In this document: positions 1 through 58,060 of the stretch, piece after piece
Layout of the letters: every line of letters starts with the position of its first letter
How positions within the stretch are numbered: the stretch's first letter is position 1
NCBI GenBank assembly: GCA_030680995.1
Contig: JAUXUM010000227.1
Span: 1-58,060 of the forward strand
Origin: Devosia sp.
GTDB taxonomy: Bacteria; Pseudomonadota; Alphaproteobacteria; Rhizobiales; Devosiaceae
Reading direction: 5' to 3'
DNA length: 58,060 nucleotides
The notes under the pieces: model-generated
Database searches by the model: none
What the model was told of the DNA's origin: nothing
What the model saw: only the letters and a program-made list of their open reading frames with translations
Program-made: the position numbers and the translations under genes

Positions 1-236
1 GAAACAGATTGAGACGCCTCGCTCTCCTGACCCCATCATGCGGCGGCCCAGCGCCGACCGCGAAGAGAAGCGAGTGACCCACGGAACGGTCCAGGAAAAA
101 ATACAGGAGCAGCTTGACCGCAACGACCCAATCAGAGAGGACTCTCAGACCCTTCGGTTTGAAGGGATACCGGCGGGGGTGGTGCCGGGCGCATTTTTCG
201 GTTGCGCCGGAATCGCGAATATGAGTCAACGTAGAG

Positions 237-1598
237 GTGACTCAGGCTTCTGATTTGCCCGACAAGGACGCCGTTATTGCCGCGCTTATTGCGCGGATCG
301 AGATGCTTGTGGCGGAGAATGCCCGGCTTGCGGGGCGGGTCGTCGAACTCGAAGCCAAGCTGGGCCTGCCGCCGAAGACACCCGACAATTCCAGCGTGCC
401 GCCGTCGAAGGGGCAGAAGCCCTCCGGCTCCTCAGTGCCGAAGGCGAAGGCCAAGCCGCATCGTGGCGCGCATCGTCCGCTACACCCCAATCCGACCTCG
501 AAGCGCGAGGTTCTGGCGAACACCTGCAAGGGCTGCGGCGCCGATGTGTCTGGCGTAGTGCAGATCGTCTGCGAGCAATACGACCGCGTCGAAATCCCCA
601 GGATCGAGCCCAACGTAACCCGCGTGTTGCTGCATGGCGGGGTGTGCCCCTGCTGCCGCAAACGCTTCAAGGCCGAGCCGCCGGCGGGACTGGAGCCGGG
701 ATCGCCGTTCGGGCCGAACCTTGGCGCCTTGGTCATCTATCTGCGCTCGGTCCAAGCCATTCCGCTGGCGCGGCTGCGCGAGGTGATGGGCGAGCTGTTG
801 GGGCTCGACATCAGCGAGGGTGCGCTGGTCAACATCCTCAGCGCCAGCGCCAAGCCGTTCGCGGCGACGGTCGAGCGGATCAAGGCGCGGCTGCTCGCCG
901 GCACGGCGATCGCCTCCGACGAAACCGGGATCCGGGTCGGCAAGGCGAACTGGTGGCTCTGGGTGTTCCACCACGCCGACAGCGCCGTCTTCGTAGCCGA
1001 CAAGCATCGCTCCAAGGCGGTGGTGCAGGCCTTCCTCGGCGACCATCGCCCGGACTACTGGATCTCCGACCGCTATGGCGGCCAGATGGGTTGGGCCAGG
1101 CGGGAACATCAGGTCTGTCTCGCGCATCTGATCCGCGACGTGCAATATGCCATCGACGAGGGCGACACCGTCCTCGGCCCCAGTGTGAAGGGTCTGCTCA
1201 AGCGCGCCTGCGCCATCGGACGGCGACGGGCAGACCTGAGCGAGGCCACGCTCAAGAGCTACGAGGCCGACCTTGACCGCCGGCTCGACCGCATCATGGC
1301 CGTTGCTCCGGTCCATCCCGCCGGCATCAAGCTTCAGACGATCATCAAGAAGACCCGCCGCCACCTCTTCGTCTTCGTCCAAAATCGCGATCTCTCCGCC
1401 ACCAACAACGGCTCGGAGCGGGCCCTGCGCCCCTGCGCCGTCTACCGCAAGATCACCAATGGCTTCCGCTCCGAATGGGGCGCCGTCCTGTACGCAGACA
1501 TCAGGTCCGTGGTCGAGACCGCGCGCCGGAGATCGATCCGGGCGATCGACGCCATCCGCCTCACCCTCGATGAACGGCCCCTGCCGATCGGCACATAG
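237..1598 (+). CDS. IS66-family transposase
   Basis: This is a DDE transposase of the IS66 family, 453 aa and apparently full length. The N-terminus is a leucine-zipper-like coiled coil (residues about 10-45) followed by the family's linker rich in Pro and Ser (KTPDNSSVPPSKGQKPS). Next comes a Cys-containing zinc-finger-like segment (CKGCGADV and CPCCRKRF). The catalytic core shows the family signatures ASDETGIRVG, DRYGGQ, CLAHLIRD and, near the end, NNGSERALRP, which carries the catalytic Glu. The start is GTG. No IS66 tnpA or tnpB accessory genes are seen upstream. There is no frameshift, so the enzyme may be active. Confidence 0.93.
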   Translation: MTQASDLPDKDAVIAALIARIEMLVAENARLAGRVVELEAKLGLPPKTPDNSSVPPSKGQKPSGSSVPKAKAKPHRGAHRPLHPNPTSKREVLANTCKGCGADVSGVVQIVCEQYDRVEIPRIEPNVTRVLLHGGVCPCCRKRFKAEPPAGLEPGSPFGPNLGALVIYLRSVQAIPLARLREVMGELLGLDISEGALVNILSASAKPFAATVERIKARLLAGTAIASDETGIRVGKANWWLWVFHHADSAVFVADKHRSKAVVQAFLGDHRPDYWISDRYGGQMGWARREHQVCLAHLIRDVQYAIDEGDTVLGPSVKGLLKRACAIGRRRADLSEATLKSYEADLDRRLDRIMAVAPVHPAGIKLQTIIKKTRRHLFVFVQNRDLSATNNGSERALRPCAVYRKITNGFRSEWGAVLYADIRSVVETARRRSIRAIDAIRLTLDERPLPIGT

Positions 1599-1703
1599 CC
1601 AGATCGGGCCATCGCCGTCCCTTGCCAGCGGCAATGTCATCGCGCAAGCAATGGCGGCGGACACATTGACTGCGATGTCCAATGTCGAAAGGGTGAAAAG
1701 ACC

Positions 1704-2315
1704 GTGGCCAGAACCAGCGCGCCGAAGACCGTTGTGCCGAAGACCGTTGTGCCGAAGACCATTGCCAGCAAGAACATCATCACGCTGAAGGTGACGCTGC
1801 GCGGCACCAAGCCGCCGGTCTGGCGACGGCTGGTCATGCCCGGCACGATGACGCTCGGCGACCTGCACGCCGCAATCCAGGCGGCGATGGGCTGGCACGA
1901 CAGCCACCTCCATGCCTTCGACATCGGCGGGGAGCAGTTTGGCGATCGGCACAGTGTCGACGACGTCGCCGACGAAAATCGCGTGACCCTGAACGGCCTG
2001 CTGAGATCTCCGGTCGTCCGCTTCACCTACACTTATGACTTCGGCGACAATTGGGAGCACACGGTCGCATTCGAAAAGAGCGAGCCGGCGGTCGAGGGCG
2101 TATCCTACCCCGTCTGCATCACTGGAAAGCGCAACTGTCCGCCAGAAGACTGCGGCGGCGTCTGGGGCTATGAGGCGTTGCTGGCCATCCTGGCCGATCC
2201 CGCCCATCCCGAACACGCCGAACGGATCGACTGGATCGGCGAAGAGTTCGACCCCGAAGAGTTCGACCTTGAACGCGCCAACACCGTGCTCGCCGCCCGG
2301 TTCAGGAAAAAATAG
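1704..2315 (+). CDS. pRiA4b ORF-3-like protein
   Basis: This 203-aa protein matches the plasmid pRiA4b ORF-3 family. Recognisable stretches are KVTLRGTKPPVWRRLVMPGTMTL, LHAAIQAAMGWHDSHLHAF, YTYDFGDNWEHTV, and an acidic C-terminus containing CPPEDCGGVWGYE. The biochemical function of the family is unknown; members are often found on plasmids and beside transposases. The start is GTG at 1704. The N-terminus contains a 15-bp tandem repeat giving PKTVV-PKTVV-PKTIA, which lies before the conserved domain and probably has no structural role. It lies about 105 bp downstream of the transposase, in the same orientation. Confidence 0.85.
   Translation: MARTSAPKTVVPKTVVPKTIASKNIITLKVTLRGTKPPVWRRLVMPGTMTLGDLHAAIQAAMGWHDSHLHAFDIGGEQFGDRHSVDDVADENRVTLNGLLRSPVVRFTYTYDFGDNWEHTVAFEKSEPAVEGVSYPVCITGKRNCPPEDCGGVWGYEALLAILADPAHPEHAERIDWIGEEFDPEEFDLERANTVLAARFRKK
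1722..1766 (+). repeat. three tandem 15-bp units inside the passenger gene
   Basis: Units at 1722-1736 and 1737-1751 are identical and the third (1752-1766) differs at three bases. They encode PKTVV, PKTVV and PKTIA. The unit length is a multiple of three, so copy number can change without shifting the frame. Confidence 0.9.
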
Positions 2316-2465
2316 CCGCCCGCCGACAAGCCACCCTGCCGCCAAACGTCGGGACGTGAGTAATTACCATTTTTCAAGGTCTGCGGGTGCTCCGACACTC
2401 AAATACTTCGCAAGCCCCGTTTTCCAGTAGCGGATACTTTCAAAATTGTTGGGAATTGCGCGGCG

Positions 2466-3536
2466 CTAGGCCAGATAACGCAGCAGGAAGCGATTTTCGC
2501 TGATCAGCCGGTAAGGGATGCTTTCGTGTCGTATCAGTCCGCTGCCGTGCACGGTCCTGTCCCGGATCAGATCGACCATGCAGCAGACATGCGCCGCCGA
2601 TATGGAACTCATGGCGCTCACCGGAAAAGCACTGCGCATGGGTTCGTGATAGATCTTGCGCACGTAGGATCGTTCCGCCGGAACCCCCTCGTGTTGACCA
2701 CGCACGCTGATGAAAATCACCAGCACGTCCTGAACGACATCGGGAACACCATAGCGCAGCACCGTTCGCAAGATGTCGCGTCGGCGCTTCAACCCGAGTT
2801 CCTCGAAGAGAAAGCGCGCCAATTGCAGATGGCCTGGATAGCGGATGGTCTTGAAGCTGAGATTGCGCACTTTTGGCTTTAGCGCCATGCAGAGATCGCC
2901 CAGTCCGCCCGCCGTGCTGAATGCCTCGTACGGACGGCCATTGAGTACGAACTGCTCGTATTGTTGCAGCGGCGGCGCACTGACGAGTTCACCTTCCACG
3001 AGGCCCTCGCAGCGGCCGGTATATTCGGCGATCAGGCCGTCGACATCCCAGGAAAGCCCATAGCCGAAACTGGTCGAGGGGTTGACGGGCAGACCGCCCG
3101 CGCGGACGACCATGTCGACTGGCCCATCCAGCGCACCGGCGAGTTCGGCCGCGATGTTGGCGACCAGCCCGGGCGACAGCCCGCAGCCGGGCAGAACCAG
3201 GCTGGCATGCCCCGGCGTCTGCGCCAGGGCCTTTATGGCGCTGGTGTCTTCAACGGTATCGACATAGTGCGTACCGGTCTGCAGCGCGGCAGTCGCCACC
3301 GTTTTTCCCAGGCCCATTGGCACGGCATTGACGACCAGATCGAATTCCCTCAGCGTCTCGACACAATCGGGCAGACTTGATGCGTCAAGGTGGCGGGTGC
3401 GGTAGCCGCGCTGGCTTGCCCGATCCAGCGCCTCGCTCGTGGCGTCGGCGACCTCCACCCAATATTCGTCCGCAGTGGCCAGGATGCCTGCTGCCGCCAA
3501 GCCGATCCGGCCGGCCCCGACAATCAGGACTCTCAT
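2466..3536 (-). CDS. Lysine/saccharopine dehydrogenase-like oxidoreductase
   Basis: A 356-aa NAD(P)-dependent oxidoreductase of the saccharopine dehydrogenase / lysine 6-dehydrogenase superfamily. The N-terminal Rossmann motif is RVLIVGAGRIGLAAAGIL. The middle has the family segments THYVDTVED and LPGCGLSPGLVANIAA. The C-terminal catalytic region has GGLPVNP, then FGYGLSWDVDGLIAEYTG, typical of saccharopine reductase-like and lysine-dehydrogenase-like enzymes. The substrate is not determined by sequence; L-lysine, saccharopine or diaminopimelate-like amino acids are candidates. The ATG at 3536 begins directly with the Rossmann strand and was chosen; a TTG at 3551 overlapping the previous stop is an alternative. 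It is the last gene of the transporter part of the operon, which supports a role on the imported amino acid. Confidence 0.8.
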   Translation of the reverse strand: MRVLIVGAGRIGLAAAGILATADEYWVEVADATSEALDRASQRGYRTRHLDASSLPDCVETLREFDLVVNAVPMGLGKTVATAALQTGTHYVDTVEDTSAIKALAQTPGHASLVLPGCGLSPGLVANIAAELAGALDGPVDMVVRAGGLPVNPSTSFGYGLSWDVDGLIAEYTGRCEGLVEGELVSAPPLQQYEQFVLNGRPYEAFSTAGGLGDLCMALKPKVRNLSFKTIRYPGHLQLARFLFEELGLKRRRDILRTVLRYGVPDVVQDVLVIFISVRGQHEGVPAERSYVRKIYHEPMRSAFPVSAMSSISAAHVCCMVDLIRDRTVHGSGLIRHESIPYRLISENRFLLRYLA

Positions 3537-3547
3537 CGGGGCATCGC

Positions 3548-4351
3548 TCAAGAGTGGAACCGTGACAGGAATGTCCGCAGCCGCGCGGTGCCGGACTGGT
3601 GGATGACACTGTCAGCGGAACCGATTTCGGCGATCACTCCTTCGTCGATGAAGGCGACGCGATCGGCAATATCGGCGGCAAAGGCAATTTCATGCGTGAC
3701 GATCGCCATGGTCATGCCATCCTGAACCAGCGCCCGGATGACCTCGAGGACCTCGCCGACAAGTTCGGGATCCAGCGCGCTCGTCACCTCGTCCAGCAGC
3801 AGCACATCCGGGCGCATGGCCAGTGCCCTGGCGATAGCGACGCGCTGTTTCTGGCCGCCGGAGAGGTGGTTGGGGTAGACGTCGCGCTTGTCGACCAGGC
3901 CGACCTTGGCAAGCAGGTCCATGGCCCGCGCCTCGACGCTTTCTCTTGGCTCCCTGAGAACCACCAGCGGGCCTTCGCAGATATTCTGCAGCACCGTCTT
4001 GTGCGGAAAGAGATTGAAATGCTGGAACACCATGCCGACATGGCGTCGCAATTCGCCGTACCCGACCCGCTCCTTTCGGGACGCAAAGCGGGTTTCGACC
4101 TGTCGCCCCTTGTAGCGGATGACCCCCGCCGACGGCGTTTCCATCATGTTGAGGCATCGGATCAAGGTCGATTTTCCCGATCCCGAAGGACCTATGATGG
4201 CGAGCACTTCCCCAGCTTTCAGCGAAAGATCAACCCCCTTGATCACCTCGAGTTTACCATAGCTCTTTCTCAGGCCGGTGGCGTCGAGGATGACATCGGC
4301 GCTGGCGGATGCCGCCTTCGCCTCCCTGGTGGCGGGTGCACTCAAATCCAT
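3548..4351 (-). CDS. Polar amino-acid ABC transporter ATP-binding protein
   Basis: ATPase of the GlnQ/HisP type, 267 aa. Visible motifs are Walker A (GPSGSGKST), the Q-loop (VFQHFNLFPHKTV, typical of amino-acid importers), the signature LSGGQKQRVAIARAL, Walker B (VLLLDEVTSALDPE) and the switch histidine (VTHE). The ATG at 4351 follows a good ribosome-binding site (GGAAGGTGAG); an in-frame upstream start at 4423 would overlap the permease gene and is less likely. It sits 40 bp after the permease gene and 11 bp before the dehydrogenase-like gene. It should energise the single permease encoded next to it, probably as a homodimer. Confidence 0.93.
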   Translation of the reverse strand: MDLSAPATREAKAASASADVILDATGLRKSYGKLEVIKGVDLSLKAGEVLAIIGPSGSGKSTLIRCLNMMETPSAGVIRYKGRQVETRFASRKERVGYGELRRHVGMVFQHFNLFPHKTVLQNICEGPLVVLREPRESVEARAMDLLAKVGLVDKRDVYPNHLSGGQKQRVAIARALAMRPDVLLLDEVTSALDPELVGEVLEVIRALVQDGMTMAIVTHEIAFAADIADRVAFIDEGVIAEIGSADSVIHQSGTARLRTFLSRFHS

Positions 4352-4391
4352 GATCTCACCTTCCTGCAAGGACGCTCGTTCCGATGCATGG

Positions 4392-5054
4392 CTAGTCGCT
4401 GACGCGAAGCCGCCGCTCGACATAGTCCGCCACCTGCGTCATCGGGAACAAGAGCGCGAAGTAGAGCACTGCCACCACCGTATAGGCCTCGAGCGGACGA
4501 TAGGTCTGCCCGTTCACCACCGCGGCCATGTAGGCCAATTCGCCTACCGAGATCACCGAGATCAGCGAGGTGTTCTTGAACTGGATGACCGACTGGTTGA
4601 TGAAGGCCGGCAGCATGCGCTTCAGCGCCTGCGGCATGACGATCCGCCACATTGTCTGGCGTCCCGACATCGCGATTGCCTTGGCGGCCTCGGTCTGTCC
4701 GCGATCGATCGAAAGAATGCCACCCCTGAAGATCTCGGCGTAGAACGAGCCGGCATAGAGCGACAGCGTCAGCAACGCCGCGGTGGTGTTGTCGAGCGAA
4801 AAGCCGAGCAGCAGCGGCAGTGCGTAGTAGAACCAGAGCAACTGCACCAGCAGCGGCGTACACCGGAACACTTCCTGATAGGCCCTTGCAAGAAGACGGA
4901 TGAACCAATTGTTGGACAGCCTGCTGAAACAGACAGCAAAGCCGATGACAACGCCAATCACAATGGAAGCGGTTGTATAGGCGAATGTCAGCCACAGGCC
5001 CCACAGGAACAGGTCCCAGGACTGAAGCACAACACTAAAATCCATCTTGTACAT
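4392..5054 (-). CDS. Polar amino-acid ABC transporter permease
   Basis: A 220-aa inner-membrane permease of the HisM/GlnP family. It has about five hydrophobic segments and the family EAA-loop (EAAKAIAMSGRQTMWRIVMPQAL), which contacts the ATPase. The TPLLVQLLWFYYALP stretch is characteristic of polar amino-acid importers. Start ATG 5054 follows GGGAG at good spacing; a second ATG lies three codons in. Only one permease gene is present, so a homodimeric channel is implied. Confidence 0.93.
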   Translation of the reverse strand: MYKMDFSVVLQSWDLFLWGLWLTFAYTTASIVIGVVIGFAVCFSRLSNNWFIRLLARAYQEVFRCTPLLVQLLWFYYALPLLLGFSLDNTTAALLTLSLYAGSFYAEIFRGGILSIDRGQTEAAKAIAMSGRQTMWRIVMPQALKRMLPAFINQSVIQFKNTSLISVISVGELAYMAAVVNGQTYRPLEAYTVVAVLYFALLFPMTQVADYVERRLRVSD

Positions 5055-5112
5055 CAGTCACTCCCTGCGGTGCTACCGGGGCGCCGCGAACAGCGCCCCG
5101 GCATTTCAGGCA

Positions 5113-5952
5113 TCAGCCGCCGACGTCGAAGCCCGCGGGCAGGTCTTCGATGGTAATGTCAAACGGAGCCAAACCCTTGACGATCCAGGTCTGGTTGTTG
5201 CCGACCCGGCGATTGTAGTTCGCCCAGGCCGAGATGAACGACTTGAACTGCTCATCGGCGGCGTAGCTGATGCCGATCACAGACGGCGACGACAACAGTG
5301 GCTGCGGCACATAGACTGCGCCGAGTTGAGCGTTGCGCTTGACCATCACCATCGAATTCAAAACGGTGTTGATGAGCGCGTCCGCCTTGCCACTGGCCAC
5401 GGCCAAGATGGCCTCGTCGCGCGTCTTGAAGCGCAGCACATTGGCTTTCGGCAGGTATTGCTGGGTGATCAGGTCCTGGGCCGAGCCAAGATCAACCGCT
5501 ACCGTCACGCCAGGATCATTGAGCGAAGCCCAGGTGGCATTGGCAAGTTCCGGCTTCGGAGAAACGATCACAAAGCTATTATAGTAGGTCGGATCGGAGA
5601 AGGATATTGCCAGCGCGCGCGCCGGCAGCGCGGTCAGCGCCAGAGCGATATCGGCCTTGCCGGATTGCACGTCGAGGATCGAGTTTGCCCAGGAGCTCTC
5701 AACCACCTCGAGTTCGACCCCGATGGTCGTTGCGATGTCGTTGGCCATGTCGATGACGAAACCGCGCCATTCGCCGGTACGGGGATCCTTGTTGAAATAG
5801 GGATCCTCATTGACAATGGCAGGGACGCGCAAGACGCCACGTTCCTTGATCTGGTCGATTGTGCTCTTGTTGTCCTGTGCCATGGTCGGCGCGGCGACCG
5901 TTATGCCCAGTGCGAGTAACGATGCGGCCAGGATGGCCTTGAATATTGTCAT
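5113..5952 (-). CDS. Periplasmic amino-acid-binding protein
   Basis: A 279-aa solute-binding protein of the bacterial extracellular family 3. The N-terminus is a Sec signal peptide with a hydrophobic core and a probable cleavage after PTMA. The mature part has TIDQIKERGVLRVPAIVNEDPYF and WRGFVIDMANDIATTIGVELEVVE, typical of the first lobe of glutamine/lysine/arginine-type binding proteins. Ligand identity cannot be read from the sequence. It starts with ATG 5952 after AAGGAGGGAC. It precedes the permease gene by 58 bp and is the first of the three transporter genes. Confidence 0.92.
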   Translation of the reverse strand: MTIFKAILAASLLALGITVAAPTMAQDNKSTIDQIKERGVLRVPAIVNEDPYFNKDPRTGEWRGFVIDMANDIATTIGVELEVVESSWANSILDVQSGKADIALALTALPARALAISFSDPTYYNSFVIVSPKPELANATWASLNDPGVTVAVDLGSAQDLITQQYLPKANVLRFKTRDEAILAVASGKADALINTVLNSMVMVKRNAQLGAVYVPQPLLSSPSVIGISYAADEQFKSFISAWANYNRRVGNNQTWIVKGLAPFDITIEDLPAGFDVGG

Positions 5953-6114
5953 GCGAGTCCCTCCTTGGATGATAAGAAAAATCGGTTGAATCTTGTTCTC
6001 AGGTGACTGGCGCCCGTTCGCCCGACGTCCTTGCGGGGAACTGTGCTACCCTTGTCTGGGCTCTTCAATGCAAACGGTCGGTCCGGACTTGTGTCTTTTC
6101 TTGGAAGGTCCGGT

Positions 6115-7014
6115 CTACGCGGATTGACGCTCGAAGGCCGCGAGCGCCCGTTCGAGTATGATCCGGCTGGAAGCGCCAAGCGGCGCGAGTGGCGCACGGA
6201 CGCTGCCACTCATCAGCTGACGGATGGCCAAGGCCTGCTTGACCGGGACCGGATTGCCTTCCACGAACATTGCCTTGGACAGCGCATGGATGCGCTGATG
6301 CAGGGCAAGGGCCACATGATGCTCGCCGCGACGCCAGGCATCGAGCATGGCAACCATCTCTTTGGGCGCGTAATTGGAGACGACGCTGGTGACACCATGC
6401 GCTCCGACCGAGAGGAACGGCAAGGTCAGAGCGTCATCTCCCGAATGGATGACGAAGTCTTCTCCACACAGCGCGCGCAGGTCGGAAATGCGCTCGCTCC
6501 GGCCTCCGGCCTCCTTGATCCCCACGATGTTGCCATGGGTCTCAGCCAGTTGCGCAGCCGTTTCCGGCGCAATCTCGACACCGCAGCGGCCCGGCACGCT
6601 ATAGAGCACGATCGGCAGGCCGGTACTGCGCGCCACCGCGCCATAATGGAGCAGCAAGCCTTCCTGGCTGGGCTTGTTGTAATAGGGTGTGACCACTAGG
6701 CATCCATCCGCACCGGCGGCTTCGGCCGCCCGTGCGGCGGCAACGGCATGGGCGGTATTGTTTGAGCCCGTACCGGCCAGGACAAAGGCCCTGCCGTCCG
6801 CGACCGCCACGGTGCGCCGTATGAGCGCGATCGCCTCCTCGGCTTCAAGCGCTGCCGCCTCGCCGGTCGTACCGACCGGCACCAGGCCGCGGATCCCAGC
6901 CGCAATCTGACGCTCGACCAGATTGTCATAGGCAGCAAAATCGATTTCCGCGTCATCGAATGGGGTCACAAGGGCCGTGAAGACCCCCGAGAATGTCTCG
7001 ATCATGTTCGCCAT
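6115..7014 (-). CDS. Dihydrodipicolinate synthase-family lyase (DapA-like)
   Basis: A 299-aa class I pyruvate-type aldolase/lyase of the DapA/NAL family. Key features are GTTGEAAAL (pyruvate-binding loop), TPYYNKP with the conserved Tyr, VPGRCGVEI where Arg corresponds to the substrate-carboxylate Arg of dihydrodipicolinate synthase, and GIKEAGG with the Schiff-base Lys. These suggest a true synthase-like or retro-aldol activity (pyruvate plus aspartate semialdehyde). The family also contains the hydroxyproline-pathway 1-pyrroline-4-hydroxy-2-carboxylate deaminase. ATG 7014 follows AAGGAAACG; an upstream frame to 7101 overlaps the dapB-like gene. It follows the dapB-like gene by 46 bp in the same operon. 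Confidence 0.88.
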   Translation of the reverse strand: MANMIETFSGVFTALVTPFDDAEIDFAAYDNLVERQIAAGIRGLVPVGTTGEAAALEAEEAIALIRRTVAVADGRAFVLAGTGSNNTAHAVAAARAAEAAGADGCLVVTPYYNKPSQEGLLLHYGAVARSTGLPIVLYSVPGRCGVEIAPETAAQLAETHGNIVGIKEAGGRSERISDLRALCGEDFVIHSGDDALTLPFLSVGAHGVTSVVSNYAPKEMVAMLDAWRRGEHHVALALHQRIHALSKAMFVEGNPVPVKQALAIRQLMSGSVRAPLAPLGASSRIILERALAAFERQSA

Positions 7015-7060
7015 AACGTTTCCTTGTTCAAAGCCTGCGCCGCCGCCGCGCGCCTGATCG

Positions 7061-7801
7061 TCAGGACCACATGTCCGATGGTGCGTAGAGCCGAGGACCA
7101 CGGGCCTCGCGCGACAGCCATTCCGCGGCGCTCAAGGCCCCTTCCGCATAGGCGGTCAATGTGTTTACGGCAAAAGTGAAACTGGCCTTGGTGACGCCCA
7201 TGTCGAATTGCACCTGATTGATGCCAACGGTGTCGGCAAGCCGATGAATGTGGACATCCGGCTCGGGGGCGAGAGCGCCCGCCATCCGGGTCTGTATGTC
7301 GCGGATGCCTTGCGCCAGCTGCAGTGAGGTCCCCGACGCGACGCGCTTCTTGCGCTGGTGGTAGGTTTCATCGACGGTCACGAGCGCCCCCGGATGCAAC
7401 TGGGCAAAGCGGAATACGCTGGTCGCGAATGCGCCGAAACCCGGGCCGAAATTGGCCCCGAGCATGATCGGGCGCAGCTTGGCGGCATTGGCCAGGGCTT
7501 CCTGCTGGGCCGCCGAAAAGCCGGTGGTGCCGATCACGACCGGCACCGGTTTGCTGCCCAGCAATTCCTGCAGCTGCAGACTGGCCTCGGGGGTCGAGAA
7601 ATCGATGATAGCGTCGCAATAGGCGTTGATCGCCGCCTCTGCCGGTCGATACTCGATGATTGTGCCGCCCACGGCCCGGCCAAGCCAGGACGAGCTTGGC
7701 GAGACGTGGGCAGCCGCGAGTTCGAGGTCGGGCCGGGCGAGGATTGTCTCGACCAGACGCGTCCCAATTCTGCCCGAGGCGCCGTAGATGGCGATCCGCA
7801 T
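7061..7801 (-). CDS. Dihydrodipicolinate reductase-like protein (DapB family, divergent active site)
   Basis: A 246-aa DapB-family oxidoreductase. The N-terminal nucleotide-binding motif is YGASGRIGTRLV, followed by IGTTGF and a GANFGPG loop equivalent to the family's AANFSVG. The catalytic segment reads ETYHQRKKRVASGTS where canonical DapB has E-x-H-H-x-x-K-x-D-A-P-S-G-T. One His and the catalytic Lys are kept; the first His is Tyr, and the Asp and Pro of the DAPSGT box are changed. This suggests a specialised paralogue rather than the housekeeping enzyme. It starts at ATG 7801, 9 bp after the aldehyde dehydrogenase gene. Confidence 0.82.
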   Translation of the reverse strand: MRIAIYGASGRIGTRLVETILARPDLELAAAHVSPSSSWLGRAVGGTIIEYRPAEAAINAYCDAIIDFSTPEASLQLQELLGSKPVPVVIGTTGFSAAQQEALANAAKLRPIMLGANFGPGFGAFATSVFRFAQLHPGALVTVDETYHQRKKRVASGTSLQLAQGIRDIQTRMAGALAPEPDVHIHRLADTVGINQVQFDMGVTKASFTFAVNTLTAYAEGALSAAEWLSREARGPRLYAPSDMWS

Positions 7802-7810
7802 TGCGTTCTC

Positions 7811-9211
7811 CTAGTCGATGACCACTTTGGTTTCGCTCATCTCGCGGAGCGTTATCCGAACCCCTTCGCGCCCCAGGCCGCTCGATTTGATGCCACCAAA
7901 GGGGACGTGCTCGGCACGGAAGTCCGGGCCTTCGTTAATCATCACGCCGCCGACCTGCAGCGTGCGGGAGAAGAGTTTGACGGTGTCGTGGTCGGTCGTG
8001 AAAACCCCGGCCTGCAGTCCATGGGCGCCGGAATTGACCTCGGCGATCGCGATAACCGGATCAACGAAGCGGCGGACGGAAATCACCGGTCCGAAGGTCT
8101 CCTCGGCAAACAGCGCCGACTCTAGGCGGACATCCTTGATCACGGTTGGGGTCATCAGAGCACCACGCCGCGTGCCGCCCAGGACGAGCGTGGCGCCATC
8201 CCCGACGGCGTTGGCGATGCGGCGCTCGACAAAGGCTGCGGCATCGATGTCGATGAGCGGTCCCATCTGTGTTTCCGGATCGCGCGGATCCCCATGGCGC
8301 AGGGCAGCAACCGCCTCGGTCAGGTTGTCGAGAAATGCATTGTGAATATCGGCATGCAGATACAGTTTCTTCACCGCGGCGCAACTCTGGCCAGCAATTT
8401 CGAAGCGTTGCGCAATTGTGGTGCGCAGGGCGGCGTCAAGATCGGCATCGGGCATGACAAAGAGCGGGTCATTACCGCCCAGTTCCATCAGGCAACGGAT
8501 CAGCCCCGCGGCATTCCTGAGCGCAAGCCCGGCTACGGCACCCCCCGTGAAACTCAGCAGATCTATTTGAGACCGGGCCAGCGTGATTGCCTGCTCGGCG
8601 CCGCCATGCACCAGCTGAAACAGCCCGTTGGGAAACCCCGCCCGTTCGGCAAGCGCTGCGAGCCGCTCCACGGTGAGTGGCGCTTTCGGCGACGGTTTTG
8701 CAATTACGGCATTACCGGCGGCAATGGCCGGACCGAGTTTGTGACAGAGCAGATTGAGCGGGTAGTTGAATGGCGTAATCGCAGCAACGACCCCGACCGG
8801 ACCGTAGGTCACGACCGCCTGCCGGTCGACGCCCCCTGCAACAATGCCGCAATGGAGCACTTCGCCGTCAAGAAACGTCGCGGCATCACCCGACAGTTTG
8901 AGCGTGTTCTGGGCGCGACGCACCTCGTTGCGGGCTTCCGTGATCGTCTTGCCGACCTCGGCGCAAAGCAGCTGCGCCAGCGGCTCGGCTTCCGCGGCGA
9001 TCTCGGCGGCTAGCCGCTCAAGGAGATTTCGGCGCTCGAACGGCATGGAAAAGCGGAATTCCGCCTGCGCCAGTTTTGCCCGCGCAACCGCGGCGGCGAT
9101 GTCGGCGGGGCTGGCCGGCGTCACCGTGCCGACCAGCTGCCCGTCATATGGAGAGTGGATCTCAAGCTGTTCGTTTCGGCTCGGTCTCGACACGTGCGCC
9201 AGGGCTGCCAT
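7811..9211 (-). CDS. Aldehyde (semialdehyde) dehydrogenase
   Basis: A 466-aa NAD(P)-dependent aldehyde dehydrogenase with the complete set of family motifs: TPFNYPLN (catalytic Asn), the cofactor glycine motif SFTGG, MELGGNDP (general-base Glu), GQSCAAVKK (nucleophile Cys), and EETFGPV. The closest recognisable type is the lactaldehyde / non-phosphorylating glyceraldehyde-phosphate / phosphonoacetaldehyde group, but substrate assignment is not possible from sequence. ATG 9211 lies 2 bp after the stop of the upstream FAD subunit, implying coupled translation. In this operon it could oxidise a semialdehyde such as aspartate or aminoadipate semialdehyde. Confidence 0.88.
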   Translation of the reverse strand: MAALAHVSRPSRNEQLEIHSPYDGQLVGTVTPASPADIAAAVARAKLAQAEFRFSMPFERRNLLERLAAEIAAEAEPLAQLLCAEVGKTITEARNEVRRAQNTLKLSGDAATFLDGEVLHCGIVAGGVDRQAVVTYGPVGVVAAITPFNYPLNLLCHKLGPAIAAGNAVIAKPSPKAPLTVERLAALAERAGFPNGLFQLVHGGAEQAITLARSQIDLLSFTGGAVAGLALRNAAGLIRCLMELGGNDPLFVMPDADLDAALRTTIAQRFEIAGQSCAAVKKLYLHADIHNAFLDNLTEAVAALRHGDPRDPETQMGPLIDIDAAAFVERRIANAVGDGATLVLGGTRRGALMTPTVIKDVRLESALFAEETFGPVISVRRFVDPVIAIAEVNSGAHGLQAGVFTTDHDTVKLFSRTLQVGGVMINEGPDFRAEHVPFGGIKSSGLGREGVRITLREMSETKVVID

Positions 9212-9213
9212 GG

Positions 9214-10569
9214 TCAGTCGCTCTCGTTGGGTGGGATGGATGAAATCGCGTCGGCGACTGCAGGACCGAGCAGGGACCTGATGGCAACCGGACGCGATGG
9301 CCAGCGGTTGCCGATGAATTCGGCGCCGGCCGGTTGCGCGCTGCAGGTCTGTTGCGCCAGCATCGCGCCTGCCCATTCGACACAGAACCGCCCCTGACAG
9401 GATCCCATGCCGATGCGGCCATTCAGCTTGATCTCGCGTGGCGAAGGTTGATCGTCCGTCGCCAGCATTTGCCTCAGCGCGCCGACGGTGCGGCCTTCGC
9501 ACCGACACAGAATTGTTTCATCCGGCAACTTCAATAGGTCCGGGATGCCAAAGTCGAAAATGTTTGCGAGCGCCTGTTGCGCTCGGCGTTCTGTATCGAC
9601 AATGCGCCGGGAGGCAGAACTCATCGGCGGTGCGCCGGTGAGCCGGGCGATCACCTGCTGCGCCGCGTTGCGGCCATCGGCGATCGCCGCCACACCGCCA
9701 AGTGCCTCGCGACAGTCTCCGGCCAGAACCACATGCGGATTTCGATCGGTAGCGTGTGCGGCCGGCGGCAAGCCGTCGGAATTGGACCGCAGCCCATCGT
9801 GCAGCGCAACTTTGTCGACGACTATCCGCGACACTGCGCCGGCCCCGTCGACGATCACGGTCTCCAGCCGCCCATCGTCTGTCGGGCGGATGGTCTGAAC
9901 ACTAGAGCCCAGCCGCCAGGGAACCCCGGCTTGCATGAGGCGCCGCATGTAGCCAGCCGCTTCGGCAAGGTAGCGCGGCCATAGAAGGAGTGGCGCCGCG
10001 CGCAGGGGCGACAGCACCTGGCGGCTGCGCTCCAGAATGGCGAGTGGCGGTGCGCCGAGCGCCGTCATTTGGGCTGCGACCGCCAGCAGCAACGGGCCGG
10101 ACCCGGCAAGCAGCACGGAGCCTGCCGGTCCGCGGCCAGTCACTTTCATCATCACTTGCAATCCACCGACAGTGACGACACCCGGCAGATGCCAACCCGG
10201 CCGCGGCACGACGCGCTCGAGGCCGCCGACCGCAAGGACCAATGCCCGTACCCGCAACACCAGGAGGCGGCCTTGGCGCCGGTCCTCGACGAGCACCGCT
10301 CCGGTGGCGTCCAGGCCAATGAAGGCATGGAAGGTCAACACTTCCGCGTCGGTCTTGGCCAGTAATGCACTTAGCTTATGCCAGCGCGCCGACTGCGCGC
10401 GCGGTACGGGTACGGCGCGCGCCGGGTTGCCCGGCTGGCGATGGATGGCGCCGCCCAACGCGCCGCCCTGCTCGCACAGCGTCACCTTGAGGCCGGACCG
10501 CGCCATCTCGGCGGCGGCCGCCACGCCGGCGGGCCCGCCCCCGATGACGAGCACATCCATGCTTCTCAT
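9214..10569 (-). CDS. HcnB/OoxA-like FAD-dependent dehydrogenase subunit
   Basis: A 451-aa pyridine-nucleotide-disulphide-type flavoprotein resembling HcnB, OoxA and the alpha subunit of D-hydroxyproline dehydrogenase. The N-terminal FAD motif is MDVLVIGGGPAGVAAAAEMA. A second dinucleotide motif is GSVLLAGSGPLLLAVAAQM. The C-terminus carries a BFD-type [2Fe-2S] domain with ETILCRCEG and RIGMGSCQGRFC. ATG 10569 overlaps the stop of the preceding ferredoxin-like gene by four bases (ATGA). With its two neighbours it should form a heterotrimeric membrane-linked dehydrogenase for a secondary amine or D-amino acid. Confidence 0.88.
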   Translation of the reverse strand: MRSMDVLVIGGGPAGVAAAAEMARSGLKVTLCEQGGALGGAIHRQPGNPARAVPVPRAQSARWHKLSALLAKTDAEVLTFHAFIGLDATGAVLVEDRRQGRLLVLRVRALVLAVGGLERVVPRPGWHLPGVVTVGGLQVMMKVTGRGPAGSVLLAGSGPLLLAVAAQMTALGAPPLAILERSRQVLSPLRAAPLLLWPRYLAEAAGYMRRLMQAGVPWRLGSSVQTIRPTDDGRLETVIVDGAGAVSRIVVDKVALHDGLRSNSDGLPPAAHATDRNPHVVLAGDCREALGGVAAIADGRNAAQQVIARLTGAPPMSSASRRIVDTERRAQQALANIFDFGIPDLLKLPDETILCRCEGRTVGALRQMLATDDQPSPREIKLNGRIGMGSCQGRFCVEWAGAMLAQQTCSAQPAGAEFIGNRWPSRPVAIRSLLGPAVADAISSIPPNESD

Positions 10570-10826
10570 TGGCGCACCGGCTTCAGTGTTCGAACCTGCT
10601 GCCCGGCTTGTGCCGGGGTCAGGCAGGCCTCGGCTGGAGTGCCGCCAACCGACACGACGCAGGCCTGGCAGGCGCCAATGCCGCAAAAATAGCGCGCGTT
10701 GCAGGGTCCTTGCCCCGCACCGAAATCGGTAACGCCGGCGCGTTCGAGCGCGGCAGCGATCGTGTCGGCTGGCTCAAACGAGATCCGCTGGCCATTCCAG
10801 AAAAAGCTTTCGCTCCGGTCAGTCAC
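10566..10826 (-). CDS. HcnA-like (2Fe-2S)-binding subunit
   Basis: An 86-aa ferredoxin-like subunit. A Cys cluster (GPCNARYFCGIGACQACVV followed by EACLT) matches the four-ligand pattern of plant-type [2Fe-2S] domains in HcnA and the gamma subunits of opine and hydroxyproline dehydrogenases. It carries electrons between the two flavin subunits or to the quinone pool. The start is GTG at 10826, overlapping the stop of the upstream oxidoreductase by four bases; its own stop overlaps the next start likewise. The tight overlaps indicate stoichiometric production. Confidence 0.87.
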   Translation of the reverse strand: MTDRSESFFWNGQRISFEPADTIAAALERAGVTDFGAGQGPCNARYFCGIGACQACVVSVGGTPAEACLTPAQAGQQVRTLKPVRQ

Positions 10827-12007
10827 GCTGCCGCCTCTGCCCGGAACCGAGCCGGGTTCAGCGCCGAAATGTCGACATTGACATGGGCGCCGCTGATGAG
10901 TTGCTGGCTGACCCGGCCCATGAGTGGGCCAAGGCAGATACCGTCGCCTTCAAAGCCAGTGGCAATCCAGACATTTTCATGTGCCGACAGCCGGCCGACG
11001 ATCGGCAAACCATCTCTGGTTGCGGCACGAATTCCCGCAAAAACCCTGAGCACGCGCAGGCGTGCGAGCGCGGGAACCAGCTCAACAGCCTCCTGCAGCA
11101 GCCGGCGGACGGCTTCGATATCCGTCTGGCTGCCATCAGCGCTGTCCTCACGCGTGCCGCCAATCAGAAACTGCCCGGTCTGCAGTGGATCGATCACCAG
11201 CCCAAACGAGCGCCCCGCGGGGGCATCGCCGCCCGGCTGGCTGCCTTTGCTGATCAGGTACCGGCACGACATCAACGGGCCGGGAAAACGCGGGACGATG
11301 CCTTCCCCCCGTTCGGTGATGATCAGCTGCCCTTTGCGCGGCCGGATCACGTCGGCGACGTCAAGAAATGCCGCCGAGCCGCGCCCCGCGGCGACGAGCA
11401 CGGCGTCGGCGCGCTCGATGCCCTGTTCCGTCTCGACGCCGGCAACCTTCCCGGCCTGCCGCCAAAGGCCCTGGACCGCGACGTTGCGCTTGACCGCGAA
11501 TCCGCCAATCCGGCGAAACCTCTCGACCACCTTGTAGCCAATCGCGTGGCCATCACCCTGGACTTCGATGGCCGCACGGGTCGTGGGCGCAAGCGAACCT
11601 AGCGCCTGATCGCGTTCCGCCTTGCTCAAGGCCCGCAGCGTGACACCGGCTTCCCGCAGCTGCGTCGCGTGCCGGTCAAGCACTGGCAGTTCGTTCGGCT
11701 CGGTGGCGACGACATAGGTGAGCCGCCTTACGAATTCACCGTCGAGGACGCCGGCGTCACAGAGGTCCTGGTAAAACTGCGCTCCGGCAACCGCGAGCGT
11801 CATCAGCGGCCCGGCCTTCTTGCTGGCAACCGAAACGGCTCCGTCGGCCGCGCCGGTAGCGCCAGATGCCGGCGCCCCCTGGTCCAGCACCGTGACCCGC
11901 CAGCCGGCCTGCGATAGAAAATACGCGGCTGACATGCCGACAATGCCGGCGCCGACAATGACGACTGAGTTTGCCCTATCACTAACGGGACTGATTTCAT
12001 GAGGCAT
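10823..12007 (-). CDS. HcnC/OoxB-like FAD-dependent amino-acid oxidoreductase
   Basis: A 394-aa DAO-type flavoprotein (HcnC, OoxB or beta subunit of D-hydroxyproline dehydrogenase). The N-terminus has the FAD motif SVVIVGAGIVGMSAAYFLSQAGWRVTVLD. The C-terminus has FAGIRAATRDGLPIVG and NVWIATGFEGDGICLGP, the second FAD contact typical of the family. It oxidises the C-N bond of an amine-containing substrate. The start is uncertain: ATG 12007 gives a normal-length N-terminus, while ATG 12037 and 12091 would add 10 or 28 residues. It is the first gene of the operon and diverges from the LysR gene. Confidence 0.87.
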   Translation of the reverse strand: MPHEISPVSDRANSVVIVGAGIVGMSAAYFLSQAGWRVTVLDQGAPASGATGAADGAVSVASKKAGPLMTLAVAGAQFYQDLCDAGVLDGEFVRRLTYVVATEPNELPVLDRHATQLREAGVTLRALSKAERDQALGSLAPTTRAAIEVQGDGHAIGYKVVERFRRIGGFAVKRNVAVQGLWRQAGKVAGVETEQGIERADAVLVAAGRGSAAFLDVADVIRPRKGQLIITERGEGIVPRFPGPLMSCRYLISKGSQPGGDAPAGRSFGLVIDPLQTGQFLIGGTREDSADGSQTDIEAVRRLLQEAVELVPALARLRVLRVFAGIRAATRDGLPIVGRLSAHENVWIATGFEGDGICLGPLMGRVSQQLISGAHVNVDISALNPARFRAEAAA

Positions 12008-12181
12008 TTTCTGAGGGCGTCGCCGTGACCATTTCATGTAACAATGGTCATCGAGGCCCAATAGCGTCGATACAAATGACGCGAGGACCAACCGGCGCTT
12101 TTTTGTAGACCAGCGACGCGCGCGCCGTTTGCCGGAGGCGCGCCGAACGCTATGCTATCCACCGGACAATCGGTGGGCGCC
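12008..12181. promoter_or_regulatory. divergent promoter region of LysR gene and catabolic operon
   Basis: This 174-bp region separates a LysR regulator from the oppositely transcribed operon, the usual arrangement for a LysR-controlled system. I could not fix a single operator or -10/-35 pair with confidence. Regulation by the adjacent LysR protein is inferred from position only. Confidence 0.5.
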
Positions 12182-13099
12182 ATGGCCGAAGTAAATCTGA
12201 CGTTGATCCAGACATTCTATCAGGTGGCCCGGAACGGGTCCTACTCCGCCGCCGCGCGCGAGCTGAACCTGAGCTACCAGTCTGCAGCCAACCATGTGCG
12301 GCGTCTTGAGCAACAGATGCAGCAGGCATTGGTCGAATCCGATCAGGGTGCCAAGAAAATCCGACTGACCCCACGGGGGGTCGCGCTCTACAACTTGCTG
12401 CACCCCGAACTGGACATCATGCTCGAGCGACTCTCGCTGGTGGTCGCAAGCCAGCGGGCGGTGCTCCGCATCGGGCTGCCGCAGGCGATTTTTTTCTACC
12501 TCCTGCCTCCCATACTGAAACAATTCCAGGCGCGTTTCCCGGGTGTGGAGGTGATCGCCTACGAGCGCGACACCTCGCTCGCCGAACTGGTCAAGAATGG
12601 CAGTCTCGACGTTTGCATCAACGAACGTTTCTTCGGCGACCCGGTCGTGCAGCAAAGCCTGCTCGGCACCTACTATCTGAGCCTGGTCTACCCGAAGAGC
12701 TGGGGGCCGCCGCCGGCGCCGTCAGATATTCCGGCCTGGTCACGCGGACGTCCGTTGATCACCTACGAACCTGGCCAGACATTGCGCAATATCGCGCTGG
12801 ACTTCCTCTCGAAAGGCGGTGGGCAGTCCGAGCCGACGATTTCTGCCTCGGGCAGTTCAAGTGTCCAGAAGTGCGTCGAAAGGGGGCTGGGTTTTTCGAT
12901 CATTCCGACTTGGTGCGTGACCCCGGAGGACCAGGACCTCGTGCAGGTCAAGATCAACGTGCTGCCGCCCGTCGCGGTCTATTTCGGGCAGGCGCTGTTC
13001 ATGGCCAAGAATACATACGTTCAGGCACTCCATGAACAGTGTCGCGTCAGTCTGGTCGGCACCGCGTTGGAGGCTGCGGACCGAGCCCTCGGCGCTTGA
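12182..13099 (+). CDS. LysR-family transcriptional regulator
   Basis: A 305-aa LysR-type regulator. The N-terminal winged helix reads VNLTLIQTFYQVARNGSYSAAARELNLSYQSAANHVRRLEQQ (residues about 4-45). The C-terminal effector domain includes VLRIGLPQAIFFYLLPPILKQFQARFPGVEV. ATG 12182 gives the standard family start; ATG 12152 is possible. It is divergently transcribed from the FAD-dehydrogenase/DapAB/ABC-transporter operon and very likely responds to its substrate or an intermediate. The 3' end runs up to the decayed region of the next cluster. Confidence 0.9.
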   Translation: MAEVNLTLIQTFYQVARNGSYSAAARELNLSYQSAANHVRRLEQQMQQALVESDQGAKKIRLTPRGVALYNLLHPELDIMLERLSLVVASQRAVLRIGLPQAIFFYLLPPILKQFQARFPGVEVIAYERDTSLAELVKNGSLDVCINERFFGDPVVQQSLLGTYYLSLVYPKSWGPPPAPSDIPAWSRGRPLITYEPGQTLRNIALDFLSKGGGQSEPTISASGSSSVQKCVERGLGFSIIPTWCVTPEDQDLVQVKINVLPPVAVYFGQALFMAKNTYVQALHEQCRVSLVGTALEAADRALGA

Positions 13100-13369
13100 C
13101 CCTTTGTGACCACGCCGGTGGGCACCGTATCAGTCCTCGGCATTGAAACGGAATTTGTACCGCTTGTCTCCGAACGTCTGCGCCGCGGACGCGTTGGCCG
13201 CCGGACTGGTTCGCATCGCCAGAGCCGCATCGATGGTCCTGGTACTCACCGGCGCGCATTTCAATAGTGGTCTGCCCCGTGAAAAGCGGCCTGCCTGAAG
13301 TATGGCTTACGAGCCTGATGGCGGATTCGAGAATGCCCAGCCGGGTCACGCTTTCAGGGATCGGGTATA
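13100..13369. other. decayed region between LysR gene and kinase remnant
   Basis: No intact gene is visible. On the minus strand a 39-codon frame from a GTG (13249) to a TGA (13130) ends in FGDKRYKFRFNAED and could be the tail of a lost protein, but I cannot assign it. The segment directly continues the kinase remnant and is probably debris of the sugar operon's 3' end. Confidence 0.45.
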
Positions 13370-13540
13370 AGCCATCCATGGGCAAAATCGCGCTGGCGCC
13401 TTCCACCTCAGCGTCTAGGAAATTGCGGATCGCTTCGGCGAAAGTCGATTTGCCGGCTCCGGGCGGCCCTGCAACCGCCACGACGATCAGGCCTGAAGCC
13501 GCCGAATCCGCAGTTTCTGGGCAAGTTTAGCGGATGTCAC
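13370..13540 (-). pseudogene. FrcK-like P-loop sugar kinase, frameshifted and truncated
   Basis: The minus strand carries VAVAGPPGAGKSTFAEAIRNFLDAEVEGASAILPMDG, the P-loop and following segment of the FrcK/uridine-kinase-like nucleotide kinase family, in which MDG begins the substrate segment. A likely original start (GTG at 13540, giving VTSAKLAQKLRIRRLQA) is in a different frame and meets a stop, so a frameshift separates the N-terminus from the P-loop. After MDG the similarity stops. About 150 residues of the normal kinase are absent. Its place at the end of the sugar operon suits a ketose kinase. Confidence 0.7.
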
Positions 13541-13584
13541 AGATAGTGCGTTGGATACGCCCTGGTCCGCCGGCCCGGGAGAGT

Positions 13585-14433
13585 TCATATCAACTTGTAT
13601 TGCCGTGCCTTGTTGCGCAGAAATGGCAGACCGTTGTCCATGACTTCAGCTTCGTCGCGCGCTACCGGTCGCCAGACCGACAGCCCATAGGCCACCTCCG
13701 GCGGCATGTTGATGAAACTCTCCATTGCCAGCCCGCCCTTGAAGCGGATTGCGGCGAGCGCGGCAAAGACCTCATCCCAATCGCAGGTACCGCTGCCCGG
13801 CGTTCCCCGGTCGCTTTCCGAAAGGTGGATGTATTTCAGGTGATCGCGCGCATCAAGAATGCCGTTGGCGGCGCCCTTTTCCTCGATATTCATATGATAG
13901 GTATCGAGGTGGATGAACATATTGTCGGCACCAACGCGCTCAATCATCTCTACCGCTTGCCAACCGGTATTAATGAGGTGGTTTTCATAGCGGTTGACCG
14001 GCTCGATGCCGAGCAGGATGCCGCGCGACTTTGCATGTCTGGCCGCGGCCGTCAGCGTCCGGGCGATGTTGTCATATTCGCCCTGCGTGGGCGGAACGCC
14101 GGTGCGCTCGCCAATGCCGCCAAAGGTGACACCGGACAACGCCAGCGCGCCCATTTCTGCGGTCTTGTCGATGGCGACTCCCAGGTATTCAATCGCCTTC
14201 TGCGGATGCCTGGACGCCCAGGCCGGCTCGGGCAGGCCAAGGGAGCAGACCGCCTTCAGATCGTTCTGTTCCAGCAGGGTACGCGAGTGCGCCGTGTCCA
14301 CCGCCGGAGCGTTGAGCAACGCAATCTCGATGAAATCCATCTTGTACCGTACGGCCGCCGCCACGGCCTTCTCGGCGCCGGCTCGATCCCAGTTCATCGT
14401 CCACATGCTGGTGTGCACGCCAAAGCCTTGCAT
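13585..14433 (-). CDS. Ketose 3-epimerase-like sugar isomerase/epimerase
   Basis: A 282-aa TIM-barrel protein of the xylose-isomerase-like superfamily, closest to D-tagatose/D-psicose/L-ribulose 3-epimerases. The metal and catalytic residues fall at a constant offset of eight from D-tagatose 3-epimerase: E144 (in GIEPVNRYE), D177 (HLDTYHMNIEE), H203 (YIHLSESDRG) and E238 (LAMESF). It should interconvert C3 epimers of ketoses in the cytoplasm after import. It lies 4 bp after the second permease gene and shares the operon. Exact sugar specificity is unknown. Confidence 0.85.
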   Translation of the reverse strand: MQGFGVHTSMWTMNWDRAGAEKAVAAAVRYKMDFIEIALLNAPAVDTAHSRTLLEQNDLKAVCSLGLPEPAWASRHPQKAIEYLGVAIDKTAEMGALALSGVTFGGIGERTGVPPTQGEYDNIARTLTAAARHAKSRGILLGIEPVNRYENHLINTGWQAVEMIERVGADNMFIHLDTYHMNIEEKGAANGILDARDHLKYIHLSESDRGTPGSGTCDWDEVFAALAAIRFKGGLAMESFINMPPEVAYGLSVWRPVARDEAEVMDNGLPFLRNKARQYKLI

Positions 14434-14437
14434 GACT

Positions 14438-15433
14438 TCATTCCCTCTTCCGGTTTGAGCTTCTGTAGGTGGCTGCCAGCCAGCGCAGAATCATTACAGC
14501 GATCAGGAACAGGCCCCACACCGCCGTCGAAAGGTGCTGGTTCGCTCCGAGCAGATTGAGCCCGGACGACAGTACCTGCAGGATGACCAGCGCGAGCACA
14601 ACCGGGACCACGCGGCCAAATCCGCCGAAGGGATCTATGCCTCCGAGGAAACAGGCGAGCACCGTGACCAGGAGCAGCGCCTCGCCATGCCCTACCCTCA
14701 CCGAATTGAATCGCGTCAGCATCAGGATACCTGCGATCGCGCACATTGCGCCCGAGAGGGTGTATATCAATGTCAGCGTGCGCTTCGTGTGGATGCCCGA
14801 ATAGTGTGCCGCCCTGATATTCGAGCCGATCATGAAGACTGAAAAACCGTGTCGGGTTCGGTTCAGCAGCACGTGCCAGACCAGCGCCGCGGCCAGAAAG
14901 ATCACCAGGGGCACGGGTATGCCCAGAATGAAGCCGTGGCCGATGCCGTGGAGAAAGTCCGGAAAGCCGGAGATGTCGCCGCCCCTGGTCAGGAACTCTC
15001 CCAGACCGCGCAGGAAGATCATCATCGCCAGCGACACCAGGATCGGATGGGCGCCGACATAGGCGATGACCAGTCCCATGACGCAGCCGGACAATGCCCC
15101 AACCGCAATTGCCGCAGCGGACCCGAACAGAAAGACGGGCATTCCGGCATCGACGCCCCCATTCTGGTTGAGGATCCACGCTAGCGTCAGGCCGCTGATA
15201 TTGGCCGTGTAGATGATCGCCAGATTGAACCCACCGGAGATGATCGGCATCAGCATCGCGAGCGTCAGCAATCCGAGTTCGGGGAGCTGGAAGGCCATGG
15301 ATCCGAAATTGGCGACCGTCAGGAACTGCGGCGTCGCGAGGCTGAACACGACGAGGACCAGGAGAAGAAAGCCGACAAGGCCGATGACCCCGGTGCCCAG
15401 TTCCTTGTCGAGTCTTGCGTAGAGCGCTCTCAT
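14438..15433 (-). CDS. Sugar ABC transporter permease (RbsC type) 2
   Basis: A 331-aa RbsC/FrcC-type inner-membrane permease with about 8-10 hydrophobic segments. Recognisable segments are PIISGGFNLAIIYTANISGL, a variant of the family's ISGGIDLS motif, and GHGEALLLVTVLACFLGGIDPFGGFGRVVPVVLALVILQVLSSGLNLLG. The first motif has an Asn where most relatives have Asp, and the second has GGIDPFGG where typical members have GGxSxxGG, so this subunit is somewhat divergent. It is separated from the other permease gene by one base and probably pairs with it as a heterodimer. Confidence 0.88.
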   Translation of the reverse strand: MRALYARLDKELGTGVIGLVGFLLLVLVVFSLATPQFLTVANFGSMAFQLPELGLLTLAMLMPIISGGFNLAIIYTANISGLTLAWILNQNGGVDAGMPVFLFGSAAAIAVGALSGCVMGLVIAYVGAHPILVSLAMMIFLRGLGEFLTRGGDISGFPDFLHGIGHGFILGIPVPLVIFLAAALVWHVLLNRTRHGFSVFMIGSNIRAAHYSGIHTKRTLTLIYTLSGAMCAIAGILMLTRFNSVRVGHGEALLLVTVLACFLGGIDPFGGFGRVVPVVLALVILQVLSSGLNLLGANQHLSTAVWGLFLIAVMILRWLAATYRSSNRKRE

Positions 15434-15434
15434 T

Positions 15435-16427
15435 CTAGCGGCCCCCCCGCATGACCTTGACCAAACCGGCGAGCTTGAGGTTCGACATCGAAATGGCGCT
15501 GAGAATGATCACGCCGACGACCATCTTGAATGCGAAGGGTGAAACACCGAGCAGGTTCAAACCATTTTGCGTGACTGCAACGAGGAGCACACCAAGAAAG
15601 CAACCCAGAACCGACCCGCGCCCGCCCCCGAGTCTCGCCCCGCCCAGGACAACGGCGGCCAGAACGTCAAGTTCCCGCCCGATCAGGGCGTTGGGGACCA
15701 CTTCCTGAACGATATGGGCCTGCATCAGCCCGCCGATGCCGGCCATCAGGCCCATCCAGCCGAAGGCGACGAACTGCATCAGCGCGATATTGATGCCCGC
15801 CCGCCTTGCGCCTTCGGGATTGTCGCCGAACGCAAAGAGCTGGCGCCCCGTCGTGGTATGGCGGATCAGAAACCAGGTAGCAGCCATGGCTCCTGCCATC
15901 ACCGCCACGGGCAGCGCCAGCTCGACCCAGGTGCCTTGGGCCGTTTGGGTTTCGAAAATCGTCACCCGGTTTGTCCACCACTCGGGCAGATTGTAGAGGT
16001 AGCGGCCGGAAGTGATAAACATCAGCAGGCCGAACATGGCGTTGTAGGTGGCGATGGTCACCACGATCGAAATGATGCGAAAACGGTGGATCAGGGCGGC
16101 ATTGATGAAGCCGATGGTGATCCCGATCCCGCCGGCGACCAGAAACCCGATCACCCAGCCGCCGCCCCCGATGGCTTCGAAGGCATAGACGCAAAGATAT
16201 TGCACGACGGACGCCGCCACCGCGAAAGAAATGTCGATGCCGCCGGCGATCAACACCACCAGCAGGCCCACGGCCCAGATCACGTTGACCGAGTTGTTGT
16301 TCAGAAGCGAGGCGAAGTTCCCCAGCGTGAAGAAACTGTCCGATGCAAGCGACAGGAACAGGCAGATCGCCACAAGGACGGCGAACAGCCTGGCCTCCGT
16401 TGGATAGGCCCGGATGAAGCTACGCAT
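15435..16427 (-). CDS. Sugar ABC transporter permease (RbsC type) 1
   Basis: A 330-aa RbsC-type permease with the canonical family motifs VLIAGGIDISFAVAASVVQY and ELDVLAAVVLGGARLGGGRGSVLG, and the C-terminal NGLNLLGVSPF. Start ATG 16427 overlaps the stop of the ATPase gene (16420) by eight bases; upstream in-frame ATGs at 16448 and 16472 lie further inside the ATPase gene. Together with the following permease it forms the transmembrane channel of the importer. Confidence 0.9.
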   Translation of the reverse strand: MRSFIRAYPTEARLFAVLVAICLFLSLASDSFFTLGNFASLLNNNSVNVIWAVGLLVVLIAGGIDISFAVAASVVQYLCVYAFEAIGGGGWVIGFLVAGGIGITIGFINAALIHRFRIISIVVTIATYNAMFGLLMFITSGRYLYNLPEWWTNRVTIFETQTAQGTWVELALPVAVMAGAMAATWFLIRHTTTGRQLFAFGDNPEGARRAGINIALMQFVAFGWMGLMAGIGGLMQAHIVQEVVPNALIGRELDVLAAVVLGGARLGGGRGSVLGCFLGVLLVAVTQNGLNLLGVSPFAFKMVVGVIILSAISMSNLKLAGLVKVMRGGR

Positions 16428-17952
16428 AGACGGCCTCTTCGAGTTCATGCAAGGTCGTCCGGCGCGGATCATACTCGCCGATCATCCGCCCCCCAGCCAT
16501 ATGAAGAATACGGTCGGCGTTGAAATGCACTTCGGACACTTCGTCCGAGATCAGGAGAATTGCGAGGCCCTGGTCGGCCAGTGCGCGGACGATCTTGTAG
16601 ATCCCCGCCCGCGCGCCGACATCGACGCCGACAGTCGGCGAATCGAGGATCAGGACCTTGGGTTCGGTCGCCAGCCATTTGGCCAGGGCGACGCGCTGCT
16701 GGTTGCCGCCGGATAGCGTGGCCACCGCGTCTTCCGGGCGGCCGGTCTTGATCGCCAGATCCACCAGCCATTTGCGGACGAGGTCGCCCTTCTTGCGGCG
16801 CGAGATCAGCCCGTCGGCGCCGGAAATCCTGTCGAGCACCGGAATGACCAGATTGTCGGCGATCGATTGCGGCTGCACCAGCCCCAGGGCCAACCGGTCT
16901 TCGGAGACGTAGGCGATGCCGGCTGCAACGGCATCGCGGTTGGAATTCATCGTCAGGACCTTGCCGTTGAGGCGGATGGTGCCGCGATCCGGCCGTGTCA
17001 TCCCAAACAGCGTGTGACAGAGTTCCGTCCGGCCGGCGCCGATCAGTCCGGTCAGGCCGAGAATCTCGCCGGCGCGGACGACCAGGCTGACATCCTCATA
17101 CTCGCCGCGGCGCGTCAGGTTTTCGATTTCGAGGACCTTGCGGTTCGCGGCGGTATCGCGCGCGCCAACCACCGTGTCGAAGGTCTTGCCAGTCATCAGC
17201 TCGGTCAGGCGCGACTGCGTCATGCCTTGGGTCTGGTAGACGCCGACCAGACGTCCGTCGCGCAGAACCGTTACACGGCTGGAGATTTCCAGCACTTCCG
17301 CCAGTCTGTGGCTGACAAAGACCACCGCCACGCCCGCCGCGGACAAGGTACGCACCACCGCGAGCAGGTGGTCGGTCTCGGCCTGGGTAAGTGAAGCCGT
17401 CGGCTCGTCCATGAAGATCAGCCGCGCATCGCTCACCAAGGCGCGGGCGATTGCCACGACCTGGCGCTGCGCGATGGGCAGCGTGTTGAGCCGGGCCTCC
17501 AGGTCGAGATCGACCCCGAGCTTTGCCAGCGCGGCCCGGGCTGTGTCGCGCATCCCCTTGTGGCTGACAAGGCGCGGCCGGATGCCGAGAAGCGTGTCAA
17601 AGGCGATGTTCTCGGCGACCGTCATTTCCGGGAAGAGTGCAAGGTCCTGCCAGATCACCGCAATGCCGCGACCGCGCGCCGAATTGGGCGTCACCGACGT
17701 TTCGGCCTTGCCGAAATACTCCATCTCGGCGCCCGGCTCCGGCCTGTAGACGCCGGTAATGATCTTGATCAGGGTGCTTTTTCCGCTACCGTTTTCGCCG
17801 GCCAGGCAATGGACCTCCCCGCGCCCGACCTCGAACGACACATCGTCGAGCGCGCGCACGCCGCCAAACACCTTGGAGACATGCCCGAATCGGATTGCCG
17901 GCTCGCTCTTGGCGGCGTCGAACCCGTCATCCTTCTGGATCATCGCACCCAT
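16420..17952 (-). CDS. Sugar ABC transporter ATP-binding protein (RbsA type)
   Basis: A 510-aa double-cassette ATPase of the carbohydrate CUT2 family. The first cassette has Walker A GENGSGKSTLI, signature-region IAQRQVVAIARAL and Walker B LIFMDEPTASL. The second has the typical degenerate Walker region LTGLIGAGRTELCHTLFG and the signature LSGGNQQRVALAKWLAT with VLILDSPTVGVDVGA. The organisation matches RbsA, FrcA and XylG. Starts at 17952 or 17943 are equally possible. It lies 21 bp after the SIS gene. Confidence 0.94.
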   Translation of the reverse strand: MGAMIQKDDGFDAAKSEPAIRFGHVSKVFGGVRALDDVSFEVGRGEVHCLAGENGSGKSTLIKIITGVYRPEPGAEMEYFGKAETSVTPNSARGRGIAVIWQDLALFPEMTVAENIAFDTLLGIRPRLVSHKGMRDTARAALAKLGVDLDLEARLNTLPIAQRQVVAIARALVSDARLIFMDEPTASLTQAETDHLLAVVRTLSAAGVAVVFVSHRLAEVLEISSRVTVLRDGRLVGVYQTQGMTQSRLTELMTGKTFDTVVGARDTAANRKVLEIENLTRRGEYEDVSLVVRAGEILGLTGLIGAGRTELCHTLFGMTRPDRGTIRLNGKVLTMNSNRDAVAAGIAYVSEDRLALGLVQPQSIADNLVIPVLDRISGADGLISRRKKGDLVRKWLVDLAIKTGRPEDAVATLSGGNQQRVALAKWLATEPKVLILDSPTVGVDVGARAGIYKIVRALADQGLAILLISDEVSEVHFNADRILHMAGGRMIGEYDPRRTTLHELEEAVYA

Positions 17953-17973
17953 GGCTACAAATCCGTCTTCAGG

Positions 17974-18528
17974 CTATTCAAGATTTGTGTGATTGCCGCG
18001 CATGACCTCCGGATCGATCGCAAGCCAGTCACGCAACTTGAGAACCATGACTTCGAACAGCACGAAGAGAGCGCCTTCGTAAAGAGAACCCATAGGCAGA
18101 ACCGAGCACTTCTCAGCGCCCTGATCATCAGCCATGGTCTGCGCCGGAATGGTCAGCACGAAATCCGCGTAGGCGGCCGCTCGCCCGTTCGGTTGGGCCG
18201 TGAGGACCAAGATCGCGGCCCCCGCCCGCTTGGCGACGTCGAGCAGCGCCAATGCCGTGGAAATCTCGCCCGGCCCAACCGTGACGACGAACAGGTCACC
18301 CTTGCCAACCGGAGGGGTTGTCATGTCGCCTTCCACCGCCACTTTCAGCCCCATATGATAGAGCCGCATGGCAAATCCCATGATCTGCAATCGTTCGCGC
18401 CCGCCGCCAAACACCACGGTGGACTGCGCATTGACAATCATTTCAAGGGCTTTGTCGACATCGGCATCGTTCAGCTTTTCAAATACACCTTCAAGTTCCG
18501 ACAGGGCCGTCTTGTAAAGTGAACTCAT
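17974..18528 (-). CDS. SIS-domain sugar-phosphate isomerase (6-phospho-3-hexuloisomerase-like)
   Basis: A 184-aa single SIS-domain protein. The stretch STVVFGGGRERLQIMGFAMRLYHMGLKVAVEGDMTTPPVGKGDLFVVTVGPGEIST is close to 6-phospho-3-hexuloisomerase (HxlB) and related isomerases. It has the conserved GDLFVV..GPGE phosphosugar-binding region. In this operon it would act on a phosphorylated ketose, which is notable because the operon's kinase is broken. It sits between the binding-protein gene and the ATPase gene. Confidence 0.82.
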   Translation of the reverse strand: MSSLYKTALSELEGVFEKLNDADVDKALEMIVNAQSTVVFGGGRERLQIMGFAMRLYHMGLKVAVEGDMTTPPVGKGDLFVVTVGPGEISTALALLDVAKRAGAAILVLTAQPNGRAAAYADFVLTIPAQTMADDQGAEKCSVLPMGSLYEGALFVLFEVMVLKLRDWLAIDPEVMRGNHTNLE

Positions 18529-18606
18529 TGTTTGTCATCCCGTGGCTCAAGGGTGGTCTGGCTCCGCGAACCGGCTGGACGGATCGTGGAGGAGGGCGGT
18601 CAAGTG

Positions 18607-18632
18607 CGGGGCTGCCGGCTTCGGCAGCCCCG
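18607..18632 (-). terminator. intercistronic stem-loop after the binding-protein gene
   Basis: A ten-base-pair perfect stem (18607-18616 with 18623-18632) encloses a six-base loop in the gap between the binding-protein gene and the SIS gene. There is no T-run, so it probably acts as a partial terminator or as a 3' stabiliser that keeps binding-protein mRNA in excess, a common arrangement in ABC operons. Confidence 0.6.
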
Positions 18633-18653
18633 TCGGGAGGGGGAGTGCTGGCC

Positions 18654-19649
18654 TTACAGGCCCAGGTCCGCCAGCGAATCCACGGTCTCGGCGTTGATCG
18701 CGATCAGGTTGTCGGTGATGATGTCGCGGCCGGCTGCGTCGGGCTTGACCACGCCCAGTCCTTCGATCTCGGTGCCGTCCTTGATCTCGACGCCATCGAC
18801 AAGCAGCTTGCCCATGGTCACAAAGACGCGCCCGGCTTCGGCGGGATTCCACATGAAGCCGCCGCTGATCGCGCCCGACTTCACAAGCTTCTGGCCCTGG
18901 CCCGGCGAGAACGGTCCGAGCACGTGCACCTGACCGATCAGGCGGCGCTCCTCGATTGCGCGGCCGGCGCCGATCGGTCCCTGGCTTCCAAAGGCCAGAA
19001 AACCCTTCAGATCCGGGTTTGCGGCCATCAGGTCGAGGGCGGTCTTTCGGCTGTCGTCAACGCTTTCGGCAACGCCATAGCGCTCGCCGATCAGCGTCAT
19101 CCCGGGATAGTTGGCGCCCAGGTAGGCGATCGCTGCGTCCGCCCAGGCATTGTGTAGCGGAACCGTCAATGAACCTACGAAGACGGCATACTCACCCTTG
19201 CCGCCCATTTTCTGGGCCAGGAGTTCAGCATGGGTTTCGCCGAAGCCTTTGACCGAAGCAAGTTCGAAGTCCCAGTCCACGTTGTTCAGGCCCGGGCCTT
19301 CGTGGGCGACAACCTTGATGCCGGCCGCCCGGGCCTTTTCCAGCACCGGTTCAAGAGCCTTCTCGTCGTTCGGAACAACGCCGATGACATTAACGCCTTT
19401 AGCGATCAGGTCCTCGATGGCACGGACCTGCAGCGCCGGGTCGGCGCTGGTGGGGCCGATCATCGTTGCATCCACGCCGAGCTTCTCGCCCTGTTCCTTG
19501 ATGCCCATTTCCATGGCGTTGAACCATGGAATTCCGCCGATCTTCACAACGATACCCATTGTCGGTTTCGTCTGCGCGTGCACCCCCGGAATTGCGGCGG
19601 CCAGCGCAATTGCGGTTCCCATCGCCAGCAGAATTTGACGTCTCAGCAT
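18654..19649 (-). CDS. Periplasmic sugar-binding protein (RbsB type)
   Basis: A 331-aa binding protein of the periplasmic-binding family 4 (ribose/galactose/autoinducer-2-like). The N-terminus is a signal peptide ending VHA-QTKPTMG. The mature part begins GIVVKIGGIPWFNAMEMGIKEQGEKLGVDATMIGP, typical of the family. ATG 19649 follows a strong GGGAGGA ribosome-binding site. It is the first gene of the sugar operon and diverges from the LacI gene across two operator-like palindromes. The ligand is probably a ketose or related sugar. Confidence 0.93.
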   Translation of the reverse strand: MLRRQILLAMGTAIALAAAIPGVHAQTKPTMGIVVKIGGIPWFNAMEMGIKEQGEKLGVDATMIGPTSADPALQVRAIEDLIAKGVNVIGVVPNDEKALEPVLEKARAAGIKVVAHEGPGLNNVDWDFELASVKGFGETHAELLAQKMGGKGEYAVFVGSLTVPLHNAWADAAIAYLGANYPGMTLIGERYGVAESVDDSRKTALDLMAANPDLKGFLAFGSQGPIGAGRAIEERRLIGQVHVLGPFSPGQGQKLVKSGAISGGFMWNPAEAGRVFVTMGKLLVDGVEIKDGTEIEGLGVVKPDAAGRDIITDNLIAINAETVDSLADLGL

Positions 19650-19698
19650 GATAGTCCTCCCATTTCCTCTTTGCCTCTCAGGAGAGGTCAAAGCATGT

Positions 19699-19716
19699 TG
19701 CACAATCGATAGTGCA
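19699..19716. promoter_or_regulatory. LacI-type operator candidate 1
   Basis: The 18-bp sequence TGCACAATCGATAGTGCA has inverted TGCAC/GTGCA ends around a central ATCGAT. It lies 50 bp upstream of the binding-protein start. A related site occurs 87 bp away in the same intergenic region. Confidence 0.75.
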
Positions 19717-19785
19717 CATTGTTTATCGCGTATCCCGAGCGCGGGTTTATCCGAGAACGGAGATCCTGTTCGAAATTTCCCTATA

Positions 19786-19803
19786 TGCACAATCGATGTA
19801 GCA
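19786..19803. promoter_or_regulatory. LacI-type operator candidate 2
   Basis: The 18-bp sequence TGCACAATCGATGTAGCA shares its first 12 bases with candidate 1 and has the same length and centre. It lies 70 bp before the LacI gene. Two spaced sites suggest looping or control of both divergent promoters. Confidence 0.7.
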
Positions 19804-19872
19804 AATCTGCGCATTTATTGATAACTGTGTCAAGAGTGTTCCACACCAACGCGGCACAAGGCTATCAACCGG

Positions 19873-20925
19873 ATGGACGAGCCACCTCGGAAGTCAACGA
19901 TTTACGACATCGCCAAGCTGACCGGTGCTTCGCCTTCCACCGTCAGCGCCGCGCTCAACGGCACATGGCGAAAGCGGAGGATCAAGGAAACTACTGCGCT
20001 TGAAGTTCAGCGGCTTGCGGCAGAATTGGGATACACTACAAACATGCAGGCCCGCGGGCTGAGGCAGGCTCGTTCAGGCCTGATCGGCATGATCCTTCCG
20101 GCGCACTTCAACAGGTTCTTCTCCTCGCTTTCTCAAATCTTTGAAGCTCACGCCCGAGCGCGCGGGCTTTGTCCGGTCGTCGTCAGTACTCTGCGCGACC
20201 CCAAGGAGGAACGCCTCACGGTCGAGACGCTGATCTCCTATGCCATCGATGCTGTGTTCATCGTCGGCGCCACCACGCCCGATGACCTGAGCGACATCTG
20301 CAGGGCGGTCAATCTCAGGCATGTCAACATCGACCTCCCCGGCACCAAGGCGCCGTCGGTGGTGAGCGACAACTACGGTGGAGCCGAGAAGCTCACGCGG
20401 GAAATTCTCAGGCGTATGCCGCGTGGTCTGGGTGGGCTTCGCGACAAAGTCTACTTCATCGGCGGTGCGAGTTGGGACCACGCCACTTCGGAGCGTATAC
20501 GGGCTTTCAAGGACGTCATCATCGAGCAATTCGGGGAAATCTCGGACGAACAGATCTATGCAAACAGCTACGATCCGGATGCTTCAACCGTGGACGCACG
20601 CAAGCTCTGCGAGAGGATCGGCGGTCTGCCGGCAGGGCTCTTCGTCAACTCGACCTTCGCCTTCGAGGGTGTCCTGAAGTACTTTTCGACGCAGCCGGCC
20701 GAGACCTTCAATGAGATGATTGTCGGCTGCTACGACTATGATCCATTCGCCTCGTTCATGCACTTTCCCGTCATTCTGATGCGCCAGAATGTCGAAGAGC
20801 TGATCGCCCAGGCCTTCCGCCTCCTCGACGAGGACATAACCGATCCGCGCGTGATCAAGATCGAACCTGAACTCGTCTATCCGCGGAGCGTCGTCAGCAG
20901 CCCGCTGGAGACCTTGAAGCGCTAA
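19873..20925 (+). CDS. LacI-family transcriptional regulator
   Basis: A 350-aa LacI/GalR regulator. The DNA-binding helix-turn-helix is STIYDIAKLTGASPSTVSAALNGTWRKRRIKETT with the hinge helix LGYTTNMQARGLRQ, followed by a periplasmic-binding-protein-like effector domain (SGLIGMILPAHFNRFFSSL). It is transcribed away from the sugar ABC operon and very likely represses it through the two palindromes between them. Its effector is probably the imported sugar or a phosphorylated derivative. Confidence 0.93.
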   Translation: MDEPPRKSTIYDIAKLTGASPSTVSAALNGTWRKRRIKETTALEVQRLAAELGYTTNMQARGLRQARSGLIGMILPAHFNRFFSSLSQIFEAHARARGLCPVVVSTLRDPKEERLTVETLISYAIDAVFIVGATTPDDLSDICRAVNLRHVNIDLPGTKAPSVVSDNYGGAEKLTREILRRMPRGLGGLRDKVYFIGGASWDHATSERIRAFKDVIIEQFGEISDEQIYANSYDPDASTVDARKLCERIGGLPAGLFVNSTFAFEGVLKYFSTQPAETFNEMIVGCYDYDPFASFMHFPVILMRQNVEELIAQAFRLLDEDITDPRVIKIEPELVYPRSVVSSPLETLKR

Positions 20926-21227
20926 ACGCGGTGCGATCGCAAAACTGAACTTGCCCCGGAAACTGCAGAGAGCACTTTCGAATGCCTGCAATGGGCCAGG
21001 AAGCGACCATTCCAGCCCATTCGCAAGCAGGACGCTGTCGGTGATCCTTCACTTGCCCCGATGACCGCTTCCGATAGGCCCTGACGGAGCCTACCGAGAT
21101 CGCTTCGTTGATGAGCGCGACGGCGGCAGGCGATTCCGACCGCCCGCGCCACGAGCGCTGGCCTTGCGATGGCTCGCCGCAAATTGCATGACTCCCACGT
21201 GGCCGCCCGAGCTTTCGTCGGAGCAAC
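20926..21227. other. intergenic stretch without recognisable gene
   Basis: About 300 bp between convergent genes. Reading frames exist on the minus strand but none shows similarity I recognise, a good start site or typical composition. No clear terminator hairpin with a T-run was seen. Confidence 0.6.
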
Positions 21228-21836
21228 TCAGACGACCGGCGGCACCAGCGGATAGCGGTCACGATACTCGCGCGCCTGCTCCGCGGTCAGTTCCGCGATG
21301 TCCTGCTCAAATTCCACCCACCCCTGCCGCTCATAGGCGCGGCGGAGATCCTCGATGTCGATGCCGTTCGACTGGCGCAGGATCGCAAGCGCGATGTCGG
21401 CGCGGTCATCGGGGACGCGCGCGGTCACCAGGGCGCCGCCGCGGCGCAGGCCCTCGGCATAGACGTGAGCGTCCGATTCGGGCACGCCGGCACTGGTCAA
21501 GAGGCCGATAATGCCGCCGGTCGCCGCACCCAGGCCTGCACCCGCAACTGCGCCGACCGCCGTCGCGACGAGCCAGCCGCCGGCCAGGACCGGGCCCAGA
21601 CCAGGCATGGCCAGAATGCCCAGCCCCGCCAGCAAGCCGCCGGCGCCACCCAGCGCCGCACCCACTTCGGCCCCGGCGGTGGCGTCTTTGCCCACCACGT
21701 CTTCGTCCTGGCCGACGTCTTCGGGGCTATCGGCGATGAGGCTGACATCGGCACTCGTGATGCCTGCATCCTTGAGTGCGTTCACAGCTTCGAGGGCATG
21801 CTGATAAGTGTCGAAAAGTCCCGTGACGGTCTTCAT
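21228..21836 (-). CDS. General stress protein with glycine-zipper core
   Basis: A 202-aa protein. The N-terminus (MKTVTGLFDTYQHALEAVNALKDAGITSADVSLIAD) is the heavy-metal-like alpha/beta fold of the general-stress-protein 17M type. The middle is very rich in Gly and Ala (GAALGGAGGLLAGLGILAMPGLGPVLAGGWLVATAVGAVAGAGLGAATGGIIG), a glycine-zipper-like membrane-associating segment. The C-terminus repeats the alpha/beta motif (HVYAEGLRRGGALVTARVPDDRADIALAIL). ATG 21836 follows AAGGAG. Such proteins are usually stress-induced; the molecular role is not known. Confidence 0.8.
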   Translation of the reverse strand: MKTVTGLFDTYQHALEAVNALKDAGITSADVSLIADSPEDVGQDEDVVGKDATAGAEVGAALGGAGGLLAGLGILAMPGLGPVLAGGWLVATAVGAVAGAGLGAATGGIIGLLTSAGVPESDAHVYAEGLRRGGALVTARVPDDRADIALAILRQSNGIDIEDLRRAYERQGWVEFEQDIAELTAEQAREYRDRYPLVPPVV

Positions 21837-22021
21837 CTGCCAATCTCCTTGCGGGCGGAGCCATTGCGATCTGCACGGCGGCTCGGCGCGAGAAAAACGG
21901 ACGAGAAAGGGCAAGCGTTCCGCGACCGATCAGGCGCCCATGACCATCCGTACCACAAAACCGCTCCCATGCCGGCCGCCGATGGCGACGCGGGAGGCGC
22001 CGGGTCGAAGGGCGGGATATG

Positions 22022-22138
22022 GTCGCGCAGCGCGGTATGCACCAGCACGGCGTCGCCGCGCTCAAGACCCAGCGCTTCGAGATCGGCGCGCAGGCTGCGC
22101 CGCGTGTGGAAGCGGCTCAACTCAGCGGGCATGGGCAA
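22022..22138 (-). pseudogene. N-terminal stump of an AAC(3)-like acetyltransferase
   Basis: The first 38 residues of a 101-codon frame (ending at 21833) read FHTRRSLRADLEALGLERGDAVLVHTALR, matching the N-terminal LGLxxGDxVLVHxSLR segment of the aminoglycoside 3-N-acetyltransferase/YokD family. After that the sequence is unrelated low-complexity Pro/Ala and runs into the neighbouring gene's leader. More than 200 residues of a normal enzyme are missing, so this is a stump with no activity. It also overlaps the end of the HxlR gene by 17 bases. Confidence 0.65.
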
Positions 22139-22547
22139 TGCGACGCGCCGGTTCCTCGTGAGTGGTGGCCTGGCGCGCGTCGTAAATCGAGCGTGCCTCG
22201 ATCACCGATGCGCCGTTTTCCACCGACCAGTCCCAGAGCGCGTTGATGGGGCCCTTGAGTGAGCGGCCGAGTTCGGTGAGGCCATACTCAACGCGGGGCG
22301 GGATTTCGGGGTAGATGGTGCGGGTAACCAGCCCGTCGCGCTCGAGGTTGCGCAAGGTGAGGGTCAGCATGCGCTGCGATACGCCGTTGACCTGCCGCTT
22401 CAATTCGTTGAAGCGCAGCGTGCCGCTGCGGGCCAGCATGCCCACCACCATGACGGTCCATTTGTCGCCGATGCGGTTTAGAATGTCGGTCATCGCCATG
22501 CAGGTCGAATGCTCTATCTTCTGCTTGGAGGACGCGGGTGATGTCAT
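22122..22547 (-). CDS. HxlR-family transcriptional regulator
   Basis: A 141-aa regulator of the HxlR/YybR type. It has the family's winged helix: CMAMTDILNRIGDKWTVMVVGMLARSGTLRFNELKRQVNGVSQRMLTLTLRNLERDGLVTRTIYPEIPPRVEYGLTELG. A Cys close to the N-terminus (HSTC) is often redox-sensing in this family. The target may be the adjacent DJ-1-like gene, now truncated. HxlR regulators often control nearby oxidoreductases or aldehyde-stress genes. Confidence 0.92.
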   Translation of the reverse strand: MTSPASSKQKIEHSTCMAMTDILNRIGDKWTVMVVGMLARSGTLRFNELKRQVNGVSQRMLTLTLRNLERDGLVTRTIYPEIPPRVEYGLTELGRSLKGPINALWDWSVENGASVIEARSIYDARQATTHEEPARRIAHAR

Positions 22548-22764
22548 CTCTTCAATCTCCTGGGTACAAATATAGACACAGTTACTTGTTGTGCCTAGGG
22601 GGCGGCCCGTCGTGGTTCGACGAGGCCTCTGGTCCGCGGCCGGAATTGGAACTCAAGGCTTTCGCCAAGGTGCGTCTCGGGGCGGGGGAGAGCTGCTGCG
22701 TCAGGCTCGAACTCGATGCTTTCCGCTCCCCAGGGGACGTTCCAAATAGACCTCAAGCCAAGGC

Positions 22765-23172
22765 CTATCGACCTTCCCGTGCTGCGCGGCATGCATGCCG
22801 ACATAGTACCAGATTCTCGTCGCCGAGCCCGATCGCCCGCATCACTTCGGCCATGAAGCTCACCGGAGCCGTGGCCGGGGCGGTGATCACTTTCTGGCTG
22901 GAAACCGCTTGCGGGACATCCTGGTAGTGTGCCTTGCCCCGGTAGCGGGTGCCGTCGAGGTAGCCTTCGTCGTTGCTGGTGTGGTCGAGATTGTCCAGGA
23001 GCCCCGTCTTGGCCGCGGCGACGGTTGCGTCGCAGATGGCGCCGACGACCTTGCCCTTCTGGTGCGCCGCATTGAGGATTTCGGTGAGGTCGGGCGCTTC
23101 CGTGCCGATCGCATCGTCTGCATGCGGCTGACGAACGACGCACTGCCGGAGTCGCGGCGGACCCTGTTGCAC
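22765..23172 (-). pseudogene. C-terminal half of a DJ-1/PfpI-family protein
   Basis: A 135-codon frame contains APDLTEILNAAHQKGKVVGAICDATVAAAKTGLLDN, HTSNDEGYLDGTRYRGKAHYQDV and VITAPATAPVSFMAEVMRAIG. These are the nucleophile-elbow Cys region and C-terminal half of a DJ-1/PfpI-type glutamine-amidotransferase-like protein. The usual N-terminal half, including the residues forming the substrate pocket and the GG loop, is missing; upstream codons look unrelated. It is therefore an N-terminally truncated relic, though some product could still be made from an internal start. Confidence 0.65.
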
Positions 23173-23316
23173 CGCTGACGGACCGCCAACAACCTCCCCG
23201 ACCTGACGTGAGCTTCAATTCCCTGTCAGTACTTCGCCGCATTCTTGAGGTTGGGATGACGCGCTGCTAAGAGGAGCAGCCGCAGCCATCCTTGCCAGAA
23301 TCGGAGCCGAAACCTC

Positions 23317-24378
23317 GTGCAGCTCGTCCGGCCCCTGCTGATCGTCGTCCTTCTCGTCCTGGCCGGAGTCATGGCGTCGGAAACGCGCGCCAACCCGATG
23401 CTGCTGGTGGATGCGCAGACCGGCGAGGTGCTCTACGAGCAGGAGGCGGGCCAGCCGTGGCATCCGGCATCGCTCACCAAGCTGATGACCGCCTATGTGG
23501 CGTTCGCCGCGGTCGCACAGGGGCGGATCGCGCTCGATACGCCGATCAAGATCTCCCGCAACGCCTGGAACCAGGCGCCGAGCAAATCCGGCCTCGAAGT
23601 CGGGAGCGCCCTCACCATGCAGGACGCGCTCTATGTTCTGGTGGTGAAATCGGCCAACGACATCGCCGTGGCCATCGCCGAGGCGGTGTCGGGGTCGGAG
23701 AAGCAGTTCGTGGCGGAGATGAACCAGATGGCCGCCGCGATGGGGCTAACGTCGACCCACTACGTCAACCCGCACGGGCTGCACGCCCCGGCGCAGGTGA
23801 CTTCTGCCCGCGACCTTGCGGTGCTGGCGCTCTTCATCCGCCGCGACTACCCGCAATACCTGCCGATGTTCGGCACCGAGGCGGTGACGCTGGGCAAGGC
23901 CAGCCTTGAGTCCAACAACGGACTGCTGCAGCATTTCCAGGGCACGACCGGCATGAAGACCGGCTACGTCTGCGCCTCCGGGCTCAACATCGTGGCCACG
24001 GTCGAGCGGCAGGGCCGGTCGCTGCTGGGCGTGGTGCTGGGTGGCTCGTCGGCGCGCGAGCGCAACGAGATGGCCGCCGAATTGTTCCTGCGCGGTCTCT
24101 CCGGCGCGGTAAAGGGCACCGGGCGGAGCGTCGTTGCACTTGCCAATCTAAAGTCCGAGCCGGTCAATATGAAGCCGCTCATCTGCGGCAAGCAGGCCAA
24201 GGAATATGTGGCGCAGCGTCAGGCCGAGTTTCCATTGGGGCTCAAGGGGCAGCCCAGCTACCTCACCGATGTGATCGAGGGCGCTGTGTATCGGGCGACC
24301 GATCTGGGCCGCACCCGCGACGTGCCGCTGCCGCGCCGCCGCCCCTCCCACGCGCCGACGGCGACGGCGTCGAACTAG
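23317..24378 (+). CDS. D-alanyl-D-alanine carboxypeptidase (PBP5/6 type)
   Basis: A 353-aa serine peptidase of peptidase family S11 that trims the terminal D-Ala from peptidoglycan stem peptides in the periplasm. The three penicillin-binding motifs are intact: SxxK as S52-L-T-K55, SxN as S112-A-N114, and KTG at 214-216. The N-terminus is a signal peptide or anchor ending ETRA-NPMLLVD. The C-terminus is a short basic tail, without a long PBP5-like C-terminal beta domain. The start is GTG at 23317. The stop overlaps the convergent TusA-like gene by four bases. Confidence 0.93.
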   Translation: MQLVRPLLIVVLLVLAGVMASETRANPMLLVDAQTGEVLYEQEAGQPWHPASLTKLMTAYVAFAAVAQGRIALDTPIKISRNAWNQAPSKSGLEVGSALTMQDALYVLVVKSANDIAVAIAEAVSGSEKQFVAEMNQMAAAMGLTSTHYVNPHGLHAPAQVTSARDLAVLALFIRRDYPQYLPMFGTEAVTLGKASLESNNGLLQHFQGTTGMKTGYVCASGLNIVATVERQGRSLLGVVLGGSSARERNEMAAELFLRGLSGAVKGTGRSVVALANLKSEPVNMKPLICGKQAKEYVAQRQAEFPLGLKGQPSYLTDVIEGAVYRATDLGRTRDVPLPRRRPSHAPTATASN

Positions 24379-24632
24379 GTTTTCTTGCGGATCGAGAAGC
24401 GCAGCACCTCGCCTTCGGCGGTGACGACGCATTCATGCCCGTGGCGCTGACAGAACAGCGGGATGTCCACCTTCGCCATGGGGTCGGTTGCCAGCGCGAC
24501 CAGTTCGGCGCCGGGCGGCAATCCGCCCATGAGCTTTTCCACCTTGAGCACCGGCAGCGGGCATTTGAGCCCGCGCGCATCGACGAGTGCGGCCGCGTCA
24601 GTTTTCAAGGATGAGAACCCAATAGACGCCAT
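24375..24632 (-). CDS. TusA-family sulfurtransferase-like protein
   Basis: An 85-aa protein with the TusA fold: LVDARGLKCPLPVLKVEKLMGGLPPGAELVALATDPMAKVDIPLFCQRHGHECV. The CPxP-like motif CPLP carries the persulfide-accepting Cys. It may shuttle sulfur for tRNA thiolation or other sulfur transfers; members with this context are not all proven sulfurtransferases. ATG 24632 overlaps the end of the CAP-domain gene; a TTG at 24608 is an alternative that would give about 77 residues. Neither start has a strong ribosome-binding site, so translational coupling is likely. Confidence 0.85.
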   Translation of the reverse strand: MASIGFSSLKTDAAALVDARGLKCPLPVLKVEKLMGGLPPGAELVALATDPMAKVDIPLFCQRHGHECVVTAEGEVLRFSIRKKT

Positions 24633-25074
24633 AGGTCGAGTTGGCATTGTAGGCAACGCCCAGCCCGGCGCGGGTCGCCCCCCTGCCGGTCAGCACCTGT
24701 GCGTCGGCGGGCGAATTCCGCCAGCCCGAGAAGGTCTCGGCAAAGGTGGCGTAGCCGGCGCTGACCCGCATGGCCACGGCGCCGTCGGGCCGCCGTGGCG
24801 CCGTTCCCGAACTCGCATAGTCCGCGGCGAGTCGCTGTGCGGCGGCGTCGAGGCCGGCATCGGCCGCCAGCGCGGTCGAACCAACCGAACTGCGATAGTG
24901 GTTGACGATGCCCAGCGCCTCGGCGCGGTTGAGGCTCGCCCCCGGCTGATCCATGCGTGCGACAAGCCCCGCCGACAATCCGCCGCCTCCGCCCGCCGAG
25001 CAGCCTGAGAGGAGAATCGCGGCAAAGGCGGCAATGGCGAGGCGCGGCAGCGCCGCCCGGGTCGATTTGTTCAT
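24598..25074 (-). CDS. CAP-domain (SCP/PR-1) lipoprotein
   Basis: A 158-aa protein with a lipobox (LLSGC, lipidated Cys at 25) and a CAP/SCP domain: NRAEALGIVNHYRSSVGSTALAADAGLDAAAQRLAADYA, then MRVSAGYATFAETFSGWRNSPADAQVLTGRGATRAGLGVAYNANSTYGVYWVLILE. The family has no single biochemical function; several members bind lipids or polysaccharides. It is exposed at the periplasmic face, probably of the outer membrane. The stop overlaps the downstream TusA-like gene. Confidence 0.88.
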   Translation of the reverse strand: MNKSTRAALPRLAIAAFAAILLSGCSAGGGGGLSAGLVARMDQPGASLNRAEALGIVNHYRSSVGSTALAADAGLDAAAQRLAADYASSGTAPRRPDGAVAMRVSAGYATFAETFSGWRNSPADAQVLTGRGATRAGLGVAYNANSTYGVYWVLILEN

Positions 25075-25109
25075 CGGTGGAGCGATCCTTGGCCGGCTGT
25101 AAGGGAGGG

Positions 25110-25186
25110 TGGCGATCCCGGCGCGATTCGAACGCGCGACCCCAGGATTAGGAATCCTGTGCTCTATCCTGCTGAGCTACGGGATC
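25110..25186 (-). tRNA. tRNA-Arg (anticodon CCT)
   Basis: The minus strand gives a full cloverleaf: acceptor GATCCCG pairing CGGGATC, D-arm starting TAGCTCAG, anticodon stem CAGGA/TCCTG with loop TTCCTAA (anticodon CCT), T-arm with GTTCGAATC, discriminator G, and an encoded CCA (bases 25110-25112). Confidence 0.96.
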
Positions 25187-25213
25187 GGTGCGGCGCAACT
25201 TACTGAGATCGCC

Positions 25214-25957
25214 TCAACGAATAAAGCCAAATTCCTTGGCTCCCGCAGATTTGCGCCAATCGAGCCAGGCGGCGACCGAATGCACCCGGCGGATCGAGCC
25301 GGACTCCTCGCCCAACGGCGCCACTTCCCAGAGCCAGGACTGGTCGCTCGGCGGCAGCGGGCGGCCGTGCAGCAGGTCGAACTGCTCCTTGATGCCGCCG
25401 TTGCGCCCGAAGACGCGGTAGTCGAGATCTGTGACCAGCGTCACCGGACAGGGCAGCACGGCGAGGCCGTCGAGATGAGCGTCAACTACCCCGCGGGCTT
25501 CGCCCTGCGGCGCCCAGTGCGCCAATTGCGAGAGAAGGTTGAGCGAAATCACCCAGTCGAGATCGGGAACGCGGCCGAGAAAGCCCAGGTGGTCCGGGTT
25601 GGTCGCCGCCGAGAGGTCGTGCCATTGCCGCCGCACATGGGGGTAACGCCGTAGCCGCCGGTTTGTCGTCGCAAGATGGGCTTGGTCGACAAGCAGAACC
25701 GTCTCGAACGTCCGGGCCAGCGCTTCGAGCGGGACGTCGAACAGCGGCCCCGAGCCCAGGACGGCGACGGTCCGCCGTGGCGCGACATCGTCGATCATGG
25801 TGTCGATCAGGCCGCGGGTCCTGGCAATGTGGGGCGCCCATGCCTCGAACTGGCGTTGTCCGCGGGCCCAAAGGCCCACCGCGTCTGCGAGGTGTGGGCG
25901 GAAGGCCTTCGGCGTTCCAGGATAGCTCAGGGCGTAGACGAAGCTTTCAACAATCAT
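25214..25957 (-). CDS. Uncharacterised SAM-methyltransferase-like protein
   Basis: A 247-aa protein of unknown function. Around residues 63-92 it reads TVAVLGSGPLFDVPLEALARTFETVLLVDQAHL, which has the shape of the S-adenosylmethionine-binding loop and second-strand acidic residue of class I methyltransferases. Later DLDWVISLNLLSQL resembles motif IV. No metal or DNA-binding motif is seen. ATG 25957 was chosen because the protein-like composition begins there; the frame extends upstream without good starts. It follows tRNA-Arg by 27 bp. The methyltransferase label is inferred from fold-like motifs only. Confidence 0.6.
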   Translation of the reverse strand: MIVESFVYALSYPGTPKAFRPHLADAVGLWARGQRQFEAWAPHIARTRGLIDTMIDDVAPRRTVAVLGSGPLFDVPLEALARTFETVLLVDQAHLATTNRRLRRYPHVRRQWHDLSAATNPDHLGFLGRVPDLDWVISLNLLSQLAHWAPQGEARGVVDAHLDGLAVLPCPVTLVTDLDYRVFGRNGGIKEQFDLLHGRPLPPSDQSWLWEVAPLGEESGSIRRVHSVAAWLDWRKSAGAKEFGFIR

Positions 25958-26115
25958 GCAAAGTACCGCAGGAGCGCCGCTATTGGTGGAGTCGACATCG
26001 AAGATGCACTTTGGACCCAAAGGCTCACAGGCATCAAAGGCTAAGCGGCAATATGTTGCCACAGGGGAGAACACGCGACGGGGAACGTGAAATTTGCCGC
26101 AATTGTGGGGCAGGG

Positions 26116-26949
26116 GTGGTGATCTCGAAGTCGGGGCGGAATTTGCTGGGAAAACATGCGGTCGGTCTTGCCGCGATGATTGTTGTTGTGTCTTTGCCAA
26201 TGGCGGCACGGGCATGCGATGGGTTGCGCGAGGGTCCACGAGGTATCGTGCAGCAGGTCACCGATGGCGACACCATCGTCCTCGACAGCGGCCTGGTCGT
26301 CCGGCTCATCGGCATGCAGGCGCCCAAGCTGCCGCTTGGCCGCGACGGTTTCGAGCCGTGGCCGATGGCCGAGGACGCCAGGTTCGCCCTCGAAGCGCTG
26401 GTCCTGGGCAAGGGGGTTCATCTTGCCTATGGCGGCGAGCAATCGGACAGGCACGGCCGGGCCCTCGGTCACCTCTATCTCGCCGATGCGCCCGCAATCT
26501 GGGTGCAGGAGGCGATCGTCGGGCAGGGCCTCGCCCGCGTCTATCCGTTCCCGGACAACCGGGCCTGTCTGCTGGAGCTGATGGCGGCGGAAGGCAAGGC
26601 CCGCGCCATGAAGCTTGGCATCTGGAGCGATCCCTTCTACACCGTGCGCCGTGCCGACCAGCCAGAGGTGCTGGCGGGGCGCTCCGGCCATTATGAACTC
26701 GTCGAGGGTCGGGTGCTGAAGTCCGGCAAGGCGGGCGGGCGCGTGTTCCTCAATTTCGGCCGCTACTGGAAAGAGGACTTCACGGTGGTGATAGACGCTC
26801 GAGCCCTGCGGCTTTTCGGCGACAGCGGCCTCGATCCCCTTGTGCTAGAGGGGGCGCTCGTGCGGGTGAGAGGGTGGGTGGACGATCGGGATGGTCCGCG
26901 CATCGAAGTGACGCATCCCGAGCAGATAGAGGTTCTGGCGACCCGATGA
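26116..26949 (+). CDS. Thermonuclease-family (SNase-like) secreted nuclease
   Basis: About 277 aa. The N-terminus is a signal peptide (LAAMIVVVSLPMAARA before a Cys). The SNase-like domain shows VTDGDTIVLDSGLVVRLIGMQAPKLPLGRD (metal- and phosphate-binding signature), then DRHGRALGHLYLADAPAIWVQEAIVGQGLARVYPF and AEGKARAMKLGIWS. These correspond to the motifs of staphylococcal-type nucleases acting outside the cytoplasm. The C-terminal part is extended with a non-nuclease region of unknown use. The start is GTG, at 26116 or 26119. The stop overlaps the M48 gene by an ATGA. Confidence 0.85.
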   Translation: MVISKSGRNLLGKHAVGLAAMIVVVSLPMAARACDGLREGPRGIVQQVTDGDTIVLDSGLVVRLIGMQAPKLPLGRDGFEPWPMAEDARFALEALVLGKGVHLAYGGEQSDRHGRALGHLYLADAPAIWVQEAIVGQGLARVYPFPDNRACLLELMAAEGKARAMKLGIWSDPFYTVRRADQPEVLAGRSGHYELVEGRVLKSGKAGGRVFLNFGRYWKEDFTVVIDARALRLFGDSGLDPLVLEGALVRVRGWVDDRDGPRIEVTHPEQIEVLATR

Positions 26950-28424
26950 TCGCTTTGCGGCGGATTATTGAAAAAACTGCTGGTGCGGCCATTGTTGCGG
27001 CACTGCTGCTGCTTGCCGGCTGCACGACGCTGGTCGGGTCGGCGGTCAAGGTGAGTGAGACCGGCGGGCAGAGTGCTCCCATCGTTCCCGCCCGAGCCGA
27101 TTCGGAAGATGACATCATCGGTGCGCGCGAGCATCCGCGGATCGTCGCGTCCTACGGCGGGTTCTATTCGGACCGGCAGGCGGAAATCGTACTGGCGCGC
27201 ATAGTCGGCCGGCTCCTGGCCGCGGCCGACCAGCCCAGCGCGCAGTTCACGGTAACGATTCTCGACACGGCCGAGGTCAACGCCTTCGCGCTGCCCGGTG
27301 GCTACGTCTATGTGACCCGCGGCATTCTGGCGCTGGCATCCGACACCAGTGAACTGGCGGCGGTGCTGGCGCACGAGATCGCCCATGTCACGCTGCGCCA
27401 CGCCCGCGCGCGCACCAACCGGGTGCGCACCAGCGCGATCGTCGACAAGGTCGTGACCGGCGTCTTCGGCGGCAGCGTGGAAACGGATCAGAGTTCGAAC
27501 CGGTCGCGCATGTCGCTGGCTGCTTTCAGTCAACAGCAGGAGCTCGCCGCCGACAAGGAAGGGATCATGATCGCCGGGAAAGCCGGCTACGATCCCCACG
27601 CGGCGGCGCGGTTCCTCGGCGCCATGAGCCGCTTCGCCAAATTCTCGGCCGGAGATACGGAGCAGGCCGACGATTTCCTCTCCTCCCATCCATCGACGCC
27701 CGACCGAATCCAGAAGGCGATCGAAGCCGCGCGCGCCTCCTTCGGCGCGCCCGGGCTGGGCGAGACCGATCGGTCCGGCTACATGGCCGGCATCGAAGGT
27801 CTCACCTTCGGCGACAGTTCCGCGCAGGGTGCGGTCGTCGGCCGGCGCTTCATCGACCCGAAGCGGAAATTCACCTTCGCCGTGCCCGAAGGCTATACGC
27901 TGCAGAATTCGCGGGGCGCCGTCGTCGGGGTCGCGGGCGACGGAGAGGCGGTCCGCTTCGACAGCGCCGAGGTGCCGCCGAGCATGGGGCTGGAGGATTA
28001 CCTCAAATCGGGATGGATAGCGGGCCTGCAGCCGCAGACCGTCAAGCGGCAGAATTTCAACGGGGTCGAAATGGCCTCGGGCACGGCCGTCACCGCGCAA
28101 TGGAACTTCCGCGTGTCGGTCGTGCGCTTCGGCGACCGGGTCTACCGCTTCATCTTCGCCGCCAAATTCGACAGCCCGCGTTTCGCGAGCGGAGCCGAGC
28201 AGACGCTGAAGAGCTTCCGCGAAGCCACGGCCAAGGATATTTCGCAGATCCGCAAGCTGACGGTGTGGACCGTGACCGCCGGCCCGGTCGATACGGCGGA
28301 TTCGCTTGCCCGCAAGATGGCCGGTCTCACCCGCGGCAATGAGCTGTTCTACATCCTCAACAATCTCTATCCCGGCGATCCGGTCGAGGCGGGGGCCAAG
28401 TACAAGATCGTGGCGGTACAGTAG
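26946..28424 (+). CDS. M48-family metalloprotease lipoprotein
   Basis: A 492-aa zinc metalloprotease with a lipobox (LLAGC, Cys about residue 26). The peptidase region has the zinc motif HEIAH (about residue 143) and the third ligand in ELAADKEG (about residue 199). The domain resembles BepA/YfgC and other M48 envelope proteases involved in outer-membrane protein quality control. The C-terminus (VWTVTAGPVDTADSLARKM and NNLYPGDPVEAGAKYKIVAV) resembles a LysM-like binding segment. ATG 26946 overlaps the stop of the nuclease gene. A convergent terminator follows at 28434. Confidence 0.92.
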   Translation: MIALRRIIEKTAGAAIVAALLLLAGCTTLVGSAVKVSETGGQSAPIVPARADSEDDIIGAREHPRIVASYGGFYSDRQAEIVLARIVGRLLAAADQPSAQFTVTILDTAEVNAFALPGGYVYVTRGILALASDTSELAAVLAHEIAHVTLRHARARTNRVRTSAIVDKVVTGVFGGSVETDQSSNRSRMSLAAFSQQQELAADKEGIMIAGKAGYDPHAAARFLGAMSRFAKFSAGDTEQADDFLSSHPSTPDRIQKAIEAARASFGAPGLGETDRSGYMAGIEGLTFGDSSAQGAVVGRRFIDPKRKFTFAVPEGYTLQNSRGAVVGVAGDGEAVRFDSAEVPPSMGLEDYLKSGWIAGLQPQTVKRQNFNGVEMASGTAVTAQWNFRVSVVRFGDRVYRFIFAAKFDSPRFASGAEQTLKSFREATAKDISQIRKLTVWTVTAGPVDTADSLARKMAGLTRGNELFYILNNLYPGDPVEAGAKYKIVAVQ

Positions 28425-28433
28425 CGGAAATGA

Positions 28434-28459
28434 AAAGGGCCGGTTTGCACCGGCCCTTT
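28434..28459. terminator. bidirectional transcription terminator
   Basis: A perfect 11-bp stem (28434-28444 with 28449-28459) around a four-base loop (TTGC) lies between the convergent M48 and carD genes. The stem ends in a run of A on one side and of T on the other, so it can end transcripts from both directions. Confidence 0.85.
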
Positions 28460-28484
28460 GACGTCCATGACTGATGAGCGGTTG

Positions 28485-29048
28485 CTAAGCCGCCGCTTCT
28501 TCAGCGTCGGCGGCGTCGGTCTTGACGCCGCGGCGCGGGCCCTTCTGCAGGTTCTTCTCGATGAGCTGGATGGCTTCGGTCAAAGTGAGCCTGTTGACGG
28601 CACCGATCTCGCGCGACATCCGGTCCATGGCCTGCTCGAACAGCTGACGTTCCGAATAGGACTGCTCGGGCTGCTCGTCGGACCGGTAGAGGTCGCGCAC
28701 CACTTCGGAGATGGCGATCAGATCGCCGGAGTTGATCTTGGCCTCATACTCCTGGGCGCGGCGGCTCCACATCGTACGCTTGACGCGGGCGCGGCCGGTC
28801 AGCGTATCAAGCGCCTTCCGCACCAGGTCTTCCTCGGCGAGCTTGCGCATGCCCACGGATTTGATCTTGGCGACCGGAACGCGCAAAGTGAGCTTGTCCT
28901 GTGCGAAGGAGATGACGAACAGCTCCAGGCTCAGCCCGGCGACTTCCTGTTCTTCGATCGAGGTAATGAGGCCTACGCCATGAGCGGGGTAGACGATATA
29001 TTCACCCGTCTTGAAACCGAGCCGCTGGACTGCCTTCTTCGTGACCAT
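28485..29048 (-). CDS. carD: CarD-family transcriptional regulator
   Basis: A 187-aa CarD/CdnL-type regulator that binds RNA polymerase and stabilises open complexes at rRNA and other promoters. The N-terminal Tudor-like domain reads FKTGEYIVYPAHGVGLITSIEEQEVAG and the C-terminal DNA-binding helices include LIAISEVVRDLYRS, followed by an alanine-rich tail. ATG 29048 lies seven bases after AGGAG and is preferred over an ATG two codons upstream, which is only one base from the site. It belongs to the conserved carD-fdxA-S4-helicase block. Confidence 0.94.
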   Translation of the reverse strand: MVTKKAVQRLGFKTGEYIVYPAHGVGLITSIEEQEVAGLSLELFVISFAQDKLTLRVPVAKIKSVGMRKLAEEDLVRKALDTLTGRARVKRTMWSRRAQEYEAKINSGDLIAISEVVRDLYRSDEQPEQSYSERQLFEQAMDRMSREIGAVNRLTLTEAIQLIEKNLQKGPRRGVKTDAADAEEAAA

Positions 29049-29368
29049 TCGCATACTCCTTTAACGCCGCCGCCGGACCGGTTCTTTGCGGCAAGACCGT
29101 CCGTTGTTACTTGATCGCCACCCCTAAATGGGATTGCAGCACTGTCCCCGCAACAGGCCGGGCCGCGAGACCGGCCGGTTGCGCGCCAAATCTTCTATCC
29201 TGTCAAAAAAAAGAGTGCCTCTCGGCACGAGCTGGGTGACGGGTGTACTGCATTGCTTTAAAAACCATAGCACAATTTTTCAGCAAAATCAAAATCGCCG
29301 AATCAATGCCTGACCGCGGCTGGAAAGTCCGGTCCCAAAGCGTCCCTAAGTGTCAGGCGGCGCCGAGG
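29049..29368. other. carD-fdxA intergenic region
   Basis: About 320 bp with no gene. It contains the terminator at 29205-29228 and presumably the carD promoter between that terminator and 29048. The region 29229-29368 forms the 3' untranslated part of fdxA or could hold a small RNA; I see no defined promoter for one. Confidence 0.6.
29205..29228 (-). terminator. intrinsic terminator downstream of fdxA
   Basis: On the minus strand a GC-rich stem (GTGCC with GGCAC, loop GAGA) is followed, after TC, by eight T residues. It lies 140 bp after the fdxA stop. Confidence 0.75.
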
Positions 29369-29707
29369 TCAGTCGCCCTCGCCGGGGGCCTCGGAGAAGT
29401 ATTTTTCGAGTTTGTCCGGCACGCCGTCGAACTCCTTGGCGTCGGCCGGCGCATCCCGCTTTTCCGTGATGTTGGGCCAGACCGAGGCATATTTGGTGTT
29501 GATCTCGAGCCATCTGTCGAGGCCACTCTCGGTATCGGGCTTGATTGCTTCGGCTGGACACTCTGGCTCGCATACGCCGCAGTCGATGCATTCGTCCGGA
29601 TGGATGACAAGCATGTTCTCGCCTTCATAGAAGCAGTCGACAGGGCAAACCTCGACGCAGTCCATGTATTTGCACTTAATGCAATTATCCGTGACGATAT
29701 AGGTCAT
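29369..29707 (-). CDS. fdxA: 7Fe ferredoxin FdxA
   Basis: A 112-aa ferredoxin with both the [3Fe-4S] and [4Fe-4S] sites. Cys residues occur at positions 9, 12, 17, 21, 25, 40, 43, 46 and 50 ([19 protein letters not shown] and [13 protein letters not shown]), the pattern of the dicluster ferredoxin I family. It is a cytoplasmic electron carrier. ATG 29707 gives the family's normal [10 protein letters not shown] start; an upstream extension to 29740 is unlikely. It lies within the conserved carD/S4/helicase neighbourhood. Confidence 0.96.
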
Positions 29708-29900
29708 CTCTGAGCGGTCCTGCTCGCCTACTCCCGGCAAAAAGAAGACGCTCGCGGCGGGGAGGCGCCGTCGAGGGTCGCCCGGTTGCTAATCCTTTTT
29801 GTCCGTCGCCGCAAGGGTGGCGGGGAGCAGGGAATTGCCGCAGATGCGGGATGGGGAGAAGGGGATTCCAGCGCGGGCATATGTCAGGCTGCGTTCTCCT

Positions 29901-29915
29901 TTACGTAAGGCGTAA
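29901..29915. promoter_or_regulatory. candidate HigA operator upstream of higB
   Basis: The 15-bp inverted repeat TTACG-N5-CGTAA lies 20 bp upstream of the higB start, overlapping the likely promoter. HigA antitoxins bind palindromes here to autoregulate the pair; that binding is inferred. Confidence 0.5.
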
Positions 29916-29934
29916 TGAGTACTATTGTTGACGA

Positions 29935-30219
29935 ATGATCGTCGGCTATCGGGACAAGCGCACCGAGCGGTTCGCCCACGGCGTGCACGTCAGGGAATTC
30001 TCCGGCTTTGCCCGACAAGCCGAACTTCGGCTTGACCGGCTGGAATCGGCCCAAAATCTGGCCGATCTTGCCGCATTGCCTGGAAACCGGCTCGAGATGC
30101 TGAAGGGCAATCGGTCGGGCCAATACAGCATCCGCATCAACGATCAGTGGCGGATCTGTTTCGAATGGCCCTCCGGATCGCCCGGTCCGAGCGCGGTCGA
30201 GATTGTGGACTATCACTAG
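29935..30219 (+). CDS. higB: HigB-like RelE-superfamily toxin
   Basis: A 94-aa toxin of the HigB/RelE family, a ribosome-dependent mRNA endonuclease in known members. The core reads FSGFARQAELRLDRLESAQNLADLAALPGNRLEMLKGNRSGQYSIRINDQWRICFEW, which includes the family's NRLExLKG and YSIRIxxxWRICF segments. The toxin gene precedes the antitoxin gene, the typical HigBA order, with nine bases between them. The pair sits on the plus strand among minus-strand core genes, suggesting later insertion. Confidence 0.9.
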   Translation: MIVGYRDKRTERFAHGVHVREFSGFARQAELRLDRLESAQNLADLAALPGNRLEMLKGNRSGQYSIRINDQWRICFEWPSGSPGPSAVEIVDYH

Positions 30220-30228
30220 GAGTTGACT

Positions 30229-30525
30229 ATGGCGCGCACCCCTATTCATGCTGGCGAGCATCTCGCCGAAGAACTTCGCGAGCTCGGGATTTCGGCGGCC
30301 GAGCTGGCGCGGCAACTGGAGGTTCCAGTCAATCGCATCACATCGATCATGAATGGGCAGCGGGGCATCACCGCCGACACCGCTTTGCGGCTCGGCCACT
30401 GGTTCGGCACCAGCCCGGAGTTCTGGCTCAACCTGCAGAAGCTCTATGAGCTGAGGCTGGCGCAAAACGCAATCGGCGAAAAAATCGAGAGGTTGCCGCG
30501 GCGCTCAGGCCAGTACGCCGCCTAA
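30229..30525 (+). CDS. higA: HigA-like XRE-family antitoxin
   Basis: A 98-aa antitoxin and transcription factor with an HTH_XRE domain: LAEELRELGISAAELARQLEVPVNRITSIMNGQRGITADTALRLGHWFGTSPEFWLNLQ, the classic HigA pattern. It would neutralise the neighbouring toxin and repress the operon. ATG 30229 follows AGGAG; an in-frame TTG lies two codons upstream. The stop codon overlaps, in antiparallel, the stop of the S4 gene. Confidence 0.93.
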   Translation: MARTPIHAGEHLAEELRELGISAAELARQLEVPVNRITSIMNGQRGITADTALRLGHWFGTSPEFWLNLQKLYELRLAQNAIGEKIERLPRRSGQYAA

Positions 30526-30923
30526 TCCTCGCCCTCCTGCAGCCGGTCGGTGTCGCGGCGTTGCTTCTTGGTGGGGCGGCCGGTGCCCGGGTCCCGCTGG
30601 GCGAGCGGCAGAGGCCCGGCTTCCCGCGGCGCCGGCGGGGGCGAGAGGTCCTCGTAGAGCATCGCTGCCTCGGCCGCCGGACCGCGCCGGGACCCCGAGT
30701 CGAGCACCCGCCATACCTTGAGCTGGCTGTGCAGCGTCATGGTCAGCACGTCACCGGCGCCGACCTTGCGATCGGTGTCGAGCGTACGCCCGGAATTGAC
30801 CCTTACCGCGCCGCCTTCGATTAGCTTTTGCGCCAGCGTGCGCGATTTGACGGCGCGTGAGAAGAACAGCCACCGGTCGAGGCGCTGCTTGGCGCCCGGC
30901 CCGGCCCGGCCGTTTTCAGCCAT
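30522..30923 (-). CDS. S4-domain RNA-binding protein (Hsp15-like)
   Basis: A 133-aa protein with an N-terminal S4 RNA-binding domain: QRLDRWLFFSRAVKSRTLAQKLIEGGAVRVNSGRTLDTDRKVGAGDVLTM. This matches the Hsp15/HslR group, which binds the 50S subunit carrying a stalled nascent chain. A basic, Pro-rich C-terminus follows. It lies nine bases after the helicase gene and is probably cotranscribed with it, as is common in this order of bacteria. Confidence 0.9.
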   Translation of the reverse strand: MAENGRAGPGAKQRLDRWLFFSRAVKSRTLAQKLIEGGAVRVNSGRTLDTDRKVGAGDVLTMTLHSQLKVWRVLDSGSRRGPAAEAAMLYEDLSPPPAPREAGPLPLAQRDPGTGRPTKKQRRDTDRLQEGED

Positions 30924-30932
30924 CGGCGCGCA

Positions 30933-33900
30933 TCACTCGGGCTTGGGGTTGCGCAGGGCGGCGAGAGCCGCGAAGGGCGAATCGGGATCGAAGACCGGTT
31001 CGCGCCTCTCCCGCGGCGGGCGCGCCTGTCCCTTGTCGAAGCCCTTGCTGCCTTGGAACTTGGGCTTGCCCTCGAACGGCTTGCCGTCTTCGCCGTTCTG
31101 GCGGCGCCCTTCATGGCGGGGGCGGCCGCTGCCGCCGGGGCGTTGCCGGTCGTCGCCGTCGGGCCGGCCATGGCGGCGTCCCTGGCGCTTCTCGGGCGCC
31201 GCGCCCTCGGCGCCGGTCGCGGCGCCATCGCCCTGATGTGGCTGCCGCGCAGCGCGCTTGCCGTCATGGCGCGCATTGTCGGGACGGCGTCCGCCGGGGA
31301 ACCAGATTTCGTCGAATTCGGGTTCGGCGGGCTTGGCCTCGGCGTTCGGTGGCGGGGCGCCGAGATCGGCGGTCGCGGTTTCGACGGCGGCCGCCTCAAC
31401 TGCAACCGCAGCTGCGCCTTCGACTGCTTCCTGCGCCTCCACGTTGACCACGACTTCGGCGGCTTCTTCGGCCGTCCCGGTGACCGGTGCGGCGACGGCC
31501 GCGACATCGGAGACCGGCGCTGTTTCTCCCGCAACCGCTTCAGCGGCGGGGGCGGGCGCCGCAACCTTGGGCGTGCGCCTTACCCGGTACCCCAGCGAGG
31601 TGAGGATGGAGGCGAAATCCTCCCCGGCCGTACCCAGGAGCGAGGTCATCTCCACCGTGACGCGGAAGCCGTTGCCCTCGGCGGCGCCGGCGGGCAGGTC
31701 ACCCTGGTGCCTCTGCGGGTCGAGCGCGATCAGCGGCCGGATGATGTCGGCGAGACGCTCGAGGATGTCGACGCGCACGGCGCGTCTGCCGGCGACCTTG
31801 AAGCCGGCGACCTCGTAGAGCCTGGGATTGATCTCGGGATCGATGAGGAACGAGGTCCGGCCCGAAAGCACGATCCGGGGCAGCTCGGCAACCCCCGGCT
31901 GGCGGACGCCGCCATGCTTGAGCGCGAAGAGAATAATGGCAAGTTCGCGCGGCGCCGGTTTCAGGCTCGCCGGTACGTAGATATGATAGGCGCCGAACTT
32001 GACCCCCAGCTTGCGCATCTTGGCGCGCACGTCCTGGTCGAGCCCCTTGACCTCTTCGGCAACCGCCGAGCGCGGCAAGAGCCCCAGGCTCTCGAAGAGC
32101 TGAAAGGCGATGCCCCGGGCAGCGCCCTCGAGATCGGCCGGTTCGCCGAGCGCCATCACCGGCTCGAGCTGGGTATTGATCGTGTGGCGGAGCCAGAGGT
32201 TCAGGCGCTCCTCCACACGTTCCAGTTCGGGGCCGGAAAGGCTGTCATCGGCAAGGATGATGAGGCGCGGGCTCAACAGCGACTCGCCTTCGGCCAGGTT
32301 GGCCACGACTTCGCCGCGCCACCGGACGCAGCCGTCCGTGGACAGCACGATCTCTTCGTTCGGGGCTCCGGCCAGACGGTCGGCACGTTTGGCGATCTCG
32401 GGAGCGATCGCCTGGCTCGCGGCATTGCGCAAACCCTTGGCATCGCCCTCTTCGGATCGGGCAAGCGTGAACCGGAAGCCCTCGATCGAGCCGATGAGAT
32501 GGCCTTCGAGGCGGATTTCCCCCCGATCGTTGATTTCAGGCGTAACCATGGATCTGTCTCTCAAGTGCCGCATGAGGACGCTGGTGCGACGGTCGACAAA
32601 GCGCTGCGTCAGGCGCTCGTGCAAAGCGTCGCTCAGACGGTCCTCGATGTCACGGGTCTTTTCGCGCCAATGGATCGGGTCTTCAAGCCAATTTCTGCGG
32701 TTGGCGACAAAGGTCCAAGTTCGAACCTGACGTATTCTGTTGGAAAGCGTGTCGATGTCGCCGCTCACATTGTCGCAGAAGCGCACCTGCTCGGCAATCC
32801 AGTCCGCGTCGACCCTGCCCTTGGCCATGAGGTCGACGAAAACGCGGGTGACGATTTCGCCGTGCTGGGCCGGGGAGATATCGCGGTAGTCCGGGATCCC
32901 GCAGCATTCCCAGAGCTGCTTGACCGCCTCCGATGTCGTCGCCAGATGCCCCGCCTCGTTGCGGGAGAGGAACTCGAGGGCGTGCTGATCGGTGGCGATG
33001 GGCACGCGCGTCAGGCTCTTGTGCCGGGGCGTGGCGTCGAGGCTTCGGCCCAGCGCTTCGATCGAAGAGAAATCGAGTTCGGCATTGCGCCACTGCAACA
33101 CGCGCACGGGCTCGAAATCGTGGCTCTCCAGACGGATGACGAGTTCCTCGTCGAACTCCCCGGCGTTGCCGGTGATCCCGAAGGTGCCATTATGCATGTG
33201 GCGGCCGGCACGACCGGCAATCTGCCCGAACTCGGCGGGGGTCAGCGGCCGGGTCTGGTGGCCGTCGAACTTGGTGTCGTCCGCGAACGCGACATGCTTG
33301 ACATCGAGATTGAGCCCCATGCCGATGGCGTCGGTGGCGACGAGGAAATCGACGTCGCCGTTCTGGTACATATCGACCTGGGCATTGCGGGTGCGAGGCG
33401 ACAGCGCGCCCATCACCACGGCCGCTCCACCCCTTTCGCGGCGGAGCAATTCGGCGATGGCGTAGACTTGGGTGGCCGAGAAGGCGACGACGGCGGTCCG
33501 GCGGGGCTGCCGCGAGATTTTCTTGGAGCCGGAGTAGGTCAACTCGGAAAACCGCGGCCGGTGGATGATCTCGGCCGATGGCAGCAGGGTCCGGATCACC
33601 GGCGCCATGGTGCCGGCGCCGAGCAGCAGCGTCTCGCTCAGCCCGCGGGCGTGCAGGATGCGGTTGGTGAAGATGTGGCCGCGGTCGAAATCGGTCGCCA
33701 CCTGGATCTCGTCGACCGCGAGGCACTCCACCGGGATATCGAGCGGCATGGCCTCCACGGTCGCCACCCAGTAGCGGGCCTTGGGCGGCACGATCCGCTC
33801 CTCGCCGGTCACCAGGGCGACGTTCTGGGCGCCGATGCGGCCGGCGACCTTGTGGTAGACCTCGCGCGCCAGAAGCCGCAGCGGCAGGCCGATCATGCCG

Positions 33901-33998
33901 GAACGATGGGCCAGCATGCGCTCGATGGCGAAGAAGGTCTTGCCCGTATTGGTAGGGCCGAGGATCGCCTTGAGCGATTGGGAGGTACCGAGGGTCAT
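30933..33998 (-). CDS. SUV3-like ATP-dependent RNA helicase with long C-terminal tail
   Basis: A 1021-aa DExD/H-type helicase resembling eukaryotic mitochondrial SUV3 and the alphaproteobacterial helicase of this neighbourhood. Motif I is GPTNTGKT (14-21), motif II reads VDEIQ (a DEIQ box), and motifs V and VI occur as VATDAIGMGLNLDV and QIAGRAGR. The C-terminal third includes an Ala/Val-rich region (APAPAAEAVAGETAPVSDVAAVAAPVTG) and ends with a basic Gly/Arg/Lys-rich tail likely to bind RNA and be disordered. It would unwind RNA, perhaps in mRNA turnover. Confidence 0.9.
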   Translation of the reverse strand: MTLGTSQSLKAILGPTNTGKTFFAIERMLAHRSGMIGLPLRLLAREVYHKVAGRIGAQNVALVTGEERIVPPKARYWVATVEAMPLDIPVECLAVDEIQVATDFDRGHIFTNRILHARGLSETLLLGAGTMAPVIRTLLPSAEIIHRPRFSELTYSGSKKISRQPRRTAVVAFSATQVYAIAELLRRERGGAAVVMGALSPRTRNAQVDMYQNGDVDFLVATDAIGMGLNLDVKHVAFADDTKFDGHQTRPLTPAEFGQIAGRAGRHMHNGTFGITGNAGEFDEELVIRLESHDFEPVRVLQWRNAELDFSSIEALGRSLDATPRHKSLTRVPIATDQHALEFLSRNEAGHLATTSEAVKQLWECCGIPDYRDISPAQHGEIVTRVFVDLMAKGRVDADWIAEQVRFCDNVSGDIDTLSNRIRQVRTWTFVANRRNWLEDPIHWREKTRDIEDRLSDALHERLTQRFVDRRTSVLMRHLRDRSMVTPEINDRGEIRLEGHLIGSIEGFRFTLARSEEGDAKGLRNAASQAIAPEIAKRADRLAGAPNEEIVLSTDGCVRWRGEVVANLAEGESLLSPRLIILADDSLSGPELERVEERLNLWLRHTINTQLEPVMALGEPADLEGAARGIAFQLFESLGLLPRSAVAEEVKGLDQDVRAKMRKLGVKFGAYHIYVPASLKPAPRELAIILFALKHGGVRQPGVAELPRIVLSGRTSFLIDPEINPRLYEVAGFKVAGRRAVRVDILERLADIIRPLIALDPQRHQGDLPAGAAEGNGFRVTVEMTSLLGTAGEDFASILTSLGYRVRRTPKVAAPAPAAEAVAGETAPVSDVAAVAAPVTGTAEEAAEVVVNVEAQEAVEGAAAVAVEAAAVETATADLGAPPPNAEAKPAEPEFDEIWFPGGRRPDNARHDGKRAARQPHQGDGAATGAEGAAPEKRQGRRHGRPDGDDRQRPGGSGRPRHEGRRQNGEDGKPFEGKPKFQGSKGFDKGQARPPRERREPVFDPDSPFAALAALRNPKPE

Positions 33999-34973
33999 GG
34001 CTCTATCATTTAGGGAGCCCGGCCGGCGGATGCGAGCGTTTCAGTTCGGAACATTCGGCCGCGATATTTGACGCGGACTTTACGATCGGTACGGAACGAG
34101 AACAAAGCCGAACCGAATCGGAGGCGACTCCGGAATGCCAGTTTGTTCTATACCGCATGTTGTGGGTGGTATGGTGATTCGGGCGCAAGTCGTCCGGGGG
34201 CGCCCCTGGTACGGCAAAAGCAAGCCCAAACTTCGTTGACGAAGGTTTCCAAATGGTTGATTCCGGTCCTCGGAGGCCCCGAATTGGCCGTCTGTGAAGC
34301 GAAGGTAAACGCCTGGTCCTGCGAGAAATCTTCCCGTTTCAGACTTGGGGCCCGCCACCGCCGCCCTCTCGTTCGGCGCCGTTGGCAAAAAAGCCGTTGA
34401 CCGTACCAGAACGGCACGGCGCAAATCTTCAGACCCGGTTAACCATAGCTCTGAGCATAGCGCGGAATACGCGTCATTTGGCTCCTGCGGGACACGCCGG
34501 GGGCTTGCCTGCTGGCTGGCCGCTCCCCGAACTGAGGCCGCCCCCTCTGGCACGATAACGCCCGCACCCCTCGTATCCTCCTCCCGGCGGAAGGGGAGGG
34601 CGTGGTCCGGCGCTTGCGGCCTATGGCGCCAGCGCCAGATGGTGGCGCCTCCCTCGCGGGAGGCTGGGAGGGGGGACGCTGCCCGCGAGGCCTTGGCCAG
34701 GTCCCCCCTCCCGTTCTGGGCGGTGGGAGCCGGACCCGTTCCGGCCCATCGGTTTGGTCCCGTCTCGCCTCCTCACCGGCGTCATTCTCGCGAAAGCGAG
34801 AACCCACTGCTCGAAACATTCCGCCGGCACGATCCAGCCGGTCCTGCCCGGACGAAAGGTTGGCACCTGTCCGTCGGGTGGATAACCCTGATCGCTGGGT
34901 TGCCGCTTGCGCGGCAATGACGCCCGTGGGTGGGAATAGGCTACCAGGAGCGCTCGGTAGCCAGCCGCTGGCG
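33999..34973. other. 975-bp gene-poor region with repeats
   Basis: No reading frame here has a good start, recognisable similarity or consistent composition. 33999-34550 shows lower GC than its neighbours and nothing I can name. 34550-34780 is a mosaic of G/C-rich short palindromes (such as CCTCCC/GGGAGG arms), like the intergenic palindromes further along. It ends with the GTCATT/AATGAC repeat element at 34781-34922. Confidence 0.6.
34781..34922. repeat. palindromic intergenic element with GTCATT/AATGAC ends
   Basis: A 142-bp element begins GTCATT with an immediate hairpin (TTCTCGC GAAA GCGAGAA, 34785-34802). It ends with a second hairpin (TGCCGC TTGC GCGGCA, 34901-34916) followed by ATGAC. 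Inverted GTCATT and AATGAC mark its two ends. It resembles the widely distributed GTCATTCxCGCGAAAGCGxGAA repeat of proteobacteria. Confidence 0.65.
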
Positions 34974-35759
34974 CTACTGCTCGAGTTCGGTCAGCACCAT
35001 GGAGAGGTCGCCGACGCTGGTCGTCAGCAACACCCGGTAGGGAATGAAGTAGCCCGGCGCCGCGAGCGGCGCATACCAGATGAGGATGCGGTCGCTGTCG
35101 GCGAGGAACCTGGTGATTTCGGAGGTGGTGAAATGCCCCGAGACCGGAGTGTAGCGGATATTGCAGAGGATGACCGGGCCCTGATAGCCGGTACGCTTGC
35201 TGGTCGCCACGTCCGCCCTGGCGAACCGCATGGCCACATTGAAGCGCTCGAGGCCGGTGAAGACCTGCATCTTGCGGCTGCAAAGAGCATCATTGAGCGC
35301 GCCGCCCTTGAGCACAAACGCCGCGACCATATCGTTGACATCGCGCAGATGCTTGCGCTCGAGCGCCACGCGATCGATGTTGTTGATGAGCGGCGGATCG
35401 ACGACGAAGGCCGTCACCTCTCTCTGCGCGTATTCCACCGCGACGGTGAAATCCTCGCCGGAAGCGCGGGTCAGGAGATCGAACCGTTCGGACACGAGTC
35501 CGGTGCCGTTCGAGAGACCCGACGAGTCGACCTTGGCGACGCCGCTCGCCACCAGTTGCGCGAGGCCGGTGATCTTGGCATCGAGCGCCAGGGCATAACG
35601 CCGGCCGCTGTCGTTCAGTCTGATGGTCACGGCGGCGATGTTGGTGCCCGAGAGGCTGATCAGGTACTGGGCGGTCGCCTTCACCTCCGCAGCCGCAACC
35701 GGCGCGGTCCAAAGCGCGAAGCAGCAGCTTGCCGCCTTGAGTGCTTGCCAAAACCTCAT
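34974..35759 (-). CDS. DUF3108-domain protein (periplasmic)
   Basis: A 261-aa protein matching the DUF3108 family. The N-terminus is a signal peptide (MRFWQALKAASCCFALWTAPVAAA). The body has repeated beta-strand-like segments and conserved Tyr/Phe/Gly positions (AQYLISLSGTNIAAVTIRL, FHFDLL-like and IRYTPVSGHF stretches). Function is unknown. The TTG at 35762 directly precedes the chosen ATG. In related genomes it lies near rpmB, as here. Confidence 0.8.
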   Translation of the reverse strand: MRFWQALKAASCCFALWTAPVAAAEVKATAQYLISLSGTNIAAVTIRLNDSGRRYALALDAKITGLAQLVASGVAKVDSSGLSNGTGLVSERFDLLTRASGEDFTVAVEYAQREVTAFVVDPPLINNIDRVALERKHLRDVNDMVAAFVLKGGALNDALCSRKMQVFTGLERFNVAMRFARADVATSKRTGYQGPVILCNIRYTPVSGHFTTSEITRFLADSDRILIWYAPLAAPGYFIPYRVLLTTSVGDLSMVLTELEQ

Positions 35760-36070
35760 CAAACCGGCCTCGAGCCCAATCGGCGAGAATCACCGGACCA
35801 CAAATTGCCTCGGGAGCCGCGGACTGGCAAGCGGCGGGAGAACACTTGGCCGCGAGCGAAGCGGCCGAAGAGAACACCAGCGAGTCCGCGTTGCTGGTCC
35901 GAAGAGCGGCTTTGTTCCGGCTGCTTGTGCTGCGTTGGCCGGTGCGGGCGGTCGCCGTGACTTGACGCCCGGGCCCGCTTTGACTATGGAAGCGCCCACA
36001 ATCAAGAACAGACTCCAGCCCGTTGCGGGGGGATTTCTCCCGCCGAGGGTTTTTGTGCAAGGATTATGAA
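35760..36070. other. rpmB upstream region
   Basis: About 310 bp between divergently transcribed genes. Apart from the candidate promoter at 35962-35990 I see nothing definite. Confidence 0.6.
35962..35990 (+). promoter_or_regulatory. candidate rpmB promoter
   Basis: TTGACG at 35962-35967 and TATGGA at 35985-35990 are separated by 17 bp, the ideal spacing for a sigma-70-type promoter, and lie 80 bp upstream of the rpmB start. Confidence 0.5.
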
Positions 36071-36355
36071 ATGGCACGCCGCTGTGAACTGACCGGTAAG
36101 GGCGTTATGACCGGTAACAATGTGAGCCACGCGCTCAACCGTACCCGCCGCCGGTTTCTGCCGAATCTGCTCAACGTGACGCTGATCTCGGATGCGCTCG
36201 ACCGCTCGGTCAAGCTCAGGATCTCGGCCCATGCGCTGCGCTCGGTCGAGCATCGCGGCGGGCTCGATGCCTTCCTGCTCAAGGCGAGCGACGACGAACT
36301 GTCGGTCAACGCCCAGGGCCTCAAGAAGGAAATCCGCGCCGTTCTGGCGGCGTAA
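36071..36355 (+). CDS. rpmB: 50S ribosomal protein L28
   Basis: A 94-aa L28 protein. It contains [72 protein letters not shown], the canonical bL28 sequence of alphaproteobacteria, in the long form with a C-terminal extension. ATG 36071 follows AAGGA. It ends just before a strong terminator. Confidence 0.98.
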
Positions 36356-36376
36356 GACCTTCCGACTGAATTCAGG

Positions 36377-36416
36377 CCGCGCGGCGCCCTCCGGCCCGCG
36401 CGGTTTTGCTTTTTTG
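36377..36416 (+). terminator. rpmB intrinsic terminator
   Basis: An 8-bp perfect GC stem (36377-36384 with 36396-36403, each CCGCGCGG) encloses 11 bases. It is followed by TTTTGCTTTTTT. Confidence 0.85.
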
Positions 36417-36434
36417 CGCGGGCCTTTCAGTCAG

Positions 36435-36534
36435 GTCTCCCCCCCTTGCGGGGAGGGGGCAGGGGCGGGGGGTGCCCCGCACTCGGAGCGCGTTGCTCCC
36501 CACCCTTGATCCCTCCCCGCAAGGGGGAGGGAGA
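36435..36534. repeat. palindromic intergenic repeat, copy A
   Basis: A 100-bp element with inverted ends (36435-36457 against 36511-36534) built on CTCCCCCTTGCGGGGAGGG. Its interior holds a G-rich stretch and CACCCTTGAT, which is also present in copy B. The element lies between rpmB and the transporter gene. Confidence 0.85.
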
Positions 36535-36590
36535 CGACCGTGGCAGTGCGGGAAGGACTTGCACTCCTCCCTCAGCCCTGCAACCACAAC

Positions 36591-36619
36591 CCCGCGCCGG
36601 TCTCATGCCGGAATGCGGG
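36591..36619 (+). promoter_or_regulatory. leader hairpin upstream of the YhhQ-type transporter gene
   Basis: Two nested stems (CCCGC/GCGGG outside, CCGG/CCGG inside) end 18 bp before the start codon and next to the ribosome-binding site. Transporters of this family are often under preQ1 control. I could not match the preQ1-I consensus convincingly, so a regulatory role is possible but unproven. Confidence 0.35.
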
Positions 36620-36637
36620 AAACATAAAAGGTGCGTT

Positions 36638-37279
36638 ATGTTCGCTCGCTTTGTCCTGGCGGTCGCCGCCATGGTCGCGGTTGTCGCCGCTTCCAACTTC
36701 CTCGTGCAGTTTCCTGTCCAGGCGCGGCTCGGTCCGGTCGATCTGGCCGACCTTCTGACCTGGGGCGCCTTCACCTATCCCCTTGCCTTCCTCGTCACCG
36801 ACCTCACCAACCGGCATTTCGGCCCCCAGGGCGCGCGCCTCGTGGTTGTCATCGGCTTCGTCATGGCGGTCGCGCTCTCGGTCTTGCTTGCCAGCCCGCG
36901 CATCGCCATTGCCTCGGGGTCGGCCTTCCTCATTGCCCAGCTGCTCGATGTCGCGATCTTCGACCGGTTGCGCGCCTCCGCCTGGTGGCGGGCGCCGCTG
37001 ATCTCCTCGGTCGCGGGCTCCGTGATCGACACGCTGATCTTCTTCTCGCTCGCCTTTGCCGCGCCGTTTTCGGTGCTCGACACCGCCTTCGGCCGCGCCG
37101 ACGGATCCCTCACTTTCCCGGCGCCGTTCCTCGGCATCGGGACCGAGGTCGAGCTCTGGACGTCGCTGGCGGCGGGCGATCTTGTGGTGAAGCTGCTGGT
37201 CGCGGCGGCCCTGCTGGCGCCCTACAAGGTGCTGCGCGGCCTGCTGGCCGATCGGGTGGTCAATCCGGTGGCGGTCTGA
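36638..37279 (+). CDS. YhhQ-type (VUT family) membrane transporter, probable queuosine precursor importer
   Basis: A 213-aa inner-membrane protein with about six hydrophobic segments. The early segment ASNFLVQFPV and GAFTYPLAFLVTDLTNRHFGPQGAR are hallmarks of the VUT/YhhQ family, whose members take up queuosine precursors such as preQ1 or preQ0. Later SSVAGSVIDTLIFFSLAF is the second conserved helix. ATG 36638 begins the first hydrophobic segment. It is monocistronic between two copies of the palindromic repeat. Confidence 0.87.
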   Translation: MFARFVLAVAAMVAVVAASNFLVQFPVQARLGPVDLADLLTWGAFTYPLAFLVTDLTNRHFGPQGARLVVVIGFVMAVALSVLLASPRIAIASGSAFLIAQLLDVAIFDRLRASAWWRAPLISSVAGSVIDTLIFFSLAFAAPFSVLDTAFGRADGSLTFPAPFLGIGTEVELWTSLAAGDLVVKLLVAAALLAPYKVLRGLLADRVVNPVAV

Positions 37280-37303
37280 GCCTTAGCGGGACAATCAGTC
37301 GGG

Positions 37304-37446
37304 CCTCCTTCTCCCTTGCGGGGAGGGGCAGCGGCGCAGGACTTGGCGTTTTGCCAAGTCCGTCGCGTCGCGGGGTGGGGGGTGCCCCACGCTCAGTGCC
37401 CGCACCGACCCCCACCCTTGATCCCTCCCCGCAAGGGGAGGGAGAC
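37304..37446. repeat. palindromic intergenic repeat, copy B
   Basis: A 143-bp relative of copy A with the same inverted ends (CTCCCTTGCGGGGAGGG and its complement at 37423-37446) and the same internal ACCCTTGATCCCTCCCC. It carries an extra interior hairpin (ACTTGGC/GCCAAGT). Confidence 0.85.
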
Positions 37447-37478
37447 GCTGGAACTGCTTACTCCGAGGTATGGGGCGC

Positions 37479-37700
37479 TCAAACAAGAAGTATCGATGGC
37501 CCAAGCAGGTCAGTTGAAGTTTGATGCGGCAGCGCCTGAACGGCAACTTCGACCACCACCTTGACCGCAATCGCGGACACTATGCCCAGCAGATGTGGAG
37601 CGAGCCACGCAGCAATTTCGGAAAACTTTCGGATGAGTTTTCGCGTGGAAGGTCGTCGCCGAGAGGGGAGCTGTCTGGACGTGGTTTTCTTCGCTTTCAT
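37479..37700 (-). CDS. Small hypothetical membrane protein
   Basis: A 73-aa reading frame with a very basic N-terminus (KKTTSRQLPSRRRPSTRKLIRK) and one hydrophobic segment, WLAPHLLGIVSAIAVKVVVEVAVQA. The ATG at 37700 follows GAGG at a suitable distance, which is the main reason to count it as real. No family is recognised. It is flanked by repeat copy B and the next gene on the same strand. Confidence 0.4.
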   Translation of the reverse strand: MKAKKTTSRQLPSRRRPSTRKLIRKFSEIAAWLAPHLLGIVSAIAVKVVVEVAVQALPHQTSTDLLGPSILLV

Positions 37701-37772
37701 TGTGTGCCTCAAGAATTGTTGAGGCACCTCTCTTAAGCACGTCTGAGATACGCGGAAGGGACTTGAACGCCC

Positions 37773-38801
37773 TTACTCCGGCAGCGAGAACTCCAGCAGC
37801 AGGCTGCGCTGCCAATCGTTGAAATTGTTGTCCGAAACCAGGGTGATGCGGGTCGTACCGTCCGGCGCGGCGTGCACGGCGACCGCCTCCAGATTGTCGA
37901 CCTCGGGCCCCGCGGCTTCGAGCAGCACCTCGCCCACCATATGGGCGCCGGGCTTCACCTCGGCGGCGGGCACGCGCTTGAGCTTCATGTTGAAGGTGAG
38001 AAAGGCGATGCCGCGCTCCAGCACCAGAAGGTCGCCATTGGGCAGGAAGGCGCAATCGGTGGGGTCGGAGCCCACGCTCGACGCATAGCTCAGGGCCCCC
38101 CTGTCATTGCGTCCGAGCAGCCAGGCCGAATGCAGGCCGTCATCGTCGATCACCCCCTCGGTCAAGAGCAGGGTGGAGCCGGCGATGGGCGAAGCGGGCG
38201 GCGCGATGCAGACCGATTCGAGGCTCTTGTTGGTGCGCGTGTCGGTCAGCCAGGCGGGAATGCCGACTTCCCTCGCCGGTCCGGTCGGCACCCCGTCGAC
38301 GAGTTCGAAGTCGGCGACCCGGGTCAGGTTCTCGAACCCCACCCGGACCGCGACTGGGACGCCGTCGCGCTCGACCACCGCCACCGCCTCGGCATCGCGG
38401 GCGAAGGCGCGCGGCAGTTCGGCGCCCCTGGAGTTCCGGATCGGCTCTATCCTCACCCCGACAAGGCTCAGCGGCCGCACGGCGTCGTCGTAGATGAGCT
38501 GGCCGGAGACGAAATTGCCACGATCGGTCACCATCACCAGCCGCCCCTGGCCGTCGGTGAAGTCGAGCCCGGAAAGGCCACCGAAGGTGTCGGCGGCGCT
38601 TTGCAGCTCGAGGCCGCCGCGCCAGACGAGCCCCTGGACAGGCGCGCCGATCTCCGCCGCGCGGAAGCGGAGCAGCGGCGTGGCAATGACGGTTTCTTCT
38701 TCGGCGAGGGCCAATGGCGGTTGCAGGCCGGCGGCGAGCAGAACGGCCGCCGCCAGCACCCGCGCCGTCGGCAAACGCGGACTGTTCGCCGATGCTCTCA
38801 T
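37773..38801 (-). CDS. Esterase-like/phytase-like beta-propeller protein
   Basis: A 342-aa exported protein. The N-terminus is a signal peptide ([21 protein letters not shown]). The rest matches the esterase-like activity of phytase family: [76 protein letters not shown], and [10 protein letters not shown] at the end. The repeated DxxDxxG-like turns suggest a beta-propeller. The start ATG 38801 overlaps the cobT stop by four bases, so it is likely cotranscribed with cobT. Substrate unknown. Confidence 0.85.
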
Positions 38802-40681
38802 GCCAGCCGGCTCTTCCGGTACTGGCCCGGCGGCTCTTCGTCGAACAGCGTCGCCAACTCGTCCGTCAATGCCCCGCCCAGTTCCTCGGCATCGAGCAGG
38901 GTGACGGCGCGCCGGTAATAGCGCGTGACGTCGTGGCCGATGCCGACGGCCACCAGCTGGATGGGCGAGCGTGTCTCGATCTCTTCGATGACCTGGCGCA
39001 AATGGGCCTCTAGATAGTTCCCGGCGTTGACCGACTGGGTCGAATCGTCGACCGGCGCACCGTCGGAGATCACCATCAGGATGCGGCGGTTTTCGGGCCG
39101 CGCCAGCAGCCGCCGCTCGGCCCATTGCAGCGCCTCGCCGTCGATGTTTTCCTTGAGCAGGCCCTCGCGCATCATCAGGCCGAGGTTGCGCCGCGCATGC
39201 CGCCACGGCTCGTCGGCGGCCTTGTAGACGATGTGGCGGATGTCGTTGACCCGGCCCGGATTGGCCGGCCGGTTGGCTTCGAGCCAGGCCTCGCGGCTCT
39301 TGCCGCCCTTCCAGGCACGGGTGGTGAAGCCAAGGATTTCGACCTTGACGCCGCAGCGTTCGAGCGTGCGCGCCAGGATATCGCCGCAGATCGCCGCAAT
39401 GGTGATGGGCCTGCCGCGCATCGAGCCGGAATTGTCGATCAGGAGCGTCACCACCGTATCGCGGAAATCGGTGTCGCGTTCGACCTTGAAGCTCAGCGCC
39501 TGCAGCGGGTCGGTCACCACGCGGGTCAGCCGCGCCGTGTCCAGCACGCCCTCCTCGAGGTCGAATTCCCAGCTGCGGTTCTGCTGCGCCATCAGGCGGC
39601 GCTGCAGCTTGTTGGCGAGCCGCGCCACGGCGCCCGCCAGATGCTCGAGCTGCTTGTCGAGCAGGGCGCGCAACTGGTCGAGCTCCTCGGGCGGGCAGAG
39701 TTCGGCGGCCTTGACGATCTCGTCGAATTTCTGGGTGAAGATCTTGTAGTTGAACGCGTTGGCGAAATCGCGGGCATTGGCGCCGGGCGGCGGGTTGGGC
39801 GCGTCCTCGCCGGCCTCGGCGGCCTCGTCCTCCTCGGTTTCGCCGAGATCGGTCTCGGACCCCTCGACGTCGCCGGTCTCCTCGCTCTGGCCCTGGGTCT
39901 GATCCTGGTCCGCCTCGGCGTTCTCGCTCTCGCCCTCGCCCTGCTCGGGGGTGCGTTCGTCCTCGCCCCGCTCCGGCTCCTGGTCGTCGCCCTCCTCGCT
40001 CTCATCGCTCTCGCCGTCATCGAGATCGCTGTCGGGGACCAGGTTGAGATCGCGCAGCAGCTGCCGGCTGGCGCGGCTGAACAGGTCCTGGTCCTCGAAC
40101 TTCGATAGCAGCGTGGTCAGCGAATTGCCCGCCTTCTGCTCGATGTCCTTGCGCCAGAGCTCGACGATGGCGCTGCCCGAGGGCGGGATGGCGACGCCGG
40201 CGATGCGTTCGCGCAGCATCAGACCGAGCGCCTCGGCCAGCGGCGCGTCGTCCTTGTCGGAAACCTCGGCGAAATTGGCGCGGAACAGCCGGTCCTCCAG
40301 CATTTCGTGGATGTTTTGGCCCATCCCCGGCATGCGCACACAGCCCAGCGCCTCGACCCGCGCCTGTTCCAGTGCATCGAAAGCGGCGCGCGCGTCCGGC
40401 TCGGCCGGGGCACGCTTGCGGTGGGTATCCGGATCGTGGCTGGCGAGCCGCATCGCCATGGCGTCGCCCTGGCCGCGGGCGATCGAGATGTCGCGCCTGG
40501 TCGGCAGCCGCGGCAAATTGGCGAGCCGCGCCTTGTCGGCGCCGAGGATCGGCCGGTCGGCCGAAAAGCCGACTTCGAGATTGGGCTTGCCCGCCACGGC
40601 GCGCACGGTTGCCCCGACGGCGGATTTGAACGCCGCCGTGGTATCGGGCCGGTTGGACTTTCCGCGCGGGGGCTGGACCAT
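38798..40681 (-). CDS. cobT: Aerobic cobaltochelatase subunit CobT
   Basis: A 627-aa CobT, which with CobS and CobN inserts cobalt into hydrogenobyrinate a,c-diamide in aerobic cobalamin synthesis. The N-terminal part is a domain of known CobT type. The middle (about residues 210-310) is a very acidic Glu/Asp/Gln-rich linker ([29 protein letters not shown]). The C-terminal von Willebrand A domain has the MIDAS motif DNSGSMRG (about residue 415) and [11 protein letters not shown]. The start is ATG at 40681. It overlaps the downstream esterase-like gene. CobN is not in the window. Confidence 0.95.
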
Positions 40682-40712
40682 TTTCGGTTGCTTGCTTCGA
40701 ACTCTCGGTCGG

Positions 40713-40835
40713 GTCTCCCTCCCCCTTGCGGGGAGGGGTCGGGGGTGGGGGCGGCGTTGCTCGGGGCGGTGGATTGTTCGTCCAGTTTTGCGCCTGTGGC
40801 TACCCCCTCCCCATCCCTCCCCGCAAGGGGGAGGG
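40713..40835. repeat. palindromic intergenic repeat, copy C
   Basis: A 123-bp copy with inverted ends (40713-40739 and 40815-40835) of the CTCCCCCTTGCGGGGAGGG type, located between cobT and cobS. Its interior differs from copies A and B. It must be transcribed if cobS and cobT form one operon. Confidence 0.85.
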
Positions 40836-40860
40836 TGCCGCTTCGTGCACGTGGCGGGGG

Positions 40861-41841
40861 CTACGCCGTGATCGCCAGATTCGCGGCGCTCTCGGGCAGG
40901 TCTTCCCCGAACACGCGCTGGTAGAACTCGGCCACCACCGGCCGCTCGAGCTCGTCGCACTTGTTGAGGAAGGTGAGCCGGAAGGCAAAGCCGATATCGC
41001 CGAAAATCTCGGCGTTTTCGGCCCAGGTGATCACCGTGCGCGGGCTCATCACCGTCGAGAGGTCGCCGTTGATGAAGGCCGAGCGCGTCAGATCCGCCAG
41101 CCGCACCATGTTGGAGACGAGCTTCTTGCCCTTCTCGGTCGCCGCATAGCTCTTGGCCTTGGCGAGCACGATGCCGACTTCCTTGTCGTGCGCCAGATAG
41201 TTGAGCGTCACCACGATATTCCAGCGGTCCATCTGGCCCTGGTTGATCTGCTGGGTGCCGTGATAGAGCCCGGAGGTGTCGCCCAGCCCGATGGTGTTGG
41301 TGGTGGCGAACAGCCGGAAGGCCGGGTGCGGGGTGATGACGCGGTTCTGGTCCAGGAGCGTCAGCCGGCCGGCGACCTCGAGCACGCGCTGGATGACGAA
41401 CATCACGTCCGGCCGCCCGGCGTCGTATTCGTCGAACACCAAAGCCACGTTGTTCTGCACCGCCCAGGGCAGGATCCCGTCGCGGAATTCGGTCACCTGC
41501 TGGCCGTCCTTCAAGACGATCGCGTCCTTGCCGACGAGGTCGATGCGGCTCACATGGCTGTCGAGGTTGACGCGGACCATCGGCCAGTTGAGCCGCGCCG
41601 CCACCTGCTCGATATGGGTGGATTTGCCGGTGCCGTGATAGCCCTGCACCATGACGCGGCGGTTGAAGGCAAAGCCCGCGAGGATCGCCAGCGTGGTGTT
41701 GCGGTCGAACAGGTAATCCGGGTCGAGCGGCGGCACATGGCCCTCGGGCTCGGCATAGCCCATGACCTTCATGTCGGTGTCGATCCCGAACAGCTCGCGC
41801 ACGGAATACTCTTTGTTGGGCAGGTTCGAGAACTCAGGCAT
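40861..41841 (-). CDS. cobS: Aerobic cobaltochelatase subunit CobS
   Basis: A 326-aa AAA+ ATPase subunit of the cobaltochelatase. It has the CobS start [21 protein letters not shown], Walker [10 protein letters not shown], Walker [12 protein letters not shown] and sensor-like [29 protein letters not shown]. It forms the ring complex with CobT. The start is ATG at 41841. The cobT gene follows after about 180 bp that hold repeat copy C. Confidence 0.97.
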
Positions 41842-42229
41842 TTCTTTGGCTCGGGAGGAAAATAGGTCAAGGCTTCTGCCTTGCGGTTTGGCCGCTCTAT
41901 AGCAGCAACATCTGGCCGAGGGTAGGGCGGAGTAAGGCAACCGGGGAAACCGGTTGAGGATGTCCGGTGGGCATCGCAAAGCGCCGAACGGGCGTCCCGA
42001 AGGGTCAAGTGGCGCCGGTGGCGCGATTTGAGCGGCGGGCGCCCGAGCCTTGCGCGGCTCACAAAAAGATGGGGTGCGTGGGAAGGGAGTGCAAGAGGAG
42101 CGACCGGCAAGGGGCAGATCGCGCCGGTGGGACGATTGTGCTGTACGCCACGGGCAATGCGAGGGGCAATGGGAGGGGCATGCAACTACGTATGATGACA
42201 CGAAGCGAGTTGCACGCTAGCAAGTTGCA
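41842..42229. other. cobS/restriction-modification intergenic region
   Basis: A 388-bp region with no gene I can support. It includes a hairpin (CAACCGG GGAAA CCGGTTG, 41938-41956). Just before the next gene it holds three copies of a heptamer: TGCAACT at 42181-42187 and its inverse AGTTGCA at 42208-42214 and 42223-42229, the last touching the start codon. The region marks the edge of an acquired module. Confidence 0.6.
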
Positions 42230-45200
42230 ATGAACGTCATCTTCCTTCTGCAAACCTACGCGCGCCGAATCAGGGAACTACGTCAAGCGAACGCTAATGT
42301 TCCGGAAACGGCGCTCGCACCGGCCTTCCAGCAATTGCTTGAAGGGTTGATTTCTCTCTTGCCCTTCGCGCAAAGGTTAGTCGTTGTGCCCGAGTACCGA
42401 AATCCCGGCGTCGGGCGTCCGGATATCGCACTCGTAAGGCCGGGTGCGCCCGCTCGCGCCTTCCTGGAACTAAAGGCTCCGACGAAATCGGCCGATCCGA
42501 CGCGCTGGCGCGATCATGATCGGCGCCAATTTGATCGATTCAAGGAACTATCGTATTGGGCGACCTGCAACTTCGTTGAGTTCCGGCTGTTCGAGCGAGG
42601 CAAAGAACTCGGCAGGGCGGTCGTGGTCCCAGAGCAGAGCCTGCGCCCTGACCGCAATGATGCCAGCGCCAATCGGGTGATTGCTGAGCATGACGCTGCT
42701 ACCTTCCTAAGTCTTGTCCAGATGCTCTGCGCGGCGGCCGGGCAGGTGCCCGCCGCACGTGATGCCGAACATCTCGCCGCGCTGATGGCCCATTCGGCTC
42801 GGCTGGTGCGGGGCATTGTGCGCGATCGATTGGCGGAACTCCACGAAGGCGGCAACCAGCGTCACGCGCTCCTGCAAGTAAGACAGGAGTTTCGCGACGT
42901 CCTTTACGCACACCCGGAGGCAGCCGGTTATACCGCCACCGATTTCGATGCGTTGTTCTCAGCTGCCTTCGCGCAAACACTTGCGTTTGGGTTGTTGCTG
43001 GTACGCGAGGCGACGGGGCAGGACGTGGGAACAGACGCTTGGCAGCACATGCCGGAGGAGCACCCACTGATGCGGACTGCTCTGCGTGTGCTGAGCTTGG
43101 ACGAGGTCGTTCAGGACGTCGGGATCGGCTTCGAGGTCATGCGCGATACGGTCAACAGCTTCGCGCCGGATATTCTCGCCATCCGGCCGGATGGGCGTGA
43201 TCCGATCCTATATTTCTACGAGGATTTCCTTCAGACCTTCGATCCCCAGGCGCGCGAACGTTACGGTGTCTACTACACTCCTGTGGGGGTCGTTCAGTAC
43301 ATGGTTGGAGCGCTCGACCGCGTTCTGCGTGAAAATCTTGCGACCCAGGGCCTCCGTGATCCCAGTGTCACGATCCTCGATCCGGCAACCGGTACTGGCA
43401 CGTTTCTGCTCGGCATCGCAGAGCGCGTCAGAGGACAGGCTCAGCCCGAAGCCGGGACAGGGATGGCGGCTCTCGCTCTACAGGATCTCGCCCGCCGGAT
43501 GTTTGGCTTCGAGCTATTGGTCGGTCCCTATGCGGTCGCGCACTATCGGCTCCATCATGCTCTGCGCAACCCTCGCCCCGAAGGTGAGGGGCTAGGGGAG
43601 CCGCTGGAGCTGCCGAGGCTCGGCGTCTATCTCGCCGATACGCTGGCCGAGCCGGGTGCGGCCGCTCCCGCCGGGCCGCTCGGCTTCGTGTCCGAGGGAA
43701 TTGCCGACGAGCGGCGCGAAGCAAACCGAATCAAGGTCGAACAGCCGATACTGGCGATCATCGGCAACCCGCCCTATCGCCGGCTGGAGGAAGGCGAAAA
43801 CCGCACGCTGGTCGGCGACTGGATGGATCGCATCTGGGACGACCTCAAGGAACCGGTGCGCAATGCGGGCCATGGCAACCAGCTCAATACGTTTCCGGAA
43901 CTCTCCGTCGCCTTCTGGCGCTGGGCGATCTGGAAGCTCTTCGAGGCTGAGAACGCACCGCGGCGCGGCGTCGTCGCCTTCATCACCAACCGCAAGTTTT
44001 TGACCGGCTGGCCCTATGCCGGCCTGCGCAAGATGATGCGCGAAAGGTTCGACCGGGTCGAGATCGTCGATCTGCGTGGAGATGTCCGGCGCGGCGAACG
44101 GGCCGGCGTCGAGGCCGATCAGGGTGTCTTCAACATCATGGTCGGCACGGCGATCACGCTGGCGATCGCCGACGGCAGCAAGGCAGACGGCGAGGCTGCC
44201 GAGATTCTCTACCACGACAGTTGGACGGAAGGTCGCTTTACACGCCGGGCGAAGCTCGACTGGCTGATGAGCGGGGCCGACATTGGAACGCTGGCAAATG
44301 GGGTGGCCGTCGACCGTGGGCTGCTGGACGACATGCGGCCGAGGCCATTCCAAAATGGCGAATGGCTGAATCTAAAAGACGCATTCAGTTTTTCGAAATC
44401 TGGGATGAAGAGCGGGAACGACGACACGTTCGTCAGTCCGGTTCGTGCCCATTTGCGAAGCCAAGTCTCTCCCATTTTGAGCGGCCGCGCGAATCCGGAG
44501 TACGATACCTCGCTTGAGACATTTTATTGCTACCGACCGTTTGACCGGCGTTGGTTCTACAATGACATGAATTTGCTCGATCGACCCGGACCTGCGATGC
44601 AGCGTGTGTGGAACGGCGAGAATGTGGGCCTTTACGCACTTCCCTCGGGAACGGGCGCAGGACCAGCTATATGGTGTCATGGCTTGCTTCCGGACTATCA
44701 TTCCTTTCGTGGGAACTACGGGGGATATGCATTCCCACTTCACGATCGCCGACCGAACATCGCCGCCCCTAACGTATCGCCCGCGCTTATCAGCAGCTTG
44801 AGCGCGGCCTATGGCGAGCCGGTCGCCGCGGAAGAAGTCTTCGACGCAATTCTGTGCCTGCTTTCGGGGACTTCCTACACTCTGCGCTTCGCGGAAGACC
44901 TGGAAGACGTTTTCCCGCACATTCCATTCCCAGCCCGGCATGCGATCTTCCAGGATGCCGTGCGCATCGGTCGCGAAATCAGGGCGGTTGAGACATTTGC
45001 GCGGCCGCCGGGCGCGGCCTACAGCCGCCCAGACTTCGTTCGGGTGGCAACCCAACCCCGAGGTATTGTGGCGGCGGTTGACTATGCGGACAGCGCGATC
45101 ACTCTGTGTGCCGATGGCACCGGCCGAATCACCAGCTTGCCGCAAGCGGTGTGGAATTTTGCAGTCAGCGGCTATCGCCTACTTCCCCGCTGGCTGGAGG

Positions 45201-45391
45201 CCAGGATCGGTTTGCCGGCAGACCTCGCTATGGTGCGCGAGTTGCGCGATATCTGTGGGCGTATCGCCGAGCTGATTGATCTCTTCGCAGAGGCCGATAT
45301 CGTTTTAGAGGCTACTCTGCGCGAAACGCTGAGTCGCGAGGCTCTGTCCCTCGACCCCGTGATGGAAGACGCGAATGACGGACCAGACTGA
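42230..45391 (+). CDS. Single-chain restriction-modification enzyme (type ISP/IIG-like, no helicase)
   Basis: A 1053-aa protein. The N-terminal nuclease domain has the PD-(D/E)xK pattern: E55, D65 (GRPDIALV) and E80-x-K82 (FLELKAP). The N6-adenine methyltransferase region has motif I DPATGTGTF (from residue 384) and motif IV NPPY (513-516). The remainder carries a target-recognition-type region. Type ISP enzymes such as LlaGI have an additional helicase between nuclease and methylase; none is seen, so this resembles shorter type IIG/IIL proteins. Both activities are expected in one chain. No cognate separate methylase or nuclease gene is nearby. Confidence 0.85.
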   Translation: MNVIFLLQTYARRIRELRQANANVPETALAPAFQQLLEGLISLLPFAQRLVVVPEYRNPGVGRPDIALVRPGAPARAFLELKAPTKSADPTRWRDHDRRQFDRFKELSYWATCNFVEFRLFERGKELGRAVVVPEQSLRPDRNDASANRVIAEHDAATFLSLVQMLCAAAGQVPAARDAEHLAALMAHSARLVRGIVRDRLAELHEGGNQRHALLQVRQEFRDVLYAHPEAAGYTATDFDALFSAAFAQTLAFGLLLVREATGQDVGTDAWQHMPEEHPLMRTALRVLSLDEVVQDVGIGFEVMRDTVNSFAPDILAIRPDGRDPILYFYEDFLQTFDPQARERYGVYYTPVGVVQYMVGALDRVLRENLATQGLRDPSVTILDPATGTGTFLLGIAERVRGQAQPEAGTGMAALALQDLARRMFGFELLVGPYAVAHYRLHHALRNPRPEGEGLGEPLELPRLGVYLADTLAEPGAAAPAGPLGFVSEGIADERREANRIKVEQPILAIIGNPPYRRLEEGENRTLVGDWMDRIWDDLKEPVRNAGHGNQLNTFPELSVAFWRWAIWKLFEAENAPRRGVVAFITNRKFLTGWPYAGLRKMMRERFDRVEIVDLRGDVRRGERAGVEADQGVFNIMVGTAITLAIADGSKADGEAAEILYHDSWTEGRFTRRAKLDWLMSGADIGTLANGVAVDRGLLDDMRPRPFQNGEWLNLKDAFSFSKSGMKSGNDDTFVSPVRAHLRSQVSPILSGRANPEYDTSLETFYCYRPFDRRWFYNDMNLLDRPGPAMQRVWNGENVGLYALPSGTGAGPAIWCHGLLPDYHSFRGNYGGYAFPLHDRRPNIAAPNVSPALISSLSAAYGEPVAAEEVFDAILCLLSGTSYTLRFAEDLEDVFPHIPFPARHAIFQDAVRIGREIRAVETFARPPGAAYSRPDFVRVATQPRGIVAAVDYADSAITLCADGTGRITSLPQAVWNFAVSGYRLLPRWLEARIGLPADLAMVRELRDICGRIAELIDLFAEADIVLEATLRETLSREALSLDPVMEDANDGPD

Positions 45392-45677
45392 TTTGTTCGG
45401 GAAAAGCCCCGCGCAAGGGAGCTTGTTCGGTCCGGGTGACGACCGCATGCAGGCGCCGCGTCAAAGATACGTGCCCGATCCGGAGGCCGTCCGCCTCCGG
45501 CTGCTGTCGCTGCTCGAAAAGGCGCGGTCGGCCGAGAAGATGCCTTGGTCGGAGCGCGATGCCCGGATGTGGCAGACTGTCTTCCCGAACATGGCAAAGT
45601 GGCTGCCGGAGGACGAAGCCGAGCAATTGCGCTTTGAATTCGCTCGGGAAATGGAGCGTTTGAAGCAGGCTGCGTGA
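45375..45677 (+). CDS. Small partner protein of the restriction-modification enzyme
   Basis: A 100-aa acidic-to-neutral protein with no recognised domain. Its start overlaps the last codons of the restriction-modification gene by 17 bases, in a different frame, so the two are translationally coupled. The N-terminus has two related short motifs (DLFGKS and SLFGPG), and the body ends with PEDEAEQLRFEFAREMERL, which looks helical. It may modulate the enzyme or have an unrelated role; this is a guess from context. Confidence 0.7.
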   Translation: MTDQTDLFGKSPAQGSLFGPGDDRMQAPRQRYVPDPEAVRLRLLSLLEKARSAEKMPWSERDARMWQTVFPNMAKWLPEDEAEQLRFEFAREMERLKQAA

Positions 45678-45721
45678 GCGCGCAAGGCAAGTGCTTGACG
45701 CACAGTCTTGGCGACCGTCGC

Positions 45722-46357
45722 CTAGCGCCCCACGAACCCCTTCGTCTTCAGATGCGTATACGCCGCGATAATGAAGCGTAGCCGGTCCTCCGAGGCCTTG
45801 GCGCCGCCATTGGCGTCGGGGTGGTGGATCTTGACCAGGTCCTTGTAGGCCTTCTTGATCTCGGCGGCCGGCGCGTGGCCATGGATGCCCAGGGTCTCGA
45901 GCGCCTGGCGGTCGGGTTCGTGCAGCGGCTTGACCGGTTCCTTCCGGGGCCCGCGGGCCTGCGCCCGGGCGTAGCGGGCAAAGATGTGCAGCGGGTCGGA
46001 GAAGCGCTTGGCGTTTGGGTCGCGCGGGGCGCCCTTGGGCATGCGCGGGCCGGGCGCGCCCGGCTTGGCGCCAAAGCCCCAGCTGGGCCGGCCGCCGGTC
46101 TGGACCGAGCGGTTGAGCCGGGCTTCCATTTCCTCGGGCTGCATGCCGGAGAAGAAATTGAACGTATGGTTGTAGTGGCGCACATGTTCCAGGCAAAAGG
46201 TGTGGTACTCGCCCTCGGCCCGGTGGCCCTTGGGGGCGCGGAACTCGCCGGGGTGGCCGCAGCCCTCCCAGGCACAGGGGGTCAGCGCCACGGCCGGCTT
46301 CTCCTCCCGGCGCGGCTTGATCCTGATCCTGTCGAAGAGCTTGGAATCCAGCTTCAT
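45722..46357 (-). CDS. J-domain protein
   Basis: A 211-aa DnaJ-domain protein with the J domain at the C-terminus, not the N-terminus. The HPD motif occurs in EIKKAYKDLVKIHHPDANGG, which stimulates Hsp70 ATPase. The N-terminal half has Cys residues (CAWEGCGH) and RxG-rich stretches, and is not a classical DnaJ zinc finger. It fits the DnaJ-like family common in this order of bacteria, transcribed divergently from bolA. Confidence 0.9.
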   Translation of the reverse strand: MKLDSKLFDRIRIKPRREEKPAVALTPCAWEGCGHPGEFRAPKGHRAEGEYHTFCLEHVRHYNHTFNFFSGMQPEEMEARLNRSVQTGGRPSWGFGAKPGAPGPRMPKGAPRDPNAKRFSDPLHIFARYARAQARGPRKEPVKPLHEPDRQALETLGIHGHAPAAEIKKAYKDLVKIHHPDANGGAKASEDRLRFIIAAYTHLKTKGFVGR

Positions 46358-46406
46358 CAGTCCTAGTTACTCGTTACCAGCCAAAACCAGTGGAACCGGT
46401 ATTCAT

Positions 46407-46697
46407 ATGTCCGTTCGCGAGACGATTGCACAAAAACTTTCGATCAAATTCGCTCCCAGCCATCTTGAAGTGATCGACGAGAGCGAAAAACACCGGGGCC
46501 ACGCCGGCTGGCGGGATGGCGGGGAAACCCATTTCCGCGTGCGGATTGCAACCGGACAGTTCGCCGGGAAGAGCCGCATAGCGCAACATCGCGCCGTCAT
46601 GGAGGCGCTCGACGCCGAGCTCAAGGGGTCCGTGCATGCGCTGGCCATCGAGGTGATCGCGCCGGGCGCGCCGGTCAGGATGCCCACGGAAATCTAA
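46407..46697 (+). CDS. bolA: BolA-family protein
   Basis: A 96-aa BolA-like protein: MSVRETIAQKLSIKFAPSHLEVIDESEKHRGHAGWRDGGETHFRVRIATGQFAGKSRIAQHRAVMEALDAELKGSVHALAIEVIAPG. The conserved ESxxHxGH and FxGxxRxxxHRxVxxxL pattern identifies the family. Such proteins work with monothiol glutaredoxins in iron-sulfur handling and stress response. ATG 46407 gives the standard start. It is divergent from the J-domain gene. Confidence 0.94.
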   Translation: MSVRETIAQKLSIKFAPSHLEVIDESEKHRGHAGWRDGGETHFRVRIATGQFAGKSRIAQHRAVMEALDAELKGSVHALAIEVIAPGAPVRMPTEI

Positions 46698-46936
46698 GTA
46701 TTTTCCCATATGGGGCCGGGGCGTTCAGAATGCCAGCGCGGGTTTACGGCATTTGGGCGAAGGTTTGACGCCCCTTATCGCCTTCCAAGGCCACGATTTT
46801 GTAAGTTCGCGGTTCGGAAGCGGTTCATCTTGGCGGCAAAACCGCGGCAAAGCGGCGATTGCCCGCCACCAAGAGAGCGAAATATCGCCCTGCTGTGCCC
46901 CTAGCAAGGTTGCCGCAGACAGACAGGAGGGCGACC

Positions 46937-47923
46937 ATGTCCAAAATCAAACTCGCGGCGCTGGCGGCCGCGGCACTGTTTCTGGCCGCGCCGGGTTCGG
47001 CGCTGGCCGAATCCAGCCGGTTGCAACTGATCATCGGCGGCGAGGCCTATGACGGCCCGCCCCGCTTCGAAGTCAGCTTCGACGGCAGGATCCTGGGCGA
47101 AGCCGCGGTCGATGCCGCCATCGACACCGCGACGGTCGGCCGCTTTGCCGAGGCGGCGGATCGCGCCGTACACGTGCAGAACATGGAATTCGCCATCCCC
47201 GAGGACGTGTTCAATCCAGGCGGCGAAGTGCGCGTACGGCTGGTCAACGAGGCCTTTGGCGGCGAAGGTTCCAACCGTGACCGCACCCTTTTTCTCGCCG
47301 CCGTGGTGGTCAATGGCCGCGCGGTGACGGTCTCGGGACTCAACACGGTGACGGCGGCGGGGGCCAAGGACAATATCCTCGTCGGAGAGTTCCTGGTGCT
47401 CGATGATGGCAATGTCGAGGGCGTGGCTACGGCACCCCCGGGCGGCTGGCCGCACCCCGGCGCGACGATCGCGGTGCTCGCGCCGGCGCCGCGGCCGACC
47501 AATGCGGCCGCTCCCGCCGTTGTCGCCAACCTCAAGGTGCCCACGGCAGCCGAGCCGCGCGAGACCGCCGGCGCGACCGGGGACGCCGAGGGCAAATGCG
47601 GCCTCGATCAGCTCTACAATGTGATCGGCTTCAATGAGAATTCGAACGAACTGACCCCACGCCTCAAGGAGCGGCTGGACCAGATCGTCGCCGACATCGG
47701 CGATCACCGATGCACCGTTCGGGTGACCGGCTATTCCAGCACGCGGGGCGCCCATGCGACCAATGCGCTGTTCGCACTGGAGCGGGCGCAGAACGTGCTG
47801 CGTTACCTCAACCGGAAGGGCTTGAGCGTGGTCGCCTCGAGCGCCACGGGGGCCGGGGCCACGAGCCGTTTCGGCGAGTTGCCCTCGGACAACCGCCGCG
47901 TGGTGGTCACGGTCAGGCCGTGA
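46937..47923 (+). CDS. CBM60-like and OmpA-like two-domain exported protein
   Basis: A 328-aa protein with a signal peptide (KLAALAAAALFLAAPGSALA-ESS). Residues about 28-130 resemble a calcium-dependent xylan-binding module: LQLIIGGEAYDGPPRFEVSFDGRILGEAAVD, with GGEVRVRLVNEAFGGEGSNRDRTLFLAAVVVNG. A Pro/Ala linker follows. The C-terminal part (about 240-328) is OmpA-C-like: FNENSNELTPRLKERLDQIVADI, TVRVTGYSSTRG, NALFALERAQNVLRYL and SDNRRVVVTV. The combination suggests a peptidoglycan-anchored carbohydrate-binding surface protein. Gene context gives no partner. Confidence 0.75.
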   Translation: MSKIKLAALAAAALFLAAPGSALAESSRLQLIIGGEAYDGPPRFEVSFDGRILGEAAVDAAIDTATVGRFAEAADRAVHVQNMEFAIPEDVFNPGGEVRVRLVNEAFGGEGSNRDRTLFLAAVVVNGRAVTVSGLNTVTAAGAKDNILVGEFLVLDDGNVEGVATAPPGGWPHPGATIAVLAPAPRPTNAAAPAVVANLKVPTAAEPRETAGATGDAEGKCGLDQLYNVIGFNENSNELTPRLKERLDQIVADIGDHRCTVRVTGYSSTRGAHATNALFALERAQNVLRYLNRKGLSVVASSATGAGATSRFGELPSDNRRVVVTVRP

Positions 47924-47929
47924 GCGGAG

Positions 47930-49207
47930 TCAACCGGTCGCGTCTGGTTCGATCGGCTTGGCGCGGACCTGGGTGACGCGGTTGCGGACCTTGCGCAGGA
48001 CGGTGAAGCGGAAGCCGCCGAAGTCATGGACCTGCCCGGGCTCCGGGATCATGCGGGCGACGTGGATGACCAGTCCGGCGACGGTGGTGAACTCGTCGTC
48101 CGGCAATTCCCAGTCCAGCGCCCGGTTGAGGTCGCGGATCGGCAGGCCGCCATCGAGCAGGTAACTGCCGTCCGACTGGCGGGTGATGCCGGTCACCTGC
48201 TCGTCGTGCTCGTCGGAGATGGCGCCCACGATCTCTTCGAGGATGTCTTCCAGCGTCACATGGCCCTGGACGTCGCCATATTCGTCGACCACCAGCGCAA
48301 AATGCGACTGGCCCTTCAGGAACGCGTTGAGCTGGGCATCCGCCGGGGTGGTATCGGGGATGAACCAGGGCGCGGAGGCGATGGCCGTGATATCGAGCCG
48401 GTCGAGGTCGGCGCCGGACTTGAGCACGGCGCGCAGCAGGTCCTTGGCGTGCAACACGCCCACGATGTTGTCCGGATTGTCGCGATAGAGCGGGATGCGG
48501 GTATAGGCGCTGTCGAGCACCGCCTGGATCAGTTCGGCAACCGTCATCCCTATGTCGAGCGCCACCATCCGGGTTCGATGTACCATGATATCGGCGACGC
48601 GCAGCTCCCTGAGGTCGAGCAGCCCGCCGAGCCGGTCGCGGTCGCTCTTGACCACCTCGCCTTCGGAATGCAGCAGGTCGAGCGTGCCGCGGATCTCCTC
48701 ATGACCGGTGACGTCGCGGCCCTGGTCGGGCGTGATGCCGAAGAGCCGCAAGATAGCTCTCACCAACGCCTGCACACCGAGTGTCACCGGCGCGAATATG
48801 GTAACGATCGGTCTGAGGATCGGAGCGACGAACAGCGCAAACGGGTCGGGGCGCAGGATGGCCAGGGTCTTGGGCAGCACCTCGGAAAACACGACCACCG
48901 CCGCCGTCATCGCAATGGTGGAATAGGCGATGCCGGCCTCGCCGAAGAGCTGGATGAGGACGCTGGCGGCCAGCGTCGAGGCGAGGATGTTGACGATGTT
49001 GTTGCCCAGAAGGATGACGCCGATGACGCGCTCCTTTTCGGCCGACAGCTGCTCGACCATGCGGGCCCGCGCGGAGCCGGACTTGGCCAGCTGGTAGATT
49101 CGCGACCGCGACGCGGCGGTGATGGCGGTTTCCGATCCGGAGAAGAAGAAACTCATGGCCAGTAGGGCGACAATGGCAGCCGAGGCGAACCACAGAGCGG
49201 GTGTCAT
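47930..49207 (-). CDS. CorC/HlyC-type hemolysin-family CNNM/CBS protein
   Basis: A 425-aa inner-membrane protein. The N-terminal CNNM (DUF21) domain has several hydrophobic segments (ALWFASAAIVALLAMSFFFSGSETAITAASRSR). Two CBS domains follow (VADIMVHRTRMVALDIGMTVAELIQAVLDSAYTRIPLY and VVDEYGDVQGHVTLEDILEEIVG), then a C-terminal transporter-associated domain (LPDDEFTTVAGLVIHVARMIPEPGQ). Related proteins affect magnesium homeostasis. The start ATG overlaps the aroB stop by four bases, so these are cotranscribed. Confidence 0.93.
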   Translation of the reverse strand: MTPALWFASAAIVALLAMSFFFSGSETAITAASRSRIYQLAKSGSARARMVEQLSAEKERVIGVILLGNNIVNILASTLAASVLIQLFGEAGIAYSTIAMTAAVVVFSEVLPKTLAILRPDPFALFVAPILRPIVTIFAPVTLGVQALVRAILRLFGITPDQGRDVTGHEEIRGTLDLLHSEGEVVKSDRDRLGGLLDLRELRVADIMVHRTRMVALDIGMTVAELIQAVLDSAYTRIPLYRDNPDNIVGVLHAKDLLRAVLKSGADLDRLDITAIASAPWFIPDTTPADAQLNAFLKGQSHFALVVDEYGDVQGHVTLEDILEEIVGAISDEHDEQVTGITRQSDGSYLLDGGLPIRDLNRALDWELPDDEFTTVAGLVIHVARMIPEPGQVHDFGGFRFTVLRKVRNRVTQVRAKPIEPDATG

Positions 49208-50319
49208 TTTGAGCGCTGCTCCTCGATGAAGGCGGCGACGGCCGCGGCATCGACGTCCTTTTCGATGAAGGCCTGGCCGATGCCGCGCGTGAGGATGAAG
49301 GTGAGGGCCCCGCGGACCACCTTTTTGTCCTGGGTGATGGCGTTCATCAGGAAGGCGGTGTCCGGCAGGTCGCCGGGGATGTCGGCCAGCCGGGTCGGCA
49401 AGCCCGCGGCCTTGAGATGGGCGGCGACGCGGCCGGTATCCTGGGATGGAGCGAGGCCGAGCCGCGCCGAAAAACCATGGGCGAGCACCATGCCGATGGC
49501 CACCCCCTCGCCGTGCAGGAGCCGGTCCGAATAGCCGGTTGCCGCCTCCAGGGCATGGCCGAACGTATGCCCCAGGTTGAGCAGGGCGCGGATGCCGGTC
49601 TCCTTTTCGTCGGCGAGGACGAAACGGGCCTTGGCCGCGCAGGCCCGGGCGATGGCCTCGGCGCGGGCCGCGTCGCCGGCAAAGATACCGGCGCGGTGCT
49701 CTTCGAGCCAGAAGAAGAAGACCTCGTCGTCGATCAGGCCGTACTTGACCACTTCGGCATAGCCGGCGGCAAATTGGCGCGGCGGCAGGGTATTGAGGGC
49801 GGAAAGGTCCGCCAGCACAAGCCTGGGCTGGTGGAACGCGCCGATCAGGTTCTTGCCGTGGGGCGAATTGATCCCGGTCTTGCCGCCGACCGAGGAATCC
49901 ACCTGTGCCAGGAGCGAGGTCGGCAGTTGCACGAAGTCCATGCCGCGACGGGCAATGGCCGCCGCGAAACCGGCCAGGTCGCCGATCACGCCTCCGCCCA
50001 GAGCAAGGATGATGTCGCCGCGCTCGAGACGCGCCTCGAGTATGGCTTCGACAACCTCACCGAGCCGGGAGAAGGACTTGCTCGCTTCGCCGTTGGGGAC
50101 GGTGATGGTCGCGTAGCCGAGACCGGCCCGCTCCATCGAGCGGCTCAGGCGCGGCAGTTGCTCGCGCGCCACCTCGGTGTCGGTGACGATGCCGAAGCGC
50201 CGGCCCGGGAACTGCGCCCTGAGCCTTTCGCCGGCCGTATCGATCAGGTCGTCGCCGATCACAATGTCATAGGAGCGGTCGCCCAGCGGCACGCGGATCT
50301 TGTGCGCCCTATTTGCCAT
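49204..50319 (-). CDS. aroB: 3-dehydroquinate synthase
   Basis: A 371-aa enzyme of the shikimate pathway making 3-dehydroquinate from DAHP. It has GGGVIGDLAGFAAAIARRGMDFVQLPTSLLAQVDSSVGGKTGIN, with the NAD and zinc region, and NLGHTFGHALEAATGYSD with the metal-binding His. The ATG at 50319 was chosen because it gives the usual MxNRxxKIRV start; an upstream frame to 50406 overlaps aroK further. It is cotranscribed with aroK and the CorC-type gene. Confidence 0.97.
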   Translation of the reverse strand: MANRAHKIRVPLGDRSYDIVIGDDLIDTAGERLRAQFPGRRFGIVTDTEVAREQLPRLSRSMERAGLGYATITVPNGEASKSFSRLGEVVEAILEARLERGDIILALGGGVIGDLAGFAAAIARRGMDFVQLPTSLLAQVDSSVGGKTGINSPHGKNLIGAFHQPRLVLADLSALNTLPPRQFAAGYAEVVKYGLIDDEVFFFWLEEHRAGIFAGDAARAEAIARACAAKARFVLADEKETGIRALLNLGHTFGHALEAATGYSDRLLHGEGVAIGMVLAHGFSARLGLAPSQDTGRVAAHLKAAGLPTRLADIPGDLPDTAFLMNAITQDKKVVRGALTFILTRGIGQAFIEKDVDAAAVAAFIEEQRSK

Positions 50320-50920
50320 GGGCAGTTTCCCTGGGTTCATCGGGCCGGTTGAGAAGGGCGAGCAGGCCGGTGATGATCTCGCTCGCCACCACATCCTGCG
50401 GCACATCCTTGGAGACGATGGTCACATCCGCCTCCGCATAGGTCGGGTAGCGTGCCTCGATCAGGCCGCGCAGAGTCTCACGCGGGTTGGTGGTCTTGAG
50501 CAGGGGCCGGTCGGACCGGCGCGAAACCCTTGCGAACAGGAGTTCGAAATCGGCCTTGATCCAGACCGAGACGGCCTGTGCCTTGATCAGCGCGCGGGTC
50601 TCGGGATTGATGAAGGCGCCGCCGCCGGTGCCGAGCACGATGTCGGGGTCGCGCAGCAGGCGACTGATGACGCGGACTTCTCCGGAGCGGAAGTCAGCCT
50701 CGCCATGGGTCTTGAAGATATCCTCGATGGTCATGCCCGCGGCGGCTTCGATCTCCTCGTCGCTGTCCACGAAGCGCCGTCCGAGCCGGTTGGCGAGCCG
50801 ACGGCCGACGGTGGTCTTGCCGGCCCCCATCATCCCGACGAGCACGATCGGGCGTCCTCGGAGGAACGCCGCCAATTCTTCGCGTCTGTCGTCCTGCGCC
50901 GTCGTCTTGCCGCGCGTCAC
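50309..50920 (-). CDS. aroK: Shikimate kinase
   Basis: A 203-aa kinase of the shikimate pathway. It shows the Walker A loop GMMGAGKTT, FVDSDEEIEAAAG with the shikimate-binding Asp, LGTGGGAFINPETR (the GGG motif), and the lid RSDRPLL. The start is taken as GTG 50920; other in-frame starts upstream would add a poorly conserved tail, so the N-terminus is uncertain. Its end overlaps the aroB start by 11 bases. Confidence 0.93.
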   Translation of the reverse strand: MTRGKTTAQDDRREELAAFLRGRPIVLVGMMGAGKTTVGRRLANRLGRRFVDSDEEIEAAAGMTIEDIFKTHGEADFRSGEVRVISRLLRDPDIVLGTGGGAFINPETRALIKAQAVSVWIKADFELLFARVSRRSDRPLLKTTNPRETLRGLIEARYPTYAEADVTIVSKDVPQDVVASEIITGLLALLNRPDEPRETAHGK

Positions 50921-51061
50921 CAGAAGGCCCCGATAGCTGCTGGTCCGCCTTGAACCGTTAGGGGACGGTAAAGTCAATCCCGGCGACAATGGGGCAACCT
51001 TGATCGCTGTGGCGAAACAGGGGACATTCGTGCACTGATCGCGTGACAAGAGCGGATTGCC

Positions 51062-51352
51062 ATGCCGACACTGATTCGCCTCATCGTCATCTTCGCCGCG
51101 CTGGCCGGGCTGACCTATGGCGGCATGTTCGCGCTGGTCGCGGCGGTTGATCCGGGCGAGAAGGAAATCACCGTCCGCATCCCCACGCGCGACCTCATCG
51201 CCGCGCCGGCGCGCGAGCCGCTGGTCCGGCGCGAGATCGACACCAGCCGTGCCGCCGCGCCGCCGCCGGCGGAGGCGGCGCCCGCCGGACCCGCACCGGC
51301 CGAACCTGCGGACGGAGAGGTGGTAACGCTCGCGCCGGGGGCGCCGGAATGA
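51062..51352 (+). CDS. Hypothetical single-pass membrane protein
   Basis: A 96-aa protein with a hydrophobic N-terminal segment (LIRLIVIFAALAGLTYGGMFALVAAV) followed by an Ala/Pro-rich, mostly disordered tail. Its stop overlaps the xerD start by an ATGA. Genes of this type often precede xerD in the same order of bacteria. No function is known. Confidence 0.75.
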   Translation: MPTLIRLIVIFAALAGLTYGGMFALVAAVDPGEKEITVRIPTRDLIAAPAREPLVRREIDTSRAAAPPPAEAAPAGPAPAEPADGEVVTLAPGAPE

Positions 51353-52263
51353 GTGCTGCCGAAGCGCACCTGATCGAGGCCTTTCTCGAGATGATGAGCG
51401 CTGAACGGGGGGCGGCCAGAAATACCATCGAGGCCTACCGGCGCGACCTCCGCGACTATGCCGGGTTCCTCGCGGCCAGGACGGCCCGGCCGACCACTGC
51501 CGCCCGCGAACAGGTGGTCGGCTATCTGGGATCGCTGTCCGCGCGGGGTCTGTCCGCGGCCAGCAGCGCCCGGCGCCTGAGCGCGATCCGGCAGTTTCAC
51601 AAATTCCTCTGCGCCGACGGTCTGCGCGGGGACGATCCGACCCGCATCATCGCCTCGCCGCGGACGCGCAGGGCACTACCCAAAGTCCTTTCGATTGCCG
51701 AGGTCGACACGCTGCTCACGACCGCGGAGGCCGAAGCGAACGCCGAAACGAGCAGCGCGAAGCAGGCGGATGCCCTGCGCCTCTATGTCCTGCTCGAGCT
51801 GCTCTACGCCACTGGCATGCGCGTCTCCGAGCTCGTCGGCCTCAAGCGCGCCGCGGTGATGCGCGACGCGAGCTATCTCACCATCACCGGCAAGGGCGGC
51901 CGCGAGCGGATCGTTCCGGTCAACGACCGGACGCGCGACGCGGTCAAGGCCTATGTCAAAACCCTCCAGCCGGGGCCGTGGCTGTTTCCGGCAGGCGGCG
52001 AGGAGGGGCACCTGTCGCGGCAGGTTTTCGCCCGCGATCTCAAGGCGCTGGCCGGCCGGGCCGGGATTGGGGCCAGTCGGGTCACGCCGCACGTGTTGCG
52101 CCACGCCTTTGCCAGCCATTTGCTGGCCGGCGGCGCCGACCTGCGCGTCGTGCAGACGCTGCTCGGCCACGCCGACATCTCCACTACCCAAATCTACACT
52201 CACGTGCTGGACGAGAAATTGAGGGCCTTGGTGGAGACGCATCACCCGATGGCCGAAGACTAG
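51349..52263 (+). CDS. xerD: Tyrosine recombinase XerD
   Basis: A 304-aa site-specific recombinase resolving chromosome dimers at dif with XerC. The full catalytic set is present: R158 (ATGMRVSEL), K182, H248 and R251 (HVLRHAFASHLL), H274 (LLGHADIS), and the nucleophile Tyr283. The N-terminal core-binding domain (LIEAFLEMMSAERGAARNTIEAYRRDLRDY) is intact. The ATG at 51349 overlaps the upstream gene by four bases. No dif site was seen nearby. Confidence 0.95.
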   Translation: MSAAEAHLIEAFLEMMSAERGAARNTIEAYRRDLRDYAGFLAARTARPTTAAREQVVGYLGSLSARGLSAASSARRLSAIRQFHKFLCADGLRGDDPTRIIASPRTRRALPKVLSIAEVDTLLTTAEAEANAETSSAKQADALRLYVLLELLYATGMRVSELVGLKRAAVMRDASYLTITGKGGRERIVPVNDRTRDAVKAYVKTLQPGPWLFPAGGEEGHLSRQVFARDLKALAGRAGIGASRVTPHVLRHAFASHLLAGGADLRVVQTLLGHADISTTQIYTHVLDEKLRALVETHHPMAED

Positions 52264-52436
52264 CTTCGCCCGCCGCGGATTTCGCGTTCAGCTACCGTTC
52301 ATCGGCGTGGCGAAATCCGGGTCTATCGGCGCGATTATTTGCTGCCGCTTGACTTGAGGCCATGCCGCCGCCACTTTCCGGCCACCTTGAGGCGCCAGTT
52401 GAGCGCCGTCGCAATGGGCCCAATTTGGCGGATGGC

Positions 52437-53393
52437 ATGCAGTCCTATCTCGATTTTGAAAAGCCGGTCGCCGATCTCGAAGGCAAGATCGCGGAACTGA
52501 AATCGCTCGCCGCGGCCGATCAGGCGGTTTCCATTGACGAGGAAGTCAACCGCCTTTCGGTGCGCGCCGACGAGGCTTTGGTCGACATCTATCGCCGGCT
52601 CACGCCGTGGCAGAAGACGCAGGTCGCCCGCCATCCGCAGCGTCCGCATTTCTCCGATTATGTGCAGGCGCTGATCACCGAATTCACGCCGCTGGCGGGA
52701 GACCGCAAGTTTTCCGAGGATCCGGCGCTGCAAGCCGGTTTCGGGCGCTTCAACGGGCAATCGGTGGCGATTCTGGGCCAGGAGAAGGGCTCGTCCACCG
52801 AAACCCGGCTCAAGCATAATTTCGGCATGGCGCGGCCCGAGGGTTACCGCAAGGCCGTGCGCATCATGGACATGGCCGACCGCTTCAATATCCCGGTGAT
52901 CGCCTTTGTCGATACGGCCGGCGCCTATCCCGGTATTGGCGCCGAGGAGCGGGGCCAGGCCGAGGCGATCGCGCGCTCGACGGAGAAATGCCTGGAACTG
53001 GGCGTTCCCAACCTGGCCATCATCATCGGCGAGGGCGGTTCGGGCGGCGCCATCGCGATTGCCACGGCCAACCGGGTGCTGATGCTGGAAAACGCCATCT
53101 ATTCGGTGATCTCGCCCGAGGCCGGAGCGTCGATCCTCTGGCGCGACGCCGCCAAGGCGCAGGACGCCGCCAACAATATGAAGATCACCGCCACGGACCT
53201 CCTGGGATTCGGGGTCATCGACGGGATCATCCCCGAGCCGGCTGGCGGCGCACATCGCCATCCAACCGAAGTGATGAACGAGACGCGCACGGCGATCGCC
53301 CAGTTCCTCGCCGAGTTTGAAGGCAAGACCAGGCTGGAACTGCGCGAGCACAGGCGCGAAAAATTCCTCGCGATCGGCTCGAATTTGAGTTGA
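52437..53393 (+). CDS. accA: Acetyl-CoA carboxylase carboxyltransferase subunit alpha
   Basis: A 318-aa AccA for the carboxyltransferase half of acetyl-CoA carboxylase, the first step of fatty-acid synthesis. It has MQSYLDFEKPVADLEGKIAEL, the family's standard start, GSSTETRLKHNFGMARPEGYRKAVR, and TAGAYPGIGAEERGQAEAIARS. ATG 52437 is chosen for this start; the frame continues upstream without meaning. AccD is not in this window. It follows xerD by 170 bp. Confidence 0.97.
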   Translation: MQSYLDFEKPVADLEGKIAELKSLAAADQAVSIDEEVNRLSVRADEALVDIYRRLTPWQKTQVARHPQRPHFSDYVQALITEFTPLAGDRKFSEDPALQAGFGRFNGQSVAILGQEKGSSTETRLKHNFGMARPEGYRKAVRIMDMADRFNIPVIAFVDTAGAYPGIGAEERGQAEAIARSTEKCLELGVPNLAIIIGEGGSGGAIAIATANRVLMLENAIYSVISPEAGASILWRDAAKAQDAANNMKITATDLLGFGVIDGIIPEPAGGAHRHPTEVMNETRTAIAQFLAEFEGKTRLELREHRREKFLAIGSNLS

Positions 53394-53526
53394 TTGGTGG
53401 TCCCTCTCCGCTGCACAAGCGGGGTTGGTAAGGATTGAGTAACCTCCTGGACTTACCTGCCGGTAACCGTCATGCCGGTATCTCAGGGGTATCGGGGAAG
53501 ACAATTATTCGGGCGGACCATTGTTG

Positions 53527-54567
53527 ATGATCTTGCTGCGCAGATATTTCGCGCTCGCGCTCATGCTGGGCGTTATTGCCGTTCTGGCCGGCTGCGGCGG
53601 CTTCAAGCCGGGCAATGCTCGCGCCAACGCGCCGCTGAAGCAAGCGGTCGTCGCCAAGCTCAAGGCCATGGGTTCGTCGCCGGGCCAGGGCATGGTCATC
53701 CGCCTTTTCAAGGAGAGTTCGGAACTCGAAGTGTGGAAGCGCACCGCCGAGGGCAGCTACAAGCACTTCCAGACCTACGAAATATGTGCATGGTCGGGTG
53801 AGTTGGGTCCCAAGATCAGGGAAGGCGACCGGCAGTCGCCCGAAGGCTTCTATAACATCACGCCCGGCCTCCTGAACCCGAATTCCAACTACTATCTCGC
53901 CTTCAACACCGGCTTCCCGAACAAATTCGACCGCGCCCATGGCCGCACCGGCTCGAACCTGATGGTGCATGGCGACTGCTCGTCGCGGGGCTGCTATTCG
54001 ATGACCGACGAGAGCATTGCCGAGATCTATGCCTTGGTGCGCGAAAGCTTTGCCGGGGGCAATTCGAGCGTGCAATTGCAGATCTTTCCGTTCCGGATGA
54101 CGCCGCAGAACCTCGCCAAGCATTCCTCCAGCCCGCATCTGGCCTTCTGGAAGGACATCAAGGAAGGTTATGACCGCTTCGAACTCAGCAAGACGCCGCC
54201 AACCTGGGACGTCTGCAACCGCGAGTATGTCTTCGACGTCCCACGTCCGAGCGCCGAGGTTCTTGATGCGGTGGCCGCATGCCCCGCCGGCATCGGTGAA
54301 ACCACGATGACGGTCGCGCTCAGACAGAAGCAGGCTGCGGACGAAGCGGCGATGGTGACGGAAGTTGCGGCGCTCGCGGACAAGGAGGCCAAGGCCAGGG
54401 CCGAGGCCGAGAGACTGGCGGCGGAGCAGGCGGCCCTCAAGGCCCGGGGCGAGACCATCGGCAGTTTCGTCGGCGGCCTGTTCGGCGGCAAGGACGGCGA
54501 TGTCAAGAAAGTCATCAACCTGACGCTCAAGGCGCCGGTCCCGGCGCCGCGCATCAAGCGGGTGTAG
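53527..54567 (+). CDS. YafK/DpaA-family L,D-transpeptidase-like lipoprotein
   Basis: A 346-aa protein with a lipobox (LAGC). The YkuD-like catalytic region reads REGDRQSPEGFYNI, then MVHGDCSSRGCYSMTDESI with the catalytic H-x-x-C-S-x-x-G-C motif, as in E. coli YafK/DpaA, which releases Lpp from peptidoglycan. The C-terminus is a long Ala/Glu-rich helix (EAKARAEAERLAAEQAALKARG) and a Gly-rich tail. ATG 53527 was chosen; an in-frame TTG sits two codons before. A close homologue follows 85 bp downstream. Confidence 0.9.
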   Translation: MILLRRYFALALMLGVIAVLAGCGGFKPGNARANAPLKQAVVAKLKAMGSSPGQGMVIRLFKESSELEVWKRTAEGSYKHFQTYEICAWSGELGPKIREGDRQSPEGFYNITPGLLNPNSNYYLAFNTGFPNKFDRAHGRTGSNLMVHGDCSSRGCYSMTDESIAEIYALVRESFAGGNSSVQLQIFPFRMTPQNLAKHSSSPHLAFWKDIKEGYDRFELSKTPPTWDVCNREYVFDVPRPSAEVLDAVAACPAGIGETTMTVALRQKQAADEAAMVTEVAALADKEAKARAEAERLAAEQAALKARGETIGSFVGGLFGGKDGDVKKVINLTLKAPVPAPRIKRV

Positions 54568-54652
54568 GCTGCCGAATGTGGGCATGATCTTGCCCGAAAT
54601 GCAGTATCGAATGGCGTCCGTCAGTGTTGCAGGACGGGCATAAGGGCGGGCG

Positions 54653-55459
54653 ATGAAGCGGAGCAGGTCGGGGCCGTTCGCCATCGGCTTTCTCATGGTC
54701 TCCGCCCTTTGGGCCGTCGGTATCGCATGGCCGGTGACGGAGGGCTATCCTTCGTTGCCGCACTGGCTGGGGGACAGGTTCATTTCGGCGCGCGATCCGC
54801 AATTCGACCGCGAGGGCCTGCGGGCCGATCTTGTCGCAGCAGGCTTCGTCCTCGGCGACGAGGCGCATATCCGTATCTTCAAGCGCGAGAAGCGGCTGGA
54901 ACTCTGGCTGCGGCGCGGCGGTGGCCGCCATGCATTGTTCCGCAGCTACGATATCTGCAAATTCTCGGGTGTGCTCGGCCCGAAGCTGCGCGAGGGCGAT
55001 CTGCAATCGCCCGAGGGATTCTATCGCGTCGGCAAAGGGCAACTCAACCCGAACTCGCGGCATCATCTGTCCTTCAACCTGGGTTTCCCCAATGAATTCG
55101 ACCGCCAGCTCGGCCGCACCGGCTCGGCGCTGATGGTGCATGGTGGCTGCTCCTCGATCGGTTGCTACGCCATCACCGACAAAGGCGTCGATCAGGTCTA
55201 TGCGGTGGTGGAAGCCGCCCTCGGCAACGGCCAGGACGCAATCGACGTGCATGTCTTCCCGTTCGTGCTCACGGAGCCGGCGCTCGCCGCCGAAGGCGCC
55301 AATGCATGGCAACCATTCTGGCGCAATCTGAAGCAGGGCTCCGACCTGTTCGAGCTAGCGGGGGTTCCACCGAAAGTGGCGGCCTGCCGTGGCGAGTATC
55401 GGTTCGGCAATGATGCGGAGGGCCCCGGTTGCGTCGCCATCGCCGCATGGTCCCGATGA
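54653..55459 (+). CDS. YafK/DpaA-family L,D-transpeptidase-like protein, second copy
   Basis: A 268-aa paralogue of the upstream protein. It shares LREGDLQSPEGFYRVGKGQLNPNSRHHLSFNLGFPNEFDRQLGRTGSALMVHGGCSSIGCYAITDKGVDQVY, including the catalytic His, Ser and Cys, but has a signal-anchor N-terminus instead of a lipobox and lacks the long helical tail. The two copies probably act on different envelope substrates or sites. The stop overlaps the next gene by an ATGA. Confidence 0.9.
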   Translation: MKRSRSGPFAIGFLMVSALWAVGIAWPVTEGYPSLPHWLGDRFISARDPQFDREGLRADLVAAGFVLGDEAHIRIFKREKRLELWLRRGGGRHALFRSYDICKFSGVLGPKLREGDLQSPEGFYRVGKGQLNPNSRHHLSFNLGFPNEFDRQLGRTGSALMVHGGCSSIGCYAITDKGVDQVYAVVEAALGNGQDAIDVHVFPFVLTEPALAAEGANAWQPFWRNLKQGSDLFELAGVPPKVAACRGEYRFGNDAEGPGCVAIAAWSR

Positions 55460-56043
55460 ACCGCATCATTCCCTTTCTCGCCGCGTTCGTCGGGCTGATC
55501 GCGCTCGCCGGTGCGGTAATCGTCGAGCTGCAGTCGCAGCAGCGGGCCGAGCGAATTTCCCAGGAACTGGCCCGCATTCGTCTCACGATGGACCTGCTTT
55601 CGCAGCGCGCCGACGCCCTGGCAATTGCAGCCGACGACGGCACCGCCGAGGGGCTTCTGGCCCTGCAGGACCGGATGAACACGCTCGAAGAGCAGTGGCG
55701 CAATCAAACCGCTTCGGCCGGAGCGGCGCCGGCGCCGGGCGATGCAACTTCCGCGAGCGTGGCGGCTGGCGCGGAGCCGGCGGCAATTGACCCCAGCCTG
55801 CCCGTCGACGACTGCATTCCGCAGGGCACGCGCTTCATGGCGGTGCCGGGCGGGCGCTACGCCATCTGCCAGACATCGGCGGTGGTGCGGGTCAACGGCA
55901 TCACCGGCGGCAATGTCGTGGTCGAGGGCGTGGGCGTGATCACCGAGACCGGCTTTGCCAACCTTGCCGGGACCACTTGCACGCTGATGGTCTTTTCCGC
56001 CGACATCGAGGGCTTCGCCGAGATGCGGGTGACCTGCACGTAG
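55456..56043 (+). CDS. Hypothetical membrane-anchored protein
   Basis: A 195-aa protein with an N-terminal hydrophobic anchor (IIPFLAAFVGLIALAGAVIV), a predicted coiled coil (ERISQELARIRLTMDLLSQRADALAIA and LLALQDRMNTLEEQWRNQ) and a C-terminal Cys-containing domain (DDCIPQGTRFMAVPGGRYAICQTSAVVRVNGITGGNVVVEG). No family is recognised. It shares an operon with the two YafK-type genes through overlapping start and stop codons and may function in the same envelope process. Confidence 0.6.
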   Translation: MNRIIPFLAAFVGLIALAGAVIVELQSQQRAERISQELARIRLTMDLLSQRADALAIAADDGTAEGLLALQDRMNTLEEQWRNQTASAGAAPAPGDATSASVAAGAEPAAIDPSLPVDDCIPQGTRFMAVPGGRYAICQTSAVVRVNGITGGNVVVEGVGVITETGFANLAGTTCTLMVFSADIEGFAEMRVTCT

Positions 56044-56080
56044 ACCCTGACACCGCCGCTCGTGTCTGTCATCGGCCACC

Positions 56081-56110
56081 GTCATTCCGACGAAGCTTCG
56101 CCGGAGTAAC
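56081..56110. repeat. imperfect palindrome downstream of the hypothetical gene
   Basis: A 30-bp inverted repeat (GTCATTCCGACGAAG and CTTCGCCGGAGTAAC, 12 of 15 pairs) ends 16 bp before the first attachment-repeat copy. It may act as a terminator or belong to the GTCATT repeat group seen at 34781. Confidence 0.55.
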
Positions 56111-56126
56111 GATCGTTGCTCCCGTC

Positions 56127-56152
56127 TAGAATGAACCGTGGCAGTGCTTGAA
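56127..56152. repeat. attachment repeat, distal copy (secA 3' end duplicate)
   Basis: Matches 56907-56932 with one mismatch (20 bp identical at the end). On the minus strand it encodes FKHCHGSF followed by TAG, the SecA C-terminus. Confidence 0.85.
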
Positions 56153-56275
56153 CTGCCATGCGGATGATAATTTCGTTGTAACATCAATGGGATAGGTTGG
56201 AAGAATTTTGCGTGCCTAGCTTTTGCCTATGTCGCTGGTGCCGAGCAAGGGCCGGAACGAGTGCACTAACTCACG

Positions 56276-56804
56276 TTATGGCACAGCCTCAATGTCGCAG
56301 TCTACCAAGTAGACAACGCCGCTAGTGTAGGCGTCCCAAGTGCCGACTATGTTGTAAGTACCGACCCCTTTGACGGCTTGCATGGCAGCCAATCGTTTCT
56401 CTTTTGACTTCTGCACGCAGAGCAGACGCGGGATAGTCGCGTAGTTCCTTGTCGCCGACCATGGTAACAAGCCTCTCGCCTGCGAATGCCTTCCAGAACC
56501 GCGTCACACGCTTGATCTGGCGCAGCATTCCGTCAGAAGTGCGTTTGTGCCTGTTCTCAGCTTCGCGAAACGCAACGTAGTCATCGATCACGTCGCCAAA
56601 CGTCTTGGGATTGATCGGAATGCCGTGTTCAGCACTGAACTCGAACTTGTGGAGCAGTTTTTGAGCGGCCTTCTTGGCTAGCTCAAAGTCACCGGTCTTC
56701 AGCGTGCGATAGACGTACTTGCCGTCGATCTTTACTCGCGCGTGATACGTTCCACCACGCTTGAGGACAGCCAAACCGTCCTCAATGTGCGTCAGCTCTT
56801 CCAT
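56276..56804 (-). pseudogene. tyrosine-type phage integrase, N-terminal fragment
   Basis: The 160-codon frame starting at 56804 reads DGLAVLKRGGTYHARVKIDGKYVYRTLKTGDFELAKKAAQKLL, like the N-terminal arm-binding domain of phage/island integrases, followed by a core-binding-like helical region ending VGDKELRDYP. The frame then breaks; a second frame (to 56276) continues with unrelated-looking sequence. The catalytic domain with the R-H-R-Y residues is absent. It is therefore a dead integrase that explains the surrounding direct repeats. Confidence 0.8.
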
Positions 56805-56808
56805 ATGC

Positions 56809-56871
56809 TTTGCTTAGGTTTTGCCTAGGTTTGCAGCCTTAGCAACACGTTTGCACATGTTTTGCTTAGGT
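56809..56871. repeat. TTTGCYTAGGT repeats, candidate integrase arm sites
   Basis: Copies at 56809-56819 and 56861-56871 are TTTGCTTAGGT; 56820-56830 is TTTGCCTAGGT. Another near copy with one mismatch lies at 56222-56232 on the other side. They lie just upstream of the integrase gene start, where integrase accessory sites are expected. Confidence 0.7.
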
Positions 56872-56905
56872 ACAACCTAGAAAAAACCATAGCAAAATCA
56901 AGTAC

Positions 56906-58060
<1,155 letters not shown>

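Follow-up and report, generated by a model that had tools for sequence, protein, structure and literature searches.

In this work we analysed an operon of ten minus-strand genes (positions 2466–12007), flanked by a divergent LysR gene on the plus strand, within a window of 58,060 nt from contig JAUXUM010000227.1 of Devosia sp. (assembly GCA_030680995.1). On balance, we consider it somewhat probable that this conserved operon imports a C7 amino dicarboxylate, oxidizes it, and cleaves it with a DapA-type enzyme to pyruvate and aspartate semialdehyde (ASA), which would be converted to aspartate, and that reversal of the DapB step is not obligatory. The catabolic direction, the ASA intermediate and the DapA cleavage are supported by several observations presented below; the identity of the substrate and the order of the oxidations are our conjecture.

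Three of the genes encode a putative three-subunit amino/imino-acid dehydrogenase: an HcnC/OdhB-like (beta) FAD subunit (10823–12007; Pfam DAO, 185 bits; GxGxxG-type motif in 37/37 orthologues), an HcnA/OdhC-like (gamma) small 2Fe-2S subunit with a GTG start (10566–10826; Fer2_4, 50 bits; C-x4-C-x2-C in 37/37, a fourth cysteine at a guessed spacing fitting only 4/37), and an HcnB/OdhA-like (alpha) subunit with an Fe-S region at its C-terminus (9214–10569; Pyr_redox_2, 70 bits; Fer2_BFD under the cut-off; CRCE and CQGRFC in 37/37, G-G/A-GPAG in 31/37). They are followed by an aldehyde dehydrogenase (ALDH; 7811–9211; PF00171, 445 bits; GQSC, ELGGN and P-F/W-N-Y/F-P in 36/36) proposed to convert ASA to aspartate, a DapB paralogue (DapBL; 7061–7801) and the DapA-type aldolase (6115–7014). 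An ABC importer of the polar amino-acid type is composed of a periplasmic binding protein (5113–5952; SBP_bac_3, 61 bits), a permease (4392–5054; TIGR01726, 92 bits, cut-off 42) and an ATPase (3548–4351; PF00005, 130 bits; Walker A in 37/37), and the last gene encodes a saccharopine/L-lysine-dehydrogenase-like enzyme (SDHL; 2466–3551; PF03435 and PF16653 above cut-off). Gene starts were chosen from the open-frame translations, and adjacent genes share a few bases or are separated by at most 58 bp, except for the 162 bp between the DapA and binding-protein genes. The LysR-type regulator (open frame 12152–13099, probable start 12182) adjoins the operon in the scanned relatives and has orthologues, 41–85% identical, in 36 of 37 loci, the one exception being a short contig (L030); it probably controls the operon. 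The gene list of the initial annotation held in every item, with all the named genes in place on the minus strand and LysR divergent.

The eleven proteins of the window match together in 30 of the 33 loci scanned, a count in which DapBL is present by construction since matching the DapB-like protein was the criterion for picking the loci. The exceptions are the 3.5-kb contig L030, which carries five of the genes, a variant operon (L044) and a locus with a housekeeping-type DapB only (L049). Another scan covered 80 of 511 loci, and counts across loci are not independent since some are nearly identical (L140 and L003) and several from rhizobia are closely related. The clustering of the eleven genes is far beyond chance, and record titles place the operon in rhizobia and related bacteria of at least 12 named genera. 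Tallies from the genome searches are lower bounds, as few candidates were scored in each genome (4 in two of the searches). The Devosia genome also contains a second dapB (C249), as well as more genes of the DapA family, among which C191 scores like a full dapA. Misplaced housekeeping lysine genes are ruled out by the presence of this other dapA and dapB. The flanks of 37 loci show no recurrent gene beyond the operon, apart from generic ABC-ATPase frames (11/37) and genes common to four near-identical loci (L026, L031, L033 and L045), and they gave no pointer to the substrate. The flavoprotein and LysR also have relatives in Sinorhizobium meliloti, S. medicae and Shinella, where the neighbouring genes encode other ABC importers, plus an amidase in the Sinorhizobium loci; these loci apparently belong to a different system.

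Degradation of hydroxyproline uses a DapA-family deaminase and a semialdehyde dehydrogenase. The operon DapA scores 318.7 bits against TIGR00674, above the curated cut-off of 206.15, and is present in all 37 collected relatives. The catalytic residues T44, T45, Y107, Y133 and K161 and the ASA-binding R138 are each kept in 38/38 operon DapA proteins. Four residues of the lysine-feedback site (S48, H53, H56 and E84) are lost in all 38, and are retained in the other DapA of the genome (L007). N80 and Y106, which belong to this site too, persist in 38/38, a point against the preferred reading. These residues support the view that the operon DapA is a true DHDPS-type enzyme, which would act as an aldolase-type cleaver yielding ASA.

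Aldehyde dehydrogenases of this family work towards the acid, which points to a catabolic direction for the operon. The operon ALDH falls short of the cut-off in all 25 NCBIfam models listed, and we therefore infer ASA as its substrate from context. In the L044 variant the operon has no match for ALDH, permease, ATPase or binding protein, and on the same strand, behind the last operon gene, it carries Asd (445 bits, cut-off 324), aspartokinase (TIGR00657, 300 bits, cut-off 209), a sodium symporter and aspartase (718 bits, cut-off 681), the Asd and aspartokinase genes being second copies in that genome. L044 sits among ALDH-bearing operons in an unrooted tree, where its exact place is weakly supported (0.538); it would lose its nested position only with a root on its own branch. 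The Asd/aspartokinase variant was found in one genome, and a search for further variants revealed no DapBL in 295 more genomes of the same family (1/296 carries DapBL). Judged from gene content and conserved residues, ASA as a product or intermediate of the operon is well supported. The initial annotation had proposed a retro-aldol cleavage by DapA to pyruvate and ASA, followed by oxidation of ASA to aspartate; both proposals gain support from the DapA residues and from the replacement of ALDH by Asd and aspartokinase, with aspartase, in L044.

Another element of that interpretation, a required reverse DapB step, did not gain support. DapBL has the fold of DapB: its AF2 model (mean pLDDT 89.6) is closest to DapB structures, the 50 Foldseek matches listed all being DapB/HTPA reductases (best TM 0.88, query length). 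Its TIGR00036 scores, 100.8 bits in the window and 113.7 in L044, are both under the curated cut-off of 122. Of the two catalytic residues of DapB, His159 and Lys163, the first is replaced by tyrosine in 33/33 aligned copies (L048 is gapped there), and H160, K163, G169 and T170 are kept in 33 of 34 proteins. In L048 the gene is damaged and the catalytic motif gone, and it is absent from the operon of Chelatococcus sp. CO-6 (of which the search covered the plasmids) and of three other genomes, which carry the remaining ten genes, with a binding protein 65–72% identical to that of the window. These DapBL-less loci, L125 and L137–L139, represent two related lineages that group together with 98% support (0.996 in a second tree), the branch of L137–L139 being very long; on these unrooted trees, either a gain or a loss of DapBL would fit there. 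Reverse DapB as an obligatory step is thus not supported, because DapBL is missing or damaged in relatives and His159 is replaced; by our own estimate, an NAD-linked reversal is also expected to be strongly uphill thermodynamically. DapBL may be a helper that handles dihydrodipicolinate in either direction. Entry of the substrate at tetrahydrodipicolinate would need DapBL, and the housekeeping DapB might serve in L125, L137–L139 and L048, although the estimated energetics make such a reversal look poor.

Diaminopimelate is 6-carboxy-lysine, and the AF2 model of SDHL suggests an enzyme that is L-lysine-dehydrogenase-like in overall fold: the best structural match is L-lysine dehydrogenase 3abi (Z 40.5, rmsd 2.1 over 337), followed by carboxyspermidine dehydrogenases (Z 35.7). 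An SDHL relative in Azospirillum adjoins an Lrp-type regulator. In the binding protein, the equivalent of Arg77 is kept in 36/36 sequences and that of Asp161, which anchors the alpha-ammonium group of ordinary amino acids, is threonine in 36/36. This loss says little about the substrate, because three relatives share it; their loci, in Agrobacterium and Bosea, contain genes for Asp/Glu-racemase-family proteins and FAD oxidoreductases. The flavoprotein genes have the beta-gamma-alpha order in the window and in relatives, as in flavin opine and D-hydroxyproline dehydrogenases; the opine enzymes have three subunits, encoded in the order OdhB-C-A near ABC transporter genes (PMC4575208).

We propose that the ABC importer takes up an amino dicarboxylate with seven carbons. 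The likeliest candidates are diaminopimelate and its cyclic or hydroxylated relatives, for instance a piperidine-2,6-dicarboxylate; as a working hypothesis, we place an opine behind these candidates. The flavoprotein, whose electrons would presumably enter the respiratory chain, and SDHL would oxidize the amino/imino carbons, so that the compound would enter the dipicolinate ring system as tetrahydrodipicolinate or 4-hydroxy-tetrahydrodipicolinate. DapA would cleave the latter by a retro-aldol reaction to pyruvate and L-aspartate semialdehyde, and ALDH would convert ASA to aspartate, a step that in L044 would fall to Asd and aspartokinase, followed by aspartase. A tentative extension, to which we give clearly less credence, is that the whole aspartate-to-diaminopimelate pathway is reversed, with peptidoglycan-derived diaminopimelate, or a cyclic form of it, feeding the dipicolinate ring, and with Asd and aspartokinase of L044 running backwards with a gain of ATP before aspartase produces fumarate; if so, a widespread amino acid of bacterial cell walls would have a route not described before. 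Searches of open-licence literature found no description of such a pathway or operon. If our reading is right, a biosynthetic DapA has been recruited for the opposite, cleaving direction and has lost much of its feedback site, the operon offers a genetic handle on bacterial recycling of diaminopimelate or related ring compounds, and existing annotation, which where present labels these genes lysine-biosynthetic dapA and dihydrodipicolinate reductase, would need correction.

Among other explanations, the one that survives best, which we nevertheless find rather unlikely, is that the imported compound is already 4-hydroxylated (4-hydroxy-piperidine-2,6-dicarboxylate or 4-hydroxy-diaminopimelate). 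Amine oxidation would then give 4-hydroxy-tetrahydrodipicolinate directly, in a six-ring parallel of the hydroxyproline pathway, and DapBL would merely clear dihydrodipicolinate formed spontaneously. This would sidestep the uphill reverse DapB step and fits operons in which DapBL is missing or damaged while DapA, ALDH, dehydrogenases and importer are kept, but it leaves unexplained the four DapBL residues conserved in 33/34 proteins, and we know of no plentiful source of such a compound in nature. Degradation of an opine-like or opine-metallophore-like compound, in which the flavoprotein would release pyruvate, SDHL would release ASA by carboxyspermidine-dehydrogenase chemistry reversed, and DapA and DapBL would run forward, is in our opinion improbable. 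It accounts for the subunit order and the nearby transporter genes, shared with opine dehydrogenases (PMC4575208), as well as for the second-best structural matches of SDHL, and fits L044 since it also yields ASA. However, DapA is found in all 37 relatives although ALDH would suffice to remove ASA, the Arg-X-Trp FMN motif of the opine-dehydrogenase beta subunit occurs in none of the 37 HcnC-like proteins, and no opine-type partner enzyme recurs in the flanks of the 37 loci. A biosynthetic operon making a tetrahydrodipicolinate-derived product from aspartate and pyruvate would explain forward-acting DapA and DapBL and a DapA lacking feedback residues, and Asd and aspartokinase of L044 fit that direction equally; it is very unlikely given that the importer and its binding protein are conserved, that aspartase is usually degradative and that an aldehyde dehydrogenase is unable to form ASA from aspartate. 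Degradation of hydroxyproline or a proline-type compound, with DapA as a deaminase and ALDH as a ketoglutarate-semialdehyde dehydrogenase, involves a similar three-subunit flavoprotein (PMC4575208) but is the least credible reading, as DapA exceeds the TIGR00674 cut-off and keeps R138, ALDH scores 227 bits for a cut-off of 770 against NF042993, L044 carries Asd and aspartokinase, and tblastn with two PF05544 proteins of this genome found no hydroxyproline epimerase (proline-racemase family) at 1e-5 in 37 loci. Two proline-racemase-family genes, flanking a DadA-like gene, are on contig C61 of the same genome, away from the operon. The missing epimerase-family match in the 37 loci and the true DapA class led us to reject a simple hydroxyproline cluster; the initial annotation had named hydroxyproline degradation as a rival that does not explain DapB.

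Returning to the preferred reading of C7 amino dicarboxylate cleavage, the operon shares DapA and DapB paralogues with diaminopimelate/lysine biosynthesis, and in L044 also Asd and aspartokinase, but these are extra copies set beside an importer, dehydrogenases and ALDH, with four feedback residues absent from DapA and His159 changed to tyrosine in DapBL. Like trans-4-hydroxyproline degradation, it combines a flavoprotein, a DapA-family enzyme and an aldehyde dehydrogenase, but it has no epimerase-family gene in the 37 loci, its DapA is of the true DHDPS type, and DapBL and SDHL are additional. Compared with flavin opine and D-hydroxyproline dehydrogenases (PMC4575208), it has the same subunit order and transporter genes nearby, but its beta subunit lacks the FMN motif and the partner enzymes differ. 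Finally, the SDHL model fits best the enzyme of the L-lysine (6-)dehydrogenase pathway, but SDHL is accompanied by DapA, DapBL and the flavoprotein, whereas the Ruegeria lysine dehydrogenase gene SPO0234 is followed by the aminoadipate-semialdehyde dehydrogenase gene SPO0235 (PMC4334477).

The ten-gene operon, whose genes all run in the same direction on the minus strand (12007 to 2466), is probably a conserved import-and-degrade unit; in its predicted last steps a DapA-type cleavage yields pyruvate and aspartate semialdehyde (ASA), and the latter is converted to aspartate. The likely candidate for its substrate is a diaminopimelate- or dipicolinate-type C7 amino dicarboxylate. Family searches of the window confirmed the gene list and coordinates of the initial annotation: HcnC-like FAD, HcnA-like 2Fe-2S and HcnB-like subunits, an aldehyde dehydrogenase (ALDH), a DapB-like protein (DapBL), a DapA, a saccharopine/lysine-dehydrogenase-like enzyme (SDHL) and a polar amino-acid ABC importer (binding protein, one permease, ATPase), with a divergent LysR regulator gene on the plus strand (open frame from 12152). 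Mobile-element genes lie at the operon's downstream end, an IS66-family transposase gene (237–1598) followed by a pRiA4b ORF-3-like gene (1704–2315). Beside the LysR gene, a xylose-isomerase-like TIM barrel gene and a BPD_transp_2 permease gene (13585–15433) are apparently unrelated to the operon.

The distribution of the operon is patchy. When an alignment of five DapBL proteins was used to scan named genomes, 80 of 511 related loci were kept; 28 of them (L021–L048) contain close relatives (39–61% identity), while the others, at 34% identity or less, look like housekeeping DapB. All eleven window proteins were matched together in 30 of 33 loci scanned (33–88% identity), the exceptions being a short contig (L030), a variant (L044) and a locus with a housekeeping-type DapB only (L049). 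Of the 30 loci with all eleven matches, 23 have the binding-protein gene on the far side of the LysR gene, and 7 (the six from Devosia, and L038) have it within the operon; recurrent flanking genes are limited to ABC-ATPase frames (11/37 loci) and genes common to four close loci. A protein search found the DapBL gene on plasmids of Pannonibacter (two records), Martelella, Ensifer canadensis and Ciceribacter, and reading the loci showed the same cluster in one plasmid of each. As lower bounds, with few candidates scored per genome, DapBL occurs in at least 12 of 136 genomes of the window's family (its own included); at class level (385 genomes) two matches stand out, the window's at 438 bits and another at 352 bits, ahead of the next at 118 bits; and the operon ALDH occurs in at least 7 of 397 genomes of the order and at least 1 of 398 of the phylum, that one being the window itself. 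In one isolate (L034) a transposase-like open frame, presumably of the IS110 type, lies between the HcnC and HcnA genes (5561–6781), so that the operon may be interrupted there. A metagenome-derived record titled Arenimonas (L026) clusters with Ciceribacter/Rhizobium in trees, has flanking genes in common with L031, L033 and L045, and is probably a mis-binned contig.

The window DapA scores above the TIGR00674 cut-off (318.7 versus 206.15 bits). In an alignment of 38 operon DapA proteins (window plus 37 loci) to E. coli DapA, T44, T45, Y107, Y133, R138 and K161 are retained in all, whereas S48 (replaced by Ala), H53, H56 and E84 are lost in all; these four, like N80 and Y106, which are still present, belong to the lysine-feedback site. 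The genome's other DapA (L007) retains S48, H53, H56, N80 and E84. The operon enzyme thus retains residues of the DHDPS type and has probably lost lysine control, as expected of a catabolic enzyme. The search for housekeeping copies elsewhere in the Devosia genome (3.14 Mb, 257 contigs, 96% complete) was positive: a second dapB is on contig C249 and, among three further DapA-family genes, the one on C191 scores like a full dapA, so the operon copies are probably not needed for lysine synthesis. A 30%-identical DapA-family gene on C74 adjoins ABC genes. On contig C61 two proline-racemase-family genes flank a gene that we read as DadA-like, and a search of 37 operon loci gave no proline-racemase-family match; hydroxyproline degradation is thus probably encoded by its own genes, apart from the operon.

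A single genome, that of Xanthobacteraceae bacterium Astr-EGSB 16 (L044), carries a variant in which the scan with window proteins gave no match for ALDH, binding protein, permease or ATPase. There SDHL is followed on the same strand by genes for aspartate-semialdehyde dehydrogenase (Asd), aspartokinase, a sodium:solute symporter and aspartase, and a TRAP-type transporter set lies upstream of LysR; either transporter could substitute for the ABC importer. A second asd and a second aspartokinase gene lie elsewhere in this genome, and no DapBL was found at 1e-40 in the other 295 searched genomes of its family. A tree of five shared proteins places L044 among ALDH-bearing operons, its exact position being weakly supported, and the simplest reading is that Asd and aspartokinase replace ALDH for ASA conversion to aspartate. 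By itself this gene set could also be compatible with biosynthesis; the catabolic direction is set by the other operons because, by established enzymology, ASA is not a product of such an aldehyde dehydrogenase.

DapBL falls below the TIGR00036 cut-off (100.8 versus 122 bits), and its predicted model has the DapB fold. H160 (34/34), K163 (33/34) and G169 and T170 (all 33 aligned) are conserved, while H159 is replaced by Tyr in 33/33. The Chelatococcus sp. CO-6 operon (L125) has the other ten genes without DapBL, and no plasmid of Chelatococcus is among the 13 records from the DapBL search, which covered plasmids only. Three further operons (L137–L139) also lack DapBL, their other ten genes being present but rearranged; a single housekeeping-level DapB match (about 73 bits) occurs in each of two of these genomes, and the third has none at 1e-5. 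These four loci group together (98% support), so the difference may reflect a single gain or a single loss. In L048 the DapBL frame (10001–10726) has lost the ETYHxRKK...SGT catalytic motif, while the other ten genes still match. DapBL is thus not indispensable, and the obligatory reverse DapB step of the initial annotation is unsupported. By rough estimate, NAD-linked dehydrogenation of tetrahydrodipicolinate would be uphill by tens of kJ/mol, a step that a quinone-linked flavoprotein would avoid. DapBL is an accessory that may act in either direction.

The AlphaFold2 model of SDHL (mean pLDDT 88.8) is closest to Pyrococcus L-lysine dehydrogenase (Foldseek E 2.2e-28; Z 40.5; rmsd 2.1 over 337 residues), followed by carboxyspermidine dehydrogenases (Z 35.7). 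Because diaminopimelate differs from lysine by an added carboxyl on C6, it would suit a lysine-dehydrogenase-like enzyme; the argument is only suggestive. In the binding protein, Arg77, presumably a carboxylate contact, is retained in 36/36, and Asp161, presumably an ammonium contact, is Thr in 36/36; position 14 is Glu in 36/36. Asp161 is likewise absent from three relatives in other loci, whose position 14 is Thr, so Glu14 alone marks the operon group, and the ligand is not identified by these residues. In Chelatococcus sp. CO-6, Asp/Glu/hydantoin-racemase-family genes lie at both operon flanks (17913–18623 and 6929–7603), one overlapping the SDHL end by one base; genes so annotated also adjoin related binding-protein genes in L148–L150.

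All 37 HcnB proteins carry CRCE and CQGRFC, and flavoprotein relatives in Sinorhizobium and Shinella belong to other loci. For flavin opine and D-hydroxyproline dehydrogenases, PMC4575208 describes the subunit order and gives an Arg-X-Trp FMN motif. Unlike the enzymes as described there, the operon HcnC proteins have this motif in 0/37; like them, the operon flavoprotein has the same subunit order.
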